Positions 1 to 51,560 of a DNA stretch of 51,560 nucleotides are shown here, piece by piece (position 1 is the stretch's first letter; every line of letters starts with the position of its first letter). A program made the translations under genes and the position numbers. The DNA lies in IMG/VR virus record IMGVR_UViG_3300032116_013558, positions 1 through 51,560 of that record; one strand, written 5' to 3'. Source of the DNA: a virus. The notes under the pieces are model-generated. The model was not told the origin of the DNA. It did not search any database and worked only from the letters and a program-made list of their open reading frames with translations.

Positions 1-86
1 ACTTGCTTTGCAATAAATGAAATACATTCATAAATGTTATCTTTTTCGTTTTTACAAGGGATTACAATAGTTAGTAAATCTTTCAT
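1..86 (-). CDS. Glycosyltransferase family 2, N-terminal fragment (cut by window edge)
   Basis: Reading leftward from the ATG at 84-86 gives about 28 codons beginning MKDLLTIVIPCKNEKDNIYE, open to the window edge. A short hydrophobic strand, then P-C-K-N-E and an acidic/Asn-Ile-x-x-(C/S) stretch is the classic first strand and nucleotide-binding start of GT-A family 2 glycosyltransferases. Only this start is visible, so donor and acceptor are unknown. It follows a terminator-like hairpin and so probably begins its own unit. A TATAAATA/TATTTATA sequence lies just upstream at 90-97. The glycan gene block at 30-39 kb shows that such enzymes are common in this genome. Confidence 0.75.
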   Translation of the reverse strand, partial: MKDLLTIVIPCKNEKDNIYECISFIAKQ

Positions 87-100
87 AGATATAAATAATA

Positions 101-124
101 AACCCCCACTTTTAAGTGAGGGTT
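101..124 (-). terminator. Terminator-like hairpin after the lipoprotein gene
   Basis: An 11-bp inverted repeat with one wobble pair (AACCCTCACTT / AAGTGGGGGTT on the minus strand) and a minimal AA loop lies 17 bases past the stop of the lipoprotein gene. It is followed by an AT-rich stretch rather than a pure T run. It sits between that gene and the glycosyltransferase start at 86, where leftward transcription of the receptor operon would be expected to end. Confidence 0.6.
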
Positions 125-141
125 ATTTCATTATTAAATTA

Positions 142-1344
142 TTAATTACCTTTCGATGGGAATCTAGTCCATCCATTACTCCATATAGGTTTAGAAAGTG
201 TTTCTAATTCCGCTTTTGTGTAGTTCTTTTCCACATTTCCCTCACCCAATGCTTTCTCTTTCATTTGAGCTGCGGTGAAAAGTGTTGATGTAGATTTGAA
301 ATTTAATAATGGGTCAAATGCCTGAATTTCGTTGTTTAAGAACTTCGAAATCCCATCTTTGTATGCAGTTGCCGTTTCATTACTTTCAATAGAGAATGAA
401 CCCTTTTGATAACCCAATACCTTTGAATTAGTAATTGTAAATTGTGTCGCTCTTCTCCATCTTAACCCTAAATTATGATTTGTCAAAGATGCCACATCAA
501 ATGGTCCGATTAGTATCATACCATTCAATTTAGGGTGTGTAAAAGGTTGCGCAGGAGAACCTGTTCCATCATTATCACACTCCACTCCATTTCCAGCATC
601 ACCATTATCTACAAATTGTGGGTCTCTCTTTGCTACACTATTTAATACGGTGCCAGTATATCCAAAATCAAAATCATAGTCATCATCTGCGGTTGCATAT
701 GCGTATAGATTTTTGGGTGATACAGTTCCACCAAAGAATTCAAATGCATCATCGTTAGCATAAATTGTTTGAACATTTTCAATAATTGTTCCGCTACCAA
801 CACCACCTAATGTTAGTGCGTTGATTTCTGAATTCGGCATTGCTGCAATACCAGCATATTCTATTCTTACAAAACGAAGAACACCACTATTATCTAAATC
901 GTTTGTTCCCCCATAAGGTCTACCAATACCACCTTCTATTGTTGGTTCTGATGTTCTATTGGTTTTTGCTCTACCCAATATTACAATACCACCCCAATCT
1001 CCAGGTGCCTTTTCACCATTTGCTCTACCTGATGTAAATACAATTGGTTTTGTTGCAGTTCCTTCCGCAATTATTTGTGCTCCTCTTTCGATACACAATG
1101 CTCCCTTTTCAGCAATATCAGATACGATTGTTGTACCAGGTTGAATGATAAGTTTTGCACCATCGGTTACATACACATATCCTTTTAATGTCCAAACTTT
1201 ATCCGCAGTTAAAGTTGTTGTTGCGTTGATGTTGCCTGAAAGTGTTGTTGAAGTTGGGATGTTAATAGGTCCATCTTCTCCACCTAATTCTTTTTCGCAA
1301 CTTAATAATCCAAATGCTAAAATAGCTACTAATAGTTTTTTCAT
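142..1344 (-). CDS. Outer-membrane lipoprotein, beta-helix-like, partner of the TonB-dependent receptor
   Basis: This 400-residue protein starts with a lipoprotein signal (MKKLLVAILAFGLLSC). Cys16 is the expected lipid anchor and an acidic run (EKEL..EDG) follows. The body is rich in short repeated strands such as GAKLIIQPGTTI, GAQIIAEGTA, GDWGGIVILG and RFVRIEYAG, typical of a right-handed beta-helix or similar stacked-strand fold. Three aspartate/tyrosine-rich turns (DDDYDFDFGY) could bind metal. Its start overlaps the receptor stop by four bases (ATGA), so the two are translationally coupled and probably work together at the outer membrane, the lipoprotein acting as a substrate-binding or lid partner. 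The ligand is unknown. Such a receptor-plus-lipoprotein pair is usual in Bacteroidetes chromosomes but odd in a phage. Confidence 0.75.
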   Translation of the reverse strand: MKKLLVAILAFGLLSCEKELGGEDGPINIPTSTTLSGNINATTTLTADKVWTLKGYVYVTDGAKLIIQPGTTIVSDIAEKGALCIERGAQIIAEGTATKPIVFTSGRANGEKAPGDWGGIVILGRAKTNRTSEPTIEGGIGRPYGGTNDLDNSGVLRFVRIEYAGIAAMPNSEINALTLGGVGSGTIIENVQTIYANDDAFEFFGGTVSPKNLYAYATADDDYDFDFGYTGTVLNSVAKRDPQFVDNGDAGNGVECDNDGTGSPAQPFTHPKLNGMILIGPFDVASLTNHNLGLRWRRATQFTITNSKVLGYQKGSFSIESNETATAYKDGISKFLNNEIQAFDPLLNFKSTSTLFTAAQMKEKALGEGNVEKNYTKAELETLSKPIWSNGWTRFPSKGN

Positions 1345-3818
1345 AAATTCAAATTTAATGTTAAAGAAATTGTTTGTTCGTTGTTTGTTTTTATTAGATT
1401 TCGGTTTTGTAACTTTTGGTAATAAATCGATGGTTGCGCAAATACATCACCTATTGCCAGTTTTATTTCTCCTTTTGGAAGTTTATGTAAAAAGGTTAAA
1501 TCTAATACATCTCTACTATTTTCAAAGATGTTTGGGTAACCCTGAAACCCTACTGCTGAAATTCTATCGCCAACTCTATTGTAAGTTATGTTAATAGTAT
1601 TTTTCTTTTTATGAATGTTTACTCCACTATTTAACACATAGTTTGATTGTCCCTGCAATTGTCTTTTCACACCATTCACTTCTACTTCTGAATTCATTAC
1701 CGAAGCGTTTGTGTAAAAATCAAACCAATCGTTTATTTTTTTACGAACTTCCAATTCAACACCATATAGGATAGCTGAATTAGGGTTTGTATAAGTCAAT
1801 AATAAGTTTGATGGAACTGAACCATCTGCTACGATTTGTTCAATTGGTTTGATAAAGTTCTTACCAAATAGAGAAAGTGAAATGTTCTCACCCACCTTTG
1901 GATACCATTCGTATTTAAGGTCTACATTATATATGTCAGATTTTTCTAACTTTGAGTTTCCTAATATTTGTGCGTTTCTAACGAAATCATAATAAGCAAA
2001 ATTAGCTACTTCTCTAAACTCCGGTCTTGCTAATGTTTTACTTAATGAAAATCTATACTTTGTTTTTTCTTCGTTGTATGAAAGATTTAGCGATGGTAAT
2101 ATATCCAAATATTTTCTATCTACATTTACCTTTTGACCACTAAAATCTGCGGTTGATACATTGAATAGGTTATACTCACCTCTTAATCCGGTGTTTAGTT
2201 TCCATTTACCAAATTCAGTATCATACATTGTATAAAGAGAACCCAAATCAAAATCGGCTGTGTATCTATCGGTGTTGTTTGTAATCTCATCTAACATATC
2301 AGTCGATAGATTACGGAATATTCTAGCATTAAATCCTCTAATTCTTTTTAGATAGCCACCACCTATTTTTATATCTCCTATTTGTTTGTTTATATTACCA
2401 TTAAAAGAGTTCTCATCCATCACACTCCAAAAACGATAGGTATCTCTCCATGCAGTTTGGTATGGTTCGTTTACTCCTAATGATTTTGTAATTGGGTTTA
2501 TTCGATAATCAGGTTGCTCTCTAAAAGTGTATGTGTATCCTAAATTGAAATCTAATGTTTCGATTTTACCATCAAATTGAGAACTAATTACTAAATTATT
2601 AATGTGATTTGATGCAGTAGATAAAACATTCTGAACATTATCAAAGTTATCACCATTACGGGTTAAGTATGTATCATCCTTTTGGTAGTTCACTAATGTT
2701 TTCCAACTATATCGATTTTCACCTAAATAAGTGAAATTAAATAAACCATTTGTGGAAAATCTTTTTGTAAATAAAACATCTTTGTAATTATACGCCAATT
2801 CACTTGATGATTGATAATCTTTTCTATCAATATTATTTATTGTAAATCCATTTCGTATTGTGGAACTAAATAATGAATTCCATTTACCTTTTGTATATCC
2901 AAATGATAATCCACCATTTAAGTTTGGAATAGATTGTAATTCATCGGTAGAGGGATTGGTAAGTAGTTTAGTGTAAGCTCTTTTATCACCATTACTACTT
3001 ATTCGGTATTTGTAAGTGGAAGGGAATGTGGAGGGGAAATCGGTAGGTTGAACTAACTTGAAATCTCTCAAAGTTGAAACCGAACCCCAACCACTTCCCA
3101 AAGATATATTAAAAAAGTTATCAGATACTTCTTTTGTAGTTATTTGGACTAATCCACCTGCCCAATCGCCTGGTTGATTTGCTGATGCTGATTTAGAAAC
3201 TATGATGTTATCTATTAGAGATGTTGGTATTATATCAAATGAAAATGCTCTTCTATCAGGTTCGGTTGATGGTAGTTGGGTTTTGTTAAGTAGAGCTGAA
3301 TTATATCTATCCGCTAATCCTCTTACTAATACAAACTTATCGTTTTGTATCGTAACCCCACTTACTCTTTTAAGTGCATCGCCCACATTTCTATCGGGTG
3401 TTTTTTTAATAAAATCAATTGATAACCCATCCGATACTACATTACTATTTCGTATTGTTCTTACTACTGCCGCTTCCGTTACCTTTTGAGAAACACTTCT
3501 TACGACAACTTCGGATAATTGTTTGGCATCATCTGGAAATAATATATCAAATTCAGTATCTCTATCAAACACCACCTCATTTGTATATTCCTTATATCCA
3601 ACGAATGAAGATTTGATTTGATACTTACCTTCTTTTAATACAATAGAGTATTTTCCTTCGGTGTCTGAAATTGTTGTAAAAACATCACTATTTGGGTTTT
3701 TAAAAGAAATGTGGGAGAAATAAAGTGTTTCCGATTTGGATTTTGTAACACCTTTGATTGTTACCTGCGAAAATAATAAATTTGGCAATAGTAACAACAA
3801 TAAAAAGAAACGATTCAT
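1341..3818 (-). CDS. TonB-dependent outer-membrane receptor
   Basis: This 825-residue protein has a Sec signal peptide (MNRFFLLLLLLPNLLFSQ). Residues about 20-100 form a carboxypeptidase-regulatory-like domain with the usual SDTEGKYSI and FVGYKEY signatures. A plug domain follows at about 110-235 (VGDALKRVSGVTI, LVRGLADRYN, IDNIIVSKSASANQPGDWAGG). The rest is a 22-strand-type barrel of alternating aromatic strands ending in TISLTLNLNL. Length and order match complete Bacteroidetes TonB-dependent transporters, though it is shorter than SusC proteins. It should import a scarce ligand using host TonB energy. Its gene is the first of a two-gene operon with the lipoprotein. I see no frameshift or missing domain. 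Alternatives to nutrient uptake are superinfection exclusion or a decoy receptor. Confidence 0.93.
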   Translation of the reverse strand: MNRFFLLLLLLPNLLFSQVTIKGVTKSKSETLYFSHISFKNPNSDVFTTISDTEGKYSIVLKEGKYQIKSSFVGYKEYTNEVVFDRDTEFDILFPDDAKQLSEVVVRSVSQKVTEAAVVRTIRNSNVVSDGLSIDFIKKTPDRNVGDALKRVSGVTIQNDKFVLVRGLADRYNSALLNKTQLPSTEPDRRAFSFDIIPTSLIDNIIVSKSASANQPGDWAGGLVQITTKEVSDNFFNISLGSGWGSVSTLRDFKLVQPTDFPSTFPSTYKYRISSNGDKRAYTKLLTNPSTDELQSIPNLNGGLSFGYTKGKWNSLFSSTIRNGFTINNIDRKDYQSSSELAYNYKDVLFTKRFSTNGLFNFTYLGENRYSWKTLVNYQKDDTYLTRNGDNFDNVQNVLSTASNHINNLVISSQFDGKIETLDFNLGYTYTFREQPDYRINPITKSLGVNEPYQTAWRDTYRFWSVMDENSFNGNINKQIGDIKIGGGYLKRIRGFNARIFRNLSTDMLDEITNNTDRYTADFDLGSLYTMYDTEFGKWKLNTGLRGEYNLFNVSTADFSGQKVNVDRKYLDILPSLNLSYNEEKTKYRFSLSKTLARPEFREVANFAYYDFVRNAQILGNSKLEKSDIYNVDLKYEWYPKVGENISLSLFGKNFIKPIEQIVADGSVPSNLLLTYTNPNSAILYGVELEVRKKINDWFDFYTNASVMNSEVEVNGVKRQLQGQSNYVLNSGVNIHKKKNTINITYNRVGDRISAVGFQGYPNIFENSRDVLDLTFLHKLPKGEIKLAIGDVFAQPSIYYQKLQNRNLIKTNNEQTISLTLNLNL

Positions 3819-3899
3819 AAATTATCAAGTTAGTTCCCCAATAATTATGAATCGATTTTGTGTTTATACCTAATTTTATATTATCAAATTATTAAGAAA

Positions 3900-4469
3900 T
3901 TATAAATCTATTGTTTTATCTATGTTATATTTCTTATAAAAATTATTAAGAATTTTCACCAAATCATTAATCATTTTCTGATGGTCTGATTGTGATTTCT
4001 CATCTCCCTTAGCGAAAGTTGTTTTAGGTAATATAGTATTAATTATATTTCTTGCTGCTGAACCTGCTACTGATAACTTTTCATCTATTGCTTTACTTTC
4101 TTTCCAAAGAATGCTAGAAAATTTCGAATATGCATATTTTTCAAACAAACGATTTTCTAATTTCTTAAATTTAGCAGTTTGGTCTCTCTTTCCAATATAA
4201 GCATCCTTTTCAGTTTCTAATTTTATCTGATGTGTCAATTCATGTATAACCGCTTGCTCAGGATCCATCATTCTATTTACATCAAATGAAATGTAAAGGG
4301 GTTTCATTGTTTTGGGATTGAACGTTAATGCTGCTCCACCCTTACCAACATTTCCAAACTTTACAGGCAAAGGAGTTACTTTTTCGTTTTTACACAATGC
4401 CTCATAATACGCTTTTATATTAGCGGGATTTCGTACACCTTCGTTTAATATGTTACCTAATTTTATCAT
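3900..4469 (-). CDS. HExxH zinc metallopeptidase-like protein with N-terminal capsid-targeting-like tag
   Basis: This 189-residue protein opens with MIKLGNILNEG, the start tag shared with its three upstream neighbours; ILNE|G fits a T4 gp21-type processing site. After the tag comes an alpha/beta domain with a zincin motif: H76-E77-L-T-H80 (from VIHELTHQIKLE), with acidic residues just downstream (E85, E87, D89) that could supply the third ligand. Glu77 would be the catalytic base. The start overlaps the upstream stop as ATGA. It is the last gene of a four-gene tagged operon. If the tag works as in T4, the enzyme would be packaged in the head and injected. The substrate is unknown, and an inactive structural zincin is possible. 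Confidence 0.62.
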   Translation of the reverse strand: MIKLGNILNEGVRNPANIKAYYEALCKNEKVTPLPVKFGNVGKGGAALTFNPKTMKPLYISFDVNRMMDPEQAVIHELTHQIKLETEKDAYIGKRDQTAKFKKLENRLFEKYAYSKFSSILWKESKAIDEKLSVAGSAARNIINTILPKTTFAKGDEKSQSDHQKMINDLVKILNNFYKKYNIDKTIDL

Positions 4470-5014
4470 CTTGGTTTTCCAAACATCATTTTAGTGTGTA
4501 TAGTTCCACCGATTTTTCTATCGTATGAACCATCTCCGTTCCATTTAAGTTCTTTTCCTTTTAAGGCCTTGCGAACAACATCTTCATCGGTAACAGGCAC
4601 CAATCCTTTACCCATAAATATATCTCTCATTTTACCGGATACTTCTACATAGTATCCACCACTCTTTAATTTATCTACCTGATGATTTACTGCTGCCGAT
4701 TTACCTGCCGAAGAACCATCATGTCCCAATGCAACAAACTTCTTACCGGCTGGTTTATATTTTGCTATTGTAGCTGCATCTATCTCATCATCACCATCTA
4801 CATCTATCACATCAAAGAAATCACCCTCATCCGGTAGGTCTTCTTTATCTTTCACATTAGAGTGTCCTCCAATTGGTTGATACGCAGTTGAAATCAAATC
4901 AAATATAATTCTTTTGAAACGGGGTAGTTCTGAACGCATTATTGGAGTCCACTTATTTTGTGGTATCTCAAATCGCTTATCTACTTCTGAAAGTATATCT
5001 TTTAATCGTATCAT
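4466..5014 (-). CDS. Tagged phage protein, possible GNAT-like domain
   Basis: I chose the ATG at 5012-5014, giving 182 residues beginning MIRLKDILSEV, because it restores the tag shared by the neighbouring genes and lies one base after the upstream stop; an ATG farther upstream (5050) would overlap that gene. ILSE|V is a candidate prohead-protease site. The rest contains AYQPIGGH, an acidic stretch (DVIDVDGDDEID), ALGHDGSSAGK, GGYYVEVSGK and a C-terminal RKIGGTIHTKMMFGKP. This pattern resembles acetyltransferase-like proteins I associate with T4-like cyanophages, which also tend to start with a packaging-type tag. I am not sure of the GNAT relationship. The aspartate run might bind metal. Confidence 0.55.
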   Translation of the reverse strand: MIRLKDILSEVDKRFEIPQNKWTPIMRSELPRFKRIIFDLISTAYQPIGGHSNVKDKEDLPDEGDFFDVIDVDGDDEIDAATIAKYKPAGKKFVALGHDGSSAGKSAAVNHQVDKLKSGGYYVEVSGKMRDIFMGKGLVPVTDEDVVRKALKGKELKWNGDGSYDRKIGGTIHTKMMFGKPR

Positions 5015-5015
5015 T

Positions 5016-5417
5016 CTATTCGTATGCTTTATTTCCATATTCATCACCAACTCTGATATTCACATCGCATATATCTTCTGGCCCTAAAAAAGTATGCATC
5101 CACTTAGGTAACATATTCATATAGTCATCTTTAATAACACGCCCTTTATATTTGTAATTATTCTCACCGTATGCAAAATCAACAGGCTTACCATCAATTA
5201 AATTCCATGCATGCTCAACCCATTTATATTTTCCATCTTCTAAAGGAACATAAACTTCTCCTTCAATATATTTGATATTTTTTCCTTTCTTTTTTAATTG
5301 AAAGTATTTTTGTCGAGCAACCTTATGGCACATGTGCTTATGTTTAACCTGTTTGCCACTAGCTCCGGTAAATGAGTAAAGTTTTGATTCTCTTAATATA
5401 TCTTTTAATCTAATCAC
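5016..5417 (-). CDS. Tagged phage protein of unknown function
   Basis: This 133-residue protein begins MIRLKDILRES, nearly identical in its first eight residues to the next gene downstream. ILRE|S fits the (L/I)-x-E cleavage pattern. The predicted mature part is basic in its first third (KQVKHKHMCHKVARQKYF, with two His, one Cys and many Lys). It then has an alpha/beta-looking region with KWVEHAWNLIDGKPVDFAYG, reminiscent of short domains that carry a conserved H-x-W-N pair, but I do not recognise the family. ATGA overlap with the upstream gene and one base before the downstream start show translational coupling. Packaging into the head is an inference from the tag. Confidence 0.55.
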   Translation of the reverse strand: MIRLKDILRESKLYSFTGASGKQVKHKHMCHKVARQKYFQLKKKGKNIKYIEGEVYVPLEDGKYKWVEHAWNLIDGKPVDFAYGENNYKYKGRVIKDDYMNMLPKWMHTFLGPEDICDVNIRVGDEYGNKAYE

Positions 5418-5746
5418 TTTTTTATTTGCTTGACGTAGTCAATTAAGAAAGCATCGGCAACCTTTTTAATTTGGTTCACATAATCAGGATCTTTTTCACT
5501 TCTAACCCGTACTGCCATTATTCCATTTCGGGTTAGTTTCAACGCAACCTTGCCTTCAGAATAGCCCAATGAATAATCTCTAACAGTTAGTGTTCCCCTA
5601 CCTAATACACCACCCATGTGTAATCCTAACATAACCTCTGCTCTGGCTATATTAGTCTGAGGGATTGCCGTCGCAGGAACGGATGTAACGATTTCGGTTG
5701 GAGTTTTAACTTTCGCTTCGTTCAATAAATCTTTTAACTTAATCAT
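5414..5746 (-). CDS. Tagged small phage protein of unknown function
   Basis: This 110-residue protein begins MIKLKDLLNEAK; LLNE|A fits the T4-type prohead protease pattern. The remainder looks like one compact alpha/beta domain with LTVRDYSLGYSEGKVALKL and RNGIMAVRVRSEKDPDYV, ending in a lysine-rich helix. No catalytic motif is visible. It is the first of four consecutive tagged genes (5746 to 3900) and follows the CsgG-like gene by only five bases, so it may be co-transcribed with it. Function unknown. Confidence 0.55.
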   Translation of the reverse strand: MIKLKDLLNEAKVKTPTEIVTSVPATAIPQTNIARAEVMLGLHMGGVLGRGTLTVRDYSLGYSEGKVALKLTRNGIMAVRVRSEKDPDYVNQIKKVADAFLIDYVKQIKK

Positions 5747-5751
5747 TTTTA

Positions 5752-6474
5752 TTAGTTTGTGAATATACCTTTTTTAATCATTCTATCTAAAATTCTAGCA
5801 CACGCAATATCCAATGCTTTTTTAGTAGCAATAGATATAGTTGATTGATTGAATTTAACTTCATCAACAGTTGCATCTGATAAAAGAGTTAATTCTCTAG
5901 TAGTTTTTGCTTCTCCCAAACCACTTGCTCCAAATACTACACCTGTTTCTGCATCGGTAAATCTAACTTGCAAACCGATACGAGTTACCATAAGGTTTTT
6001 AACACCATCTTTAAGGTTTACAGTTTCATCTTCGGATACCGAATAATCGTAACATTCGATTGTTACAAAGTATTTTGCTAAGTTAATCTTTCCTCTACCA
6101 TCTAATTTGTTTTCGGAAATGCCAGCTTGCGATGCTTGGAATTGCTTAACCATTCTATTCTTAATTTCCGTTTTATCTTCGGTAAATTTGAAACGATTAA
6201 GGTTTTCCAAATATTCCATCGAAATGTTAGCAACACCCAAACCTACCCTTTTTTCTTTTAATTCAGGATACATCTCATACATCTCATCACTAATACCGGC
6301 TTTTAGAATTTGAATTGGGATTTGTGGTCCATCATAATCTAAAAATCTTTCTATATCTATCGCGGTTTCAAAGGATGCTTTATATTGTTCTGTTTTAGTG
6401 CTTCCTATTGTTTGAGCAACAACCGCAACACTGCTTAACAAAAAGAAACTTAATAATACGAATAATTTTTTCAT
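5752..6474 (-). CDS. CsgG-like secreted protein (curli secretion channel family)
   Basis: This 240-residue protein has a Sec signal peptide ending in AVVAQ. Unlike E. coli CsgG (about 277 residues) it has no lipobox cysteine. Its middle and C-terminal part follow the CsgG/HfaB plan: a variable N-terminal half, then KYFVTIECYDYSV, VTRIGLQVRFTDAETGVVFGASG and a closing amphipathic helix (TKKALDIACARILDRMI). The Asp-x-x-Thr-Gly step in a beta strand is typical of the family. CsgG makes a nonameric outer-membrane pore, and CsgG-like genes have been annotated in T4-like cyanophages. It begins just after a terminator and is followed by the four tagged genes. A role in export or late lysis is inferred; no curli subunit or CsgE/F homologue was seen. 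Confidence 0.6.
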   Translation of the reverse strand: MKKLFVLLSFFLLSSVAVVAQTIGSTKTEQYKASFETAIDIERFLDYDGPQIPIQILKAGISDEMYEMYPELKEKRVGLGVANISMEYLENLNRFKFTEDKTEIKNRMVKQFQASQAGISENKLDGRGKINLAKYFVTIECYDYSVSEDETVNLKDGVKNLMVTRIGLQVRFTDAETGVVFGASGLGEAKTTRELTLLSDATVDEVKFNQSTISIATKKALDIACARILDRMIKKGIFTN

Positions 6475-6509
6475 ACATAGTTGAATGTTTAGTTATGTAT
6501 AAGTATAAA

Positions 6510-6535
6510 AAAAAGGAGAAAAACTTCTCCTTTTT
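6510..6535 (-). terminator. Intrinsic terminator (bidirectional) after the endolysin gene
   Basis: A perfect 11-bp inverted repeat (AAAAAGGAGAA / TTCTCCTTTTT) with a 4-base loop lies two bases past the endolysin stop. On the minus strand it ends in a run of eight T residues, as in a classical intrinsic terminator; the other strand also ends in T residues. It separates the lysis/envelope block from the CsgG-like operon. Confidence 0.85.
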
Positions 6536-6537
6536 AC

Positions 6538-7368
6538 TTATGCTAATAGATGATAATATTCTTTAAAATGTTTTATTCTATCTGCCAATCCAATCGTTCC
6601 TCCATTTACTCTTTTAGTAATTGATGTTACTACCGCATCAGTTGCTCCACCATCTGCCATCTTATGTAATCCGTTTTTAGAGAAGAACCAAGCTGCTGAT
6701 AATAATGCGTATTTAGATGCCACTACATCAGGATTTGCTAATATATCTTCACCAATTGCTTTACCAAATGCAGTATAGTTTTCTTTACCTGTCAATTGGA
6801 TATATCCTCTACCTCTAAATTTGTAGCCATCACCACTTGATTCAGGTCCGTTACCCATTCTATTACCATATACTTTGTTGGCAATCTTTTGTGGGTTTCT
6901 AGCATAAGATGCTGCTGCAGCTTCAGTTGGAAAATACTTTCTAAATATACCAGCCAATCCTTTAGCTGAATAGTTTAAGTTTTCCTGTGTTGCTCTAAAT
7001 CCACCACTTTCATGCCCACATTGTGCTAAGAAGTGTGCCAATCTTAATGGAGTATTAATTTGGAATTTAGCTGCCGTATCGGGAATCATCGCAATTACCG
7101 CATCAGGAATATTACCTTTTAATTTATCCAATTTTAATCCACCAACAGGAACTATCGGAGCAGCTGGTTGTGGTGCAGGTGCTGAACCTCCCATTATTTT
7201 TGCCCAAGTTCCATCACCTACAATACCGTCTGCTGTCAAACCATTTTTTAATTGAAATGCTTTTACTGCTTCTTCAGTTTTAGGCCCAAAATTACCAATA
7301 GGTTCTAAACCTAATTTGGTTTGCAATTGTTTTACACTTTCGTTGTTATCTCCTCTTTTTAATAACAT
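6538..7368 (-). CDS. Endolysin: peptidoglycan-binding domain plus GH19 (chitinase-like) catalytic domain
   Basis: This 276-residue protein has two modules. Residues about 1-60 are a PG_binding_1 repeat (NNESVKQLQTKLGL, TEEAVKAFQLKNGL, DGIVGDGTWAKI). A proline/alanine linker follows (about 61-75). Residues about 80-276 are a GH19-type lysozyme with LAHFLAQCGHESGGF, whose Glu is the likely catalytic acid, NYSAKGL and FRGRGYIQLTGKENY. There is no signal peptide, so release to the cell wall needs a holin, and holin-like genes lie immediately upstream. It would cut the glycan backbone of peptidoglycan during lysis. It is the last gene before a strong terminator. Confidence 0.93.
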   Translation of the reverse strand: MLLKRGDNNESVKQLQTKLGLEPIGNFGPKTEEAVKAFQLKNGLTADGIVGDGTWAKIMGGSAPAPQPAAPIVPVGGLKLDKLKGNIPDAVIAMIPDTAAKFQINTPLRLAHFLAQCGHESGGFRATQENLNYSAKGLAGIFRKYFPTEAAAASYARNPQKIANKVYGNRMGNGPESSGDGYKFRGRGYIQLTGKENYTAFGKAIGEDILANPDVVASKYALLSAAWFFSKNGLHKMADGGATDAVVTSITKRVNGGTIGLADRIKHFKEYYHLLA

Positions 7369-7385
7369 ATTTTTTATTGTTTAAA

Positions 7386-7664
7386 TTATCCTAATTCTTC
7401 TTCTTGTTCCGCTTCTAATTTAGCTTTATCATGTTCGGATTTTCTATTGATATACTTATCAACTGAAGCAATACCGAATGAACCTAATGTGATTACTAAA
7501 AATCCATTAAAAATGTATTCGTTAATCAACAATTCTTTACCCATCCAACCGGTTATAAGATCTACAAACAATGCAATAACCATCATTGCAAAAGAAAGAA
7601 AACCTACGACTGATTTTTCATTTATATCGTTGTTATCTTTAAATAATTCTTTTATAAAACTCAT
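7386..7664 (-). CDS. Holin candidate, two-transmembrane protein
   Basis: I chose the ATG at 7662-7664 (MSFIKELFKDN), giving 92 residues; the longer frame adds ten residues overlapping an AT-rich leader. A short polar N-terminus (DNNDINEKS) precedes two hydrophobic segments (about residues 18-40 and 49-70), then a charged, glutamate-rich tail ending in EEELG. Size, two membrane helices and position 17 bases upstream of the endolysin gene support a holin role. No sequence family is certain. It could form the inner-membrane lesion that lets the endolysin out. Confidence 0.6.
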   Translation of the reverse strand: MSFIKELFKDNNDINEKSVVGFLSFAMMVIALFVDLITGWMGKELLINEYIFNGFLVITLGSFGIASVDKYINRKSEHDKAKLEAEQEEELG

Positions 7665-7710
7665 ATTTTTTAATTTAATTATTAATCGTAACAATCAGTA
7701 ACCTTTTTTA

Positions 7711-8361
7711 TTAACCTGCTATTTCAGCATCATCATCTTTTATTTTTCCACATTTTAAACATTCCAAATCACCATCGTTATCGGAATCTCCCCAAATGTG
7801 TTCACACTGTCTATGTGCGAAATATACATCAATCTTACCATCGCCATCAAAATCAATACCATCCATTGAACCATCGCCATCTTCATCAACTTCAATACCT
7901 GTTCTAGGTTGAGGAGTTTGTTTTTCTTCAGTTTTTGGTAGGGATACTACTGATTCTTCTTTATTAGCTTCAATTAGGTTGATTTCATGTGCATTATTCG
8001 CAGCCTGCACAAATGCATCTGGAATAAGTGGTGTTACGGGTTTGTTACTTTCTTTTATATCATTAACACTACCTAATGCTACACCATCTTCCTCATCCAT
8101 TTTCTGAACTAACATCTTATCCTTATCGGTATCACTAAACCAATAGTCAATGATTTTACCATAAGAACCGATGAAAGCACCCAATAATAATAGAAGAAGT
8201 TCTTTCCACTCTCCACTAATTGCAGTTTGCCCCACAATAGATGCAAAAATACCTATAATAATGACCATAAAGCCACCCAAAACAATTGCAGTAATGAACC
8301 ATCTGCGTTTCATCATTGCATTTAATAAATCTTTAAATCCAGTCGGTTGTTGATTATTCAT
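7711..8361 (-). CDS. Membrane protein with aspartate-box repeats and a zinc-ribbon-like tail
   Basis: This 216-residue protein has two hydrophobic helices near the N-terminus (about residues 22-44 and 54-75), the second ending in GAFIGSYGKIIDYWF, similar in layout to some three-helix phage holins. A long polar region follows. At about 155-182 there is a calcium-binding-like aspartate run (DEDGDGSMDGIDFDGDGKID, thrombospondin-type-3-like). Near the C-terminus a C-x-H..(N-D-G-D)..C-x-x-C arrangement could bind zinc. It lies just upstream of the holin candidate and may belong to the lysis set as a second holin or regulator. The mixture of metal-binding motifs on a membrane anchor is unusual. Confidence 0.55.
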   Translation of the reverse strand: MNNQQPTGFKDLLNAMMKRRWFITAIVLGGFMVIIIGIFASIVGQTAISGEWKELLLLLLGAFIGSYGKIIDYWFSDTDKDKMLVQKMDEEDGVALGSVNDIKESNKPVTPLIPDAFVQAANNAHEINLIEANKEESVVSLPKTEEKQTPQPRTGIEVDEDGDGSMDGIDFDGDGKIDVYFAHRQCEHIWGDSDNDGDLECLKCGKIKDDDAEIAG

Positions 8362-8367
8362 AGTTTA

Positions 8368-8691
8368 TTACCATTTAGGAGCTTCTTCTTTAAATTCATC
8401 ACCTTCTTTCTTCTTAGCAGGTTTAGCTTTTTCAGCTGCTGGCTTTTCTACTACTCTTTCTCTTTCGATAATTTTAGTTGTACCACCTGCTGCCTGAGAT
8501 TGTTGGTTTGAGTTTGTAATGTTAATTACTGGAGCTGCTTGTTGCACAGGTGCTTCTTCTTTATCCCCACCTGTTAGTTGAGTTACTCCCCAAGTTCCTA
8601 AACCCATAACTGCGGTCGTTGCAACCCCTATAATGGTCTTTTTTAATCCCGACCATGTTCCATCATTGTTTTGTTCTAATTCTTCTGACAT
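8368..8691 (-). CDS. Single-pass membrane protein, unknown
   Basis: This 107-residue protein has a polar start (MSEELEQNNDGTW), one hydrophobic helix at about residues 17-40 (TIIGVATTAVMGLGTWG), then a low-complexity Q/N/A region and a lysine/glutamate-rich tail (KPAKKKEGDEFKEEAPKW). Residues about 72-85 (TTKIIERERVVEKPA) look like a charged coil. It is six bases upstream of the aspartate-box membrane protein, in the lysis/envelope block. It may be a third lysis membrane component, but nothing in it is diagnostic. Confidence 0.5.
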   Translation of the reverse strand: MSEELEQNNDGTWSGLKKTIIGVATTAVMGLGTWGVTQLTGGDKEEAPVQQAAPVINITNSNQQSQAAGGTTKIIERERVVEKPAAEKAKPAKKKEGDEFKEEAPKW

Positions 8692-8702
8692 TTTATTGTA
8701 AT

Positions 8703-9071
8703 TTATAGTTTGTTAAAATCTGTTATACCAATTAATACATTATTACTATTATATAATGCAATTCTATATGCTGATGATGGTAAAGCTCTCGTATATACTT
8801 TTAATATATTATCACCTGCACTAACATTCATAGTTTCTTTTGATACTACTCTATTAGATATATCTAAAATCTTTACATTAATAGTCCCCGCTGATTCTAA
8901 TTTTACATTCATACTTACCTCATCGGTTACAAAGGATGATGCTAATTTGATACCAGCAGTAGATTCTATTTTTAAATCTGGTGTAACATTTACGATTGGA
9001 TTAACCAAATCTTCTTTAAAACAACCGGTTAAGGTTATTGTTACAATTGCTATTAAAAATAGTTTTTTCAT
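8703..9071 (-). CDS. Surface-lipoprotein candidate (paralogue of the next gene)
   Basis: This 122-residue protein has a lipoprotein signal (MKKLFLIAIVTITLTGC). The lipidated Cys is followed by F-K-E-D, fitting the X-K-(D/E)2 lipoprotein export signal described for surface lipoproteins of Capnocytophaga and relatives. The body is a single beta-sandwich-like domain with KILDISNRVVSKETMNV, AGDNILKVYTRAL and AYRIALYNSNN, the layout of a T9SS-like or Ig-like strand module but too short for a sorting domain. The same pattern appears in the gene at 9073. It is one base downstream of that gene. Likely on the cell surface; role unknown. Confidence 0.65.
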   Translation of the reverse strand: MKKLFLIAIVTITLTGCFKEDLVNPIVNVTPDLKIESTAGIKLASSFVTDEVSMNVKLESAGTINVKILDISNRVVSKETMNVSAGDNILKVYTRALPSSAYRIALYNSNNVLIGITDFNKL

Positions 9072-9072
9072 T

Positions 9073-9429
9073 TTATTTAAGTATTAATGTTGTTTTTTTT
9101 AATTCTTTTCTATTAACATTTTCCAAAACCAAATATAAATATTTACTTTGTAGGGTTTTAGTGTAAATCTTTATTTTATTATCACCAATTTTACCAAAAA
9201 TCTTTTCTTTACTTACCACCTGATTCGTTGGTTTATCAATTAATTTTATTATATACAAACTATCTGAATTTAATCTAAACATAATTTCTTGTCCATCATT
9301 TACTGATGTTTCAGTATATGTAAAAATATCTACCAAAGGTTTTGGCTGAGGAGTTGGCTCTATTTCTTCTTTATAACAAGAAATCATAAAAACCATACAA
9401 CACATTATTATAATTTTACTCCATTTCAT
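9073..9429 (-). CDS. Surface-lipoprotein candidate (paralogue of the preceding gene)
   Basis: This 118-residue protein starts with a signal ending MVFMISC; the Cys is followed by Y-K-E-E, again an X-K-(D/E)2 surface-export signal. A proline-rich spacer (PTPQPKP) leads to a domain aligned with the neighbour: IIKLIDKPTNQVVSKEKI against KILDISNRVVSKETM, and GDNKIKIYTKTL against GDNILKVYTRAL. The two genes probably arose by duplication. It sits between the barrel gene at 9433 and its paralogue, with one- to three-base gaps, in one operon. Function unknown. Confidence 0.65.
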   Translation of the reverse strand: MKWSKIIIMCCMVFMISCYKEEIEPTPQPKPLVDIFTYTETSVNDGQEIMFRLNSDSLYIIKLIDKPTNQVVSKEKIFGKIGDNKIKIYTKTLQSKYLYLVLENVNRKELKKTTLILK

Positions 9430-9432
9430 ATC

Positions 9433-10323
9433 CTAAAATTGAAAGTTTGTTCCTATCATAAATAATAGTGGGTTACTTTTTTTGAACCCAACTGATTCAC
9501 TTAATTTATCCCAAGTTGTATTATATCTTATATTGGTGTTTAATATAAACCTTTTAGTTATTTTCCAATCAAATGATGTTCCATAATACAGGTCTAAATT
9601 AAAATCGTTTTTATATCCAAAATCAGTTTCACCATCTTTAAAGTCTACATACACATCACTCATAGCAAATATTTGTGGTGATATATTAACTCTTTTTGTT
9701 TTAATTGTATATGTGTACATTAACATCCCTTTATATGTTGTTTCGGATGATGCTGGCATTTGGGGATAAATCAAATCTAAAAAATCACCATTTGCATTTA
9801 CTGTATATTTTCCTTCCCATTCACCTTGATATGAATCCCAATATGTTTTTGATGCTATTAAGCTATATCCAAATGTTCCCCACTTTTTAGTTCTGAATAC
9901 ATCTATAAACGAAAAGTTAATATCTTTTTGGAAATCAAAATCGGTTGAATAGAATGTTTGTAATGTAGTTGTTCTCTTATCGGTATTTCTACTAAAACCA
10001 TAACCAACACCGTAGTATTTCCATATAGGATTTATTGATGTTGAGAATGAATGTATCCACTTACCATTCAGAGATGATTTACTATATCCTAAATTAAGAG
10101 TTGTGGATACCTGCTTTCCAATTATACCAACTGAAAGGTTTGATGATGAAAGAACATCTTTTGAAAAATCAATATAAGATTGTAATATACCCACATCGTT
10201 CCAATCATCGCTTTCACCAAACAATTCTTTTGGAGATAATTGTAATGTATCCGGTTTTTGGATTTGTGCGGTTGAAACAAAAGTTATACAAAGTAAGGAT
10301 AATATGATTATTAGTTTTCTCAT
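9433..10323 (-). CDS. Outer-membrane beta-barrel protein
   Basis: This 296-residue protein has a Sec signal peptide ending FVSTAQ. The mature part is dominated by alternating strands (LSVGIIGKQVSTTLNLGYS, WKYYGVGYGFSRN, TTTLQTFYSTDFDFQ, WGTFGYSLIASKTYW, FILNTNIRYNTTW) and ends in GTNFQF, a C-terminal aromatic signal for barrel assembly. About 12 strands would fit. The N-terminal 40 residues after the signal are polar and may plug or face the periplasm. Its ATG overlaps the stop of the 765-residue secreted protein (TAATG), so it is co-produced with it. It could anchor or export that protein; this is inference. Confidence 0.7.
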   Translation of the reverse strand: MRKLIIILSLLCITFVSTAQIQKPDTLQLSPKELFGESDDWNDVGILQSYIDFSKDVLSSSNLSVGIIGKQVSTTLNLGYSKSSLNGKWIHSFSTSINPIWKYYGVGYGFSRNTDKRTTTLQTFYSTDFDFQKDINFSFIDVFRTKKWGTFGYSLIASKTYWDSYQGEWEGKYTVNANGDFLDLIYPQMPASSETTYKGMLMYTYTIKTKRVNISPQIFAMSDVYVDFKDGETDFGYKNDFNLDLYYGTSFDWKITKRFILNTNIRYNTTWDKLSESVGFKKSNPLLFMIGTNFQF

Positions 10324-12620
10324 TACAATACTTTTACATTTATTTTATTTAATGATGTATTAAGAGTTTCAACACTTTTTACAGAAATCAATCCTAATAG
10401 GTTTGTAACGGTTGTCTTTGGTTTAAATGTAACTTTATACCCTATATTAGAAATCGTTCCACCAGAGGTATTTAAACTACCAATGCTGATGGTTGAGCCG
10501 TTATTCCTACCGAAGTTTGTAGAATTGGTATTACTAAATTGTATTGAACTAAATTCTAATACTGAATTATCAAAAAACATATCAAATTGAGTTGCTCCTA
10601 TTTGATTACCATTTGGATTTAATTCAATTGTTGCAATAACACTATCACCAACTTTTTCCATCATAATTTCTGCTTCAACATCTCCTATTGAATTAGATGA
10701 TACAGCCATAGATTTTATTTCTGAAACTGAACTATTTGCTGATGTTACAAATCCTGTTGGTTGAGAAGAATGAGAAAGGTTTACATCACCCTTCCAAGTA
10801 ACATCTAAATTATATGAATTTAGAATACCACTTGCAAACGCGAATGGGTATCTATATCTCGTAATTCCTGTGTATGTATTCCAATTTTGTTTTGTAATAC
10901 CATCATACGCCGTTGATGTTACAATCTTCATTATATCACCTAATGCCGGTGGATTTGGCCATAAAGAAGTTGTGCCTTGCAAATGTGTTAATAATGTGTA
11001 ACAATCTCTCTCATCAAATACCCCATCATCATTTACATCCGCATTATGAAATTGAATACCAGAAGTAAAATACTTACTTTCATCTCCTAATATACCCCTA
11101 TCTGCAAATTCTTTAAATGCCAAATAAACATCACCAACAGTAATCACACTTCCCAATAAGGTAAGTAAATCACTTTGTGTAATCTCCATAGAAATTTTAT
11201 GGTATTTGTTTATTCGATTTTGTCCAAATGTTGGATTTGATGTAAAAGCATAATCGGTATTCCATCCATTTACATTTCTTATATTAGCGTTAAAAGCAGA
11301 TGTTCCATCGGTTATTTTTGTAAGTGGTGAAGGAACATTATACTGAGCCCAAGCCGCATCACTACTTATAAAAGTTACCGGTCCATCATAAGCATCAAAT
11401 ATTTTTACATTTGTAATTGTTGAAGGAACAGTGCTACCAAATGTTCTCATATCAATTAGTAATCGAGAATTACCACCTAACCAACTTGCATTTGGATTTG
11501 TATATGAATACTCAACCTGACCTGGATTGATTGTTGCTTTAAATCCACTACCTACAATTGTTGAGGTATCTATTTGTGATGTTAAATCTACTCTACCAAT
11601 ACCATTAAGTGCAACTAAAGCATTGTTTGTATTGTATGTTATATCATCGGTGGATGTTATAATTTTTGATTTAAATTTAGTTTCATCTATATTACTTCCG
11701 AAATTAAATGTGAATTGTGCTCTTAATGTGTTTCCGTTTGAATGTATAACACTATTAGAAACGAATTCAGTAAATGTCTGGTCATCGGGATTTGTCCAAG
11801 TTCCAAATTCAATTACATAAGCACAACTGAAATGGTTTGGTAAATCGTTCCATTGAGAACCACCACCCCATTTAGTTACAGCGTAATCTTCGTTACCACT
11901 GTTATTTGGTTCACCACCTGCCCAGTTATTGTATTGACCTTGTATGTTTCCTGCGGTTTGTCCATTTGATGTTTTGATAAGAGTTCCAGCCTCAGGACCC
12001 GCATCTATTTTCCATTGAGCTTCTGTCACTTCATCTGTTAATGCAAACCATATATTACTTTGTGGTACATTATTAAAAATAAAAGCATCTTCATCCGCAG
12101 AAGTTATTGTTACAAGATATCCAGTTTGACCTTTAAATGTTTGTTGTGATGATAATGTTTTTGCATTTGTATAAGTTGCTCCCGTTGATATTGGTCTATA
12201 AAAGTGTCCATTGTTTGGATTGTAGAAATAACCCGAAGGATTTACGGTTGCTGATACAGATATTTGTATGTTACCGGCAGTTCCCGTTGTGTTTATTTTT
12301 AAGGTAGATAATGCGATGTTAATGCCTTCCATTGTTCCGGTAAAAACTAAACGGGTCTTATTACCACTAAAATTAAAACCCGTTGCTGGTGTCATACCAT
12401 CAAATCGGGTCATATAAAAAGTTGTGCCGGTTGGTGCAGTTGGTAATCCGATTGCAACTAATAGAGTTTCGGTTGCACCAAATCCACTTAACACAAAACC
12501 ACTAGCATCTTGTCCAGCAGTATTAAGTGTAAATGTTTTGGGTTCGGGTGTCGTTATTGACTGCCCAAACCCAAAAAAAGAAATTAATAAAAGTATAGTT
12601 GTAACAAATAGTTTTTTCAT
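10323..12620 (-). CDS. Large secreted protein: C-type-lectin-like, dockerin-like and cohesin-like regions
   Basis: This 765-residue protein has a signal peptide ending FFGFGQ. Residues about 20-125 are beta-rich. Residues about 128-273 form a C-type lectin-like domain with the E-P-N loop (237-239) and the W-N-D motif (257-259), as in Ca-dependent sugar-binding lectins. About 280-470 is beta-rich. Residues 494-548 look dockerin-like: a helix (GDVYLAFKEFADRG) then a Ca loop, D-V-N-D-D-G-V-F-D at 528-536. After WKGDVNLSHS the last 130 residues resemble a cohesin-type sandwich. It shares this C-terminal plan with the next gene. Probably surface-exposed and sugar-binding; a tail fibre is less likely because of the signal peptide. 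Domain names rest on motif reading. Confidence 0.6.
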   Translation of the reverse strand: MKKLFVTTILLLISFFGFGQSITTPEPKTFTLNTAGQDASGFVLSGFGATETLLVAIGLPTAPTGTTFYMTRFDGMTPATGFNFSGNKTRLVFTGTMEGINIALSTLKINTTGTAGNIQISVSATVNPSGYFYNPNNGHFYRPISTGATYTNAKTLSSQQTFKGQTGYLVTITSADEDAFIFNNVPQSNIWFALTDEVTEAQWKIDAGPEAGTLIKTSNGQTAGNIQGQYNNWAGGEPNNSGNEDYAVTKWGGGSQWNDLPNHFSCAYVIEFGTWTNPDDQTFTEFVSNSVIHSNGNTLRAQFTFNFGSNIDETKFKSKIITSTDDITYNTNNALVALNGIGRVDLTSQIDTSTIVGSGFKATINPGQVEYSYTNPNASWLGGNSRLLIDMRTFGSTVPSTITNVKIFDAYDGPVTFISSDAAWAQYNVPSPLTKITDGTSAFNANIRNVNGWNTDYAFTSNPTFGQNRINKYHKISMEITQSDLLTLLGSVITVGDVYLAFKEFADRGILGDESKYFTSGIQFHNADVNDDGVFDERDCYTLLTHLQGTTSLWPNPPALGDIMKIVTSTAYDGITKQNWNTYTGITRYRYPFAFASGILNSYNLDVTWKGDVNLSHSSQPTGFVTSANSSVSEIKSMAVSSNSIGDVEAEIMMEKVGDSVIATIELNPNGNQIGATQFDMFFDNSVLEFSSIQFSNTNSTNFGRNNGSTISIGSLNTSGGTISNIGYKVTFKPKTTVTNLLGLISVKSVETLNTSLNKINVKVL

Positions 12621-12621
12621 A

Positions 12622-14307
12622 TTATTCTACTATTAAATCTATCTTATTTCCAGCAGCATCTACTGCATCTGATAATACAAAGTAGAATAATCCCGCTGTA
12701 TTTGTTAAATTAGTTTTTGGTGTAAAAATTAATTTGTATGGTGTTCCAGTTTTAATTCTTGCAGTTTTTAATTGGTCAATAGAACCAAATGTTAATCTAC
12801 CATCTTTATTTGTTGAAAAATTAGTAATGGTAGAACCCGCATCAAATACTATGTTATCCAACGATAATTTGGTTTCATCATATTGTAGTATCACTTCCAA
12901 TCCTGCTAAATCCGCTTTTGTTAAGTTTGTAGTTAATACTACTTTACCACCTTCCAATTTAGAAGATACACTTAATGTTGCTTTTTCGTATTCTTTTGTT
13001 TGATATAATCCAACATTGCTTGTTGAATTTACAGCCATAGATGAAATACCAAATGATGTTTTGTTTAAGGAATTAGTTACATTTGTATTGTTTGCTATAT
13101 TTTGTGCCACAACTGCCGGATCGGTTGAGTGTGACCAGTTTAAATCACCACCCCAAGCAAATACTGCGTTAGCGGTTTGAGTGTTAGATGTAATTAATAC
13201 TTTATTTGTCGGAACTCCATTTAACCAACTTTGATTCAATAATCCACTTTGCCATTTTACAGTAGTTGCGGTACTTGAAGGTAACATAGCATTTGAATCT
13301 ACATTTATTCCCATTATATATGCAAACATATAGTAAGAATCTGATTCATTAAATACATTATCGGTTTTAGTAATGTTTCCAACATTTTTTTCCAAATTTG
13401 GATAAGTAAAGTATGTTGGGTTACCATTTATATCTGTTTGAGAAACGGCTAAAAATGATTTATACGCATCTGATACCGTTACTATATTATTCATAAATGT
13501 TTTGTTAAGGGTAGGGCCAACAAATACACCAACTGAATCACCAATTTTAAGTGTTGTAAACGTCGCTTCTCCTGTCGCATCTAATGGTAATTGTGCAATT
13601 GGTTGTTGTGACCAATCTATTCCTCCACTACCATCAGTTTTCAATTTCATTAACTGAACTTTATGTTCGGTAATCGTTGTATATGTAGAAGGGAATGCCA
13701 CCTTTACTTTGAAAGAAGATGAACCACCTGCTACATTACCTAACGATATAACATTTCCGGTAGTTGTTATAGGAGATATATAAGCAGAACTTGCATCTAT
13801 TGAATATGCTAATATTAAATTATGTATATCTTCGTAGGATACATTATCTTTAATAATAAATTTTTGAGATACGAATTCACCACTAATACTTGCATCAGTT
13901 CTTTGTATTGTTAATTGCCCAACATTAAAATTAGTATTGGCTACAAAATTCCAAGGTGATGATTGGTATTGTGCATAAAGTGAATTTGCACTTAAACTAT
14001 TAGCGGTATTAGGTGTAAATTTAAAGTTAGCCCATTCAGTAGAATATGTTTGAACTGAATTACCCTGCGAATAAATTGTAGTATTTGGTAATAGCAATAA
14101 TGCCTTATTACTATATTGGTATCTTAACCAAAAATAACGTGGAGTAGTTGCAGGATTAGCTCCTCTATCTATAACATATTTTACCGTCAAAGTATCACCT
14201 ACTCTATATGGGCCAGTTGTCGGTAAAATAGTTCTATTAACGGTTAATTGTGCAAAAAGTGGAGAAGTTAATACTAATAATATTAACCCTAATACGATTT
14301 TTTTCAT
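12622..14307 (-). CDS. Secreted protein, paralogous C-terminus with the 765-residue protein
   Basis: This 561-residue protein has a signal peptide ending SPLFAQ. The first 230 residues are Ig-like strands. At about 290-360 it has VSDAYKSFLAVSQTD and TDNVFNESDSYYMFAYIMG, which align in order with the dockerin-like helix and Ca loop of the next gene, but the loop has lost its regular aspartates. It then has WGGDLNWSHSTDP (partner of WKGDVNLSHSSQP) and FGISSMAVNS (partner of EIKSMAVSS). A cohesin-like C-terminus follows, with LTKADLAGLEVILQYDETKLS and YKLIFTPKTNLTNTAGL. It is one base upstream of the 765-residue gene. The two may interact. I assign no enzymatic function. Confidence 0.6.
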   Translation of the reverse strand: MKKIVLGLILLVLTSPLFAQLTVNRTILPTTGPYRVGDTLTVKYVIDRGANPATTPRYFWLRYQYSNKALLLLPNTTIYSQGNSVQTYSTEWANFKFTPNTANSLSANSLYAQYQSSPWNFVANTNFNVGQLTIQRTDASISGEFVSQKFIIKDNVSYEDIHNLILAYSIDASSAYISPITTTGNVISLGNVAGGSSSFKVKVAFPSTYTTITEHKVQLMKLKTDGSGGIDWSQQPIAQLPLDATGEATFTTLKIGDSVGVFVGPTLNKTFMNNIVTVSDAYKSFLAVSQTDINGNPTYFTYPNLEKNVGNITKTDNVFNESDSYYMFAYIMGINVDSNAMLPSSTATTVKWQSGLLNQSWLNGVPTNKVLITSNTQTANAVFAWGGDLNWSHSTDPAVVAQNIANNTNVTNSLNKTSFGISSMAVNSTSNVGLYQTKEYEKATLSVSSKLEGGKVVLTTNLTKADLAGLEVILQYDETKLSLDNIVFDAGSTITNFSTNKDGRLTFGSIDQLKTARIKTGTPYKLIFTPKTNLTNTAGLFYFVLSDAVDAAGNKIDLIVE

Positions 14308-14309
14308 TT

Positions 14310-14963
14310 TTATTTGGTTGAAAATAATTTGGTTACAAGTTTATCGCAACCTTTCTTCAATGCATTGCTTAAAGAAGTTTGGTTAAATTTACCACCTTGA
14401 TCTACAATTAAGGTGGACATTGAAATTTCGGAAGATGATTCCTCAACCACTATTTCTTTTACCTTCTTACCATCTTTAAATAAAATACCTTTTAATCTTA
14501 TTACAACCTCTTCCTCATTGGAGTGGAAAACAGAAATGTTCTTTTTAGTTGTTAATACATCTAAAAATACAATTTGAACCTGTAATTTGTTTACTGCTGA
14601 TGGGGATAGGTTATAACCTTTTTCTTGCAAATACTCTTCTAATATATTCTTTACACCGAACTCTAAATTTTTATTGCCGGCTAAATTTCCTATCTTAACA
14701 TTATTGGTAACGCTCTCAACCCATATATGCTCATCTTCATTATACCAAATGTTACCGGGTGAGTTTTTGAAATTACCATCGAAAGTATGAGTAAACCAAT
14801 TGGAGTAAGTTCGAATTAAATCATCCTTACCCATAAAGGTTAAACTAACGAAAAAAACCTGAATTGAGAGTGCAACGAATACCCAAAGTAGGGCTAATCG
14901 TAAAAATGCTGATAATAATTTATCCGATAGAGTATCGACTAATAAATAGACCTTTTGTTTCAT
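14310..14963 (-). CDS. Membrane-anchored periplasmic protein, unknown
   Basis: This 217-residue protein has a single N-terminal hydrophobic helix at about residues 19-42 (LRLALLWVFVALSIQVFFVS), with no cleavage site evident, so it is probably anchored in the inner membrane with the rest outside the cytoplasm. The soluble part has a beta-alpha pattern (NILEEYLQEKGYNLSP, VQIVFLDVLTTKKNISVF, EEVVIRLKGILFKDGKKV) and a C-terminal helix. The shape recalls periplasmic partner domains of secretion lipoproteins, such as YajG-like or CsgG-like folds, but I cannot name it. It is the first gene of the secreted-protein operon, after a promoter-like site 84 bases upstream. Confidence 0.55.
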   Translation of the reverse strand: MKQKVYLLVDTLSDKLLSAFLRLALLWVFVALSIQVFFVSLTFMGKDDLIRTYSNWFTHTFDGNFKNSPGNIWYNEDEHIWVESVTNNVKIGNLAGNKNLEFGVKNILEEYLQEKGYNLSPSAVNKLQVQIVFLDVLTTKKNISVFHSNEEEVVIRLKGILFKDGKKVKEIVVEESSSEISMSTLIVDQGGKFNQTSLSNALKKGCDKLVTKLFSTK

Positions 14964-15045
14964 ATAAATTTTTGTTATGGAAACCTATTTTTCCGATTAC
15001 TATAACAATTTATGAAACTATTTAAGGAAACTTATTTCTTACAAC

Positions 15046-15055
15046 TATAAATATA
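15046..15055 (-). promoter_or_regulatory. Promoter-like octamer TATATTTA upstream of the secreted-protein operon
   Basis: On the minus strand an A-rich stretch leads into ATTATATATTTATAG. TATATTTA fits the Bacteroidetes -7 element TAnnTTTG with a final A. It lies 84 bases before the ATG of the membrane-anchored protein, inside a 114-base gap (14964-15077) that holds no gene. The same octamer occurs before several other genes here. No clear -33 TTG is visible. Confidence 0.4.
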
Positions 15056-15077
15056 TAATCTTTATCTTAAATAAATA

Positions 15078-15827
15078 TTAAAAGGATTTCTTTTTATCGA
15101 AAGGTTCTTTAGTTTTTTCATCGAACCAATAAAGTGAACGGTGTGGAGGGTCATCTGATTTGTGTTCAGCATCAGATATATAATAAAATAATCTAATTCC
15201 ATCTCTTGTTATGTGTTCTGGGCAATTTAGTGGATGTGGGTGTCCATGAAAAGCGTATTTGGAATACTCCCATAAAACGAGGTTTCCATTAGTAGGATAG
15301 TATTTTTGAACGCAGTGTGTTCTATCTTTATCCCACAATTGTATATCACCATTCCAATTTTCTTCCCATTCAGGATTTAGGTAAATTACTAATGTTAATT
15401 TTCTATGAAGTTTTAGCTTTTCATTCCAATTAAAATCAGAATGGACTTGCAATGAATCACCTCTATAACATCTCATATAAGATGCTCCTACAAGCCACGG
15501 ATCGGGTATCAATCCATCTATTCCCGTAACTCTTTCCAACCAATCTATAAAATACTTTGAATGTAAATCCCCAATAAGTTGATGTGCTATTGGGCAAACA
15601 TCACCCGCTTCACATAACTCAACCATATGAGAACCATTTCGGGTAAAGTTTTTGAGTAAATGGTTATGCTTTCTATAAGAATCTGTAATTTCGTTTTTCA
15701 TCGAAACTACCATTTCATCACTCAAAAAATTCTTAAATTCTAAATTAGGAAATGGTGTGGAATTATTCCAAAGTTGATTTAATTCTTTGTGATTCTTATT
15801 ATTATGAAGGAAATCAGTTATTATCAT
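15078..15827 (-). CDS. 2-oxoglutarate/Fe(II)-dependent oxygenase
   Basis: This 249-residue protein contains the double-stranded beta-helix signature. The metal triad is H-x-D (VHSDFNWN) and a distal His (YAFHGHPHPL), followed by an Arg for 2-oxoglutarate (TRDGIRLFYY). KLTLVIYLNPEWEENWNGDIQLW is typical of the prolyl-hydroxylase-like phage oxygenases. Two cysteines in the N-terminal half (CEAGDVC) lie near a possible substrate region. The start overlaps the radical SAM stop by 14 bases, so the two are coupled. Substrate unknown: a protein, sugar or small metabolite. It differs from the second oxygenase at 25491. Cytosolic. Confidence 0.85.
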   Translation of the reverse strand: MIITDFLHNNKNHKELNQLWNNSTPFPNLEFKNFLSDEMVVSMKNEITDSYRKHNHLLKNFTRNGSHMVELCEAGDVCPIAHQLIGDLHSKYFIDWLERVTGIDGLIPDPWLVGASYMRCYRGDSLQVHSDFNWNEKLKLHRKLTLVIYLNPEWEENWNGDIQLWDKDRTHCVQKYYPTNGNLVLWEYSKYAFHGHPHPLNCPEHITRDGIRLFYYISDAEHKSDDPPHRSLYWFDEKTKEPFDKKKSF

Positions 15828-17073
15828 TATCTGAAATTTCGGCTTTTCTTTTACTTAAATATTGGAAAAGTTCATTATTACCTTCTTTTATAAAATCAGA
15901 AAATGTTCTTGAGTATGGTCTCAATTTATCCAAATCATCTATATAACCAAATGAAAGTTTAGTTTGTATATCACTCCTTTCTATTTGATTAAATGTTTTT
16001 AACATATTTTCCAAAAAGTTTACTGCAACTAATTTTCTACTTCCACTATATTGATTATCTATAATTTGGATTTTCTCCTCAATTATTTTTGTAATAATTT
16101 CTTTTGGGTAAAAATCAGGTGTAAGTATATCTTTATATTCATCAGAAAAACATTTGAAAAAACTAATTCCTATGTTTTCATATTCGTGAACATATTCAAT
16201 GATCTTTTCAACATCTAAAAGAGTGAGAATTGTCATTACAGAATGAACATAAAATTCCCATTTTGGTTTTTTTATTTTTACTACTTGCTGAATGTTAAAA
16301 TCCCATTTGGAAAAATTCTGTCCATATCTCAAATACTCAGCAGTTTCACCTATACCATCTTGCGAAAAATAAAAGTGAACTCTATCAAAGTGAGCAATTA
16401 TATCTAAAAAATTAAACTCCCTAAATGTAATGTTAGTAAAATTGGTATTGTATCGTAAGAATACATTGGTTTTTCCTAATTCAATAAGACGGTTTAAAAC
16501 CTTATAGTGATTAATATTGAAAAGAGGTTCTCCTCCCGCCCAATAGATTTCTTTTATATCGGTATTTTCAATTAGGAATAACATTTCTTCTAATTGAAGT
16601 TCCGAAAGATTGCGGGATTCGGTGCCGGAAAGTAATTCCGATTCCTTTTGATAATTACCGAATTTAGTGAATTCTGCTCTGATTGATGATGATGCAGAAC
16701 TACCACATATTCTACATTTTAAATTGCATAAATCATTTCGGTAATCAAATGTGATGGGAAGACCTGTATAAGTCCCATCTTCTTTTGTATTATTTATAAC
16801 TTCATCTATTAGGTATTTGTAATTACCGTTAAAATGAAATTTGTAAGTGTTTTCATAAGGTTGGTTATTACATAGATTACAGGATTCTATTTGTTTTCCC
16901 GCAATCATATCCTTTCTCAGCTGTCTTATTTCATCCCCATTAAAGGAATCGGAAAGAGTTGAACCCTTTCCTAATTCTAATGATGAAATACAACATACTC
17001 TCCTTTCTCCTAATGTTCCATTATATGTATGTATCCACGGAGCAAGGCAGAAAGCCTCATTTACTAACCCCAC
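15814..17073 (-). CDS. Radical SAM protein with N-terminal auxiliary (twitch/SPASM-like) cysteines
   Basis: This 419-residue protein has the radical SAM motif C116-x3-C120-x2-C123 (DLCNLKCRICG) and YWAGGEPLF, the usual GGEP strand for SAM binding. Upstream, C9, C27, C28, C65 and C68 (FCLAPWIH, RRVCC, ESCNLC) form a set like twitch-type radical SAM proteins, implying an extra Fe-S cluster. It generates a 5'-deoxyadenosyl radical; the substrate is unknown and may be a peptide. A ferredoxin is encoded nearby at 17432 and could supply electrons. It is coupled to the 2OG oxygenase downstream, suggesting joint modification of one target. The C-terminus is polar. Confidence 0.88.
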   Translation of the reverse strand: MGLVNEAFCLAPWIHTYNGTLGERRVCCISSLELGKGSTLSDSFNGDEIRQLRKDMIAGKQIESCNLCNNQPYENTYKFHFNGNYKYLIDEVINNTKEDGTYTGLPITFDYRNDLCNLKCRICGSSASSSIRAEFTKFGNYQKESELLSGTESRNLSELQLEEMLFLIENTDIKEIYWAGGEPLFNINHYKVLNRLIELGKTNVFLRYNTNFTNITFREFNFLDIIAHFDRVHFYFSQDGIGETAEYLRYGQNFSKWDFNIQQVVKIKKPKWEFYVHSVMTILTLLDVEKIIEYVHEYENIGISFFKCFSDEYKDILTPDFYPKEIITKIIEEKIQIIDNQYSGSRKLVAVNFLENMLKTFNQIERSDIQTKLSFGYIDDLDKLRPYSRTFSDFIKEGNNELFQYLSKRKAEISDNDNN

Positions 17074-17090
17074 CTTATAGATTTAAATTA

Positions 17091-17393
17091 TTATTTTTGA
17101 GCAGGTTTTCTTCCTCTACGAGCACCAGTTGAAGTTTTTGCAGCATTTACTACATCTTTAGATTGTTTCGCCACTTCTTTTACAGCTTTGGCTACATCAC
17201 CTACTTCGGTTGCTACTTTTTTTGCTCTAGTCTTTACTTCTTTAACAACTTCCTTTACCTCTTCAACTTTCTCTTCTACTACATCAGGTATTAAATCACC
17301 ATCTTTATCTGCAATTTTACCAGATTTTTGAAGAAAGATTACAGTACCTGCTGCGATTGTTACTAAAACTAAAATTAAAATAAACGTTGTCAT
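17091..17393 (-). CDS. Membrane-anchored lysine-rich protein
   Basis: This 100-residue protein has a hydrophobic N-terminal helix (about residues 3-22, TFILILVLVTIAAGTVIFL). An aspartate motif follows (KIADKDGDLIPDVVEE), of the thrombospondin-type-3 kind, then a long charged helix with repeating KEV/KEVK units (about 37-80) and a basic tail (GARRGRKPAQK). The tail could touch nucleic acid or membrane. No enzymatic motif. It lies between the radical SAM gene and the ferredoxin, with a promoter-like octamer 30 bases upstream. Function unknown. Confidence 0.55.
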   Translation of the reverse strand: MTTFILILVLVTIAAGTVIFLQKSGKIADKDGDLIPDVVEEKVEEVKEVVKEVKTRAKKVATEVGDVAKAVKEVAKQSKDVVNAAKTSTGARRGRKPAQK

Positions 17394-17421
17394 AATTGTG
17401 TTTTTAAGTTATAATTGTAAA

Positions 17422-17431
17422 TATAAATATA
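17422..17431 (-). promoter_or_regulatory. Promoter-like octamer TATATTTA
   Basis: An A-tract followed by AATATATTTATATT on the minus strand lies about 30 bases before the ATG of the lysine-rich membrane protein. TATATTTA matches the Bacteroidetes -7 pattern except for a final A. The octamer is just past the ferredoxin stop at 17432. The same A-tract plus octamer arrangement occurs before genes at 29044 and 39108. Confidence 0.45.
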
Positions 17432-17746
17432 TTATTTTTTTTGATAAAACTGTCCAAAGAATTCATAGTTTTTGTGGACCGATACCTCGTCTCCTAATGA
17501 AATCGCCTCCTTTTCATCGGAATAAATCGCATCAACCGGGCATTCGGGTACACACGCTCCACAATTTATACACTCCGCAGGATTAATATATAGTTGTTTT
17601 CCCTTCTTATCTTCATCATTCATTTGAGATACTTCCCACCCCATTCGGTCTGTATAAATGGGCCCATGAATACAATCAATCGGGCAAACGCTTACACAAC
17701 TGGTATCTAAACAATCTACACATTTATTTCCTATTATAAAACTCAT
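17432..17746 (-). CDS. Ferredoxin with two cluster motifs (FdxA-like)
   Basis: This 104-residue protein has a first cysteine set C9-x2-C12-x4-C17-x3-C21-P and a second C59-x2-C62-x2-C65-x3-C69-P. This matches small bacterial 7Fe/8Fe ferredoxins, and the C-V-D-C-L-D-T-S-C start is FdxA-like. It carries low-potential electrons in the cytosol. The start overlaps the cytidylyltransferase stop by 23 bases. Ferredoxins are uncommon phage cargo. Here it could reduce the radical SAM enzyme two genes away, or serve host-type metabolism redirected by the phage. Confidence 0.9.
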   Translation of the reverse strand: MSFIIGNKCVDCLDTSCVSVCPIDCIHGPIYTDRMGWEVSQMNDEDKKGKQLYINPAECINCGACVPECPVDAIYSDEKEAISLGDEVSVHKNYEFFGQFYQKK

Positions 17747-18179
17747 CTGAATCTTTTATAAGTTTTGATGAAGATTGAATTTTATCACCCAATCCATCTG
17801 CCAATTCTATTCCCAACTCTTCACACAATTTGGTTTCACCAACTGTGTTTCGATTTTGATCACCTCCATTAGCAAATATATAACGATTAAATTCTTTTCC
17901 AATATTCATCATAATCCATTTGATACTACGATTGACGGTTTTTTCTTCATCAATCGCCACCATAGCTCTATCAACAAATCCCAAAGATTCTACAATTAGT
18001 TTTCTTTCATCGGCTTCCATAAAAGGTCTACTACCTTTCATTTCTCTTTGGTAATCGTTATTCACAATTACATAAAGAAAATCACCTAACTCCTTACTTC
18101 TTTTTAAGTATTCTATATGTCCCTTATGAATCGGATTAAAATACCCACTACAAATTACTAATGTTTTAGTCTTCTCCAT
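17724..18179 (-). CDS. Cytidylyltransferase-like nucleotidyltransferase
   Basis: This 151-residue protein has the HxGH-type start (ICSGYFNPIHKGHIEYL), the nucleotide-binding motif of the cytidylyltransferase superfamily (glycerol-3-phosphate, phosphoethanolamine and ADP-heptose enzymes). It continues with LGDFLYVIVNNDYQREMKG and R-x-x-I-V-E-S-L. The ending SSSKLIKDSDE resembles the S-S-(S/T) signature near the C-terminus of these enzymes. It would activate a phosphorylated alcohol or sugar with CTP or ATP. The reading-frame overlap with the ferredoxin indicates coupled expression. A precursor for phage glycans is a possible product; the exact substrate cannot be read from sequence. Confidence 0.8.
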   Translation of the reverse strand: MEKTKTLVICSGYFNPIHKGHIEYLKRSKELGDFLYVIVNNDYQREMKGSRPFMEADERKLIVESLGFVDRAMVAIDEEKTVNRSIKWIMMNIGKEFNRYIFANGGDQNRNTVGETKLCEELGIELADGLGDKIQSSSKLIKDSDEFYNRK

Positions 18180-18417
18180 ATAAAGAATACTTCGTAATAG
18201 GTTTTTCTACTTCCTTTTGTTGAACAATTTCCACAGCTCCCTTTCGTGCATCGATATAGAATTGAGTGTGACCATTAGCCTGAAACCAAGCTTCTAAACC
18301 ATCAGTAAGAGATGGATACACTATACTATTTGAATTAGCATTAGCGAATACCCATCTATCACCAGGTGGAACTCTTTTAAGAATTAGTTCCTTTTGTTCT
18401 TTGATTTCAGTTTCCAT
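18166..18417 (-). CDS. Small hypothetical protein
   Basis: This 83-residue protein contains ILKRVPPGDRWVFANA, SLTDGLEAWFQANGHTQFYIDARKG and an acidic end. It looks like a single small alpha/beta domain. I do not recognise it. It overlaps the cytidylyltransferase start by 14 bases and shares a TAATG stop-start with the DUF4494-like gene upstream, so it is part of one co-translated row. Confidence 0.5.
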   Translation of the reverse strand: METEIKEQKELILKRVPPGDRWVFANANSNSIVYPSLTDGLEAWFQANGHTQFYIDARKGAVEIVQQKEVEKPITKYSLYGED

Positions 18418-18638
18418 TAATCAATTACTTGAATAATTTTTGATTCCCTTGCACCAGTTACTTCGTAATCCAATTGAACACCTGAATCTTCAAATTGTTT
18501 TACTACTCTTGCTTCCGCTTCAGTAACTGTCATCGCATCTACTAAATAATTTTCTTTTACTTTCTTAATCTTTGTTCCACCTTTGCCACCATCAACTTCG
18601 TGGTGAACTGTAACCTGTACTTCGAAAAACTTTGCCAT
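18417..18638 (-). CDS. DUF4494-like protein
   Basis: The ATG at 18636-18638 gives 73 residues starting MAKFFEVQV. I preferred it to a longer frame that would begin with TTG. The body has VKENYLVDAMTVTEAEARVVKQF, the typical core of DUF4494 proteins found in Bacteroidetes and their phages, and ends ESKIIQVID. It is a small beta-alpha-beta domain of unknown role. A TATATTTG element lies 24 bases upstream, so the gene may head its own transcript. Confidence 0.7.
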   Translation of the reverse strand: MAKFFEVQVTVHHEVDGGKGGTKIKKVKENYLVDAMTVTEAEARVVKQFEDSGVQLDYEVTGARESKIIQVID

Positions 18639-18662
18639 AATTTTGTTTTTAAATTGTTTCCT

Positions 18663-18670
18663 CAAATATA
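18663..18670 (-). promoter_or_regulatory. Promoter -7 element TATATTTG
   Basis: TATATTTG on the minus strand is an exact fit to the Bacteroidetes consensus TAnnTTTG. It lies 24 bases before the ATG of the DUF4494-like gene. This is the best match to that consensus that I noticed in the window. Confidence 0.45.
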
Positions 18671-18694
18671 CGAATTATTTTTGAGACCACCAAA

Positions 18695-18850
18695 TTATCT
18701 GTTATGATAAATGAATGGGTCTCTTTTTCTTAATTCCTCTAATTTCTTTTGGAATTCTGCTTCTAATTCAGCCTTTCTCTTTTCTTTCTCCTTTTCGGCC
18801 TTTGTTTTAATACCCAATAGGGTTCTGATTTTTTCTAATAATTTTTTCAT
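18695..18850 (-). CDS. Short charged coiled-coil protein
   Basis: Using the ATG at 18848-18850, the protein is 51 residues (MKKLLEKIRTLLGIKTK then a Lys/Glu/Arg-rich helix, AEKEKEKRKAELEAEFQKKL). An extra ten codons upstream are possible but would run into the neighbouring small gene. It is probably a single amphipathic to charged helix. Function unknown. It follows a 50-residue membrane protein gene. Confidence 0.4.
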   Translation of the reverse strand: MKKLLEKIRTLLGIKTKAEKEKEKRKAELEAEFQKKLEELRKRDPFIYHNR

Positions 18851-18861
18851 AATTTTTAATT

Positions 18862-19014
18862 TTATCGTTTCCAATTCCAACCTTTTTTCTTACCTCTCAA
18901 TAACAAATAGGTTACACCGCTAACAAATGCCACCCCAAACCATTGAGGAGAATCCAACCATAACCCTATCATACATAAGGCAATGACTGCTATAAAACTT
19001 AATCCCTGTTCCAT
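18862..19014 (-). CDS. Small membrane protein, 50 residues
   Basis: An ATG at 19012-19014 opens a 50-codon frame (MEQGLSFIAVIALCMIGLWL start; end RGKKKGWNWKR) that stops at 18862-18864. It has two hydrophobic stretches (about residues 5-20 and 27-39), separated by DSPQW, and a positive tail consistent with inside orientation. It fills an otherwise empty 140-base gap three bases after the SGNH protein stop, in line with tight packing here. It could be a small holin- or toxin-like membrane protein; nothing is specific. Confidence 0.5.
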   Translation of the reverse strand: MEQGLSFIAVIALCMIGLWLDSPQWFGVAFVSGVTYLLLRGKKKGWNWKR

Positions 19015-19017
19015 ATA

Positions 19018-19827
19018 TTATTTATTTAATCTTTTATCTAAAAACACTTTTAATAATTCTGCATATTCTTTGTGTCCAAAATAACCTGGATGTCTATCTG
19101 CGGATTTACCATCTAATTCATCGGATATAGTTTTTCGGTTATCAATCGCCCAACTACAAATGTCGTAATTTTTTTCATCATTACCAAATTTAATTATATC
19201 CTCTTTATCAAAACATTCCTTAAATGTAACACTATTACCCGTCATTACAAAAATTTTTATACCATTCCACTTACAAAACGAATACAACCCCACAAAATCC
19301 CTTTCAATTCTTTTCCAATTTTCCCTTATATTTGCATGATTGTTAAACCACTTCATAAAAATAGGTTCTATCATTTTATCCTCATTAGAAGTTTCGCTAC
19401 CATAGTATTTGCGAGTAGATGATACGAATTCGCCACTACCCTCCTCCGCATTTATATTTGTATTGAGTATAAAGTATTCCCCAACCGGTCTATAATAAAC
19501 TTCAAAACGGGATGGATCAGGATTTTCTAATATAAGAATTACCTTATCCCTAATTTCCCAATTATCTAATAACCAATTATACGCCATTCGTACCACCCTT
19601 TCAGTTCCACCACCACTCTCCGCTTCATTGAGGTGTGGAATCCCAATCAATTCAGATAAGTGGTGTCCAAAATTCAAACGGGTTCTATCATCCCACTTCT
19701 CCACTCCATACTTTTCTTTGTATAAAGGGAATACCGAATCATCCCTTAATTCAGGCCCTTCTAACCCCCCACCTTGTGAATGAGAACAACCATTGATATA
19801 AACCCTTTCGTAACCGTAATAACTCAT
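19018..19827 (-). CDS. SGNH-hydrolase-like protein
   Basis: This 269-residue protein starts with a strand and a block I motif, INGCSHSQGGG, where Ser in G-C-S-x-S is the candidate nucleophile. It has HLNEAESGGGTERV (G/N of blocks II-III) and a block V-like DRHPGYFGHKEYAELL with the Asp-x-x-His pair. The same plan occurs in two other genes (21162 and 41715). Such enzymes remove acyl groups from esters or glycans; the substrate is unknown. No signal peptide, so it is cytosolic. It could modify phage glycans or surface polymers. Confidence 0.7.
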   Translation of the reverse strand: MSYYGYERVYINGCSHSQGGGLEGPELRDDSVFPLYKEKYGVEKWDDRTRLNFGHHLSELIGIPHLNEAESGGGTERVVRMAYNWLLDNWEIRDKVILILENPDPSRFEVYYRPVGEYFILNTNINAEEGSGEFVSSTRKYYGSETSNEDKMIEPIFMKWFNNHANIRENWKRIERDFVGLYSFCKWNGIKIFVMTGNSVTFKECFDKEDIIKFGNDEKNYDICSWAIDNRKTISDELDGKSADRHPGYFGHKEYAELLKVFLDKRLNK

Positions 19828-19830
19828 ATC

Positions 19831-20484
19831 TTATTTGTGTATGTATTGATAATCCCACGCATCTTTTTTTACGTTCCTCATCGCCTTTCCAAATAGGTCT
19901 CCATTTATTTGAAACCAACAATTGTAACATAACATTCGAAGATTATCCCATTTGTGATTTTTTCGATTTCCATCCATATAATCCAAAAGAAGTGGAACTT
20001 TACCATCGGTTATACGGGGTTCATCGTATCCACAATTGGCACAAACTTGCGGCATATAACCCGTTTCCAATAATCTTTTCTTTAATTTCCAATTTGGATA
20101 TGATGGATTGTTTCCTTCGAGGATGTTTTCTAATGCATGAGACCTTCTACCTTTGTTTAATTTATGTATTCCAACTCCCGCTTCGTTTTTACAATTCTCA
20201 AATACCCCATACATCTTTGCGTATTTTTTGTATGTAGGGTATGATACTCCTAATAATCTTGCACAATGTTTTGCGGATTGTGCCAACTTTTGCATATCTT
20301 CAATTTCGGATTGTAGAAGTGGGCGGGCTAACTTACCCTTTCTTAGGATGCCACTTTGTGCCGGAGGTCGGTAATTCTTTTCCGCCTCTTCTTTGGCCTT
20401 TTTATTGTAATACTCCTGATAGTTCTTATTAAATATGTAAACCTTTTCTACGGGCCTACTTTCCTCATTTTCATTTTCACCCAT
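19831..20484 (-). CDS. HNH-like zinc protein with an atypical active site
   Basis: This 217-residue protein has a helix-turn-helix-like stretch (AKHCARLLGVSYPTYKKYA) at about 95 and a C-terminal Cys4 module with C-A-N-C ... C-Y-N-C. Between the pairs, LLLDYMDGNRKNHKWDNLRML matches the HNH pattern D-H-x-(D/N)-G-(D/N)-x-x-(N)..N-L, but the catalytic His is Tyr (D-Y) and the usual His after the second Cys pair is Trp. The Asn that positions the fold remains. It is therefore either an altered homing-type nuclease or a DNA-binding domain that has lost cleavage. It stands alone after a 117-base gap. Confidence 0.7.
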   Translation of the reverse strand: MGENENEESRPVEKVYIFNKNYQEYYNKKAKEEAEKNYRPPAQSGILRKGKLARPLLQSEIEDMQKLAQSAKHCARLLGVSYPTYKKYAKMYGVFENCKNEAGVGIHKLNKGRRSHALENILEGNNPSYPNWKLKKRLLETGYMPQVCANCGYDEPRITDGKVPLLLDYMDGNRKNHKWDNLRMLCYNCWFQINGDLFGKAMRNVKKDAWDYQYIHK

Positions 20485-20573
20485 AACTAATTATTTGTTT
20501 AATTATATATATGTGGTGGGTGAAAAAAAGTGTGAAAAACTATCAAAAAATTTTATCTTCCGAAGGACAAGGG

Positions 20574-20603
20574 AAAGGGGGAGAGTAACCCCCCGCCCCC
20601 TTT
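20574..20603 (-). terminator. GC-rich hairpin after the SAM decarboxylase gene
   Basis: An 8-bp inverted repeat (AAAGGGGG / CCCCCTTT) with a 14-base loop overlaps the decarboxylase stop. It is strikingly G/C-rich for this AT-rich genome. No T-run follows it directly on the minus strand, so termination is uncertain. The rest of the gap (20485-20573) is AT-rich with a TATATATAATTA stretch before the HNH-like gene and nothing else I can identify. Confidence 0.45.
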
Positions 20604-21000
20604 ATCTTTTTTTCCAAACTCCGCTTTCTAATTCAAAAAATTTATCACCATTTCTATCTATGAATTGATAATAAGCTGAATGTAATCCAAACCAATCATC
20701 AATATGGTTTAATACATCTTTTGGTTTAAAATTCGAACAACTATATAAATCAAACTGAAACATTGGTGGGGTATCCCTATCCCAAACATGAATACTAGCG
20801 TGTGATGTTGCTAATGTTACGGTTCCAGTAATTCCTTCGTTGCCAGGCTCATTTACATAAACGGAAGTAGGGCCTGCTACTACTTTCATTCCTACATTAC
20901 TTACCAATTGAGTAAACCATATATTCAAAACTTTTTCCGTTTGAGGAGGTGATTTTAAATAACCTTTTACTAAAAGGTGTAGGTGATTGGGTTTAAACAT
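20602..21000 (-). CDS. speD: S-adenosylmethionine decarboxylase-like (SpeD family)
   Basis: This 132-residue protein has the key block TLATSHASIHVWDRDTPPMF: the Ser before His is the residue that would self-cleave into the pyruvoyl group, and S-I-H-x-W is typical of SpeD. It continues FDLYSCSNFKPKDVLNHI, with the conserved D-x-(Y/F)-(S/T)-C. Length matches bacterial and archaeal class 1B enzymes. The product, decarboxylated SAM, feeds spermidine synthesis; polyamines neutralise packaged DNA. speD is also known from T4-like cyanophages. The last step of the pathway was not seen here. A nucleosidase of the MTA/SAH type at 40810 could recycle its by-product. Confidence 0.8.
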   Translation of the reverse strand: MFKPNHLHLLVKGYLKSPPQTEKVLNIWFTQLVSNVGMKVVAGPTSVYVNEPGNEGITGTVTLATSHASIHVWDRDTPPMFQFDLYSCSNFKPKDVLNHIDDWFGLHSAYYQFIDRNGDKFFELESGVWKKR

Positions 21001-21012
21001 TTTTGTTCCTCC

Positions 21013-21135
21013 TTATCGCCCTTGTCCGCGATATTTTTTTGGTTTTTGTTCTTTTGGACCGTAACCTTTTTTTGCCTTACCGGATGTTTTCTTTCCGAAA
21101 GATACTTTGTTTGCCGAACCTACTGATTTTGCCAT
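21013..21135 (-). CDS. Small basic protein, 40 residues
   Basis: The ATG at 21133-21135 opens a 40-codon frame rich in Lys and Gly (MAKSVGSANKVSFGKKTSGK at the start, KKYRGQGR at the end) stopping at 21013-21015. The gene sits snugly between the SGNH-like gene and the decarboxylase, with a purine-rich AAGGAGG just after its stop that can serve as ribosome site for the decarboxylase. The sequence is likely disordered and nucleic-acid binding. Similar Y-R-G-Q-G-R-ending peptides seem familiar from Bacteroidetes phages, but I cannot verify this. Confidence 0.6.
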   Translation of the reverse strand: MAKSVGSANKVSFGKKTSGKAKKGYGPKEQKPKKYRGQGR

Positions 21136-21161
21136 TTGTTAAAAACATTTATTAATACAAA

Positions 21162-21899
21162 CTAACATAACCTTATTAACTTATCAAAAACTCTCTTATT
21201 ACCTTCTTCTGTCAAATGATAATCATTTAACATTTGTTGGTTGTCTATACCCTTTTCTTCAGCCCAATTTTTCCAAATGTATTCTTTATTATCTTCGTAA
21301 AATCCATTATAGGATATACTATCAATTAAATCTTTTCTTCGGATAAAAAATTCACTATCTACATTAAATATAGGATTAAATATATTTTCAATTGTAAGTA
21401 ATAAAAATTTACAACCTTTACTTTCGTTTTGCTTTTTGTTTATTAATTTATTAGCATTAAATAAATCATTTACTAAAAAAATCTTTTCAAATTGAGTGAC
21501 AAAATTAAAATACATTCTACTATCTTCTAAACTTAAAAACCCATCACCACCTTCACCAAATTTAATTGATGCAGTAGTAATAGGCCCTTTTAAATAATCA
21601 TCATAACACCAAGTTTGATTCTTTTGTATATTTTTATCAAATGATAGGAATTCTAATCTATTGAACCCTGTCAATTGTAAAATAACAAGCGAATCATCCT
21701 CAAATGAAGTTGATGCAAAATCTAATAAAATTGAGTTATTGCCTCTCGCTGAATATGATGAATCTATGAGTTCTAGCCCTAATTCATCTGCGAGTAATTC
21801 TGTATATAATTTATTTGGTGGGTATCCATATTGAGATACACACCAATTCTTCCAATCTAATGAAGTAAATGAGCAACCAAATGAATATAACCTTTTCAA
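21162..21899 (-). CDS. SGNH-hydrolase-like protein
   Basis: This 245-residue protein opens MKRLYSFGCSFT, a block I motif with Ser in G-C-S-F-T. It has SARGNNSILLDF, with the Gly and Asn of blocks II/III, VILQLTGFNRLEF, and a C-terminal DYHLTEEGNKRVFDKLI where Asp and His complete the expected triad. It is the second of three such genes in the window; all lack signal peptides. Likely a deacetylase or esterase acting on an intracellular glycan or lipid intermediate. The gene ends next to the start of the 40-residue basic protein. Confidence 0.75.
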   Translation of the reverse strand: MKRLYSFGCSFTSLDWKNWCVSQYGYPPNKLYTELLADELGLELIDSSYSARGNNSILLDFASTSFEDDSLVILQLTGFNRLEFLSFDKNIQKNQTWCYDDYLKGPITTASIKFGEGGDGFLSLEDSRMYFNFVTQFEKIFLVNDLFNANKLINKKQNESKGCKFLLLTIENIFNPIFNVDSEFFIRRKDLIDSISYNGFYEDNKEYIWKNWAEEKGIDNQQMLNDYHLTEEGNKRVFDKLIRLC

Positions 21900-21909
21900 T
21901 TAACTTAAT

Positions 21910-22608
21910 TTATCCTATATAAGCATTTAATTCATATCCATTTTTCATACCATAAACCTGAATATGCAGTTGTTTTCTTTGTTCTTTTCCGCCTCTCAGC
22001 AATTCAATAGAAAATCTATTTGTTTTTCCTTCTGATGGTTTCTTTGGCCCAACACCTATTTTTGAAAACGCATCATCATTATTAATTTCAAATCCCTTTT
22101 TTTCAGCATAAGCTCTCGCAGCTTCAATAGCTGATGTATATGATTTGTGATATACTTCATAATCAGATTTTGCTTCGCTCATTGCACCCTTAAGTGTCAA
22201 TTTAGATTCAACTTTATTTTTAGTAAATACATTTTCTTTTAAGGAAGATACTTTTTGACCAAGTGGATGACCAATTGTCATTGATGTATAAAACGATATA
22301 GCATCTATAATTTCATATCCGTCCCATTTTGCTTTATTTGCAATTTCCATACCCTTCCTCTCTACTGCATTTTGGTATGATGTTTCACTCTTCGAATCTC
22401 CCTCATATTTTGCTTTAGGGAACATTGAATCTACTTTTTTAACTTCACTATGAAAATTAGCATCAGTTAAAGCAGCTTTTAGTATCTCTTTAACAGCCCA
22501 TTGATGAGTTGGAGTGCCCGCTTTAAAATCCTTTAAATAAGAATCTAAATCACTTTTTACTTTTTTGTTAAATGTAGCTGATTCTGTTAATATATTTTTT
22601 AATTTCAT
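21910..22608 (-). CDS. Tagged modular phage protein
   Basis: This 232-residue protein starts MKLKNILTESATF; ILTE|S fits the prohead-protease pattern. The middle is helical and lysine-rich. A second candidate site, AMSE|A, lies at about residue 145. The last 80 residues (IEAARAYAEKKGFEINNDD, VGPKKPSEGKTNRFSIEL, RKQLHIQVYGMKNGYELNAY) are a compact domain that resembles recurring modules in freshwater phage genes. The domain could be released by cleavage. Function unknown. It is 14 bases from the next tagged gene. Confidence 0.6.
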   Translation of the reverse strand: MKLKNILTESATFNKKVKSDLDSYLKDFKAGTPTHQWAVKEILKAALTDANFHSEVKKVDSMFPKAKYEGDSKSETSYQNAVERKGMEIANKAKWDGYEIIDAISFYTSMTIGHPLGQKVSSLKENVFTKNKVESKLTLKGAMSEAKSDYEVYHKSYTSAIEAARAYAEKKGFEINNDDAFSKIGVGPKKPSEGKTNRFSIELLRGGKEQRKQLHIQVYGMKNGYELNAYIG

Positions 22609-22622
22609 TTTATTTCTATTGT

Positions 22623-22916
22623 TTAGAATCCTATTGAGACTGTTTGATTATCAAATTCTATCCATCTAATTTTTAAAGAAATTAAATCTTTTAAATCTTG
22701 TGTATCCATTCTCCAATTTTTCTCTGACATTTTGATATCAACGATGTTACCATGAATACCATCCCAAATTGTATTAATCTTACCACCAAAAAACTTTACA
22801 AATTGTTGAACTTGCTTTTGTTTAGTAGAATCCAATTCTTTAAATTCAATTTCAGATGCTTCATTTAATTTAGCTTCTGAAATGTTTTTTACTTTTAATA
22901 ATTCTTTTAGTTTCAT
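22623..22916 (-). CDS. Tagged small phage protein
   Basis: This 97-residue protein begins MKLKELLKVKNISEAKLNEA, giving two overlapping cleavage-like sites (ISE|A and LNE|A) after a helix similar to the tags of neighbouring genes. The rest is a small alpha/beta domain with VQQFVKFFGGKINTIWDGIH and ISLKIRWIEFDNQTVSIGF. No known motif. It lies between the 232- and 667-residue genes with a gap of one base to the latter. Confidence 0.55.
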   Translation of the reverse strand: MKLKELLKVKNISEAKLNEASEIEFKELDSTKQKQVQQFVKFFGGKINTIWDGIHGNIVDIKMSEKNWRMDTQDLKDLISLKIRWIEFDNQTVSIGF

Positions 22917-22917
22917 C

Positions 22918-24921
22918 TTACTTACTAAATTGCGATATTACCTTTTTTTGAATAGGATTACCTGGTTTTCCAACTAATGCCGTTACAAAATCCATTCTAT
23001 CTTTTAAATTACCCTTTTTCAAAAATAGATATAGTTTGTTTGAATCTATATTATTTTTCTCTAAAAAGCCCTTAACTGCACTTGCTCTTGAAGCAGTTAA
23101 ACCTGCTATACCATTTGCATCTGCTGATAAATCTTCATGTATATGTTTATGCTCATGTACTCCACCGCATCCACAATCGTGATTTTCGTTACATCCACAA
23201 TCATCTCCAAGTTTACCTTCAGTTATTGATTCCTCCAAATTCCATTGTTTTTTAGTCATTATACTATGTCCACCGCCAGCTTTCATTACCCATGCGTATG
23301 CTTGACTACCCGAACTAAATGTCTTAACTAGTTTAGGCCCTGTTGGTGTCATTTCAAGACCAACATAAGGGCCGGATGCCCATCCTTCGTTTACTGATTC
23401 TTTGATTACGACAATTCCATTTTCATCACCTCTTTTGGCAGTTTTGATACCACCTTCAATTGAATCCAATTTATGTCTAACTTTTGATGAACCTTTTACA
23501 TTACCACTTTTATCCGATGGAACTAATGTTGCTGTAGTATCATCCATAGCAACAATCTTATAGTATTTACCACCATCAATACCTTTTAATCTAGTAAATC
23601 CTTGCCCCATAATTACCGAACCTACTTTTAAATCGGTTGGATATTTTGCTTCACTTAATGATTCATCAACAACTTTTCCCTTTTGAGTTAAGAACTTTTT
23701 AATATCATCTTGTGCGGTATAAGAAGCAGAACGGGCACCAGTAGTTTTACCAGTTCCGTAATCTCCTCTTCCGAATTGATAATCACCTTCAGAATCCTGC
23801 CATATTCCAACTAACTGAAATAGTTTTTTCTCATCGGAACTACTAAATGGAGCAAGTTTACCTTTACCTTTATCTAGTTTCATTCCATCTTCGTACCAAT
23901 CTTCAAAATCAACTGGGTCATCAAATAGCCAAGTTGGTAAATCTCTTACATTAAATGCCTCGTTTACTGATTCTTTAATTCGTGAATCACCTTTTATTTT
24001 TTTTACTAAATCATCAATTGAATCTACCCAAAAATCTTTTCCTCTTAATGGTTTTACCCACCAATCATCCCCACCGGCTTCATAATCCATCATAAAAGTT
24101 CCCCACGGCATACGGTCTACAAGTATATCATGTGAGTTTGAAGGCCCTGCTGATTTAAGTTCTATATTACCTACTTTAAGAACGAATCCTTTTTTATTAT
24201 TTTTTCTCCAAGTATCTCCAAGTTTACCTTCGTTTACCGATTCATTTCTTTTATCTAATGCAAAGTATATCTGATTTTTAACTTTTTGGAATGCATCGGT
24301 TGCTGCTTTTTGGTTTCCAACAAATCCCATTTCTAATCCAATTTCATTTGAACGAACACCTTTTTTAGCCAATGCCATAATTTGTGCCGCAATTGGTTTA
24401 GATACTACCTGAGTTGGAGTATCCACATGAATAACATGTTTAAATTCTTCCATTATGGTTTCATCTAATCCTAACTGAGCTTCTGCGTCTAAAATTTCAT
24501 GATAATCTAAATCCTTTAAATCATCTATAATTTGATTTCTACTTGCATTTGGGTTTTTAGATACGGCTGCTCCTACTTTTTTCTTAGCAAATGAACCACC
24601 TTTATCATACATTGCCATTATACCTTTAAAATGTGTATCATTAGGTGACATTTCAGTTAGGTTTCTACCATCTTCTGGTCCACCTATTACTGAGCCAAAT
24701 GCACCTTCCGCTCTCAATACACCTCTTATGATTTCTTTTAATCTTTCTTTAACGTGTGTTGGCAATCCTTTATGCTTTGTGGATGCAAAATCTTTCGCAT
24801 CAACTTTTTTCATAGTATCCGCTACCTTTTCCACTTCTTTCGATGGTGCTTCCATATCACCTTTTTGAGTAGCGTGAACCATACCCATAAATCTTTGTTG
24901 TGCTTTCGATACTGCTGGCAT
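22918..24921 (-). CDS. Polyprotein-like modular phage protein with DUF3008-like start
   Basis: This 667-residue protein starts MPAVSKAQQRFMGMVHATQK, a DUF3008-type opening. Repeated linkers of the form (K/D/E/N)ES(V/L/I)(N/S/T)E(G/A) occur at VNE 229-231, VNE 319-321, LSE 422-424, VNE 510-512 and ITE 566-568. Each is followed by Gly or Ala, with an LTE at 88-90 as well. Between them lie separate domains of about 55-105 residues. Two linkers lead into EGKLGD. The last segment has a Cys/His-rich patch (DCGCNENHDCGCGGVHEHKHIH, 574-595) that could bind metal. This design suggests a polyprotein cut into small head proteins. No enzyme motif. Confidence 0.7.
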   Translation of the reverse strand: MPAVSKAQQRFMGMVHATQKGDMEAPSKEVEKVADTMKKVDAKDFASTKHKGLPTHVKERLKEIIRGVLRAEGAFGSVIGGPEDGRNLTEMSPNDTHFKGIMAMYDKGGSFAKKKVGAAVSKNPNASRNQIIDDLKDLDYHEILDAEAQLGLDETIMEEFKHVIHVDTPTQVVSKPIAAQIMALAKKGVRSNEIGLEMGFVGNQKAATDAFQKVKNQIYFALDKRNESVNEGKLGDTWRKNNKKGFVLKVGNIELKSAGPSNSHDILVDRMPWGTFMMDYEAGGDDWWVKPLRGKDFWVDSIDDLVKKIKGDSRIKESVNEAFNVRDLPTWLFDDPVDFEDWYEDGMKLDKGKGKLAPFSSSDEKKLFQLVGIWQDSEGDYQFGRGDYGTGKTTGARSASYTAQDDIKKFLTQKGKVVDESLSEAKYPTDLKVGSVIMGQGFTRLKGIDGGKYYKIVAMDDTTATLVPSDKSGNVKGSSKVRHKLDSIEGGIKTAKRGDENGIVVIKESVNEGWASGPYVGLEMTPTGPKLVKTFSSGSQAYAWVMKAGGGHSIMTKKQWNLEESITEGKLGDDCGCNENHDCGCGGVHEHKHIHEDLSADANGIAGLTASRASAVKGFLEKNNIDSNKLYLFLKKGNLKDRMDFVTALVGKPGNPIQKKVISQFSK

Positions 24922-24925
24922 TTGA

Positions 24926-25201
24926 TTAATTTTTAAGTTTTACTTTAAAATTTTGAATGGCTACTTCCAATGAATCATCCCATTCTGGATCTTCGGTGAT
25001 TTCAAATAATCCCAATTCAGTATCCATAAAATATATAGTAGCACCATCTAATGGGGCATATTTATCATCAAAAATTGCATCAATAAACTTTGCCCCTTTA
25101 ACTAATGGGTTTTTGGTTACTAATTCAATTTCAGATAAAAATACTATGTTTTCATCATCAATTGTCACCGCATTTTCTAATTTCCATTCAGATACTTTCA
25201 T
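24926..25201 (-). CDS. Small protein, paralogue of the next gene
   Basis: This 91-residue protein starts MKVSEWKLENAVTI and ends FKVKLKN. It is acidic in the middle (DDKYAPLDGATIYFMD; EDPEWDDSLE). The neighbouring gene shares a start S-E-(W/F)-K-(L/I)-E-N, a K-F/L-I-D-A pattern and the same F-K-V-K-L-K ending. The pair therefore looks duplicated. Function unknown. It lies four bases before the polyprotein-like gene. Confidence 0.5.
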   Translation of the reverse strand: MKVSEWKLENAVTIDDENIVFLSEIELVTKNPLVKGAKFIDAIFDDKYAPLDGATIYFMDTELGLFEITEDPEWDDSLEVAIQNFKVKLKN

Positions 25202-25202
25202 C

Positions 25203-25460
25203 TTATTTTAATTTTACTTTAAATTTTTGCTCTGATAGAGGTAAGAATATATCGTATTCTTCATCTTCCACAATAATAAAACTATCTATTTGATTCGGTG
25301 TCATATGAATTAGAGATTCTGCTCCATCTTCATTTACCAACATCGCATCTATTAATTTATCACCTTCGTTAGCATAAGTTCCATCAAATAATTGCATTGA
25401 TTCTGCGATTTCTGCTGTAATGCTTTTGTGATTTTCTATTTTGAATTCTGAAATAGTCAT
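25203..25460 (-). CDS. Small protein, paralogue of the preceding gene
   Basis: This 85-residue protein starts MTISEFKIENHKSI and ends KFKVKLK. KLIDAMLVNEDGAESLI aligns with KFIDAIFDDKYAPLDGA of the neighbour. It is acidic with a C-terminal beta strand. The gap to its partner is one base. An AT-rich sequence with TATTTATA lies 23 bases upstream. Role unknown; both copies may be small structural or regulatory proteins. Confidence 0.5.
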   Translation of the reverse strand: MTISEFKIENHKSITAEIAESMQLFDGTYANEGDKLIDAMLVNEDGAESLIHMTPNQIDSFIIVEDEEYDIFLPLSEQKFKVKLK

Positions 25461-25482
25461 TTTTTGTTATTTTAGATTTATA

Positions 25483-25492
25483 TATAAATATT
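25483..25492 (-). promoter_or_regulatory. TATTTATA element before the paired small genes
   Basis: The minus strand reads AATATTTATATATAAAT 23 bases upstream of the ATG at 25460. It contains the TATTTATA core seen before other genes; the octamer is AATATTTA, so it departs from TATATTTA by one base. Its end overlaps the stop of the oxygenase gene. Confidence 0.3.
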
Positions 25493-26189
25493 AACTATTG
25501 TAAATAAAGTTATTTTCTTTGGTTAATACTCCTGTAAGCACTGCAAATCTGTTATTATTTTCCGATAAATAAGGTGTCACCGAATGAGAAGGATTATGTT
25601 TAACAAAATCTAAAACCGCAAAATTACCCCATTTAGGTTGTTGTTTGAATTTATTACCTATCACTAATTCACATCCATCTCCATCTACCCAATCTTTATT
25701 TAAATATATAAGAATATTACAAACCATATTAGGATTCCCACCATCTGCGTGATTATCTATGTAACAATCTTTGGTAAAATTTGTTACATTTATTAGATTT
25801 CTATTGATTTCCCAAATTCTATCCAAAGTTTCCTCACCATAACAATATGTTATAATTTCAGAAAATAATTCTCTTATATCAGGTATCAACTCGGATAAAA
25901 TTTTTGAACCTTCATTATTCTCATTATTAAATGTATAGAATATTTGCCAAACTCTATCTTTGTATTTTCTTTTTAACCAATCGTTTTTAATTATTTCGGC
26001 CTCTTTGAATGTTGAGACGGTAGTACTTTCTATTTTATCGGAAGAGTTCCCAAAATAAGAATGAGTTACTCTTGTATAAAATTCTCTATTTAGGAGTGGG
26101 TTTAGTTTTTCCAACTTATTTAATAAAGATGGATTTATTTCAGATAAATGACCGAAATAACAGCCATTCTCTTCTATTTCTTTTATCAT
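25491..26189 (-). CDS. 2-oxoglutarate/Fe(II)-dependent oxygenase (second)
   Basis: This 232-residue protein has the oxygenase triad: H-x-D in IDNHADGGNPNM, a distal His in KHNPSHSV, and Arg in NNRFAVLTGV. VCNILIYLNKDWVDGDGCEL and WGNFAVLDF are typical of 2OG-Fe(II) phage oxygenases of the prolyl-hydroxylase type. The N-terminal half is variable. It is only distantly like the enzyme at 15078. Its ATG overlaps the stop of the HAD gene (ATGA). The substrate is unknown, possibly a capsid protein or a sugar. Confidence 0.82.
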   Translation of the reverse strand: MIKEIEENGCYFGHLSEINPSLLNKLEKLNPLLNREFYTRVTHSYFGNSSDKIESTTVSTFKEAEIIKNDWLKRKYKDRVWQIFYTFNNENNEGSKILSELIPDIRELFSEIITYCYGEETLDRIWEINRNLINVTNFTKDCYIDNHADGGNPNMVCNILIYLNKDWVDGDGCELVIGNKFKQQPKWGNFAVLDFVKHNPSHSVTPYLSENNNRFAVLTGVLTKENNFIYNS

Positions 26190-26710
26190 CCTTGAACCAA
26201 TTGAATCTTTTTTCTAATATTGGGATACTTGTTTAATCTTCTTCTTACTGCATCAACATTTTTAGAAGAATCATCTACGAAATAAACATTATCATATCCG
26301 TGATTTTTTATTTCCCTTTCAATCCAATCCGCTTTTGTTTCAGGATTATTATCACCTAATGCTACTACAAACACATCCTTAATACCACTATCCTTAATAA
26401 AATCATATACGGGTTTATAGGCCGCACGAGCAGTAAGGATATAAACCGCTCTTGAAGAATCTCTTACCATTCTTCTTAATAATTCAAAATAGGCTTTAAT
26501 TTTAATTGGATTTTTTACTTTTTCGAAATCTCTAAAATCAAACTCATCTCCCGGCTTTTCTTTATATACTGCGTATTGTCCAGGTGTTAATTTAGATTTC
26601 TTACCATCTTTATGTGTGATATAGATATAGGAAGATGTTTTGACGAGGGTATCATCAAAATCAAATACTCTTAACTTTTTGTCTTCTACAAATAAACTTC
26701 TTGCTATCAT
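26186..26710 (-). CDS. HAD-superfamily phosphatase-like protein
   Basis: This 174-residue protein has motif I FDFDDTLV with D17 and D19, an ILTARAAY loop (motif II Thr), and VYFVDDSSKN (motif IV Asp-Asp). Helices between form a compact cap. Such enzymes remove phosphate from nucleotides, sugars or 3'-phosphorylated nucleic acid; related proteins occur in T4-like phages. It has ATGA and TAATG overlaps with its neighbours, so it belongs to the oxygenase row. Cytosolic. Confidence 0.85.
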   Translation of the reverse strand: MIARSLFVEDKKLRVFDFDDTLVKTSSYIYITHKDGKKSKLTPGQYAVYKEKPGDEFDFRDFEKVKNPIKIKAYFELLRRMVRDSSRAVYILTARAAYKPVYDFIKDSGIKDVFVVALGDNNPETKADWIEREIKNHGYDNVYFVDDSSKNVDAVRRRLNKYPNIRKKIQLVQG

Positions 26711-27021
26711 TAGCCATTAATCACTTTTTTGGTTCTAGCCTTTTTACTCAACTCCTCATTTTCAACTCTTAAAAAATCAACTGTCACTTTAAGCTCTGCA
26801 ACTTTTGATGTTAAATCTAAAATCATTTGACGAAGTTGTTCTTTCTCCTTTGAAGATTCTGCTAAAAGTGCTTCTAATTTTGAAATTCTATCTCTGCAAT
26901 CGTGCTTAATAAAATCTTCATCTTTATCTTTTTTTTCAGCTCTTTTTTCATAGTATCTCCAAGCAGATGTCCCCCCTAATACGGTAATTGCTGTGATTAA
27001 TACTGAATATACGTTTTCCAT
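26710..27021 (-). CDS. Membrane-anchored coiled-coil protein (spanin-like?)
   Basis: This 103-residue protein has one N-terminal hydrophobic helix (about residues 5-22, VYSVLITAITVLGG) and then a long coiled coil with heptad-like leucines (ISKLEALLAESSKEKEQLRQ, VTVDFLRVENEELSK). The tail is basic. The layout resembles an inner-membrane spanin (Rz) but the gene is far from the endolysin and no outer-membrane partner was found next to it. A structural anchor is equally possible. Confidence 0.5.
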   Translation of the reverse strand: MENVYSVLITAITVLGGTSAWRYYEKRAEKKDKDEDFIKHDCRDRISKLEALLAESSKEKEQLRQMILDLTSKVAELKVTVDFLRVENEELSKKARTKKVING

Positions 27022-27027
27022 AATCGA

Positions 27028-28119
27028 TTAATATTTTGGGCCCATATTGCCCTTTTTCATTGAATCAGCCCAAATTTGAAACGTCTTCTTTAAATCGGAA
27101 GGTAATTCTTTATCTCTAATTGTTAATGAACCTTGTGGGGAAATATGTGCAATAATTTTGTAATCACCATGTTCTTCTTCCGCTCTATTCCATATTGTTA
27201 AACCGTTTCCCATATATCCAGAACCGATGTCATATTTTTTTGCTTCCTCTACTCTAGAATGAATTGGTTTACCTATTACGGGTGTTTCTACAATTGAATG
27301 AACTATATCAGTTAATCTTCGCCCTACTGATTCTTTAAATAGTTTATTGATTACACTACCTGGTACATAATCAGGTAACATCTTATCCAAATCTTGTGGA
27401 GAAACGGCTTTTAATTTTTCAACTTTATCCGCAAAACCTTTCGTTTCAGAATGTTTTCTCATTCTATCTGCAATAACTTTGCCATCAACTTTTTTATCAG
27501 AAAACCCGGTTTGAAATTCTTTTAGTGATTCTGATTTAAATGGGTTAAACAATCCTCTACTATTTACTTCTTTTTCAGTAGATGGTGCAACTTTTGCGTT
27601 TTGCTGATGTTTGTGTTTAATCGGATTGTATTTTTCCAATTCATCAACATTAACATTACCATCCGCATCAGTTTTTACCTCACCATACTTATCATCTCCC
27701 AATCTTACAATACCAACTGTTTTAGTTCTTTTATTGTAAACTAAATCATCTTTTTTAAATTTACCTTCTTTTAAAAATTCTTCTTTAGATAAAACTCTAA
27801 TTTCATCAAACTTAATTTCGTTTGTTCCATATTCATGATAGTTTGATGATGCCTGTGAAATGAAGTTTTCTGCATTAGTAATATGGTCTTGAATCCAAGC
27901 AGGTATATCCTTTTCGTTTTCACCCATTTTGGCTTTTAATTCAGTTGCCATCTTAATGATAGTATCCAATGAACTTTGAGCCATTGAAACTTCGTGATCT
28001 TCCTCCTCTTTTACAACGGTCTCAACTTGTGGTTGAAATGCTCTTGCATAAGGGTTAGAAACAACCTGTCCTGGCTGAACACCCATACCTTTCATCAATT
28101 CTTTAAGATTCATATTCAT
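27028..28119 (-). CDS. Modular phage protein (363 residues), possibly packaged and processed
   Basis: The start is ATG-AAT-ATG; either Met1 or Met3 (MNLKELMKGM, a tag-like helix) is possible. Residues about 40-105 (HEVSMAQSSLDTIIKMA, DIPAWIQDHITNAENFI) are a helical module I have met in many phage genes. The last 70 residues (YDIGSGYMGNGLTIW, EEEHGDYKIIAHISPQGSL) form another recurrent domain, separated by SRVEE|AKK. Central Lys-rich linkers contain SLKE|F and KES-V. It may be cut into pieces like the 667-residue protein. No catalytic residues recognised. Confidence 0.55.
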   Translation of the reverse strand: MNMNLKELMKGMGVQPGQVVSNPYARAFQPQVETVVKEEEDHEVSMAQSSLDTIIKMATELKAKMGENEKDIPAWIQDHITNAENFISQASSNYHEYGTNEIKFDEIRVLSKEEFLKEGKFKKDDLVYNKRTKTVGIVRLGDDKYGEVKTDADGNVNVDELEKYNPIKHKHQQNAKVAPSTEKEVNSRGLFNPFKSESLKEFQTGFSDKKVDGKVIADRMRKHSETKGFADKVEKLKAVSPQDLDKMLPDYVPGSVINKLFKESVGRRLTDIVHSIVETPVIGKPIHSRVEEAKKYDIGSGYMGNGLTIWNRAEEEHGDYKIIAHISPQGSLTIRDKELPSDLKKTFQIWADSMKKGNMGPKY

Positions 28120-28123
28120 AATA

Positions 28124-29044
28124 CTACTTATATTTGCTTAATATTTTATATGACACTTCTGCCATTTTCTTTAATCCCATTTTTAACATATTCTCCTTAT
28201 TCACATTAGATAATCCATTGTAAATATGTAGAATTGCATTAGCGGTTTGAACATCCACCAACATTGTTTGTCCGGTTTTTTGGTCTTTTACTTTTGCTGC
28301 CGAATGGGAATCTACTATATTTTTTAAAGTATCAAGTATAGAACCCTCTTTATCATTTGCTTCATTTCTACCTAACTTATCCTTCATCTTATTCACATCA
28401 TCTTCCGAAGGTGCTCCATTAATATATCCATTAGGTAAAGATAATCCTGTTCCTATACCTCCTGGCAATCCTTCAGTATGCGGTGCTTTAATACCATACC
28501 CTTTTTTGTAATTTGAAAGGGTTTGTAATGCATTTTTTAATCGGTCTTGAAATAATTTTTTTTGTTCAGGTGATTTTGTAGCTGAAAGTTTACTTTGTAA
28601 TGCTTTTATTCTATTATTAAGGTTTTGTATTTTATCACCTTGCTCTGATTCCTTTAGATTTTTATATCCCTCTACTACTTTATTTATCGCCTCTTTTACC
28701 TGCTCCTTATTTAATCCTATTACCTTTATATCTCCATTTTCGTTTTGATAAAGAGCGTGTTTTAACCCAATTTCATTAAAGTAGGTCATCAGCTTTTCAC
28801 CAATCAACTTCCCCTTTAATTCTTTTGTTTGTGGTAAACCTTGCGCAACATGCTGAGGTTCTTCTCCTTCGGTTTTCCAACCTCCTCCGGCCGCTTTGTA
28901 TTGTTTGGCAGCCCAACCATTAGCATACGCAGATGGGTAAACATCGAATTTCTTCTTTGCCTGTGATACATAGTATTGCCACTTTGAGGGGTTAGTGGGA
29001 ACATTCTTTTCCAAAAATAAAGTAATATTTTCTTTCATATTCAT
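28124..29044 (-). CDS. Modular phage protein (306 residues)
   Basis: The gene begins ATG-AAT-ATG; Met3 gives MKENITLFLEKNV, a tag-like start with FLE|K. Residues about 18-60 (NPSKWQYYVSQAKKKFDVYP, SAYANGWAAKQYKAAGGGWK) are a well-conserved module found in many phages, close to the domains fused in the next gene. A long helical region with NNRIKALQSKLSATKSP and a C-terminal helical domain (QTANAILHIYNGLSN) follow. A promoter-like octamer lies eight bases upstream. Function unknown; a virion or packaged protein seems likely. Confidence 0.58.
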   Translation of the reverse strand: MNMKENITLFLEKNVPTNPSKWQYYVSQAKKKFDVYPSAYANGWAAKQYKAAGGGWKTEGEEPQHVAQGLPQTKELKGKLIGEKLMTYFNEIGLKHALYQNENGDIKVIGLNKEQVKEAINKVVEGYKNLKESEQGDKIQNLNNRIKALQSKLSATKSPEQKKLFQDRLKNALQTLSNYKKGYGIKAPHTEGLPGGIGTGLSLPNGYINGAPSEDDVNKMKDKLGRNEANDKEGSILDTLKNIVDSHSAAKVKDQKTGQTMLVDVQTANAILHIYNGLSNVNKENMLKMGLKKMAEVSYKILSKYK

Positions 29045-29050
29045 ATTGTA

Positions 29051-29060
29051 TATAAATATA
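29051..29060 (-). promoter_or_regulatory. Promoter-like octamer TATATTTA
   Basis: The minus strand reads AAAAAAGATATATTTATATACA just before the ATG at 29044. TATATTTA fits TAnnTTTG with a terminal A. If it is a -7 element, transcription would start at or next to the start codon, giving an almost leaderless message. Confidence 0.42.
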
Positions 29061-29077
29061 TCTTTTTTATATTAGAA

Positions 29078-29830
29078 CTATGCGGGAGGGTTGAAATCTT
29101 TTTTACCACTTTTATCCCATCTTACTCTTATTGGCTTATCACCATCTGTCTTTTCACCGCCTTTTTTAGCATCTCCTCCGGCTTTTTGCGCGGCTCTCTT
29201 TCTATTAACAAAATTAGCTCTACCTTTTTTACCTAATTTATCTGCTGCTGCAGAACTTAAACATGCAGCATAGGCTTCTCCTTCTTCTCCTGCACCACAT
29301 TTTCCTATTCTCTCTCCTTTACTATTATATCTATCCCAGCCTCCGCCACCTTTACCACCCCACTTACCTTTACCAAACCATTTTCTAAGGTCTTCATTTG
29401 TCGTAAGTGAATGTGATGATGGTAATATATTAATACCAACTTTCTTACCCAAATAAATTGTTATAGGAGTTATTGGAATTGGAGATGGAACAAACTTAAA
29501 TGAAACTAAAAATAGTATTTTCACAACATCTTTAGATTGTGATTTTAAAAATCTTTTTTCTGCTTCCGATACTTCCTCTCCCATAATCATTCGTTGGAAT
29601 ATATGTAGAGCAACTATTGTTTCTTTCTTTTCCCTATCGGTAGCACTTTTAAATTCTTCCCAATTATTTTTTACGAAATGCTTTGTTTTTTCAAGCCAAT
29701 TTATCACTTTATTTTTTGTATTTGATACCAAATCTTCATTTTTTTCTCTACCTGCACAATGTGCTTTTTGAGAAAATCCTTTTGGATTATCACAATCAAT
29801 ACTATTTTTGTATTTGGTAGACCAACTCAT
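29078..29830 (-). CDS. Phage protein with KNSI/KGFSQKAHC module, LETM1-like helix region and WGGKGGGG tail
   Basis: I favour the ATG at 29828-29830 (MSWSTKYKNSIDCDNPKGFS), because the alternative at 29834-29836 (MYMSWST) overlaps a promoter-like octamer. About 250 residues: the N-terminal CDNPKGFSQKAHCAGREK module is common in phages. The middle (about 60-125, KETIVALHIFQRMIMGEE, FLKSQSKDVVKILFLVSFKF) resembles a LETM1-like helical region with a hydrophobic stretch. A glycine/tryptophan module (RKWFGKGKWGGKGGGGWDRY) and Cys-containing segment (GKCGAGEEGEAYAACLS) follow. The C-terminus is basic and disordered. Probably a structural or packaged protein. Confidence 0.6.
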   Translation of the reverse strand: MSWSTKYKNSIDCDNPKGFSQKAHCAGREKNEDLVSNTKNKVINWLEKTKHFVKNNWEEFKSATDREKKETIVALHIFQRMIMGEEVSEAEKRFLKSQSKDVVKILFLVSFKFVPSPIPITPITIYLGKKVGINILPSSHSLTTNEDLRKWFGKGKWGGKGGGGWDRYNSKGERIGKCGAGEEGEAYAACLSSAAADKLGKKGRANFVNRKRAAQKAGGDAKKGGEKTDGDKPIRVRWDKSGKKDFNPPA

Positions 29831-29855
29831 ATACATAAATATATGATTATCTTTT

Positions 29856-30287
29856 TTAACTTATCTGAAACGAACCTATGTTTTCGGATATAATACCTTT
29901 TAAAGGTAGATTTATTGAATCATAATCTTCCGTCAATAATAGAGTATCCTCTAATCCTACGTCAAAAAGAGTATCGGTAATAAAATGTTCGGTATTTGTA
30001 AGTGTAGGCTCACCGGTATAATAAAAATAATGTGGAGCTCGTTGTTCTTTTAATTTAATAAGAGTTTCAAAGTTTTTCGCATTGCACCAAAGAGCAAACA
30101 TATTCAAAAATGTTGGCTTTATTGGATAGTAGGGTTCATTAGTTCCTAAATAGAATTCATTATTATGCCACCAAACATCTACCCAACAATGTAATCCCAT
30201 TCTAATTACTTCTTGTATCTGAAAAGGTTTATTTTCCTTTTTTTCTTCTACACCGAATATATTACCTCTTAAAGAAATTAAATACAT
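29856..30287 (-). CDS. Degenerate glycerophosphodiester-phosphodiesterase/PLC-like protein
   Basis: This 143-residue protein starts MYLISLRGNIFG, where active GDPD/PLC-like enzymes have I-S-H-R-G-N. It continues QEVIRMGLHCWVDVWWHNNE and FYLGTNEPYYPI, against the family's (E/V)-x-D-V-W and L-G-H-D-x-P. The catalytic His is Leu, the second His is Thr, and the first acidic residue is missing, so it is probably not a hydrolase. Similar short proteins accompany glycan genes in other phages. Its stop-to-start overlap of 10 bases with the glycosyltransferase suggests a sugar-phosphate-binding or regulatory role. Confidence 0.6.
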   Translation of the reverse strand: MYLISLRGNIFGVEEKKENKPFQIQEVIRMGLHCWVDVWWHNNEFYLGTNEPYYPIKPTFLNMFALWCNAKNFETLIKLKEQRAPHYFYYTGEPTLTNTEHFITDTLFDVGLEDTLLLTEDYDSINLPLKGIISENIGSFQIS

Positions 30288-31438
30288 TTGTCTAAATAAT
30301 AATCAGATTTTGTACTTACTAATTTGTGTTCGTAAGTATTTTTATTCTTTACATTAAATGTAAAATTTTGAAAATCGAATGTGCTCCCAACTCGCACTTG
30401 CTCATTAGAAATAAATGAAGATATATTAGCTAAAAGAGAAAAATCATCATTATTGAATTTAGTGACATCTTTAACCAGTATCATTATATCATTTTCTCTT
30501 ACACAATTAATTGATTTAATTTTTTTGGATAAGTTTATTTTTGTATCTATTTGCTGCTCTCCTATCACATTAATAAAATCACAATCAACATATAAATTAG
30601 AAACGAAAGGTTCAACACTTTTCAATAATTCAGCATTACAATTTGATATAATTAACCCAACATCGTATGTGTGAGATTTCTTATCTAAACTCAATCTTCC
30701 CCATTTTCTAACTTTATTAAGTATAGATTTATTTTCTATAATCTTTGTATTGTTCTTATGTTCTTCCGAAAATCTTGATGTCTTTGAAACAAAATGATAT
30801 ACAATACTATCTAAACTTACAATAGTTTTAATACCTAATAATTCTAATCGATATAATATATCATCATCTTCACAAAACATCGGTGAATATAAATTATCCA
30901 TACCACCTATTGAAAGATATATACCTCTATGTTGGGCTATAAAAAATGCAGAACCGTTTGATGTTTTATCTTTGTATTGAGATTGAGTTTCTTTTACAAA
31001 TTTTTCTAAACCTACATAATCAACCTCATCAAACTCTAACCCAAAATCTTTAATAATTTTACCTGGTCTATCATGTCCCGCAAATATAGGAGGTTCAATT
31101 GTTGTGTATGAAACTGCGGTAGATTTGTTAAGGTGTTTTTCTATATTTTCTAACCAACCCCCTAACATCACTATATCATTATGACAAAATACTATGAATT
31201 CTTTTGTAGCGATTTCGGCACACTTATTAAATGTATCCGAAAATGTTTTTTTATCATCTGAATAAAAGTATTTTAGATTAACATCGTTTAGGGAATCCAA
31301 CCATTCATGTGTCCCATCGTTAGAACCATAACTTACAAAACATAATTCTTCATTAGGATATATTTCTCTAAACCTTTTGTAGAATTTTTGAGAATAATCC
31401 AAATTATTTTTTAACCCTACTAATGTAGAAATGTTCAT
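30278..31438 (-). CDS. Glycosyltransferase family 2 with C-terminal extension
   Basis: This 386-residue protein has the GT-A layout in its first 240 residues: ISTLVGLKNNLDY, EELCFVSYGSNDGTHEWL, EFIVFCHNDIVML (a DxD-like H-N-D) and FCEDDDILYRL, an acidic catalytic-type motif. After about residue 245 a second region (THTYDVGLIISNCNA, NDIMILVKDVTKFNNDDFS) looks like another partial GT-A-like fold of unknown role. It should transfer a sugar from a nucleotide donor; the acceptor is unknown. It is part of the minus-strand glycan block, in line with epimerase and FkbM genes. Confidence 0.8.
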   Translation of the reverse strand: MNISTLVGLKNNLDYSQKFYKRFREIYPNEELCFVSYGSNDGTHEWLDSLNDVNLKYFYSDDKKTFSDTFNKCAEIATKEFIVFCHNDIVMLGGWLENIEKHLNKSTAVSYTTIEPPIFAGHDRPGKIIKDFGLEFDEVDYVGLEKFVKETQSQYKDKTSNGSAFFIAQHRGIYLSIGGMDNLYSPMFCEDDDILYRLELLGIKTIVSLDSIVYHFVSKTSRFSEEHKNNTKIIENKSILNKVRKWGRLSLDKKSHTYDVGLIISNCNAELLKSVEPFVSNLYVDCDFINVIGEQQIDTKINLSKKIKSINCVRENDIMILVKDVTKFNNDDFSLLANISSFISNEQVRVGSTFDFQNFTFNVKNKNTYEHKLVSTKSDYYLDKCI

Positions 31439-31440
31439 AA

Positions 31441-32316
31441 TTACTTTTTATTTAGTATTATTTCAATTCTTTCTTCCAAAGTATATTTTGGTTTGTAGAT
31501 TGAATTAAATAATGTTGGGTCACAAACTCTATAAGATACTCCAATCGGTTTTTCTAATAAATGCTTTATTCCTTTTGATGGAGTATGGCCACTTATTTGA
31601 AACATCGTTTTTGCCAATTCATTAAAAGGAGTTGCAATACCACACCCTAAATTTAAGGCATCTAATTCAACATCATTATCAACAACTGTCATAACTGCCT
31701 CCACTATATCATCCATATGAATAAAATCTCTTACTTGCGTTCCATCACCCCATATTTCAAATTCATCAACCTTTCTTTTAATTCTATCAATAAATGAGGG
31801 GAATGGATATGTTAAATCTTGATCCTCGCCATATCCACTAAATGGTCTGAATACATAAACTTTAGTTCCACTTTCTTTAACGAATTTTGCCAAGTATTCA
31901 CCTGTTAATTTAGACCAACCATAAGTGTAATCAGGTAATCTTATATCATCTAAATTAATATCGCTTTCTTTTAATCTATATTTAGAATCTGGATGTTGCA
32001 AATATGTTGGATATGCCGCGCTACTACTAAAATATACAACTCTCTTTTGTTTTGTTTTAATCACCCAATTGAAAAATTCCGAATCAATTGATAAATCGGT
32101 AGCAACTGATAATGGTTCTTTTTCAATTGTTTCTCTTCCACCTACAATTGCAGCCAAATGTATGATTAAATCAAAGACCTCAGAAGATTGTTTAAAATAA
32201 TCTCTACAATCATTTCCTTCTTTTAAATCTACTCCTATAATTTCATTTTTATCACCAAAGTATTTTAAAAAAGACCTTCCTACAAATCCTAAATGTCCAG
32301 TTATTAATATTTTCAT
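31441..32316 (-). CDS. NAD-dependent sugar epimerase/dehydratase
   Basis: This 291-residue protein begins MKILITGHLGFVG, the G-x-x-G-x-x-G of the extended SDR family. IIHLAAIVGG, VVYFSSSAAY and the active-site YGWSK (Y-x-x-x-K) complete the family signs. RPFSGYGEDQDL and the later LNLGCG are typical of epimerases that act on nucleotide sugars such as GDP- or UDP-hexose. It makes or remodels the sugar donor used by the glycosyltransferases beside it. Its product cannot be read. Confidence 0.88.
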   Translation of the reverse strand: MKILITGHLGFVGRSFLKYFGDKNEIIGVDLKEGNDCRDYFKQSSEVFDLIIHLAAIVGGRETIEKEPLSVATDLSIDSEFFNWVIKTKQKRVVYFSSSAAYPTYLQHPDSKYRLKESDINLDDIRLPDYTYGWSKLTGEYLAKFVKESGTKVYVFRPFSGYGEDQDLTYPFPSFIDRIKRKVDEFEIWGDGTQVRDFIHMDDIVEAVMTVVDNDVELDALNLGCGIATPFNELAKTMFQISGHTPSKGIKHLLEKPIGVSYRVCDPTLFNSIYKPKYTLEERIEIILNKK

Positions 32317-33185
32317 CGTATTATTTTATTGTATAATTCAATGTGCTGTTTTGCTACATTTTTTGAATCACATAGTTCTTCTATGTTTTCAGGTTTATTT
32401 ATATCAATTGAAACAATGTCACCATTTTGATTAATAATATACATATACCCATTTACTCCACAACACCAACCTTCTAATGTTGTTCTCCCTAAAAGAATTC
32501 CCGCAGTAAAATCCATATTTTTTACTACGTTTTCAGTATCCCATCTTTTATCTATGTATTTGATGTTGGGGTGGTTAAAATTATATTTGCTTTCGCTCAT
32601 CAAATATAAATCCCAATCTTTATCTATACAGTTTTTTACTAAATGGGAGACTGCTTTAAATCTTATATTATCTAAAACTTCTCCAACAAATATTCCTGTT
32701 TTCTTACTATACTTTGATTTATCTTTATCATTAAACCTATCTCTATCTATGGGATTATAAATTAGTGATATATCAGTTGGATTAATTTTATAATTATCTA
32801 TTAATGATTTTTTAATTGGCTCTCTTATAGCGATATAGTGATTTATTCCTTTATTCAAAATAGGAGTTTCACTTCTTATTTCCGAATGTATAATGCTTAT
32901 TTTCGGTATATTATTATTAAAGTATTTTAATATAAATTGGTTTACCTCTGGCTGGCTTGCTACTATTAAATCGTAATTTTGATTTACATCTATATTATGT
33001 AAGTCGCATTGTTTAACATTATTCTCCTCTAATTTTCTTCTTACTAAATCACCCCTATCAATGTCTCTTAAAGTAAAAAGGGTTACATCGATTCCTAATA
33101 GATTTAATTCTCTGGCTAATTCATAATGATATAATTCACTTCCCCCTAATCCATTTACATTTAAACAACTCAATAAAACTTTCAT
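32313..33185 (-). CDS. Glycosyltransferase, GT-B (family 4-like)
   Basis: This 290-residue protein starts MKVLLSCLNVNGLGGSELYHYELA, the usual GG-S-E start of GT-B family 4 glycosyltransferases. It has DLIVASQPEVNQFILKYF, FVGEVLDNIRFKAVSHLV and a modest C-terminal domain. The donor-binding E-x7-E is not clear; GRTTLEGWCCGVNGYMY may hold it, as T-x-x-E-G-W-x-x-G. Shorter than average (about 350). It overlaps both neighbours by four bases (ATGA). Confidence 0.78.
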   Translation of the reverse strand: MKVLLSCLNVNGLGGSELYHYELARELNLLGIDVTLFTLRDIDRGDLVRRKLEENNVKQCDLHNIDVNQNYDLIVASQPEVNQFILKYFNNNIPKISIIHSEIRSETPILNKGINHYIAIREPIKKSLIDNYKINPTDISLIYNPIDRDRFNDKDKSKYSKKTGIFVGEVLDNIRFKAVSHLVKNCIDKDWDLYLMSESKYNFNHPNIKYIDKRWDTENVVKNMDFTAGILLGRTTLEGWCCGVNGYMYIINQNGDIVSIDINKPENIEELCDSKNVAKQHIELYNKIIR

Positions 33186-33817
33186 AAATTTAATTTAAAA
33201 ATTACATTTATCAGGTTATCAAATATTATATCATATTTTTGATTTAGTGAATTTATAGCGTTTTGTAAAATAGGGGTATTACCATTATATTCAAATATGA
33301 TAAACTTTGGGAATATATTTTCATCTATCATCTGATTCAAAACTATTAAATCATTCCCTTCAACATCTATACTTGCTATATCAAAATCCTTATATTTTAC
33401 TTTTTTAAGAATGTTTGAAAGAGTAGTAGTTTTAATTATTTCACTATTATAACGAACACCTCTATTCGTTTCCCAATAATTTTTATCAATATGGTTTAAT
33501 GTAGAAATTTGATTAACACCTTCATTATGCAGAGAACCTAAATAAATTTCCTTCTCACCCTCTTCTAAATCTATTGCATAATCGAATATAGTTACTTTAT
33601 CATTTTCTTTATACAATTCATTTAATTTATTAACACAATCGGTAGTAGGCTCTATCAACACCGCTTCCCACTCGTAATTCTGAATAAATAATCTTGAATT
33701 TGAATATGTTACACCATCATTTGCACCAACATCTAAAAACGTTCCGCCTCTTTCTAAATTAAATTCCTTTAAGTGTGATAAGATTAATTCATCTTCATTG
33801 TGTTGCGAGTATCCCAT
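33182..33817 (-). CDS. FkbM-type methyltransferase
   Basis: This 211-residue protein has SQHNEDELIL, then GGTFLDVGANDGVTYSNSRLF (SAM-binding G-x-N-D-G), VLIEPTTDCVNKL and DIASIDVEGNDLIVLNQM. These are the hallmarks of FkbM methyltransferases that add methyl groups to sugar hydroxyls. It fits between two glycosyltransferases in a TAATG-linked row, so it probably caps or decorates the phage glycan. No membrane segment. Confidence 0.88.
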   Translation of the reverse strand: MGYSQHNEDELILSHLKEFNLERGGTFLDVGANDGVTYSNSRLFIQNYEWEAVLIEPTTDCVNKLNELYKENDKVTIFDYAIDLEEGEKEIYLGSLHNEGVNQISTLNHIDKNYWETNRGVRYNSEIIKTTTLSNILKKVKYKDFDIASIDVEGNDLIVLNQMIDENIFPKFIIFEYNGNTPILQNAINSLNQKYDIIFDNLINVIFKLNL

Positions 33818-34500
33818 TATTCTTCAATTAAATCTTTAATTTTATTTACATCATTTAAGAAATCAAATCCTCTTCTATAATCCATATATTTTTGTTGGTC
33901 AATATATGCCACCGAAGCCGCATCAACATACTGTGAATCTCTTTCCGCTTTACCATTATCAGGATGAATATGTTCAAATACAACATCATCAAAATATTTT
34001 ATAATTTGGCAACTATTACCCAAATCTAACCAGAAATTATCTGCATACATATGAATCAGAAAATTCGGCACCATAAATCCTAATTGATTAATTATGTTAG
34101 ATGTTAGGCAAACTGCGGTAGGTAGTTTAGCTCCTTGTAACAAATCATTACCGTAAGCTATTCCTATATTATTATTTTCTTCAAAAAATTGTAAAAATTT
34201 TGATTCCCATTTTGTTTTAATAATATGGTCATCTCCAAAAAATGCTATACATTTATACTGGTTGGCATATTTCAAAGCAATTTGATTAAGTGTTGGAATC
34301 ATTCTAATACGTGGATTAATTTCGTATATAACACCGTCTCTAATTGGATACTGATGTGAATCATCATCATCTAATGCTATACATAAATCACTAAACCCTT
34401 CGGTATTTTCCTTCCAATTTTCTATAAACCTATCTACATTAGGGAATCTTTTGCTATCACCACTTCTAGATGGGACTACAATTAGAATTTCTTTTTTCAT
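33817..34500 (-). CDS. GT-A glycosyltransferase-like protein
   Basis: This 227-residue protein starts MKKEILIVVPSRSGDSKRF. DLCIALDDDDSHQYPI and CIAFFGDDHIIKTKWE carry aspartate pairs resembling the metal-binding D-x-D of GT-A glycosyltransferases. It is short, with PTLNQIALKYANQYK as a typical helix. It probably transfers a sugar, but the family is not certain. It shares a TAATG with the FkbM gene. Confidence 0.65.
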   Translation of the reverse strand: MKKEILIVVPSRSGDSKRFPNVDRFIENWKENTEGFSDLCIALDDDDSHQYPIRDGVIYEINPRIRMIPTLNQIALKYANQYKCIAFFGDDHIIKTKWESKFLQFFEENNNIGIAYGNDLLQGAKLPTAVCLTSNIINQLGFMVPNFLIHMYADNFWLDLGNSCQIIKYFDDVVFEHIHPDNGKAERDSQYVDAASVAYIDQQKYMDYRRGFDFLNDVNKIKDLIEE

Positions 34501-34504
34501 ATTA

Positions 34505-35128
34505 TTAAATTTTATCGTAAAAATCGTTTTGTTTTTCTTGTCTTTCTATTTCCTTGTGATGATATAGTGAGTAATTTTCATCTGATGGGAAATTTGTAAA
34601 AGTTGTGTATCCGGTTATTCTTTCATGCACTTTTCCATGCCATTGAACTTCTTCGGTATTTTTGTAAATACGAGTTTGATAATCAGGCCAATTTACCCAA
34701 CCTTTATCATCAACTTTCCAACCCCATTTTTGAATATGTGATTGAGTTAATCCTTCTACGGTATTCACTCTTGGAACAAAAATTATATCAACTTCATTTA
34801 TAGTCAGAATTTGTTTTAATCTCTCTAATAAAATTTCCGATGGTTCTTCATCTGCATCAATTTGAAAAATGTATTTTCCTTCACAATGTTCTTTTAGATT
34901 ATTTTTAAAGGATGCAAAATCTTTATTAAGAGGAAATGATATAATCTTAATTTGTTTTTGTATATCACTAATTATATTGAGATAATCCACAACTTCTTTT
35001 GTAACTGATTCACTATCATATTGAATAACAACCTCATCCTCGCTATCTATACGCACGAGGAGAAAGTTAATTAATGAGGTGAGTTCTTTTAACTCATTAC
35101 AAACAGTTATAGCGTAACTTATTTTCAT
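34505..35128 (-). CDS. Glycosyltransferase family 2 (short)
   Basis: This 207-residue protein has ISYAITVCNELKELTSLINF (start strand of GT2) and KYIFQIDADEEPSEILLERL, where D-A-D-E is the expected donor motif. GWVNWPDYQTRIYKN and WHGKVHERITGY are typical of Q-x-R-(I/L)-Y-type glycosyltransferases of the SunS/WaaE-like kind. Its gene is four bases upstream of the 227-residue glycosyltransferase-like gene. Confidence 0.82.
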   Translation of the reverse strand: MKISYAITVCNELKELTSLINFLLVRIDSEDEVVIQYDSESVTKEVVDYLNIISDIQKQIKIISFPLNKDFASFKNNLKEHCEGKYIFQIDADEEPSEILLERLKQILTINEVDIIFVPRVNTVEGLTQSHIQKWGWKVDDKGWVNWPDYQTRIYKNTEEVQWHGKVHERITGYTTFTNFPSDENYSLYHHKEIERQEKQNDFYDKI

Positions 35129-35130
35129 AC

Positions 35131-35589
35131 TTAATCTTCGTTGTGGTGTTTTTCAGAATGTTCTTCCGATTGAACCGGCTTATTATTTGTTGAATTTGTA
35201 TAACTCCAAGCACTACCACTCGGATAACCATATGCAGTTGATGTACTTCCAAATCCAAATGGTGGATTAGAGTATGTAATAGAACCATATCCAGGCGTAG
35301 CTACAATAGTTCCACCACTACCAGATGATGTTAGTGTTGTACCATTTGTATCCGGTTGACACGTTATCCTATATGGGTGGTATGGGTCTACATAATGTGG
35401 ATGTTGCCATACAGGTGTTGTATTGGGCGTTCCCCATCCACCTTCTCCAATTGGAGTTCCTATTTTCGGTTCATCACTTACTTCTTTCAATTTATCTTTT
35501 AATAAATCCCATTGTTTCGGAGTAACATTAAATTCATGCACTCCTTCGGTAAATCCTTTTAACCAAAGGACAAATTCTTTAGATGTCAT
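35131..35589 (-). CDS. Phage protein with Gly/Ser/Tyr low-complexity tail
   Basis: This 152-residue protein has an N-terminal helical domain (SKEFVLWLKGFTEG and TPKQWDLLKDKLKEV), a motif recurrent in Bacteroidetes phages. Then comes a long low-complexity tail rich in Gly, Ser, Thr and Tyr (GSITYSNPPFGFGSTSTAYG) with a His/Glu end. The tail could stick to surfaces or assemble. No function known. It lies inside the glycan block, two bases upstream of the short GT2. Confidence 0.55.
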   Translation of the reverse strand: MTSKEFVLWLKGFTEGVHEFNVTPKQWDLLKDKLKEVSDEPKIGTPIGEGGWGTPNTTPVWQHPHYVDPYHPYRITCQPDTNGTTLTSSGSGGTIVATPGYGSITYSNPPFGFGSTSTAYGYPSGSAWSYTNSTNNKPVQSEEHSEKHHNED

Positions 35590-35591
35590 AA

Positions 35592-36281
35592 CTATGTGTT
35601 TGGTTGTGATGTCTGATTAATTACTTCTATTTTTTCCGCAATACTCTCAGGCGGTGGTTCTAAATTAATTTCTTTTTGTTTTATTATCTTTTCGACCTTC
35701 TCTTCCTTTTTTAACTCCTGTGGAGTTTGTTTAGGTTTTTCTAATTTCTTCTCCTCATCAATTTTCTCTTTATTAGTATAACCTCTAATCATTTTTGATT
35801 TTATATAAGACTTAGTTAATTCAACTTCTTCAACTGATCTTATTGAAGCCATTTTGTATTCTCTATAATTACCATCGTATATTAAAGGTTTCTTTTTTAA
35901 GATTGTAAATAGAGGTTTACCATCTAATGGAAATTGTCTTAAAAGAAATCTAAACTCTTCTGCTTCATCAATTTTTTGTTCACTAATTGAATCAGTAGCC
36001 GCTTCTAATGCATAAAAGAAATTACGAGGATTTACATGCTTTAATTTTAGTGCAGGAAAATAGTAATGAATCATACCTTTTTCATCTTTACCTCTAAATT
36101 TTCCTATTAAAAAAATGTAAGTAGTATCTAATCCTGCCAAAACTTTTGTTTGAGATGGGTCCGCATATTTATAAACTTGTATTTTGTAAAAATTACCAGG
36201 TTTCATAATAGTTGTCGAAACCTTTCTACTTGTCTTAAACAATTTTCCCCATAGAGGTAGATATATCCTAGATTCTGCCAT
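35592..36281 (-). CDS. Hypothetical phage protein with charged C-terminus
   Basis: This 229-residue protein has a beta-rich first two thirds (KPGNFYKIQVYKYADPSQTK, TTYIFLIGKFRGKDEKG, IHYYFPALKLKHVNP) and a Lys/Glu-rich tail (about 165-215), probably disordered or coiled. It is not a glycosyltransferase by sequence. It sits between glycosyltransferase genes but may be a structural or transcription-linked protein. I cannot name the family. Confidence 0.5.
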   Translation of the reverse strand: MAESRIYLPLWGKLFKTSRKVSTTIMKPGNFYKIQVYKYADPSQTKVLAGLDTTYIFLIGKFRGKDEKGMIHYYFPALKLKHVNPRNFFYALEAATDSISEQKIDEAEEFRFLLRQFPLDGKPLFTILKKKPLIYDGNYREYKMASIRSVEEVELTKSYIKSKMIRGYTNKEKIDEEKKLEKPKQTPQELKKEEKVEKIIKQKEINLEPPPESIAEKIEVINQTSQPNT

Positions 36282-36284
36282 TTT

Positions 36285-37520
36285 TTAGAATTCTGGTAGT
36301 ATTAAATCAACATGCTTTGCAACCTTTATATGTCTATCACAAATACCTTTTAGGGCCTCTGTCATTTTATTATGTGAAAACTTATTTATATTATCCCTAC
36401 CTAATTTTTTAGATTCGGAGAGGTATTTATCATAATTATTAAACACATCAATTAATTTGAAAGCCGCATTACTATAATTTACATAAAACCATTGTGATTC
36501 AGGTAATAAAAATTGATTTGAAGCTGATGGGTCTACATTTTTTAATTCACCATCTAATAATACTGATTGTTTATCATTTAGAAAATCTAATTGACCACTC
36601 CAACCACTACTTATTACTGGTTTTCCTGTCATACTAAATTCTAATAGAGGTCTTCCAAATCCTTCACCATGTGTAAATGAGATAGTCGCTTTTACTTTTG
36701 GATGATTATATAACTTCCACATATCATCAGGTGTTAAATCACCATGTATAAGATAAATTGAAACATCACTCTTAACCTGAGATGCTACCTCTTCAACTTT
36801 TCGGAGAATTTCTTCTCTATCTCTAATTGAAAATCCCGCTGATGAGGTTTTGAGTATTAGGGCAGGTTTCTCACCCTTCGTTCTACTAAATGCAGAAAGA
36901 AATGTTTGAATCATTCCGCCTACATCTTTTCTATCATGATAAAGATTTCCTTGTAACCAATGGCCTACGAATAAGAAACAAAAGTTTTCTTTAATAGAAT
37001 CTAATTTATCCAAACCATCTAACTCTTTGTAATCAGTTCCTTCAAATAAAACTTCTACCGGCTTTGAAACTCTATGTTCGGTTATTACCTGTTGAGTGGT
37101 TTTATCCCTTTCTGTCCATTGTGTCCCAGCTATACCTGATTTAGAATGCTGTGAAGTTGTAATAACCAAATCCATTCGGTTACACCCATCAACCCAATCC
37201 TTCGGTATTACAGTCGTTTCAATTCCAGCGGTAACCCCTATATTAAATTTTCCTACTTGTTGAAATTCATTTGGAACTGTCATCTGAACATATACATCAG
37301 GTTGTATATTTATTTCACCAACAATATTATCTAGTATCCATTTATGAAATTCATCGTTTGGATTAAGTTGATCCATAGGGGTTGCTCCCCATCTCGTTGA
37401 AACAATCTTAATGTCATAATAATCTAAATCTCTAAATGATTTGAGTAAATCTCTTGCATGATCTCCATATCCACTCCTAGTCGCTATTGGAGCTTGATAT
37501 AATAAAAATGGTTTAGCCAT
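36285..37520 (-). CDS. Glycosyltransferase family 4, GT-B
   Basis: This 411-residue protein starts PFLLYQAPIATRSGYGDHAR, a usual acceptor-domain start. It has a donor domain with CFLFVGHWLQG, IYLIHGDLTPDDMWKLYNH and HGEGFGRPLLEFSMTGKPVI; the two Glu residues form the E-x7-E motif. It is similar in plan to the next gene. Likely adds hexoses to a growing phage glycan. No signal peptide. Confidence 0.87.
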   Translation of the reverse strand: MAKPFLLYQAPIATRSGYGDHARDLLKSFRDLDYYDIKIVSTRWGATPMDQLNPNDEFHKWILDNIVGEINIQPDVYVQMTVPNEFQQVGKFNIGVTAGIETTVIPKDWVDGCNRMDLVITTSQHSKSGIAGTQWTERDKTTQQVITEHRVSKPVEVLFEGTDYKELDGLDKLDSIKENFCFLFVGHWLQGNLYHDRKDVGGMIQTFLSAFSRTKGEKPALILKTSSAGFSIRDREEILRKVEEVASQVKSDVSIYLIHGDLTPDDMWKLYNHPKVKATISFTHGEGFGRPLLEFSMTGKPVISSGWSGQLDFLNDKQSVLLDGELKNVDPSASNQFLLPESQWFYVNYSNAAFKLIDVFNNYDKYLSESKKLGRDNINKFSHNKMTEALKGICDRHIKVAKHVDLILPEF

Positions 37521-37527
37521 TCGTAAC

Positions 37528-38913
37528 TTATTTTATTTTATATAATTCAAATCTTTCTTTTGGTTTCCAATTTTCAAAGGCCCTTTCCATCCCTTTAACC
37601 ATTTCATCCGCCATTCTTTGTGAATAGAATCCGTTTTCTGAAAGGATGAACTCTCTACCTTTTAATCCCATTTCTTTCCTTTTTTCTTTCGGAATGTCAT
37701 ACCAATACTTAAATGCATCTGCTAATTCATATACATCTATTTTATCATCTATGATGTAAGGAGTTGGAACTGAACCGTTCATATTTTGAGCCCTTGCCCA
37801 CAATGGCTTAACCCATTCTCCATGCTCTACTTTATCTTCCCATTCTCTCCAATCATGCAAAGAACCAATCTTAACATAATCTTCTGCGGTTAATAACTTT
37901 CCATCCAATTTAAATCCACATTGGTCTTGCAAACCACCTGTCACTAATAAGATAGATGGAACACCTGCCATTATACCTTCACAAGTCGTTAGGCCAAATC
38001 CTTCATTACCGGCAATGTTCACCGATACATCACAAAGATTTAGTAATTGATTTATTTGTTCGGTAGATAATCTATTCGTTGAAAATTTAATTTCTGCATC
38101 AGGTGCTAATCTTTTTGCAACGGCAACTAAATCAGTTCCATTTTCATCGACCGGCTGTGTATGCATCAATAACATCACCTTCTTTCTCTTTTCCTCCGGT
38201 AATTTATCTAAAAACTTTTGGAATGCCCAAATAACATCTGATGGTTGTTTTCTACGAATGTTTCTATTTGACCAATAAACTACGAATTCGTAATCATTAC
38301 CTGCAAATAGTTTTTGTTTCAACTCATCACTACTATCTTCTAATGGTTTATACAATTTTGATACACCATGTGGAACATAACTTACTTGCCAATCTTCCAA
38401 CGGCTTCCAAGTTTTCCCATTTTGTAATGCACCGGTTCTTTTAACAATGCCATAAGTTTGCTTAGAGATACAACCCAACCAATCACAACTTTCATAGTAA
38501 TCTCTATTGTAGTGTGGATCTGGCAAATCATCCCAAATATGGTAGAAGAAAATTGGACAAGTTTGTCGAATTTCATGCTCCATATCATACAACCAAATCC
38601 AATAACGAGGGTCGGTAAAATGTAGGATAGCATCTATTTTGTGTTTAGATAATAGGTTTCTAATTAAATCCGCATTACCATATCCACTATTAGGATAAAG
38701 TATTACACTAGCATCTTCAACACCACTATGCTTTTTTACATCATCGGATACATCAATTATTTTCCCAACTTCGGGATGTTGAACGGCTGCTGCAACCTGA
38801 ATCCAATTGTATTTGCTTACGGAACCTAAAACTATTTCTTTTGACATAGTAGCTATACCACTATGCATTCTTAAATCATCTGATAGAAGAAGAATTGTTT
38901 TTTTATTATTCAT
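37528..38913 (-). CDS. Glycosyltransferase family 4, GT-B
   Basis: This 461-residue protein has LLLSDDLRMHSGIATMSKEI at the start, VSYVPHGVSKLYKP in the middle, VYWSNRNIRRKQPSDVIWAF at the start of the donor domain, and NEGFGLTTCEGIMAGVPSIL with the two Glu of the E-x7-E motif. It is slightly longer than typical because of an insert (about 375-395). It starts three bases after the RHH-like gene and is probably its operon partner. Confidence 0.87.
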   Translation of the reverse strand: MNNKKTILLLSDDLRMHSGIATMSKEIVLGSVSKYNWIQVAAAVQHPEVGKIIDVSDDVKKHSGVEDASVILYPNSGYGNADLIRNLLSKHKIDAILHFTDPRYWIWLYDMEHEIRQTCPIFFYHIWDDLPDPHYNRDYYESCDWLGCISKQTYGIVKRTGALQNGKTWKPLEDWQVSYVPHGVSKLYKPLEDSSDELKQKLFAGNDYEFVVYWSNRNIRRKQPSDVIWAFQKFLDKLPEEKRKKVMLLMHTQPVDENGTDLVAVAKRLAPDAEIKFSTNRLSTEQINQLLNLCDVSVNIAGNEGFGLTTCEGIMAGVPSILLVTGGLQDQCGFKLDGKLLTAEDYVKIGSLHDWREWEDKVEHGEWVKPLWARAQNMNGSVPTPYIIDDKIDVYELADAFKYWYDIPKEKRKEMGLKGREFILSENGFYSQRMADEMVKGMERAFENWKPKERFELYKIK

Positions 38914-38916
38914 AAA

Positions 38917-39108
38917 TTAAAACTGTGAACCAGAAATTTGTAATTCTGAAAATGAATCAATTTTGTTTTTAAAGTTTGGGTCTTCTACATACATTGTGAG
39001 AGAACGATTTACTAATTTTTGTAAACTCATTTTGTCATCAATTGTAACCCTTTTGAATTGCGAATAAAGATCTTTAAGAATCTTTACACTCGTTAGTTTA
39101 ACATCCAT
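38917..39108 (-). CDS. Ribbon-helix-helix-like small regulator
   Basis: This 63-residue protein (MDVKLTSVKILKDLYSQFKR ... MSLQKLVNRSLTMYV) has the beta strand, helix, turn, helix pattern of ribbon-helix-helix DNA-binding proteins, and the ending LQISGSQF. It could repress or time transcription of the glycan genes downstream. It has a promoter-like octamer 20 bases upstream. Size and layout support the fold, but I see no diagnostic DNA-contact residues. Confidence 0.6.
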   Translation of the reverse strand: MDVKLTSVKILKDLYSQFKRVTIDDKMSLQKLVNRSLTMYVEDPNFKNKIDSFSELQISGSQF

Positions 39109-39126
39109 ATTATTATCTTTTGTATA

Positions 39127-39136
39127 TATAAATATA
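39127..39136 (-). promoter_or_regulatory. Promoter-like octamer TATATTTA with A-tract
   Basis: The minus strand reads AAAAAAAATATATATATATT then TATATATAC, ending about 20 bases before the ATG of the ribbon-helix-helix gene. TATATTTA resembles the Bacteroidetes -7 TAnnTTTG with a final A. It lies in the short gap between 39109 and 39162. Confidence 0.45.
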
Positions 39137-39162
39137 TATATATTTTTTTTCCAAAAAGATAA

Positions 39163-39510
39163 TTATTTCCAAAAAACTTGTATCCCTAATATGGCGGAAG
39201 CCAAAATTAAGCAAATGAATGTTTTTACGGTAATAGGTTCTCTAAAAATTAGTATGCTAAGAGATACGAATACTATTATACCCACTCCAAATCCAATTAG
39301 ACGGGAGGGCCATAATGCTCCATCAAATGCGTTTACTAAATGGTTTACCGATTTTAGATAGAACCACATTCCTGGCATTGCACTTATTATAATCAATAAT
39401 GGGTATTTTTGAAACCATCCAAATTTTATACTACCTTGTAGTTGTAAAAAAGATGTAATTTGGCCAATTATTCCCCATAGTATTCCTTTAATTAACTCCA
39501 CAATGAACAA
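39163..39510 (-). CDS. Four-helix membrane protein (EamA/SMR-like)
   Basis: This 115-residue protein has four hydrophobic segments (about residues 5-22, 36-54, 67-87 and 93-113), with the small-multidrug-like pattern of short loops and LNx-type glycine contacts (GFGVGIIVFVSLSILIF, REPITVKTFICLILASAILG). It could transport a small molecule or act in lysis control. Its start overlaps the nuclease stop by 19 bases. Similar small membrane proteins occur in T4-like phages. Confidence 0.6.
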   Translation of the reverse strand: MFIVELIKGILWGIIGQITSFLQLQGSIKFGWFQKYPLLIIISAMPGMWFYLKSVNHLVNAFDGALWPSRLIGFGVGIIVFVSLSILIFREPITVKTFICLILASAILGIQVFWK

Positions 39511-40352
39511 ATTTTTCTCTCCTTAAACTCACACCAATCACACTGCTTCCCTTTGTTAGTTGGATAATCTACATCTTTATATTTTCCCTCTTCATCAAAT
39601 ACACTCTCTACGAAATCCATAAACCCTTTCCATGCTTTATTGATAGAAGGTTTACCACTCGCAGGAACGTGCTTTGAAATACGAGGAATTGGATAATCAG
39701 CATCTTCCTTAACTTTTCTTTTAAGGATATGAAATTCTACATTAACCTTATCCTCATCTATCTTATACTTTTCAGCGTAAAACTTTTTGTATAATAAGAT
39801 TTGTGCGTTCTTAATCGGGTCTGCCTTTTGGTATTTATTCCAACCGGCAGTTGATGTTTTAAAATCTATGATGGTAATTTTCTTTGTAGCAATTTCTCTG
39901 ATAATAATATCGACAAATCCAATAAAGTGCACATTCTCTTTAATAGGCATATTAAGTGGTAATTCTATTGCCACCAATTCATATCCCTTTTTAGAAAAGA
40001 ACAATACTAATTTACTTTTAAAGTATTGTAGTATCTTTCTACCATCACCGAAGAATTCTTCTAACTCTTCTTTTGTGCAAGGAAATTCATTCTCTCCTAA
40101 CTTTTCTTTTTCTTTATTAAAGTTTTCAACTAATCTATCTTTCAACAACATATCCAAATCCATTGCCAACGCCGATGATTTAGTTGCATTATACATTACA
40201 TCTAAAAACTTTTGTAAGGTTTCATGCATTGCTGTTCCGAAAATCAAATGTATGTTAGCATTTGAAATAGATAGCCCATCAATATAAGATAGCTTATATT
40301 GTTGAGGGCAAGATGTCCACATTGAATATTGAGAAAAAGATACTCTTGCCAT
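39492..40352 (-). CDS. PD-(D/E)XK nuclease, Cas4/RecB-like with a cysteine cluster
   Basis: This 286-residue protein has the RecB-type core: FIGFVDIIIRE (acidic), TIIDFKTSTAGW (D-x-K) and IKNAQILLYKKFY (the Q/Y motif). N-terminal FSQYSMWTSCPQQYKL with C15, plus C271, C274 and C282 near the C-terminus (QCDWCEFKERKIC), fits the four-cysteine Fe-S cluster of Cas4 and AddB nucleases. It would process single- or double-strand DNA ends in phage recombination or replication. TAATG links it with the clamp-loader gene. No CRISPR array was seen, so a CRISPR role is unlikely. Confidence 0.88.
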   Translation of the reverse strand: MARVSFSQYSMWTSCPQQYKLSYIDGLSISNANIHLIFGTAMHETLQKFLDVMYNATKSSALAMDLDMLLKDRLVENFNKEKEKLGENEFPCTKEELEEFFGDGRKILQYFKSKLVLFFSKKGYELVAIELPLNMPIKENVHFIGFVDIIIREIATKKITIIDFKTSTAGWNKYQKADPIKNAQILLYKKFYAEKYKIDEDKVNVEFHILKRKVKEDADYPIPRISKHVPASGKPSINKAWKGFMDFVESVFDEEGKYKDVDYPTNKGKQCDWCEFKERKICSLWS

Positions 40353-40810
40353 TATTTCTTTTTGGTTTTAGTTTTTGTAGATTTTTTTTCTTTTTCTACT
40401 TCTCCATACTTTGTTTTTAAGTAAGTGAAGTATTCATCACCTTCTTTGATATGAGTGAGAATGTTGTAGTAATCAATTGCTGTATTTTTTGAACAATTGT
40501 ATTCTACCATAATCAATTCTACTAATTTTTCATTAGCAGATTCCTCACTCTTTCCCTTAATATAACGAAGGTATTGCTTTCCTTTCGGTAAAACTCCTAT
40601 CATAAAAAGATAGTAAAGTTTAGGCTCCATTGTTTGAGTTAATGGTTGAAATTGGGCAATGGTTTCTACAAAATCATAGTTCATAGAAAGAAATCTATGA
40701 ATCATATAATTACTCCAAGTCTTTAAATCTTCTTCGGATAATTTATCGAAGTAATTAGGATCTTGGTCTTTTGTTATAGCGTTAAGATGGTCGAAAAGCG
40801 TTTTAGCCAT
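40352..40810 (-). CDS. 62: Clamp loader small subunit (T4 gp62-like)
   Basis: This 152-residue protein has MAKTLFDHLNAITKDQDPN, WSNYMIHRFLSMN, LMIG-like PKLYYLFMIGVLPKGKQYLR and MVEYNCSKNTAIDYYNILT, which align with the helices of T4 gp62 (PRGKRYGKWAK and NTNDAINYKSILT). With gp44 it loads the sliding clamp on DNA. The C-terminus is Lys/Thr-rich. In T4 this gene follows gene 44; here it is separated from gene 44 by eight genes but still in the same transcriptional direction. Confidence 0.8.
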   Translation of the reverse strand: MAKTLFDHLNAITKDQDPNYFDKLSEEDLKTWSNYMIHRFLSMNYDFVETIAQFQPLTQTMEPKLYYLFMIGVLPKGKQYLRYIKGKSEESANEKLVELIMVEYNCSKNTAIDYYNILTHIKEGDEYFTYLKTKYGEVEKEKKSTKTKTKKK

Positions 40811-41382
40811 TATCCAGCAATATATTTGTTATAAAATTCTAATTTAAATTGAGAATACCCAATTCTGCAGTTTTTTTCCCAATCATCCATCCCACCATCA
40901 TCACTTACCCATTTGTAAGAAACTATCGGTATTTTGAACTCTTTGCAAACTCTCGTAATTGAGTATAATTCCATTTCAAATATACTACATTTATTTAACA
41001 ATTCCAACTTTTTAGGGGGAAAGTTTTTAACCTTTTCCTTCGTAATAAAGGTTTCGGATGTGAAGCAGCTAACTCCTTCATTTTCAATCTCTAAATAATC
41101 CCCATCCTGGTCGAAAGGGGTGATAGAATAGGGAACTAATGGTTCTGCATCCATATCACCATTATATACATCTTTAACCTTTAATAACATACCCTTATCC
41201 ATACTAAAACTCCCACAGCTACCAAAATTACAAACTAAATCAGGTTTGTGTTCCAATATGCCCATAGCCGTTTTATATCCAGCGTTTATCTTTCCAACGC
41301 CAGTATGAATAATCGGATAATCAAACAAAGTATCATATCCATCTGATTCTTCTTTTAATGCACAAACAAATAATACTTTCAT
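40810..41382 (-). CDS. Nucleoside phosphorylase / MTA-SAH nucleosidase-like
   Basis: This 190-residue protein has the family pattern: VLFVCALKEES, IIHTGVGKINAGYKTAM, LVCNFGSCGSFSM, CSIFEMELYSITRVC and SYKWVSDDGG. The E-M-E and S-D-D stretches are the usual substrate and catalytic Asp. Length is about 40 residues shorter than bacterial MTA/SAH nucleosidases. It would cut a purine nucleoside, perhaps methylthioadenosine formed when polyamines are made, linking it to the SpeD-like gene at 20602. It could also serve nucleotide recycling. Confidence 0.72.
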   Translation of the reverse strand: MKVLFVCALKEESDGYDTLFDYPIIHTGVGKINAGYKTAMGILEHKPDLVCNFGSCGSFSMDKGMLLKVKDVYNGDMDAEPLVPYSITPFDQDGDYLEIENEGVSCFTSETFITKEKVKNFPPKKLELLNKCSIFEMELYSITRVCKEFKIPIVSYKWVSDDGGMDDWEKNCRIGYSQFKLEFYNKYIAG

Positions 41383-41388
41383 ACTCTA

Positions 41389-41703
41389 CTACAATTCTAA
41401 TGTTAAATTACTTTGAGGTTCTTGTGGAGGAGGTGTCTTAACTTCTTGCTTTTCTTGTTTTGGTTTTCTAAGTTCTGCGGGTATCAACTCATCAACGGGC
41501 TTTCCACAACTTCCGCATATCAATATATCAAATGGTAATACCGCATCTTTTGTTGTCCCGGTTACCAATTTTGAAAATTTCTTAATAATAGCTGCGGAGA
41601 TAAAATACTCACCTCCACAATTTGAACAATTAAAATCCTGTGCCTGTGACCAATCTATTTTTGGCTGAGGTGGTAATTGTTGGTTTCCTAAAATTTGTGC
41701 CAT
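41389..41703 (-). CDS. Zinc-ribbon phage protein
   Basis: This 104-residue protein has two pairs of cysteines (CSNCGGEYF and CGSCGKPVDE), about 40 residues apart, which should bind one zinc ion. The ends are proline- and glutamate-rich and disordered. It may bind nucleic acid or a polymerase. Unknown function. Located between the SGNH-like gene and the nucleosidase. Confidence 0.6.
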   Translation of the reverse strand: MAQILGNQQLPPQPKIDWSQAQDFNCSNCGGEYFISAAIIKKFSKLVTGTTKDAVLPFDILICGSCGKPVDELIPAELRKPKQEKQEVKTPPPQEPQSNLTLEL

Positions 41704-41714
41704 AGTTTTTGTTT

Positions 41715-42617
41715 TTATTTTTTAATGTTTCTTTTTAATACTTCAAATATTTTTTCGTGTCCATTTTCATTAGGATGACACGGATCGGGAGTTCCATAAG
41801 GTCTATCCGGCATTAACCATTCTTTCCATATAGTTGTATCATTACCACTATATAATGGTTCAATTAGAACATCAGTTATTTTATTTTTTTCATCTATCTC
41901 ATCGATGAAGAAAAAGTTTTCATCTTTAAAAGTGTTATAAAAGCAATTTTTAATTTCACTTTCCTCTGTCAAAAATCTTACCATCGATTTAGCGAAAAAT
42001 GTAGAATTCCCTACATAATAATCTTTGTAATTTAGTTTATATCCCATAATAGGAATTGGTATATCAAAGAATAAGTGTTCTATCTCATTTTTTTCAAACC
42101 ATTTGTGAACTAAATAAATCGAATAACTGTTTTGTTTAAATAACTCTTTTAGATAATCAACCCATTTTGTGTGGTCAAAATCTTTTTTGTAATGCCAATA
42201 CTTTCTATTGTAGAAATTTTCGTATTCAGTCCAATAACCTACCCAATCATCTATTCTTAAAATCTCTTCCTTTTCCCCATACTCTTCTCTAAAATCATCA
42301 ACCCTAAAGCTATTAGAGTTTACTTCTTTAAAAAATCTATTACCATAAAAAGGATTAGGAATAAGGTCTTTATCTATTTGTCTTTCGAAATATGTAGTCT
42401 GAAATAATACCAAACTATTCTTATAAAATTCTATTGGTTTATTCATTAGAGTATTACTCCCTACTATATTACCTGCACCACTAATTGATAGGTTAATTAG
42501 TGGAACTCCTAACCAATCAGCAATTCTTTGCCCATAGATTTTATCCTTATCAGCATTTAATCCATAACTGATAGAACAACCCCATAATATAACTTTATCT
42601 ATTTTTCCCATATCCAT
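41715..42617 (-). CDS. SGNH-hydrolase-like protein (third copy)
   Basis: This 300-residue protein (Met1 or Met3: ATG-GAT-ATG) opens KVILWGCSISYGLNADKDK, where the Ser in G-C-S is the candidate nucleophile. NLSISGAGNIVGSN supplies the Gly/Asn of blocks II-III and DPCHPNENGHEKIFEVL the Asp-His pair. The middle is rich in Trp and Tyr. The start overlaps the stop of the methyltransferase by 19 bases. The same layout occurs twice more in the window. No signal peptide; substrate unknown. Confidence 0.75.
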   Translation of the reverse strand: MDMGKIDKVILWGCSISYGLNADKDKIYGQRIADWLGVPLINLSISGAGNIVGSNTLMNKPIEFYKNSLVLFQTTYFERQIDKDLIPNPFYGNRFFKEVNSNSFRVDDFREEYGEKEEILRIDDWVGYWTEYENFYNRKYWHYKKDFDHTKWVDYLKELFKQNSYSIYLVHKWFEKNEIEHLFFDIPIPIMGYKLNYKDYYVGNSTFFAKSMVRFLTEESEIKNCFYNTFKDENFFFIDEIDEKNKITDVLIEPLYSGNDTTIWKEWLMPDRPYGTPDPCHPNENGHEKIFEVLKRNIKK

Positions 42618-43822
42618 ATTGGTTCTCCAAATGCTTGATTTTTTCCTTCTTCCGCTTGCTTCTTTGAATCATCTGAATAATAATCACTTACGGCAGTTCC
42701 AGCACCTCCGCTGTTGGGTCTTTTCGTCATTTCCATGCCAATACACCCTCTATATTTTAACCCCCTAGAATGGAGGAAATCATTCATAGCGTTGGTTATA
42801 TCTACATACCCACCATCAGGTGCAGAAAACACATCTGAAATGTTTACGGCTAAGATTCCACCCTTCTTCAAAGTCGGAATCATTTTCTCTAATGCCTTAT
42901 GTAAAAAATTAGTATTCCAATCATCTATTTTTTTATATCTCAAATAAGATTGAGTATCGTGATCTGAATACCTTTCAGTATTGAAGTAAGGTGGTGAAGT
43001 AAAAATTGTATCAAAATAATTTTCATATTCCGAATAATCTACATCTTCCGCCGGTTGTGGAATAAATGTAGCTCTTTTTTCACTCTCAAAAAATGTTTGA
43101 TTAAACTTATAGTATTCTTCTTGCAAAAGATAGTGTTGATGATTATTTAAGTTCGGGTCTATACCAACATAATGTTTAGTATTATCACCCGCATAAAATC
43201 CTGCAAATCTATCACCCCATCCTGCCGAAAAATCTAAAATGTATTCGGATTTAAAATAATCGTAAAGTGCTTTTGCAACATTTGGTTTGAATTGAGATGC
43301 TACATATTTTCTCAAATTCATCGCCATCTTTAAGGTATTAATGCTTACATCAGTTAAAACCTTATCTAATGTAAAGAATGCTCTTACAATGGTCTTTATT
43401 CCTTCAACTGTCTGCCACGTTCTCCAACCGGATGGGCCTCTTACCCAATCAACTTTATATCGGTTCTCTACGTGGAATTTATTGGATGCTTTATTACCAA
43501 CGGTATACTTTTTGAAATACATAAACTTACCATCAAATGTAAGTGGGTATTTACTCTCTCTACCATTACGAGGAAACCAATTACCTTCAATCAATATATC
43601 AGGCCACCAAGTTCCTTTTAATTTTTTGTAATCTTCTAATACCTCTTCATTAGTATAAACCGGTATAGGTAATGGATATGTATGACAGACTTCTGATAGG
43701 GTTTCTATAATTTCTTCTTTATCATAAGTTTTTAAAATATATGCCCACTCCTCCTCATCAATAGTGAGGTATGGTTTCATATCATAAAACTTACTAAAGT
43801 ATTCTTTTATAGTTTTCTCCAT
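42599..43822 (-). CDS. SAM-dependent DNA methyltransferase-like (copy 1, SPPY)
   Basis: I use the ATG at 43820-43822 (MEKTIKEYF); a longer frame would begin with TTG. About 407 residues. The N-terminal 180 residues have KKLKGTWWPDIL and FKPNVAKALYDYF. The methyltransferase core has YILDFSAGWGDRFAGFYAG (SAM site) and TIFTSPPYFNTERYS, the S-P-P-Y motif of amino-methyltransferases acting on adenine N6 or cytosine N4. It is very similar throughout to the next gene, a tandem duplication. Likely modifies phage DNA, or protects it from host restriction. The stop overlaps the SGNH start. Confidence 0.8.
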   Translation of the reverse strand: MEKTIKEYFSKFYDMKPYLTIDEEEWAYILKTYDKEEIIETLSEVCHTYPLPIPVYTNEEVLEDYKKLKGTWWPDILIEGNWFPRNGRESKYPLTFDGKFMYFKKYTVGNKASNKFHVENRYKVDWVRGPSGWRTWQTVEGIKTIVRAFFTLDKVLTDVSINTLKMAMNLRKYVASQFKPNVAKALYDYFKSEYILDFSAGWGDRFAGFYAGDNTKHYVGIDPNLNNHQHYLLQEEYYKFNQTFFESEKRATFIPQPAEDVDYSEYENYFDTIFTSPPYFNTERYSDHDTQSYLRYKKIDDWNTNFLHKALEKMIPTLKKGGILAVNISDVFSAPDGGYVDITNAMNDFLHSRGLKYRGCIGMEMTKRPNSGGAGTAVSDYYSDDSKKQAEEGKNQAFGEPIWIWEK

Positions 43823-45036
43823 ATCCAAATAGGTTCACAAAATCTTTTACCTTCCGCTTCCTTTGCTTTTTCTAATGCCTCTTCGGTATAACGGTCTTCA
43901 TCACCTTCAATAATTGCCCCCGCTCCTGCTGAACCAGGTCTCTTTGCCATCTCCATGCCCAAACATCCTTCGTATTCCGCACCTAATGTTTGGATATAAT
44001 CATTCATTGGGTTTGTAATTTCAACATAACCCTTTTCTCTATCATTTGATTTAGCATAAACATCTGCAATGTTCACTGCCAAATAACCTCCTTTACGAAT
44101 AGTTGGCCATAAGTTATGAATTACTTTATGTAAAAATTGTTCATTCCATGCATCAATAGATTTATATCTTACCCAACTTTGAGTATCATCATAAGAATAC
44201 CTCTCAACATTAAAGTAAGGAGGTGATGTAAATACTATATCAAAATGGTCGGTATATTGTGAAAAATCTAAATCTTCGGCAGGTGAGCAATGAAAATCTG
44301 CTTTCTTTTCTATTTCAAAAAATGTTCGGTGTTTTTCATACCAATCTGCTTGCTGACGATATATCGGGTGATTTTCTTTTCTAGGGTCTACGCCTACATA
44401 ATGCTTTCCGGTTTCACTTGCATAGAATCCCGCTAAACGGTCTCCCCATCCTGCTGAAAAATCTAATACATTCTCTACTTTAAGATAATCGTATAATGCC
44501 TTTGCCACATTAGGTTTAAATTGTGCACAAATGTATTTTCTTAAACCTAAACAAGTTCTCAAAGAGTTTCTATCTATCTCATCAAATTTAAGAGTATATA
44601 ATCCACCCATAAGTGAAACCATAAACTCTCTTGTTTCCCAAGTTCTTTTTGGGCCAGGTGAAACGGTACCGTCTACACTCCAACGATTTGCCTGTTGGAA
44701 AAAATTAGAGGATTCATTACCAACATTATTTCTACTGAAGTATTGTTGTTTACCTCTAAATGTTATTGGGTATCTGCTTTCTGATGCTTTTCGTGGAAAC
44801 CATTCTCCTTCTTTAAGAATGTCAGCCCACCATGTACCTTTTAATTTCTTATACGCATCTAATACTTCTGCATCAGAAATTTGTGCGTAAGGTATTGGGT
44901 ATTCCATAAGAATGTCGGCCAATGTTTCCTTAACATCATTAATATCGAATGTATTTTTTATATACGTCCACTCCTCTTTACCTATGTGTAAGTAAGGAGT
45001 CATTCCCTTAAATTTGTCGAAATAATCTAAATACAT
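43807..45036 (-). CDS. SAM-dependent DNA methyltransferase-like (copy 2, SPPY)
   Basis: This 409-residue protein has DFSAGWGDRLAGFYAS (192-207), GVDPRKEN and TSPPYFNVERYS (270-281). It aligns with copy 1 from KKLKGTWWADIL to EPIWIW. EMAKRPGSAGAGA against EMTKRPNSGGAGT shows conservation after the catalytic motif too. It starts 29 bases inside the acetyltransferase gene. Two divergent copies may recognise different sequences. The large conserved N-terminal domain, absent from ordinary small methyltransferases, suggests a phage family of its own. Confidence 0.82.
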   Translation of the reverse strand: MYLDYFDKFKGMTPYLHIGKEEWTYIKNTFDINDVKETLADILMEYPIPYAQISDAEVLDAYKKLKGTWWADILKEGEWFPRKASESRYPITFRGKQQYFSRNNVGNESSNFFQQANRWSVDGTVSPGPKRTWETREFMVSLMGGLYTLKFDEIDRNSLRTCLGLRKYICAQFKPNVAKALYDYLKVENVLDFSAGWGDRLAGFYASETGKHYVGVDPRKENHPIYRQQADWYEKHRTFFEIEKKADFHCSPAEDLDFSQYTDHFDIVFTSPPYFNVERYSYDDTQSWVRYKSIDAWNEQFLHKVIHNLWPTIRKGGYLAVNIADVYAKSNDREKGYVEITNPMNDYIQTLGAEYEGCLGMEMAKRPGSAGAGAIIEGDEDRYTEEALEKAKEAEGKRFCEPIWIWRKL

Positions 45037-45589
45037 TTCTTATAAAGTTATATTTTTTATTATCAATGATGGTTTCTATATTTTTATGAGCCGGTAATCT
45101 CAACTTATAAATTGAGCCAGAAATAAATCCTTCTTTTTTACCATGCCACATTTCACTATTTTCATCTACTAATTCAAACCCATTTCTTTCGTAAAATTTT
45201 CTAGCTGTTTCGTTTGCAGTTCTAACTGATAGAATAATGTTTTCACATTGCTTTGATTTACAATACTCTACAAACTGATTAAATACTTTTTGAGCAGAAC
45301 CATTTCTTTCTTTTGATGCTATTTGGTGAATAATCATATCACCTTTTTTCTTTCTAGCAAATGTCTTTCTTGCAATCTTAGAATTACCCTTGCTTTTCTC
45401 AAAGGTTATAACTACGCCATCTTGCAATACTACACCACCATTAGGTTTATTAAAGTATTTTTTCAACTTAAATCCTTGTCCAGCCAAATGGGGAAATACT
45501 TTTGGATATAAATCAATTATTTCCATTGCTTCTCTGATGGCTGCATCCATTTCATCACCCTCATTTTGTATATTAAGTATTCTAACCAT
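45008..45589 (-). CDS. GNAT-family acetyltransferase
   Basis: This 193-residue protein has the GNAT core: MIIHQIASKERNGSAQKVFN, where R-N-G-S-A is the acetyl-CoA pyrophosphate-binding loop, and IILSVRTANETARKFYERNG, the conserved strand and Y-x-x-x-G-F. It would acetylate an amine of a protein or small molecule. The start lies eight bases inside the asparagine synthase gene. The N-terminal third (KVFPHLAGQGFKLKK) may hold the substrate pocket. Likely cytosolic. Confidence 0.85.
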   Translation of the reverse strand: MVRILNIQNEGDEMDAAIREAMEIIDLYPKVFPHLAGQGFKLKKYFNKPNGGVVLQDGVVITFEKSKGNSKIARKTFARKKKGDMIIHQIASKERNGSAQKVFNQFVEYCKSKQCENIILSVRTANETARKFYERNGFELVDENSEMWHGKKEGFISGSIYKLRLPAHKNIETIIDNKKYNFIRNVFRLFRQI

Positions 45590-47042
45590 TTATTGAGAAA
45601 AATTTATTAAGTAGTATATCATTCTTATACGAATATAAGGATTTTAATTGAGATTTCAAAGTATCTTTACGAAGTTCCATCATATCACCGGTTCTACAGC
45701 CTTTTGCAAAGTAAACCTTAGGTCTATAAAGAAGTTCATCTGAAATCTCTCCCTTAAATGCTGCTCTTAATAAGGGTTTCATATGTCCACCTTCTTTTTG
45801 ATAAAGGGGTGGAATGTTTAGTGTATATTCTACAAACGGTCTCCAACTATAAGGAGTTCTAACCTCTACGGTTCCACCCCACATAATAGATTGGTTCGTT
45901 GTTAGAAAGTTTGTTTTATGAACATCTTCTACTAACTTTCTTCTTGCCTTATCGTAATCTTCCGGTCTCCAATGAAACGCCTGAATATGTCCATAACTTC
46001 CCCATATCTCATCTGAAAGGTCTCCACTAAACACAACTTTAAATCCTAACTCATTTATTTTTTTGGATAGGGCTATTTGTGCAATCGCTGAACCAACATT
46101 TTGCCATCTACTTTGTTCAATCACATAAAGTGTTTCTTCAATTGCATCTTCTACATCTTTTTCAGTCAATATAATTTCATGCAACTTAACACCGAATTCT
46201 TTTGCAGCAATTCGTGCATATTTTATATCATCGTTCTTTGTATCACCATCTCCCATTGAAACTACAAATGCCTCAATGTCAGGCTTAATACGCGAAAGTA
46301 TATAAGTTGTAATTACTGAATCAATACCACCGCTTAGAATTGTGCAAATGGGAACATCTGAAACCATCTTTACTTTTACGGCTTCTTCTAACATTTTTCT
46401 AATGTTATTGACAATAGTTTCTCTATCATCATTTATTATTTCAGTTGGAAGTTTGTAATAAGTTTGGGCTGAATGTTCTAATGTTTTGTAATTATATTCT
46501 AAATAAGTACCAGGATAAATTGCCTTTACTTGTGTATCATATAAATCAGTAAGTGGAAGGCCTTTCTTTTCGGAACAAAATACTAACTTACCATCGTTAT
46601 CAATCCCATACCAAAGTGGAAGTTCACCTACATAATCTCTAACTACAAATACCTTATCTATTTTAGTATCAACTATTGCAAATGAAAACATACCATCTAA
46701 TAACTCAAATGATTTAGTTCCAAATTCACAATATGCGTTTAAAATTATTTCAGTATCAGATTTAGTTTTGAACTTTGTTTTTAGAGATGACTTCAATTCT
46801 TTAGTTTCAACGCTATCCCAAAGTTCCCCATTATATACAATACAAACCGTCTTATCTTCATTCCACATTGGTTGATTCGCAGTTGAGGAAAGGTCTTGTA
46901 TTGAAAGGCGGTTATGCCCTACATAGATGTCATCAATTACATCTACAATAGAAGCATCTCTACCTCTATGAATTATTTTTTGTAAATGGTCTTTGGTTTG
47001 CTTTATTGATGTAAACCAATTACCTCCTATTATTCCGCACAT
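45582..47042 (-). CDS. asnB: Asparagine synthase (glutamine-hydrolysing)
   Basis: This 486-residue protein starts M-C-G-I-I-G, so Cys2 is the glutaminase nucleophile. The first domain has IIHRGRDAS, HNRLSIQDLS and YNGELW. The second has ILSGGIDSVITTYIL, the ATP-pyrophosphate loop, and FSGDLSDEIWGSYGH. It is complete but shorter than E. coli AsnB (about 554). It converts aspartate, ATP and glutamine to asparagine; phage copies may instead amidate a sugar or protein in the glycan pathway. TAATG overlap with the membrane gene upstream. Confidence 0.92.
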   Translation of the reverse strand: MCGIIGGNWFTSIKQTKDHLQKIIHRGRDASIVDVIDDIYVGHNRLSIQDLSSTANQPMWNEDKTVCIVYNGELWDSVETKELKSSLKTKFKTKSDTEIILNAYCEFGTKSFELLDGMFSFAIVDTKIDKVFVVRDYVGELPLWYGIDNDGKLVFCSEKKGLPLTDLYDTQVKAIYPGTYLEYNYKTLEHSAQTYYKLPTEIINDDRETIVNNIRKMLEEAVKVKMVSDVPICTILSGGIDSVITTYILSRIKPDIEAFVVSMGDGDTKNDDIKYARIAAKEFGVKLHEIILTEKDVEDAIEETLYVIEQSRWQNVGSAIAQIALSKKINELGFKVVFSGDLSDEIWGSYGHIQAFHWRPEDYDKARRKLVEDVHKTNFLTTNQSIMWGGTVEVRTPYSWRPFVEYTLNIPPLYQKEGGHMKPLLRAAFKGEISDELLYRPKVYFAKGCRTGDMMELRKDTLKSQLKSLYSYKNDILLNKFFSING

Positions 47043-47314
47043 TAAAACTTTTCTTTTTTCTTAAAGTATTTGAGGATTATTATCTTACCAATAGAGCCAG
47101 ATAAAAGAAATAGGATAATTGTAACCCAATCACCCTTTAAAAAACTATCTACTGAATACGCGGTTGATGCAATCCAAAAGGCAGTTTGTATATTAAATAA
47201 TAAAACTGATTTTGTTATATCATTTTCAACTACCCATTTTATTTCTAAAACTTTAAATACGGCTAACGCTAATTGAGAAAATACAACAAATAAATAAACT
47301 AAAAAATCATTCAC
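47042..47314 (-). CDS. Small membrane protein, three helices
   Basis: This 90-residue protein has three or so hydrophobic segments (about residues 5-22, 37-52 and 62-80) and ends in a basic tail (KYFKKKEKF). It is inserted between asnB and the clamp-loader large subunit, linked to both by TAATG. No family recognised. It might be a membrane anchor or a lysis or exclusion factor. Confidence 0.5.
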   Translation of the reverse strand: MNDFLVYLFVVFSQLALAVFKVLEIKWVVENDITKSVLLFNIQTAFWIASTAYSVDSFLKGDWVTIILFLLSGSIGKIIILKYFKKKEKF

Positions 47315-48258
47315 TATTTAACTAATTGTATTACTGAAATAATAGTTGCCATAAATGTAATCTCCTTATCAACTACTAATGCATCTTTTGATGTTCCTTC
47401 CGCTAATGCAATAATAACATTTGCAGTATTTCCTTTTGCGTAATCATCCAACTTATCATATAGAAACGAATAAACATCAGTAAAATCTGAAATACGATTA
47501 TCAGCTACTAATTGTCTTATTACCATAAACTTATTCCTAACTTCATCTTTTGATTTTAGTATTTCTACTAATTTGATACGAAAATCAGAATCAACTATTG
47601 TAGCACTATCAGTTTTCAAAACACCATTAACACAAGCTAATTGACAGGTATTAATAATTTTTCTGATATCAGGATAATATCCATCTACAATAGGAACTAA
47701 ATCAGCCGGATTAAATTGTATATCCTCTTCTTTTAGAATTTTAGCAATTTGAACCGCTACATCTTTCTTTGTTGGGGGTACAATTTGAAATGATTGACAT
47801 CTACTTTGAATTGGAAGAATGATTTTCTCTATGTAATTACACGTCAAAATGAATCTACAATGCTTACTAAATGTTTCCATTAAGTTTCTTAACAACGCCT
47901 GTGCATTAGGTGTCATATAATCAAACTCATCCAATATAATAATCTTATATGGCTTGAATCCAACTCCACTTGCAAAGTTTTTCACTTTATTACGAACCGT
48001 ATCAACATTGTTCTCATCAGATGCGTTGATAATCATTACATCGGATTCGATATTTTTTACGATTAGTTTAGCGAGTGTTGTCTTACCTGTCCCCGCTTTA
48101 CCGAAGAAAAGTAAGTGAGGTATATCACCACTTTCGATATACCCCTTTACTTTTGCTTTGAGATTTTCATTACCTACATAATCATCTAACTTTGTAGGTC
48201 TATATTTCTCAACCCAAAGTGAGTGAACTTGTTCTTCTTGTTGTTCGAAAAAACTCAT
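47314..48258 (-). CDS. 44: Sliding clamp loader large subunit (T4 gp44-like, AAA+)
   Basis: This 314-residue protein has VEKYRPTKLDDYVGNENL, the typical start, Walker A FGKAGTGKTTLAKL, Walker B IIILDEFDYMTPNAQ, and the arginine-finger S-R-C box (IQSRCQSFQI). It is an AAA+ ATPase that, with gp62, opens the sliding clamp and loads it on primed DNA. Length matches T4 gp44 (319). It is 18 bases past the clamp gene stop. Confidence 0.95.
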   Translation of the reverse strand: MSFFEQQEEQVHSLWVEKYRPTKLDDYVGNENLKAKVKGYIESGDIPHLLFFGKAGTGKTTLAKLIVKNIESDVMIINASDENNVDTVRNKVKNFASGVGFKPYKIIILDEFDYMTPNAQALLRNLMETFSKHCRFILTCNYIEKIILPIQSRCQSFQIVPPTKKDVAVQIAKILKEEDIQFNPADLVPIVDGYYPDIRKIINTCQLACVNGVLKTDSATIVDSDFRIKLVEILKSKDEVRNKFMVIRQLVADNRISDFTDVYSFLYDKLDDYAKGNTANVIIALAEGTSKDALVVDKEITFMATIISVIQLVK

Positions 48259-48276
48259 ACTTTGAATTGTTTAAAA

Positions 48277-48993
48277 TTATGATAATTGAACTTCTACTAG
48301 GAAATATGATGAAGTGAATCCATCAACAGAGAAATCCACATTTGCTAATCCTTCTTTCGATACTTTTAATGTTGCTTTGTTAGCCTCTTTGTTAGCAGAA
48401 AGAATCTCTTTGAAATACTTTGCGGAGAATGAAATTGGTTTTACTTCTCCATCGAAACTATCATTAACTACCAACTCAACTCTATTAGTGTTGATGTTAG
48501 AATAACCAATAACAATTTTCAATTTACCTTTTTCCGTCAATACAGTAAAATTATCGATGTCACTCAACGCTGATTTTGCTTTGATAAACTTCTCAATAAA
48601 ATTACCATCCATATCAATACTGATACCGAACTCTGGTAATTGTTTTAAATCCGGTACATTTGGAATAACTGCTAAATCCGCTAATTGGTATTGAACGGTT
48701 GTAGCATCTGATGTTAGAGATAATGAAATCGGCTTTTCATCAACTTTTTTCAAAGTGATGTTTACATCATTTCCTAATACACCTAATAAACTTTTTAATG
48801 TGTTTGTATTGTAAACACCGACAGTAGAATCTTCGAAATCGAAATCTACCACACTAACTGAACCTAATACAGTCTTATCATCGGAGATAAAACGGGTTGT
48901 TAATGTTTTGTTTTCTGCTTTCCAAGAAACTGATTCAACTAATCCTGCCAAATTATACTTTGAGATAAAACGGCTTAAACGATTTTTGTCCAT
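48277..48993 (-). CDS. 45: Sliding clamp, DNA polymerase processivity factor (T4 gp45-like)
   Basis: This 238-residue protein has the size and two-domain beta-rich plan of T4 gp45 (228). Distinctive parts are VSVVDFDFEDSTVGVYNTNT, SALSDIDNFTVLTEKGKLKI and the final GLANVDFSVDGFTSSYFLVE. It forms a ring that tethers the polymerase; position between genes 43 and 44 supports it. A promoter-like octamer lies 33 bases upstream, so the clamp may be expressed separately from the polymerase. Confidence 0.9.
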   Translation of the reverse strand: MDKNRLSRFISKYNLAGLVESVSWKAENKTLTTRFISDDKTVLGSVSVVDFDFEDSTVGVYNTNTLKSLLGVLGNDVNITLKKVDEKPISLSLTSDATTVQYQLADLAVIPNVPDLKQLPEFGISIDMDGNFIEKFIKAKSALSDIDNFTVLTEKGKLKIVIGYSNINTNRVELVVNDSFDGEVKPISFSAKYFKEILSANKEANKATLKVSKEGLANVDFSVDGFTSSYFLVEVQLS

Positions 48994-49026
48994 AACGATT
49001 GTTTTAATTTTTATTTTTTATTGTTG

Positions 49027-49034
49027 TAAATATA
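49027..49034 (-). promoter_or_regulatory. Promoter-like octamer TATATTTA before the clamp gene
   Basis: ACACATATATTTACAACAAT on the minus strand lies 33 bases before the clamp ATG. It has TATATTTA, which fits TAnnTTTG with a final A. The A/T-rich leader AAAAATAAAAATTAAAAC follows. The site is in the 65-base gap between the clamp and polymerase genes. Confidence 0.4.
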
Positions 49035-49058
49035 TGTGTTTTATTTCGATTTTCCAAA

Positions 49059-51560
49059 TTAAAATGAGAAAAATTTATCAGATTTTGTAATTTTTAACTG
49101 TAAATGCCCCCATCCTAATGCTTTATAAAAATCTTCTAATTTATTCTGCATTTCATGCTCAAAAATCTTATCATAATCAATGTAATTTTTGATGAAAGAT
49201 TCTACCTCTTCCGGATCATCTGCTCCCTTAAAAGCTATTGTTTCTAATCCTAATGGGTTTTGTTTAAGATATACCCATTTCATTTTATCACCATTCTTCA
49301 TAGGTGAGTATTTAAACCCACAATTAAAGTGCTTCAACAATTGATTATAAGTCCAAGCAGCTTTAACATGCGCAGGAGTTCCTTTAAGGAATTGGAACAT
49401 CGCGCCTTTTGCGGGAGTATATTTTGAAAGTTCTTTTACCGAACTACTTTTAGCAATGTTATATGGTTTAACTAATGGAAGTGAACCTTTGAAATTAATA
49501 ATCTTTTCATCCATAGTTTCCTTTGTTTCACCCTTTAATATATCAATAAGGGTTTGCCTCATAAAATCTTTGAATGATTGAGGAAACGATGAACGAACTA
49601 CATCTAAACCTTTTACATCTAATCTATCTACCGGAACTCCATTTTCTGCAATAATCCATTGTGCATATCTTTTCTTTGCAATCCATAATCCGGCCCTAGC
49701 AACGAATTCTTTTTTAATCTGAAAACGATGTTTATCTTTTGGAACATTTATTAATTTTTCAGATAATATATCATAAAAATTATTGAGATAATCCTGTGTT
49801 TCTCCAGCGATACCATCTACTAATTTAGCAACTTCACTATCTTCCATTTGTTTCCAATTAGGATGCCTATGGTCTAATAATGGAACTGCGGAAAAGAATA
49901 CTGAATCAGTATCAATATAAATGTTGTAATCTGCTTCCTTTGTTCCTAACTCTTTATTGTATTTTATATTAGTCATATCGGCGGTGGATTTAATTACCGT
50001 TTGACCAGTAATCGTAACCGCTTCCGCATTATCAATATCGTAAAAACGAAATGAAGGTAATCCTAATACACCATAAAGTGAGTTAAGAAGAATTTTTTGA
50101 ACCAATTGTCTTTTCTTATAAAATGCATATTTTTCTTTATCACCCGCTTCTCCAAATTGCTTTTCTAGCTTTCGGAATTCAACCCTCTTTTGAAACCATT
50201 CATCCAATATTGCAGGAATACAACCGATTTTATCATTCCTATAAATTACACCATTTGAAGCAATAGAGTATCCACTATCGTTGAGAAACTCTTTGAACTT
50301 TTCTTTTGTAATTTGCTTTCCTTGTATTGAATAAGAATCATCCAATCCCTTTAAGTATCTTTGTATATCCCAATTATCAACCTTACCCATTTTGGTTTCG
50401 GGTGATATATTTAAGGTCATAATAATAGATGGATAAAGAGATGTTAAATCCAAGTCATATACCCAATCGTATTTACCAACGATAGGGTCTTTCACATACG
50501 CACCAATAAACTTTTCATCTTTTGCACTCTCATCGATTCCACCGGTTTCTCTCATAGAATCAATCATTCTATCTGAATCCTCTTTCTTCATTTTATTAGG
50601 TGCTACTAATCCTCTTTGGCGTAAGAAACATAAGAGTGCTCCCTCTAATGGTCGTGAAGTGAAAAAAACATCTTCATAGGCAACGTGTCCGGCGTGTGCA
50701 ATACCTCTACACAAATCGATAAATTGTAGCTTCTTATCCATATCTACAATCAACCTAACATCTTCCAAGTTATATTCGATAAACTTTTCTTTATCTTTTT
50801 CAAATAACTCATCCAAGTTTCCGGTGTATTCAACCTTACCTCTACCTAATTCAATCTTTGCGACCGTATCTAATCGGTAGTTGTCTAATTCAGTATAATT
50901 GTATTCTTTATATAGAACTAAATAATCTAATGCCGATACTCCACCAATAAACCATTTTTTTCTATAAGGTGAATAGAATACCTCTCTAATCGGAGATAAT
51001 CTTTTTGCTTGTCTTTCACCCAAAAGGTTTTTCAGACGATTAAATAGATAGGGAACGTCAAAGAAATCTATATTCCATCCGGTTATAATTGTTGGGGAAA
51101 TAGATTCGTATATATCTAAAAATTTATTCAGCATCTCCTTTTCAGTATCGAATGGAGCCACTAATCTATTTCCGGATTTGGATGGTTGTATTGTTCGATT
51201 CTTGTCTAATACTAATACATAATAAAAATCTTCAACTGAATCATGAACAGCGATTGATGTAATTTCGTTTTCTGCCTTTTCAGTATCAGGTAGACCAGAA
51301 TTCATTTCAACCTCAATATCAAAAGTAAGAACTTTATGCCCTTCGGAGGGTAAATCTGAATTGGTATATAAATCTACCAATACTCTGGTTATTTCAGGAA
51401 CATCAGATTCAAATAAAGATGAATCTTCTTTTTCGTATTTAAAAACCTTTGTTAATTTATCTCCATATATGGATGTCCATTCACCGTTTACCGCAGGTTT
51501 AAAAGCGTAACGTTGATATGGCATTGTAAAGTATCCCTTTACATCATCCCATATATGGAT
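49059..51560 (-). CDS. 43: DNA polymerase, family B (T4 gp43-like), 5' end beyond the window
   Basis: The frame is open to the window edge: IHIWDDVKGYFT precedes the first Met inside the window, with no stop, so about 833 residues are visible and the true N-terminus is missing. Exonuclease motifs are VLTFDIEVE, ITGWNIDFFDVPYLF and YNLEDVRLI. Polymerase motifs are A (YDLDLTSLYPSII), B (KILLNSLYGVLG) and C (YIDTDSVF). All catalytic acids are present. The C-terminus ends SDKFFSF, which may be the clamp-binding tail as in T4. It replicates the phage genome with the nearby clamp and loader. Confidence 0.96.
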   Translation of the reverse strand: MHIWDDVKGYFTMPYQRYAFKPAVNGEWTSIYGDKLTKVFKYEKEDSSLFESDVPEITRVLVDLYTNSDLPSEGHKVLTFDIEVEMNSGLPDTEKAENEITSIAVHDSVEDFYYVLVLDKNRTIQPSKSGNRLVAPFDTEKEMLNKFLDIYESISPTIITGWNIDFFDVPYLFNRLKNLLGERQAKRLSPIREVFYSPYRKKWFIGGVSALDYLVLYKEYNYTELDNYRLDTVAKIELGRGKVEYTGNLDELFEKDKEKFIEYNLEDVRLIVDMDKKLQFIDLCRGIAHAGHVAYEDVFFTSRPLEGALLCFLRQRGLVAPNKMKKEDSDRMIDSMRETGGIDESAKDEKFIGAYVKDPIVGKYDWVYDLDLTSLYPSIIMTLNISPETKMGKVDNWDIQRYLKGLDDSYSIQGKQITKEKFKEFLNDSGYSIASNGVIYRNDKIGCIPAILDEWFQKRVEFRKLEKQFGEAGDKEKYAFYKKRQLVQKILLNSLYGVLGLPSFRFYDIDNAEAVTITGQTVIKSTADMTNIKYNKELGTKEADYNIYIDTDSVFFSAVPLLDHRHPNWKQMEDSEVAKLVDGIAGETQDYLNNFYDILSEKLINVPKDKHRFQIKKEFVARAGLWIAKKRYAQWIIAENGVPVDRLDVKGLDVVRSSFPQSFKDFMRQTLIDILKGETKETMDEKIINFKGSLPLVKPYNIAKSSSVKELSKYTPAKGAMFQFLKGTPAHVKAAWTYNQLLKHFNCGFKYSPMKNGDKMKWVYLKQNPLGLETIAFKGADDPEEVESFIKNYIDYDKIFEHEMQNKLEDFYKALGWGHLQLKITKSDKFFSF

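Follow-up and report, generated by a model that had tools for sequence, protein, structure and literature searches.

Four consecutive genes on the minus strand of a 51.6-kb virus record (the window, the whole stretch of 51,560 nucleotides that was analysed) encode proteins that begin with a common ten-residue tag and continue into unrelated bodies. Very probably, the tag is a T4-type capsid-targeting sequence: taken as a whole, the observations are best explained by entry of the tagged proteins into the phage head, a cut by a gp21-type protease, and probable injection, with polyproteins serving as cargo too. The four genes, most of which overlap their neighbors shortly, occupy positions 3900-5746, where the initial annotation had reported four adjacent genes with these N-termini:

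3900..4469, minus strand: tagged gene 1, 189 aa, tag MIKLGNILNE (4440-4469); body with HELTHQ (HExxH), a putative zincin metallopeptidase
4466..5014, minus strand: tagged gene 2, 182 aa, tag MIRLKDILSE (4985-5014); body with a predicted GNAT fold
5016..5417, minus strand: tagged gene 3, 133 aa, GTG start, tag MIRLKDILRE (5388-5417); body with a Cys and EHAWNLIDGKPVD
5414..5746, minus strand: tagged gene 4, 110 aa, tag MIKLKDLLNE (5717-5746); body without an assigned function

Read from 5414-5746 down to 3900-4469, the protein starts are MIKLKDLLNE/A, MIRLKDILRE/S, MIRLKDILSE/V, and MIKLGNILNE/G, where the slash marks the expected cut. The residues after Glu (G, V, S, and A) agree with the small residue or Ser/Val described originally. 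Gene 2 has its true ATG at 5014, the listed open reading frame having started at an upstream TTG at 5050, and gene 3 uses a GTG start codon. Each body matched its own family only (E≤1e-4), so the four remainders are unrelated, as had been proposed. A strict register was defined as hydrophobic residues at positions 4, 7, and 8 with Glu at position 10, or a nine-residue form. This register, picked like the motif patterns after the data were seen, was found in 5 of the 66 window genes, four of them consecutive, compared with 17 of 4179 internal Met codons (0.4%) and a mean of 0.25 window genes when N-termini were residue-shuffled. The fifth gene starts at 22608 with MKLKNILTE/S. Similar starts had earlier been placed at 21910 and 22623; both positions are 3' ends, but the gene starting at 22608 fits, and the one starting at 22916 fits partly.

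A match over ten residues is short, and K, I, L, N, D, and E are common in AT-rich genes, but the 0.4% background set against four consecutive genes, the arrays present in relatives, and the more than 100 pattern matches among the matches listed leave chance resemblance a practically negligible probability. It is also very improbable that the similar starts represent a nucleotide-level element, such as a site for recombination or translational coupling where genes meet, and do nothing in the protein. Short overlaps do join most of the genes, and the cassette has evidently been shuffled between phages; however, the tags are written in different synonymous codons (K AAA/AAG, R CGA/AGA, L TTA/CTT/TTG, I ATA/ATT) and the DNA upstream of the four tags is without conservation, which together place conservation and selection at the protein level. 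Moreover, the site recurs within proteins at module borders, away from start codons.

The bodies were studied by structure prediction and homology searches. Tag residues were of low confidence in both AlphaFold-type models obtained (genes 1 and 2). The HExxH of gene 1 is invariant in 5/5 homologues and lies on helix 70-86 of a model with a pLDDT of 70, which gave no significant match to PDB folds. A homologue in Bacteroides phage EMB2 is untagged, with similarity from residue 18 on, and the same body is found inside a 605-aa protein of L158, directly after ELSE/G. The gene 2 model (pLDDT 81, with residues 1-12, part of them tag, below 50) had GCN5 as the best Foldseek match (E=4.2e-5, prob 1.00), and the body is predicted to adopt a GNAT fold. 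A glycine-rich loop, GHDGSSAGKS, precedes a helix at the expected place and fits the acetyl-CoA signature [QR]xxGx[GA] inexactly. Homologues of gene 2 are tagged in six contigs and carry another N-terminal leader in huge phages.

The gene 3 body had no family or PDB match, and searches of close relatives and of the phage collection returned no loci and no match, respectively. Gene 3 is weakly similar, including the Cys and HAW..DG, to tagged L207/L204 proteins (pairwise E=0.004, tag included); it is possibly a papain/transglutaminase-like enzyme, which is a guess. For gene 4, the close-relative search likewise gave no loci, and a tagged relative with 52% identity was found later in L162 (2590-2919). 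None of the four tagged genes was matched by PADLOC.

By its gene content, the window phage is T4-like. T4-type replication genes are present in the window:

47314..51524, minus strand: clamp loader, clamp, and DNA polymerase (T4-type), which place the phage

The polymerase of Microcystis phage Mel-JY01 (PP395634) is 50% identical to that of the window phage. The overlapping contig G001 matches the window at 100% identity across 26,238 bases and extends into a head module containing gp23, a gp22-like scaffold, a gp21-type protease (Pfam S77, E=2.9e-29), and portal-like and terminase (gp20 and gp17) genes. A gp21-like protease, which the initial annotation had advised looking for, is thus encoded by the same phage, as the identity extends over 26.2 kb, and the objection that no prohead protease exists is void. 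A prohead protease search of the window alone gave no match, and control genomes likewise gave none; the gene is missing from the window because the window is a fragment. A protein encoded at 142-3818 is of the TonB-dependent receptor type with Bacteroidota-style domains, and the outer-membrane genes make a host among the Bacteroidota plausible.

In relatives of the window phage, the tag is linked to head genes. The major capsid proteins of G008, G011, and G014 themselves start with it (MKINNILNE/S, MNTNSLLNE/S, and MDTNSLLNE/S, respectively), and relatives' major capsid proteins have, at the level of sequence, an internal LLSE/A or LVSE/A where T4 gp23 has FLTE/A. The major capsid protein of G001 itself, MANFNVKSLLE/A, fits the register more poorly, and a single, doubtful gene of that contig has the register. 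Tagged genes stand beside gp21 in G007, G008, G011, and G014. The head module of G007 contains four consecutive tagged genes, which adjoin the large terminase gene and are one gene away from the portal gene, and tagged arrays of about 6-8 genes are present in L156/L157, L162, and L164. A search of IMG/VR with the back-translated tag pattern listed more than 100 matches. Among the matches listed, gp17, gp20, gp21, gp22, or gp23 was present in 31 of 80 tag-pattern loci and in none of 80 polymerase-centred control loci of related phages. Three nearby tagged paralogues were also observed in the cultured isolate Mel-JY01 (60276-62718), with the starts MIKLKSLLQE/IISDRVWHLT, MIKLKSLLKE/IISDRVWHLT, and MIKLMSLVTE/TISDRVWHVT; the MIKLKSLLxE genes lie in tandem at 60276-61105.

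A short amphipathic N-terminal helix could have other uses, and the window cassette is outside any head operon, its neighbors in the window being outer-membrane-type genes and a lysis-like region, with no head genes. The tag might on these grounds have nothing to do with the head and act as a degron or as a signal for another compartment or complex (the membrane or a replication factory). Yet in relatives the major capsid protein itself begins with the tag, tagged genes adjoin gp20, gp21, and gp17, and the register is that of the T4 head signals, making such a role improbable. The shared head destination put forward in the initial annotation is supported by the head-gene linkage, by the tag on relatives' major capsid proteins, and by the gp21-type protease; each prediction of this reading that could be checked at the level of sequence was borne out. 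Chance, a DNA-level element, and a non-head signal were all considered and rejected on the evidence against each.

A different possibility is that the tagged proteins are parts of the prohead core or scaffold, which stay in the head or leave it, and are neither injected nor active in the host. Some tagged genes adjoining gp21/gp22, such as those with the starts MKKLKDLLKES (G008) and MIRLKDLLKES (G007), show conservation among relatives and lie close to where T4 has gp67/gp68, and part of the tagged set is therefore probably structural. Most bodies, however, are variable, patchy across lineages, and often enzyme-like (GNAT, NUDIX, zeta-toxin-like kinase, HExxH), which is how injected effectors look. 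The 185 distinct tagged bodies in the loci examined form about 90 families, including NUDIX (E=4.7e-14), zeta-toxin-like kinases (E=1.6e-6), and HExxH proteins. We consider a core or scaffold role for the whole set unlikely, and return to cargo of the head as the preferred reading.

Bodies that are found behind tags also occur within multidomain proteins, where the border usually lies directly after [LIVMF]xE. This motif was within three residues of the module border in 48 of 69 placements compared with 15% in the control; with the stricter start (one residue or less), the values were 33 of 55 placements compared with 6%, in most of 17 families, the placements being not independent of each other. 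The tag and the internal [LIVMF]xE site are thus interchanged on the same bodies. The window encodes six further proteins with a tag or with modules that recur in relatives:

21910..22608, minus strand: tagged two-module protein, 232 aa, tag MKLKNILTE/S (22582-22608); second module after AMSE/A (residue 145)
22623..22916, minus strand: small protein with an extended leader, MKLKELLKVKNISE/AKLNE/ASEIE, which fits the register partly, with sites further in
22918..24921, minus strand: putative head polyprotein, 667 aa; N-terminal DUF3008, then five linkers
27028..28119, minus strand: probable cargo/core protein; modules common to tagged and multidomain proteins of relatives
28124..29044, minus strand: probable cargo/core protein; N-terminal module recurs within multidomain proteins of relatives
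29078..29836, minus strand: probable cargo protein; DLRKWFGKGK module from residue 147, after TTNE/

The second module of the protein at 21910-22608 is the sole module behind the tag in L162, L163, L164, and G011, and follows SVTE/A in L233. The body of the small protein at 22623-22916 is found behind a short tag in L164 (MIKLTQLNE/ASEVQ) and internally in L082 (KESINE/ASKID). In G007 the tag is followed by the DLRKWFGKGK module alone, and in L156 this module comes first in a tagged protein; the DLRKWF body had no match in the phage collection. The protein at 27028-28119 and one encoded at 168070-169773 of G007 share the N-terminus MNMNLKELMKG..P, resembling some major capsid protein starts of the lineage (MDLKKLMNGANPQ); this start may represent another kind of head leader, one that lacks Glu.

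The 667-aa protein at 22918-24921 contains several modules, among which DUF3008 is the only recognisable domain; a DUF3008 protein stands alone, annotated as a virion protein, in the record of cyanophage S-SCSM1. The linkers, counting down, are NESVNE/G (after nt 24229), KESVNE/A (23959), DESLSE/A (23650), KESVNE/G (23386), and EESITE/G (23218). Linkers of the form ES(V/L/I)(N/S/T)E/(G/A) thus occur five times in this protein and not once in the 16,108 residues of the remaining window proteins (mean of shuffles, 0.0005). One module follows NESVNE/ in the window and MKLINLLKEQKVNE/ in L082. A contig scan with the start of the polyprotein gave no match. The simplest reading, which the linker sequences suggest, is that of a head polyprotein cut by the prohead protease.

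The huge phages carry what may be a second label. In phages of 600-700 kb, homologues of gene 2 start with MVMKHLKAFE/E or MKNKYISSYKIFE/A, and neighboring genes in LR745206 share the style of this label (MKYLKTFE, MKYLKKYKLFE). Starts of this style were found in 9 of 66 ORFs compared with 1 of 208 internal methionines in one 50-kb stretch of LR745206; a second 50-kb stretch was not clearly enriched (3/64 compared with 5/249), and a stretch of LR756501 had one such start in 45 ORFs. MKYLKxFE-type starts were present in 66 ORFs in 50 viral loci, and adjacent genes with MKYLKxFE or MKYLKxYKxFE were observed in L297 (LR745206, 550-600 kb), L322, L371, L306, and L344, which represent huge phages and other large viral contigs. 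That these starts are head labels is a guess made by analogy.

The principle of head-targeted internal proteins is already known from T-even phages, in which it is textbook knowledge that internal proteins vary but carry a common signal (PMC3012670, PMC12373910). The claim that such a cassette is undescribed therefore holds in part: the literature searched contained no description of large arrays, of cargo polyproteins, or of such a system in this lineage. New by the same measure are the presence of such genes in this environmental T4-like lineage, the array size, the enzyme-like cargo, the apparent polyproteins, and the cargo common to differently labelled phages. In the T4 record, ipII and ipIII start with MKTYQEFIAE/A, gp24 with MAKINELLRE/S, and gp22 with MLKEQLIAE/A. 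Within the ten-residue T4 tag, published work names residues 4 and 7 as the main targeting positions and residues 8 and 10 as those for processing (PMC9026906). Like IPI, IPII, and IPIII of T-even phages, the window proteins have a tag of ten residues, hydrophobic at 4, 7, and 8 and with Glu at 10; it has the same length and key positions as the T4 sequence, which upholds its original description as a T4-like capsid-targeting tag. They also share with T-even internal proteins unrelated, variable, small bodies, accessory genes, and a gp21-type protease. They differ in the tag letters (MI[KR]LKD[IL]LxE compared with MKTYQEFIAE), in arrays of up to about eight genes, in the apparent polyproteins, and in the recognisable enzyme folds, and the bodies have no recognisable relatives among T4 internal proteins in the libraries searched. 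The T4 sequence nearest to MIRLKDILRE/S is the gp24 leader, MAKINELLRE/S, and gp24 is a shell protein, not cargo. The T4 ADP-ribosyltransferase Alt is an enzyme carried in the head and injected. The window cassette would resemble it in supplying a head-carried enzyme, but no ADP-ribosyltransferase was identified there.

Many head proteins of phiKZ and SPN3US are cut after Glu by the prohead protease and injected (PMC5694885), but their propeptides are mostly longer than 100 residues, in contrast to the short common tag seen here. Polyvalent proteins are multidomain phage proteins, assembled from enzyme domains, that presumably function early in the host (PMC5512222); their processing has been proposed to depend on their own zincin domains, whereas the module borders described here match the prohead protease consensus. 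The NMNAT of S-SCSM1 (ORF91) starts with MKSFLQFLKE/A, in the same register as the window tag, and mass spectrometry found it in virions purified with CsCl, carry-over not having been excluded by the authors (PMC9602691). It offers an enzyme behind a same-register N-terminus, but as a single gene and in a cyanophage; with two convincing tagged genes in S-SCSM1, the NMNAT is one example and not a statistic, and the second same-register protein (ORF30) is not among the annotated virion proteins.

Homology of the parts and experiments on T4 suggest how the tag would act in the window phage. The ten-residue tag would bind the scaffold core during head assembly, and the tag-bound protein would be enclosed in the prohead. 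The gp21-type protease would then cut after (L/I)-L-x-Glu, freeing the body inside the head before DNA is packaged. Some tags have a large or charged P1' residue (E, I, K) and may therefore stay uncut. The freed body would probably be injected with the DNA and act early against host defences or metabolism, and the four genes would form a variable cargo cassette. In polyproteins of the same lineage, an internal [LIVMF]-x-E/small site would take the place of the N-terminal tag, and the pieces would be separated by the same protease. Since the three internal proteins of T4 all inhibit type IV restriction enzymes (PMC12373910), anti-defence is the leading candidate role for the variable cargo. On a wider view, to which we give a little better than even weight, a large uncultivated T4-like lineage fills its heads from a combinatorial arsenal comprising dozens of cargo modules, each of which is addressed either through a ten-residue label or as one segment of a polyprotein that the prohead protease divides during maturation; other lineages, including 600-kb phages, would put different labels (MKYLKxFE) on partly the same cargo, such that cargo and label are exchanged independently.

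The tag provides a sequence-only handle on proteins that phages probably carry into cells, nearly all of the body families in the loci examined being without assigned function, and the proteins it marks can serve directly as a list of anti-defence and takeover candidates encoded by environmental phages. Should the polyprotein reading be correct, a phage prohead protease also processes a cargo polyprotein, for which no description was found in the literature searched. The tag could also serve for loading chosen proteins into phage heads.

Several other loci in the window were recorded. The receptor-type protein at 142-3818 (plug, OMP_b-brl_3, and carboxypeptidase-regulatory domains) is followed by a lipoprotein-like gene. 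This pair is also present in contig G007 (73% identical DNA) and therefore belongs to phages; receptor exclusion or altered uptake are guesses as to its role. A run of secreted or outer-membrane-type genes at 5752-14963 (signal peptides, a C-type lectin domain, Lipoprotein_16) surrounds a GH19 endolysin and small holin/spanin-like genes and is largely conserved in G005. Two tandem paralogous methyltransferase-like genes, 409 aa each, are located at 42599-45036 and share a 400-base stretch of about 71% identical DNA. By eye from the translations, the region 15814-47042 is dense in glycosyltransferase-like, epimerase-like, FkbM-like methyltransferase, asparagine synthase-like, and SGNH-like genes.
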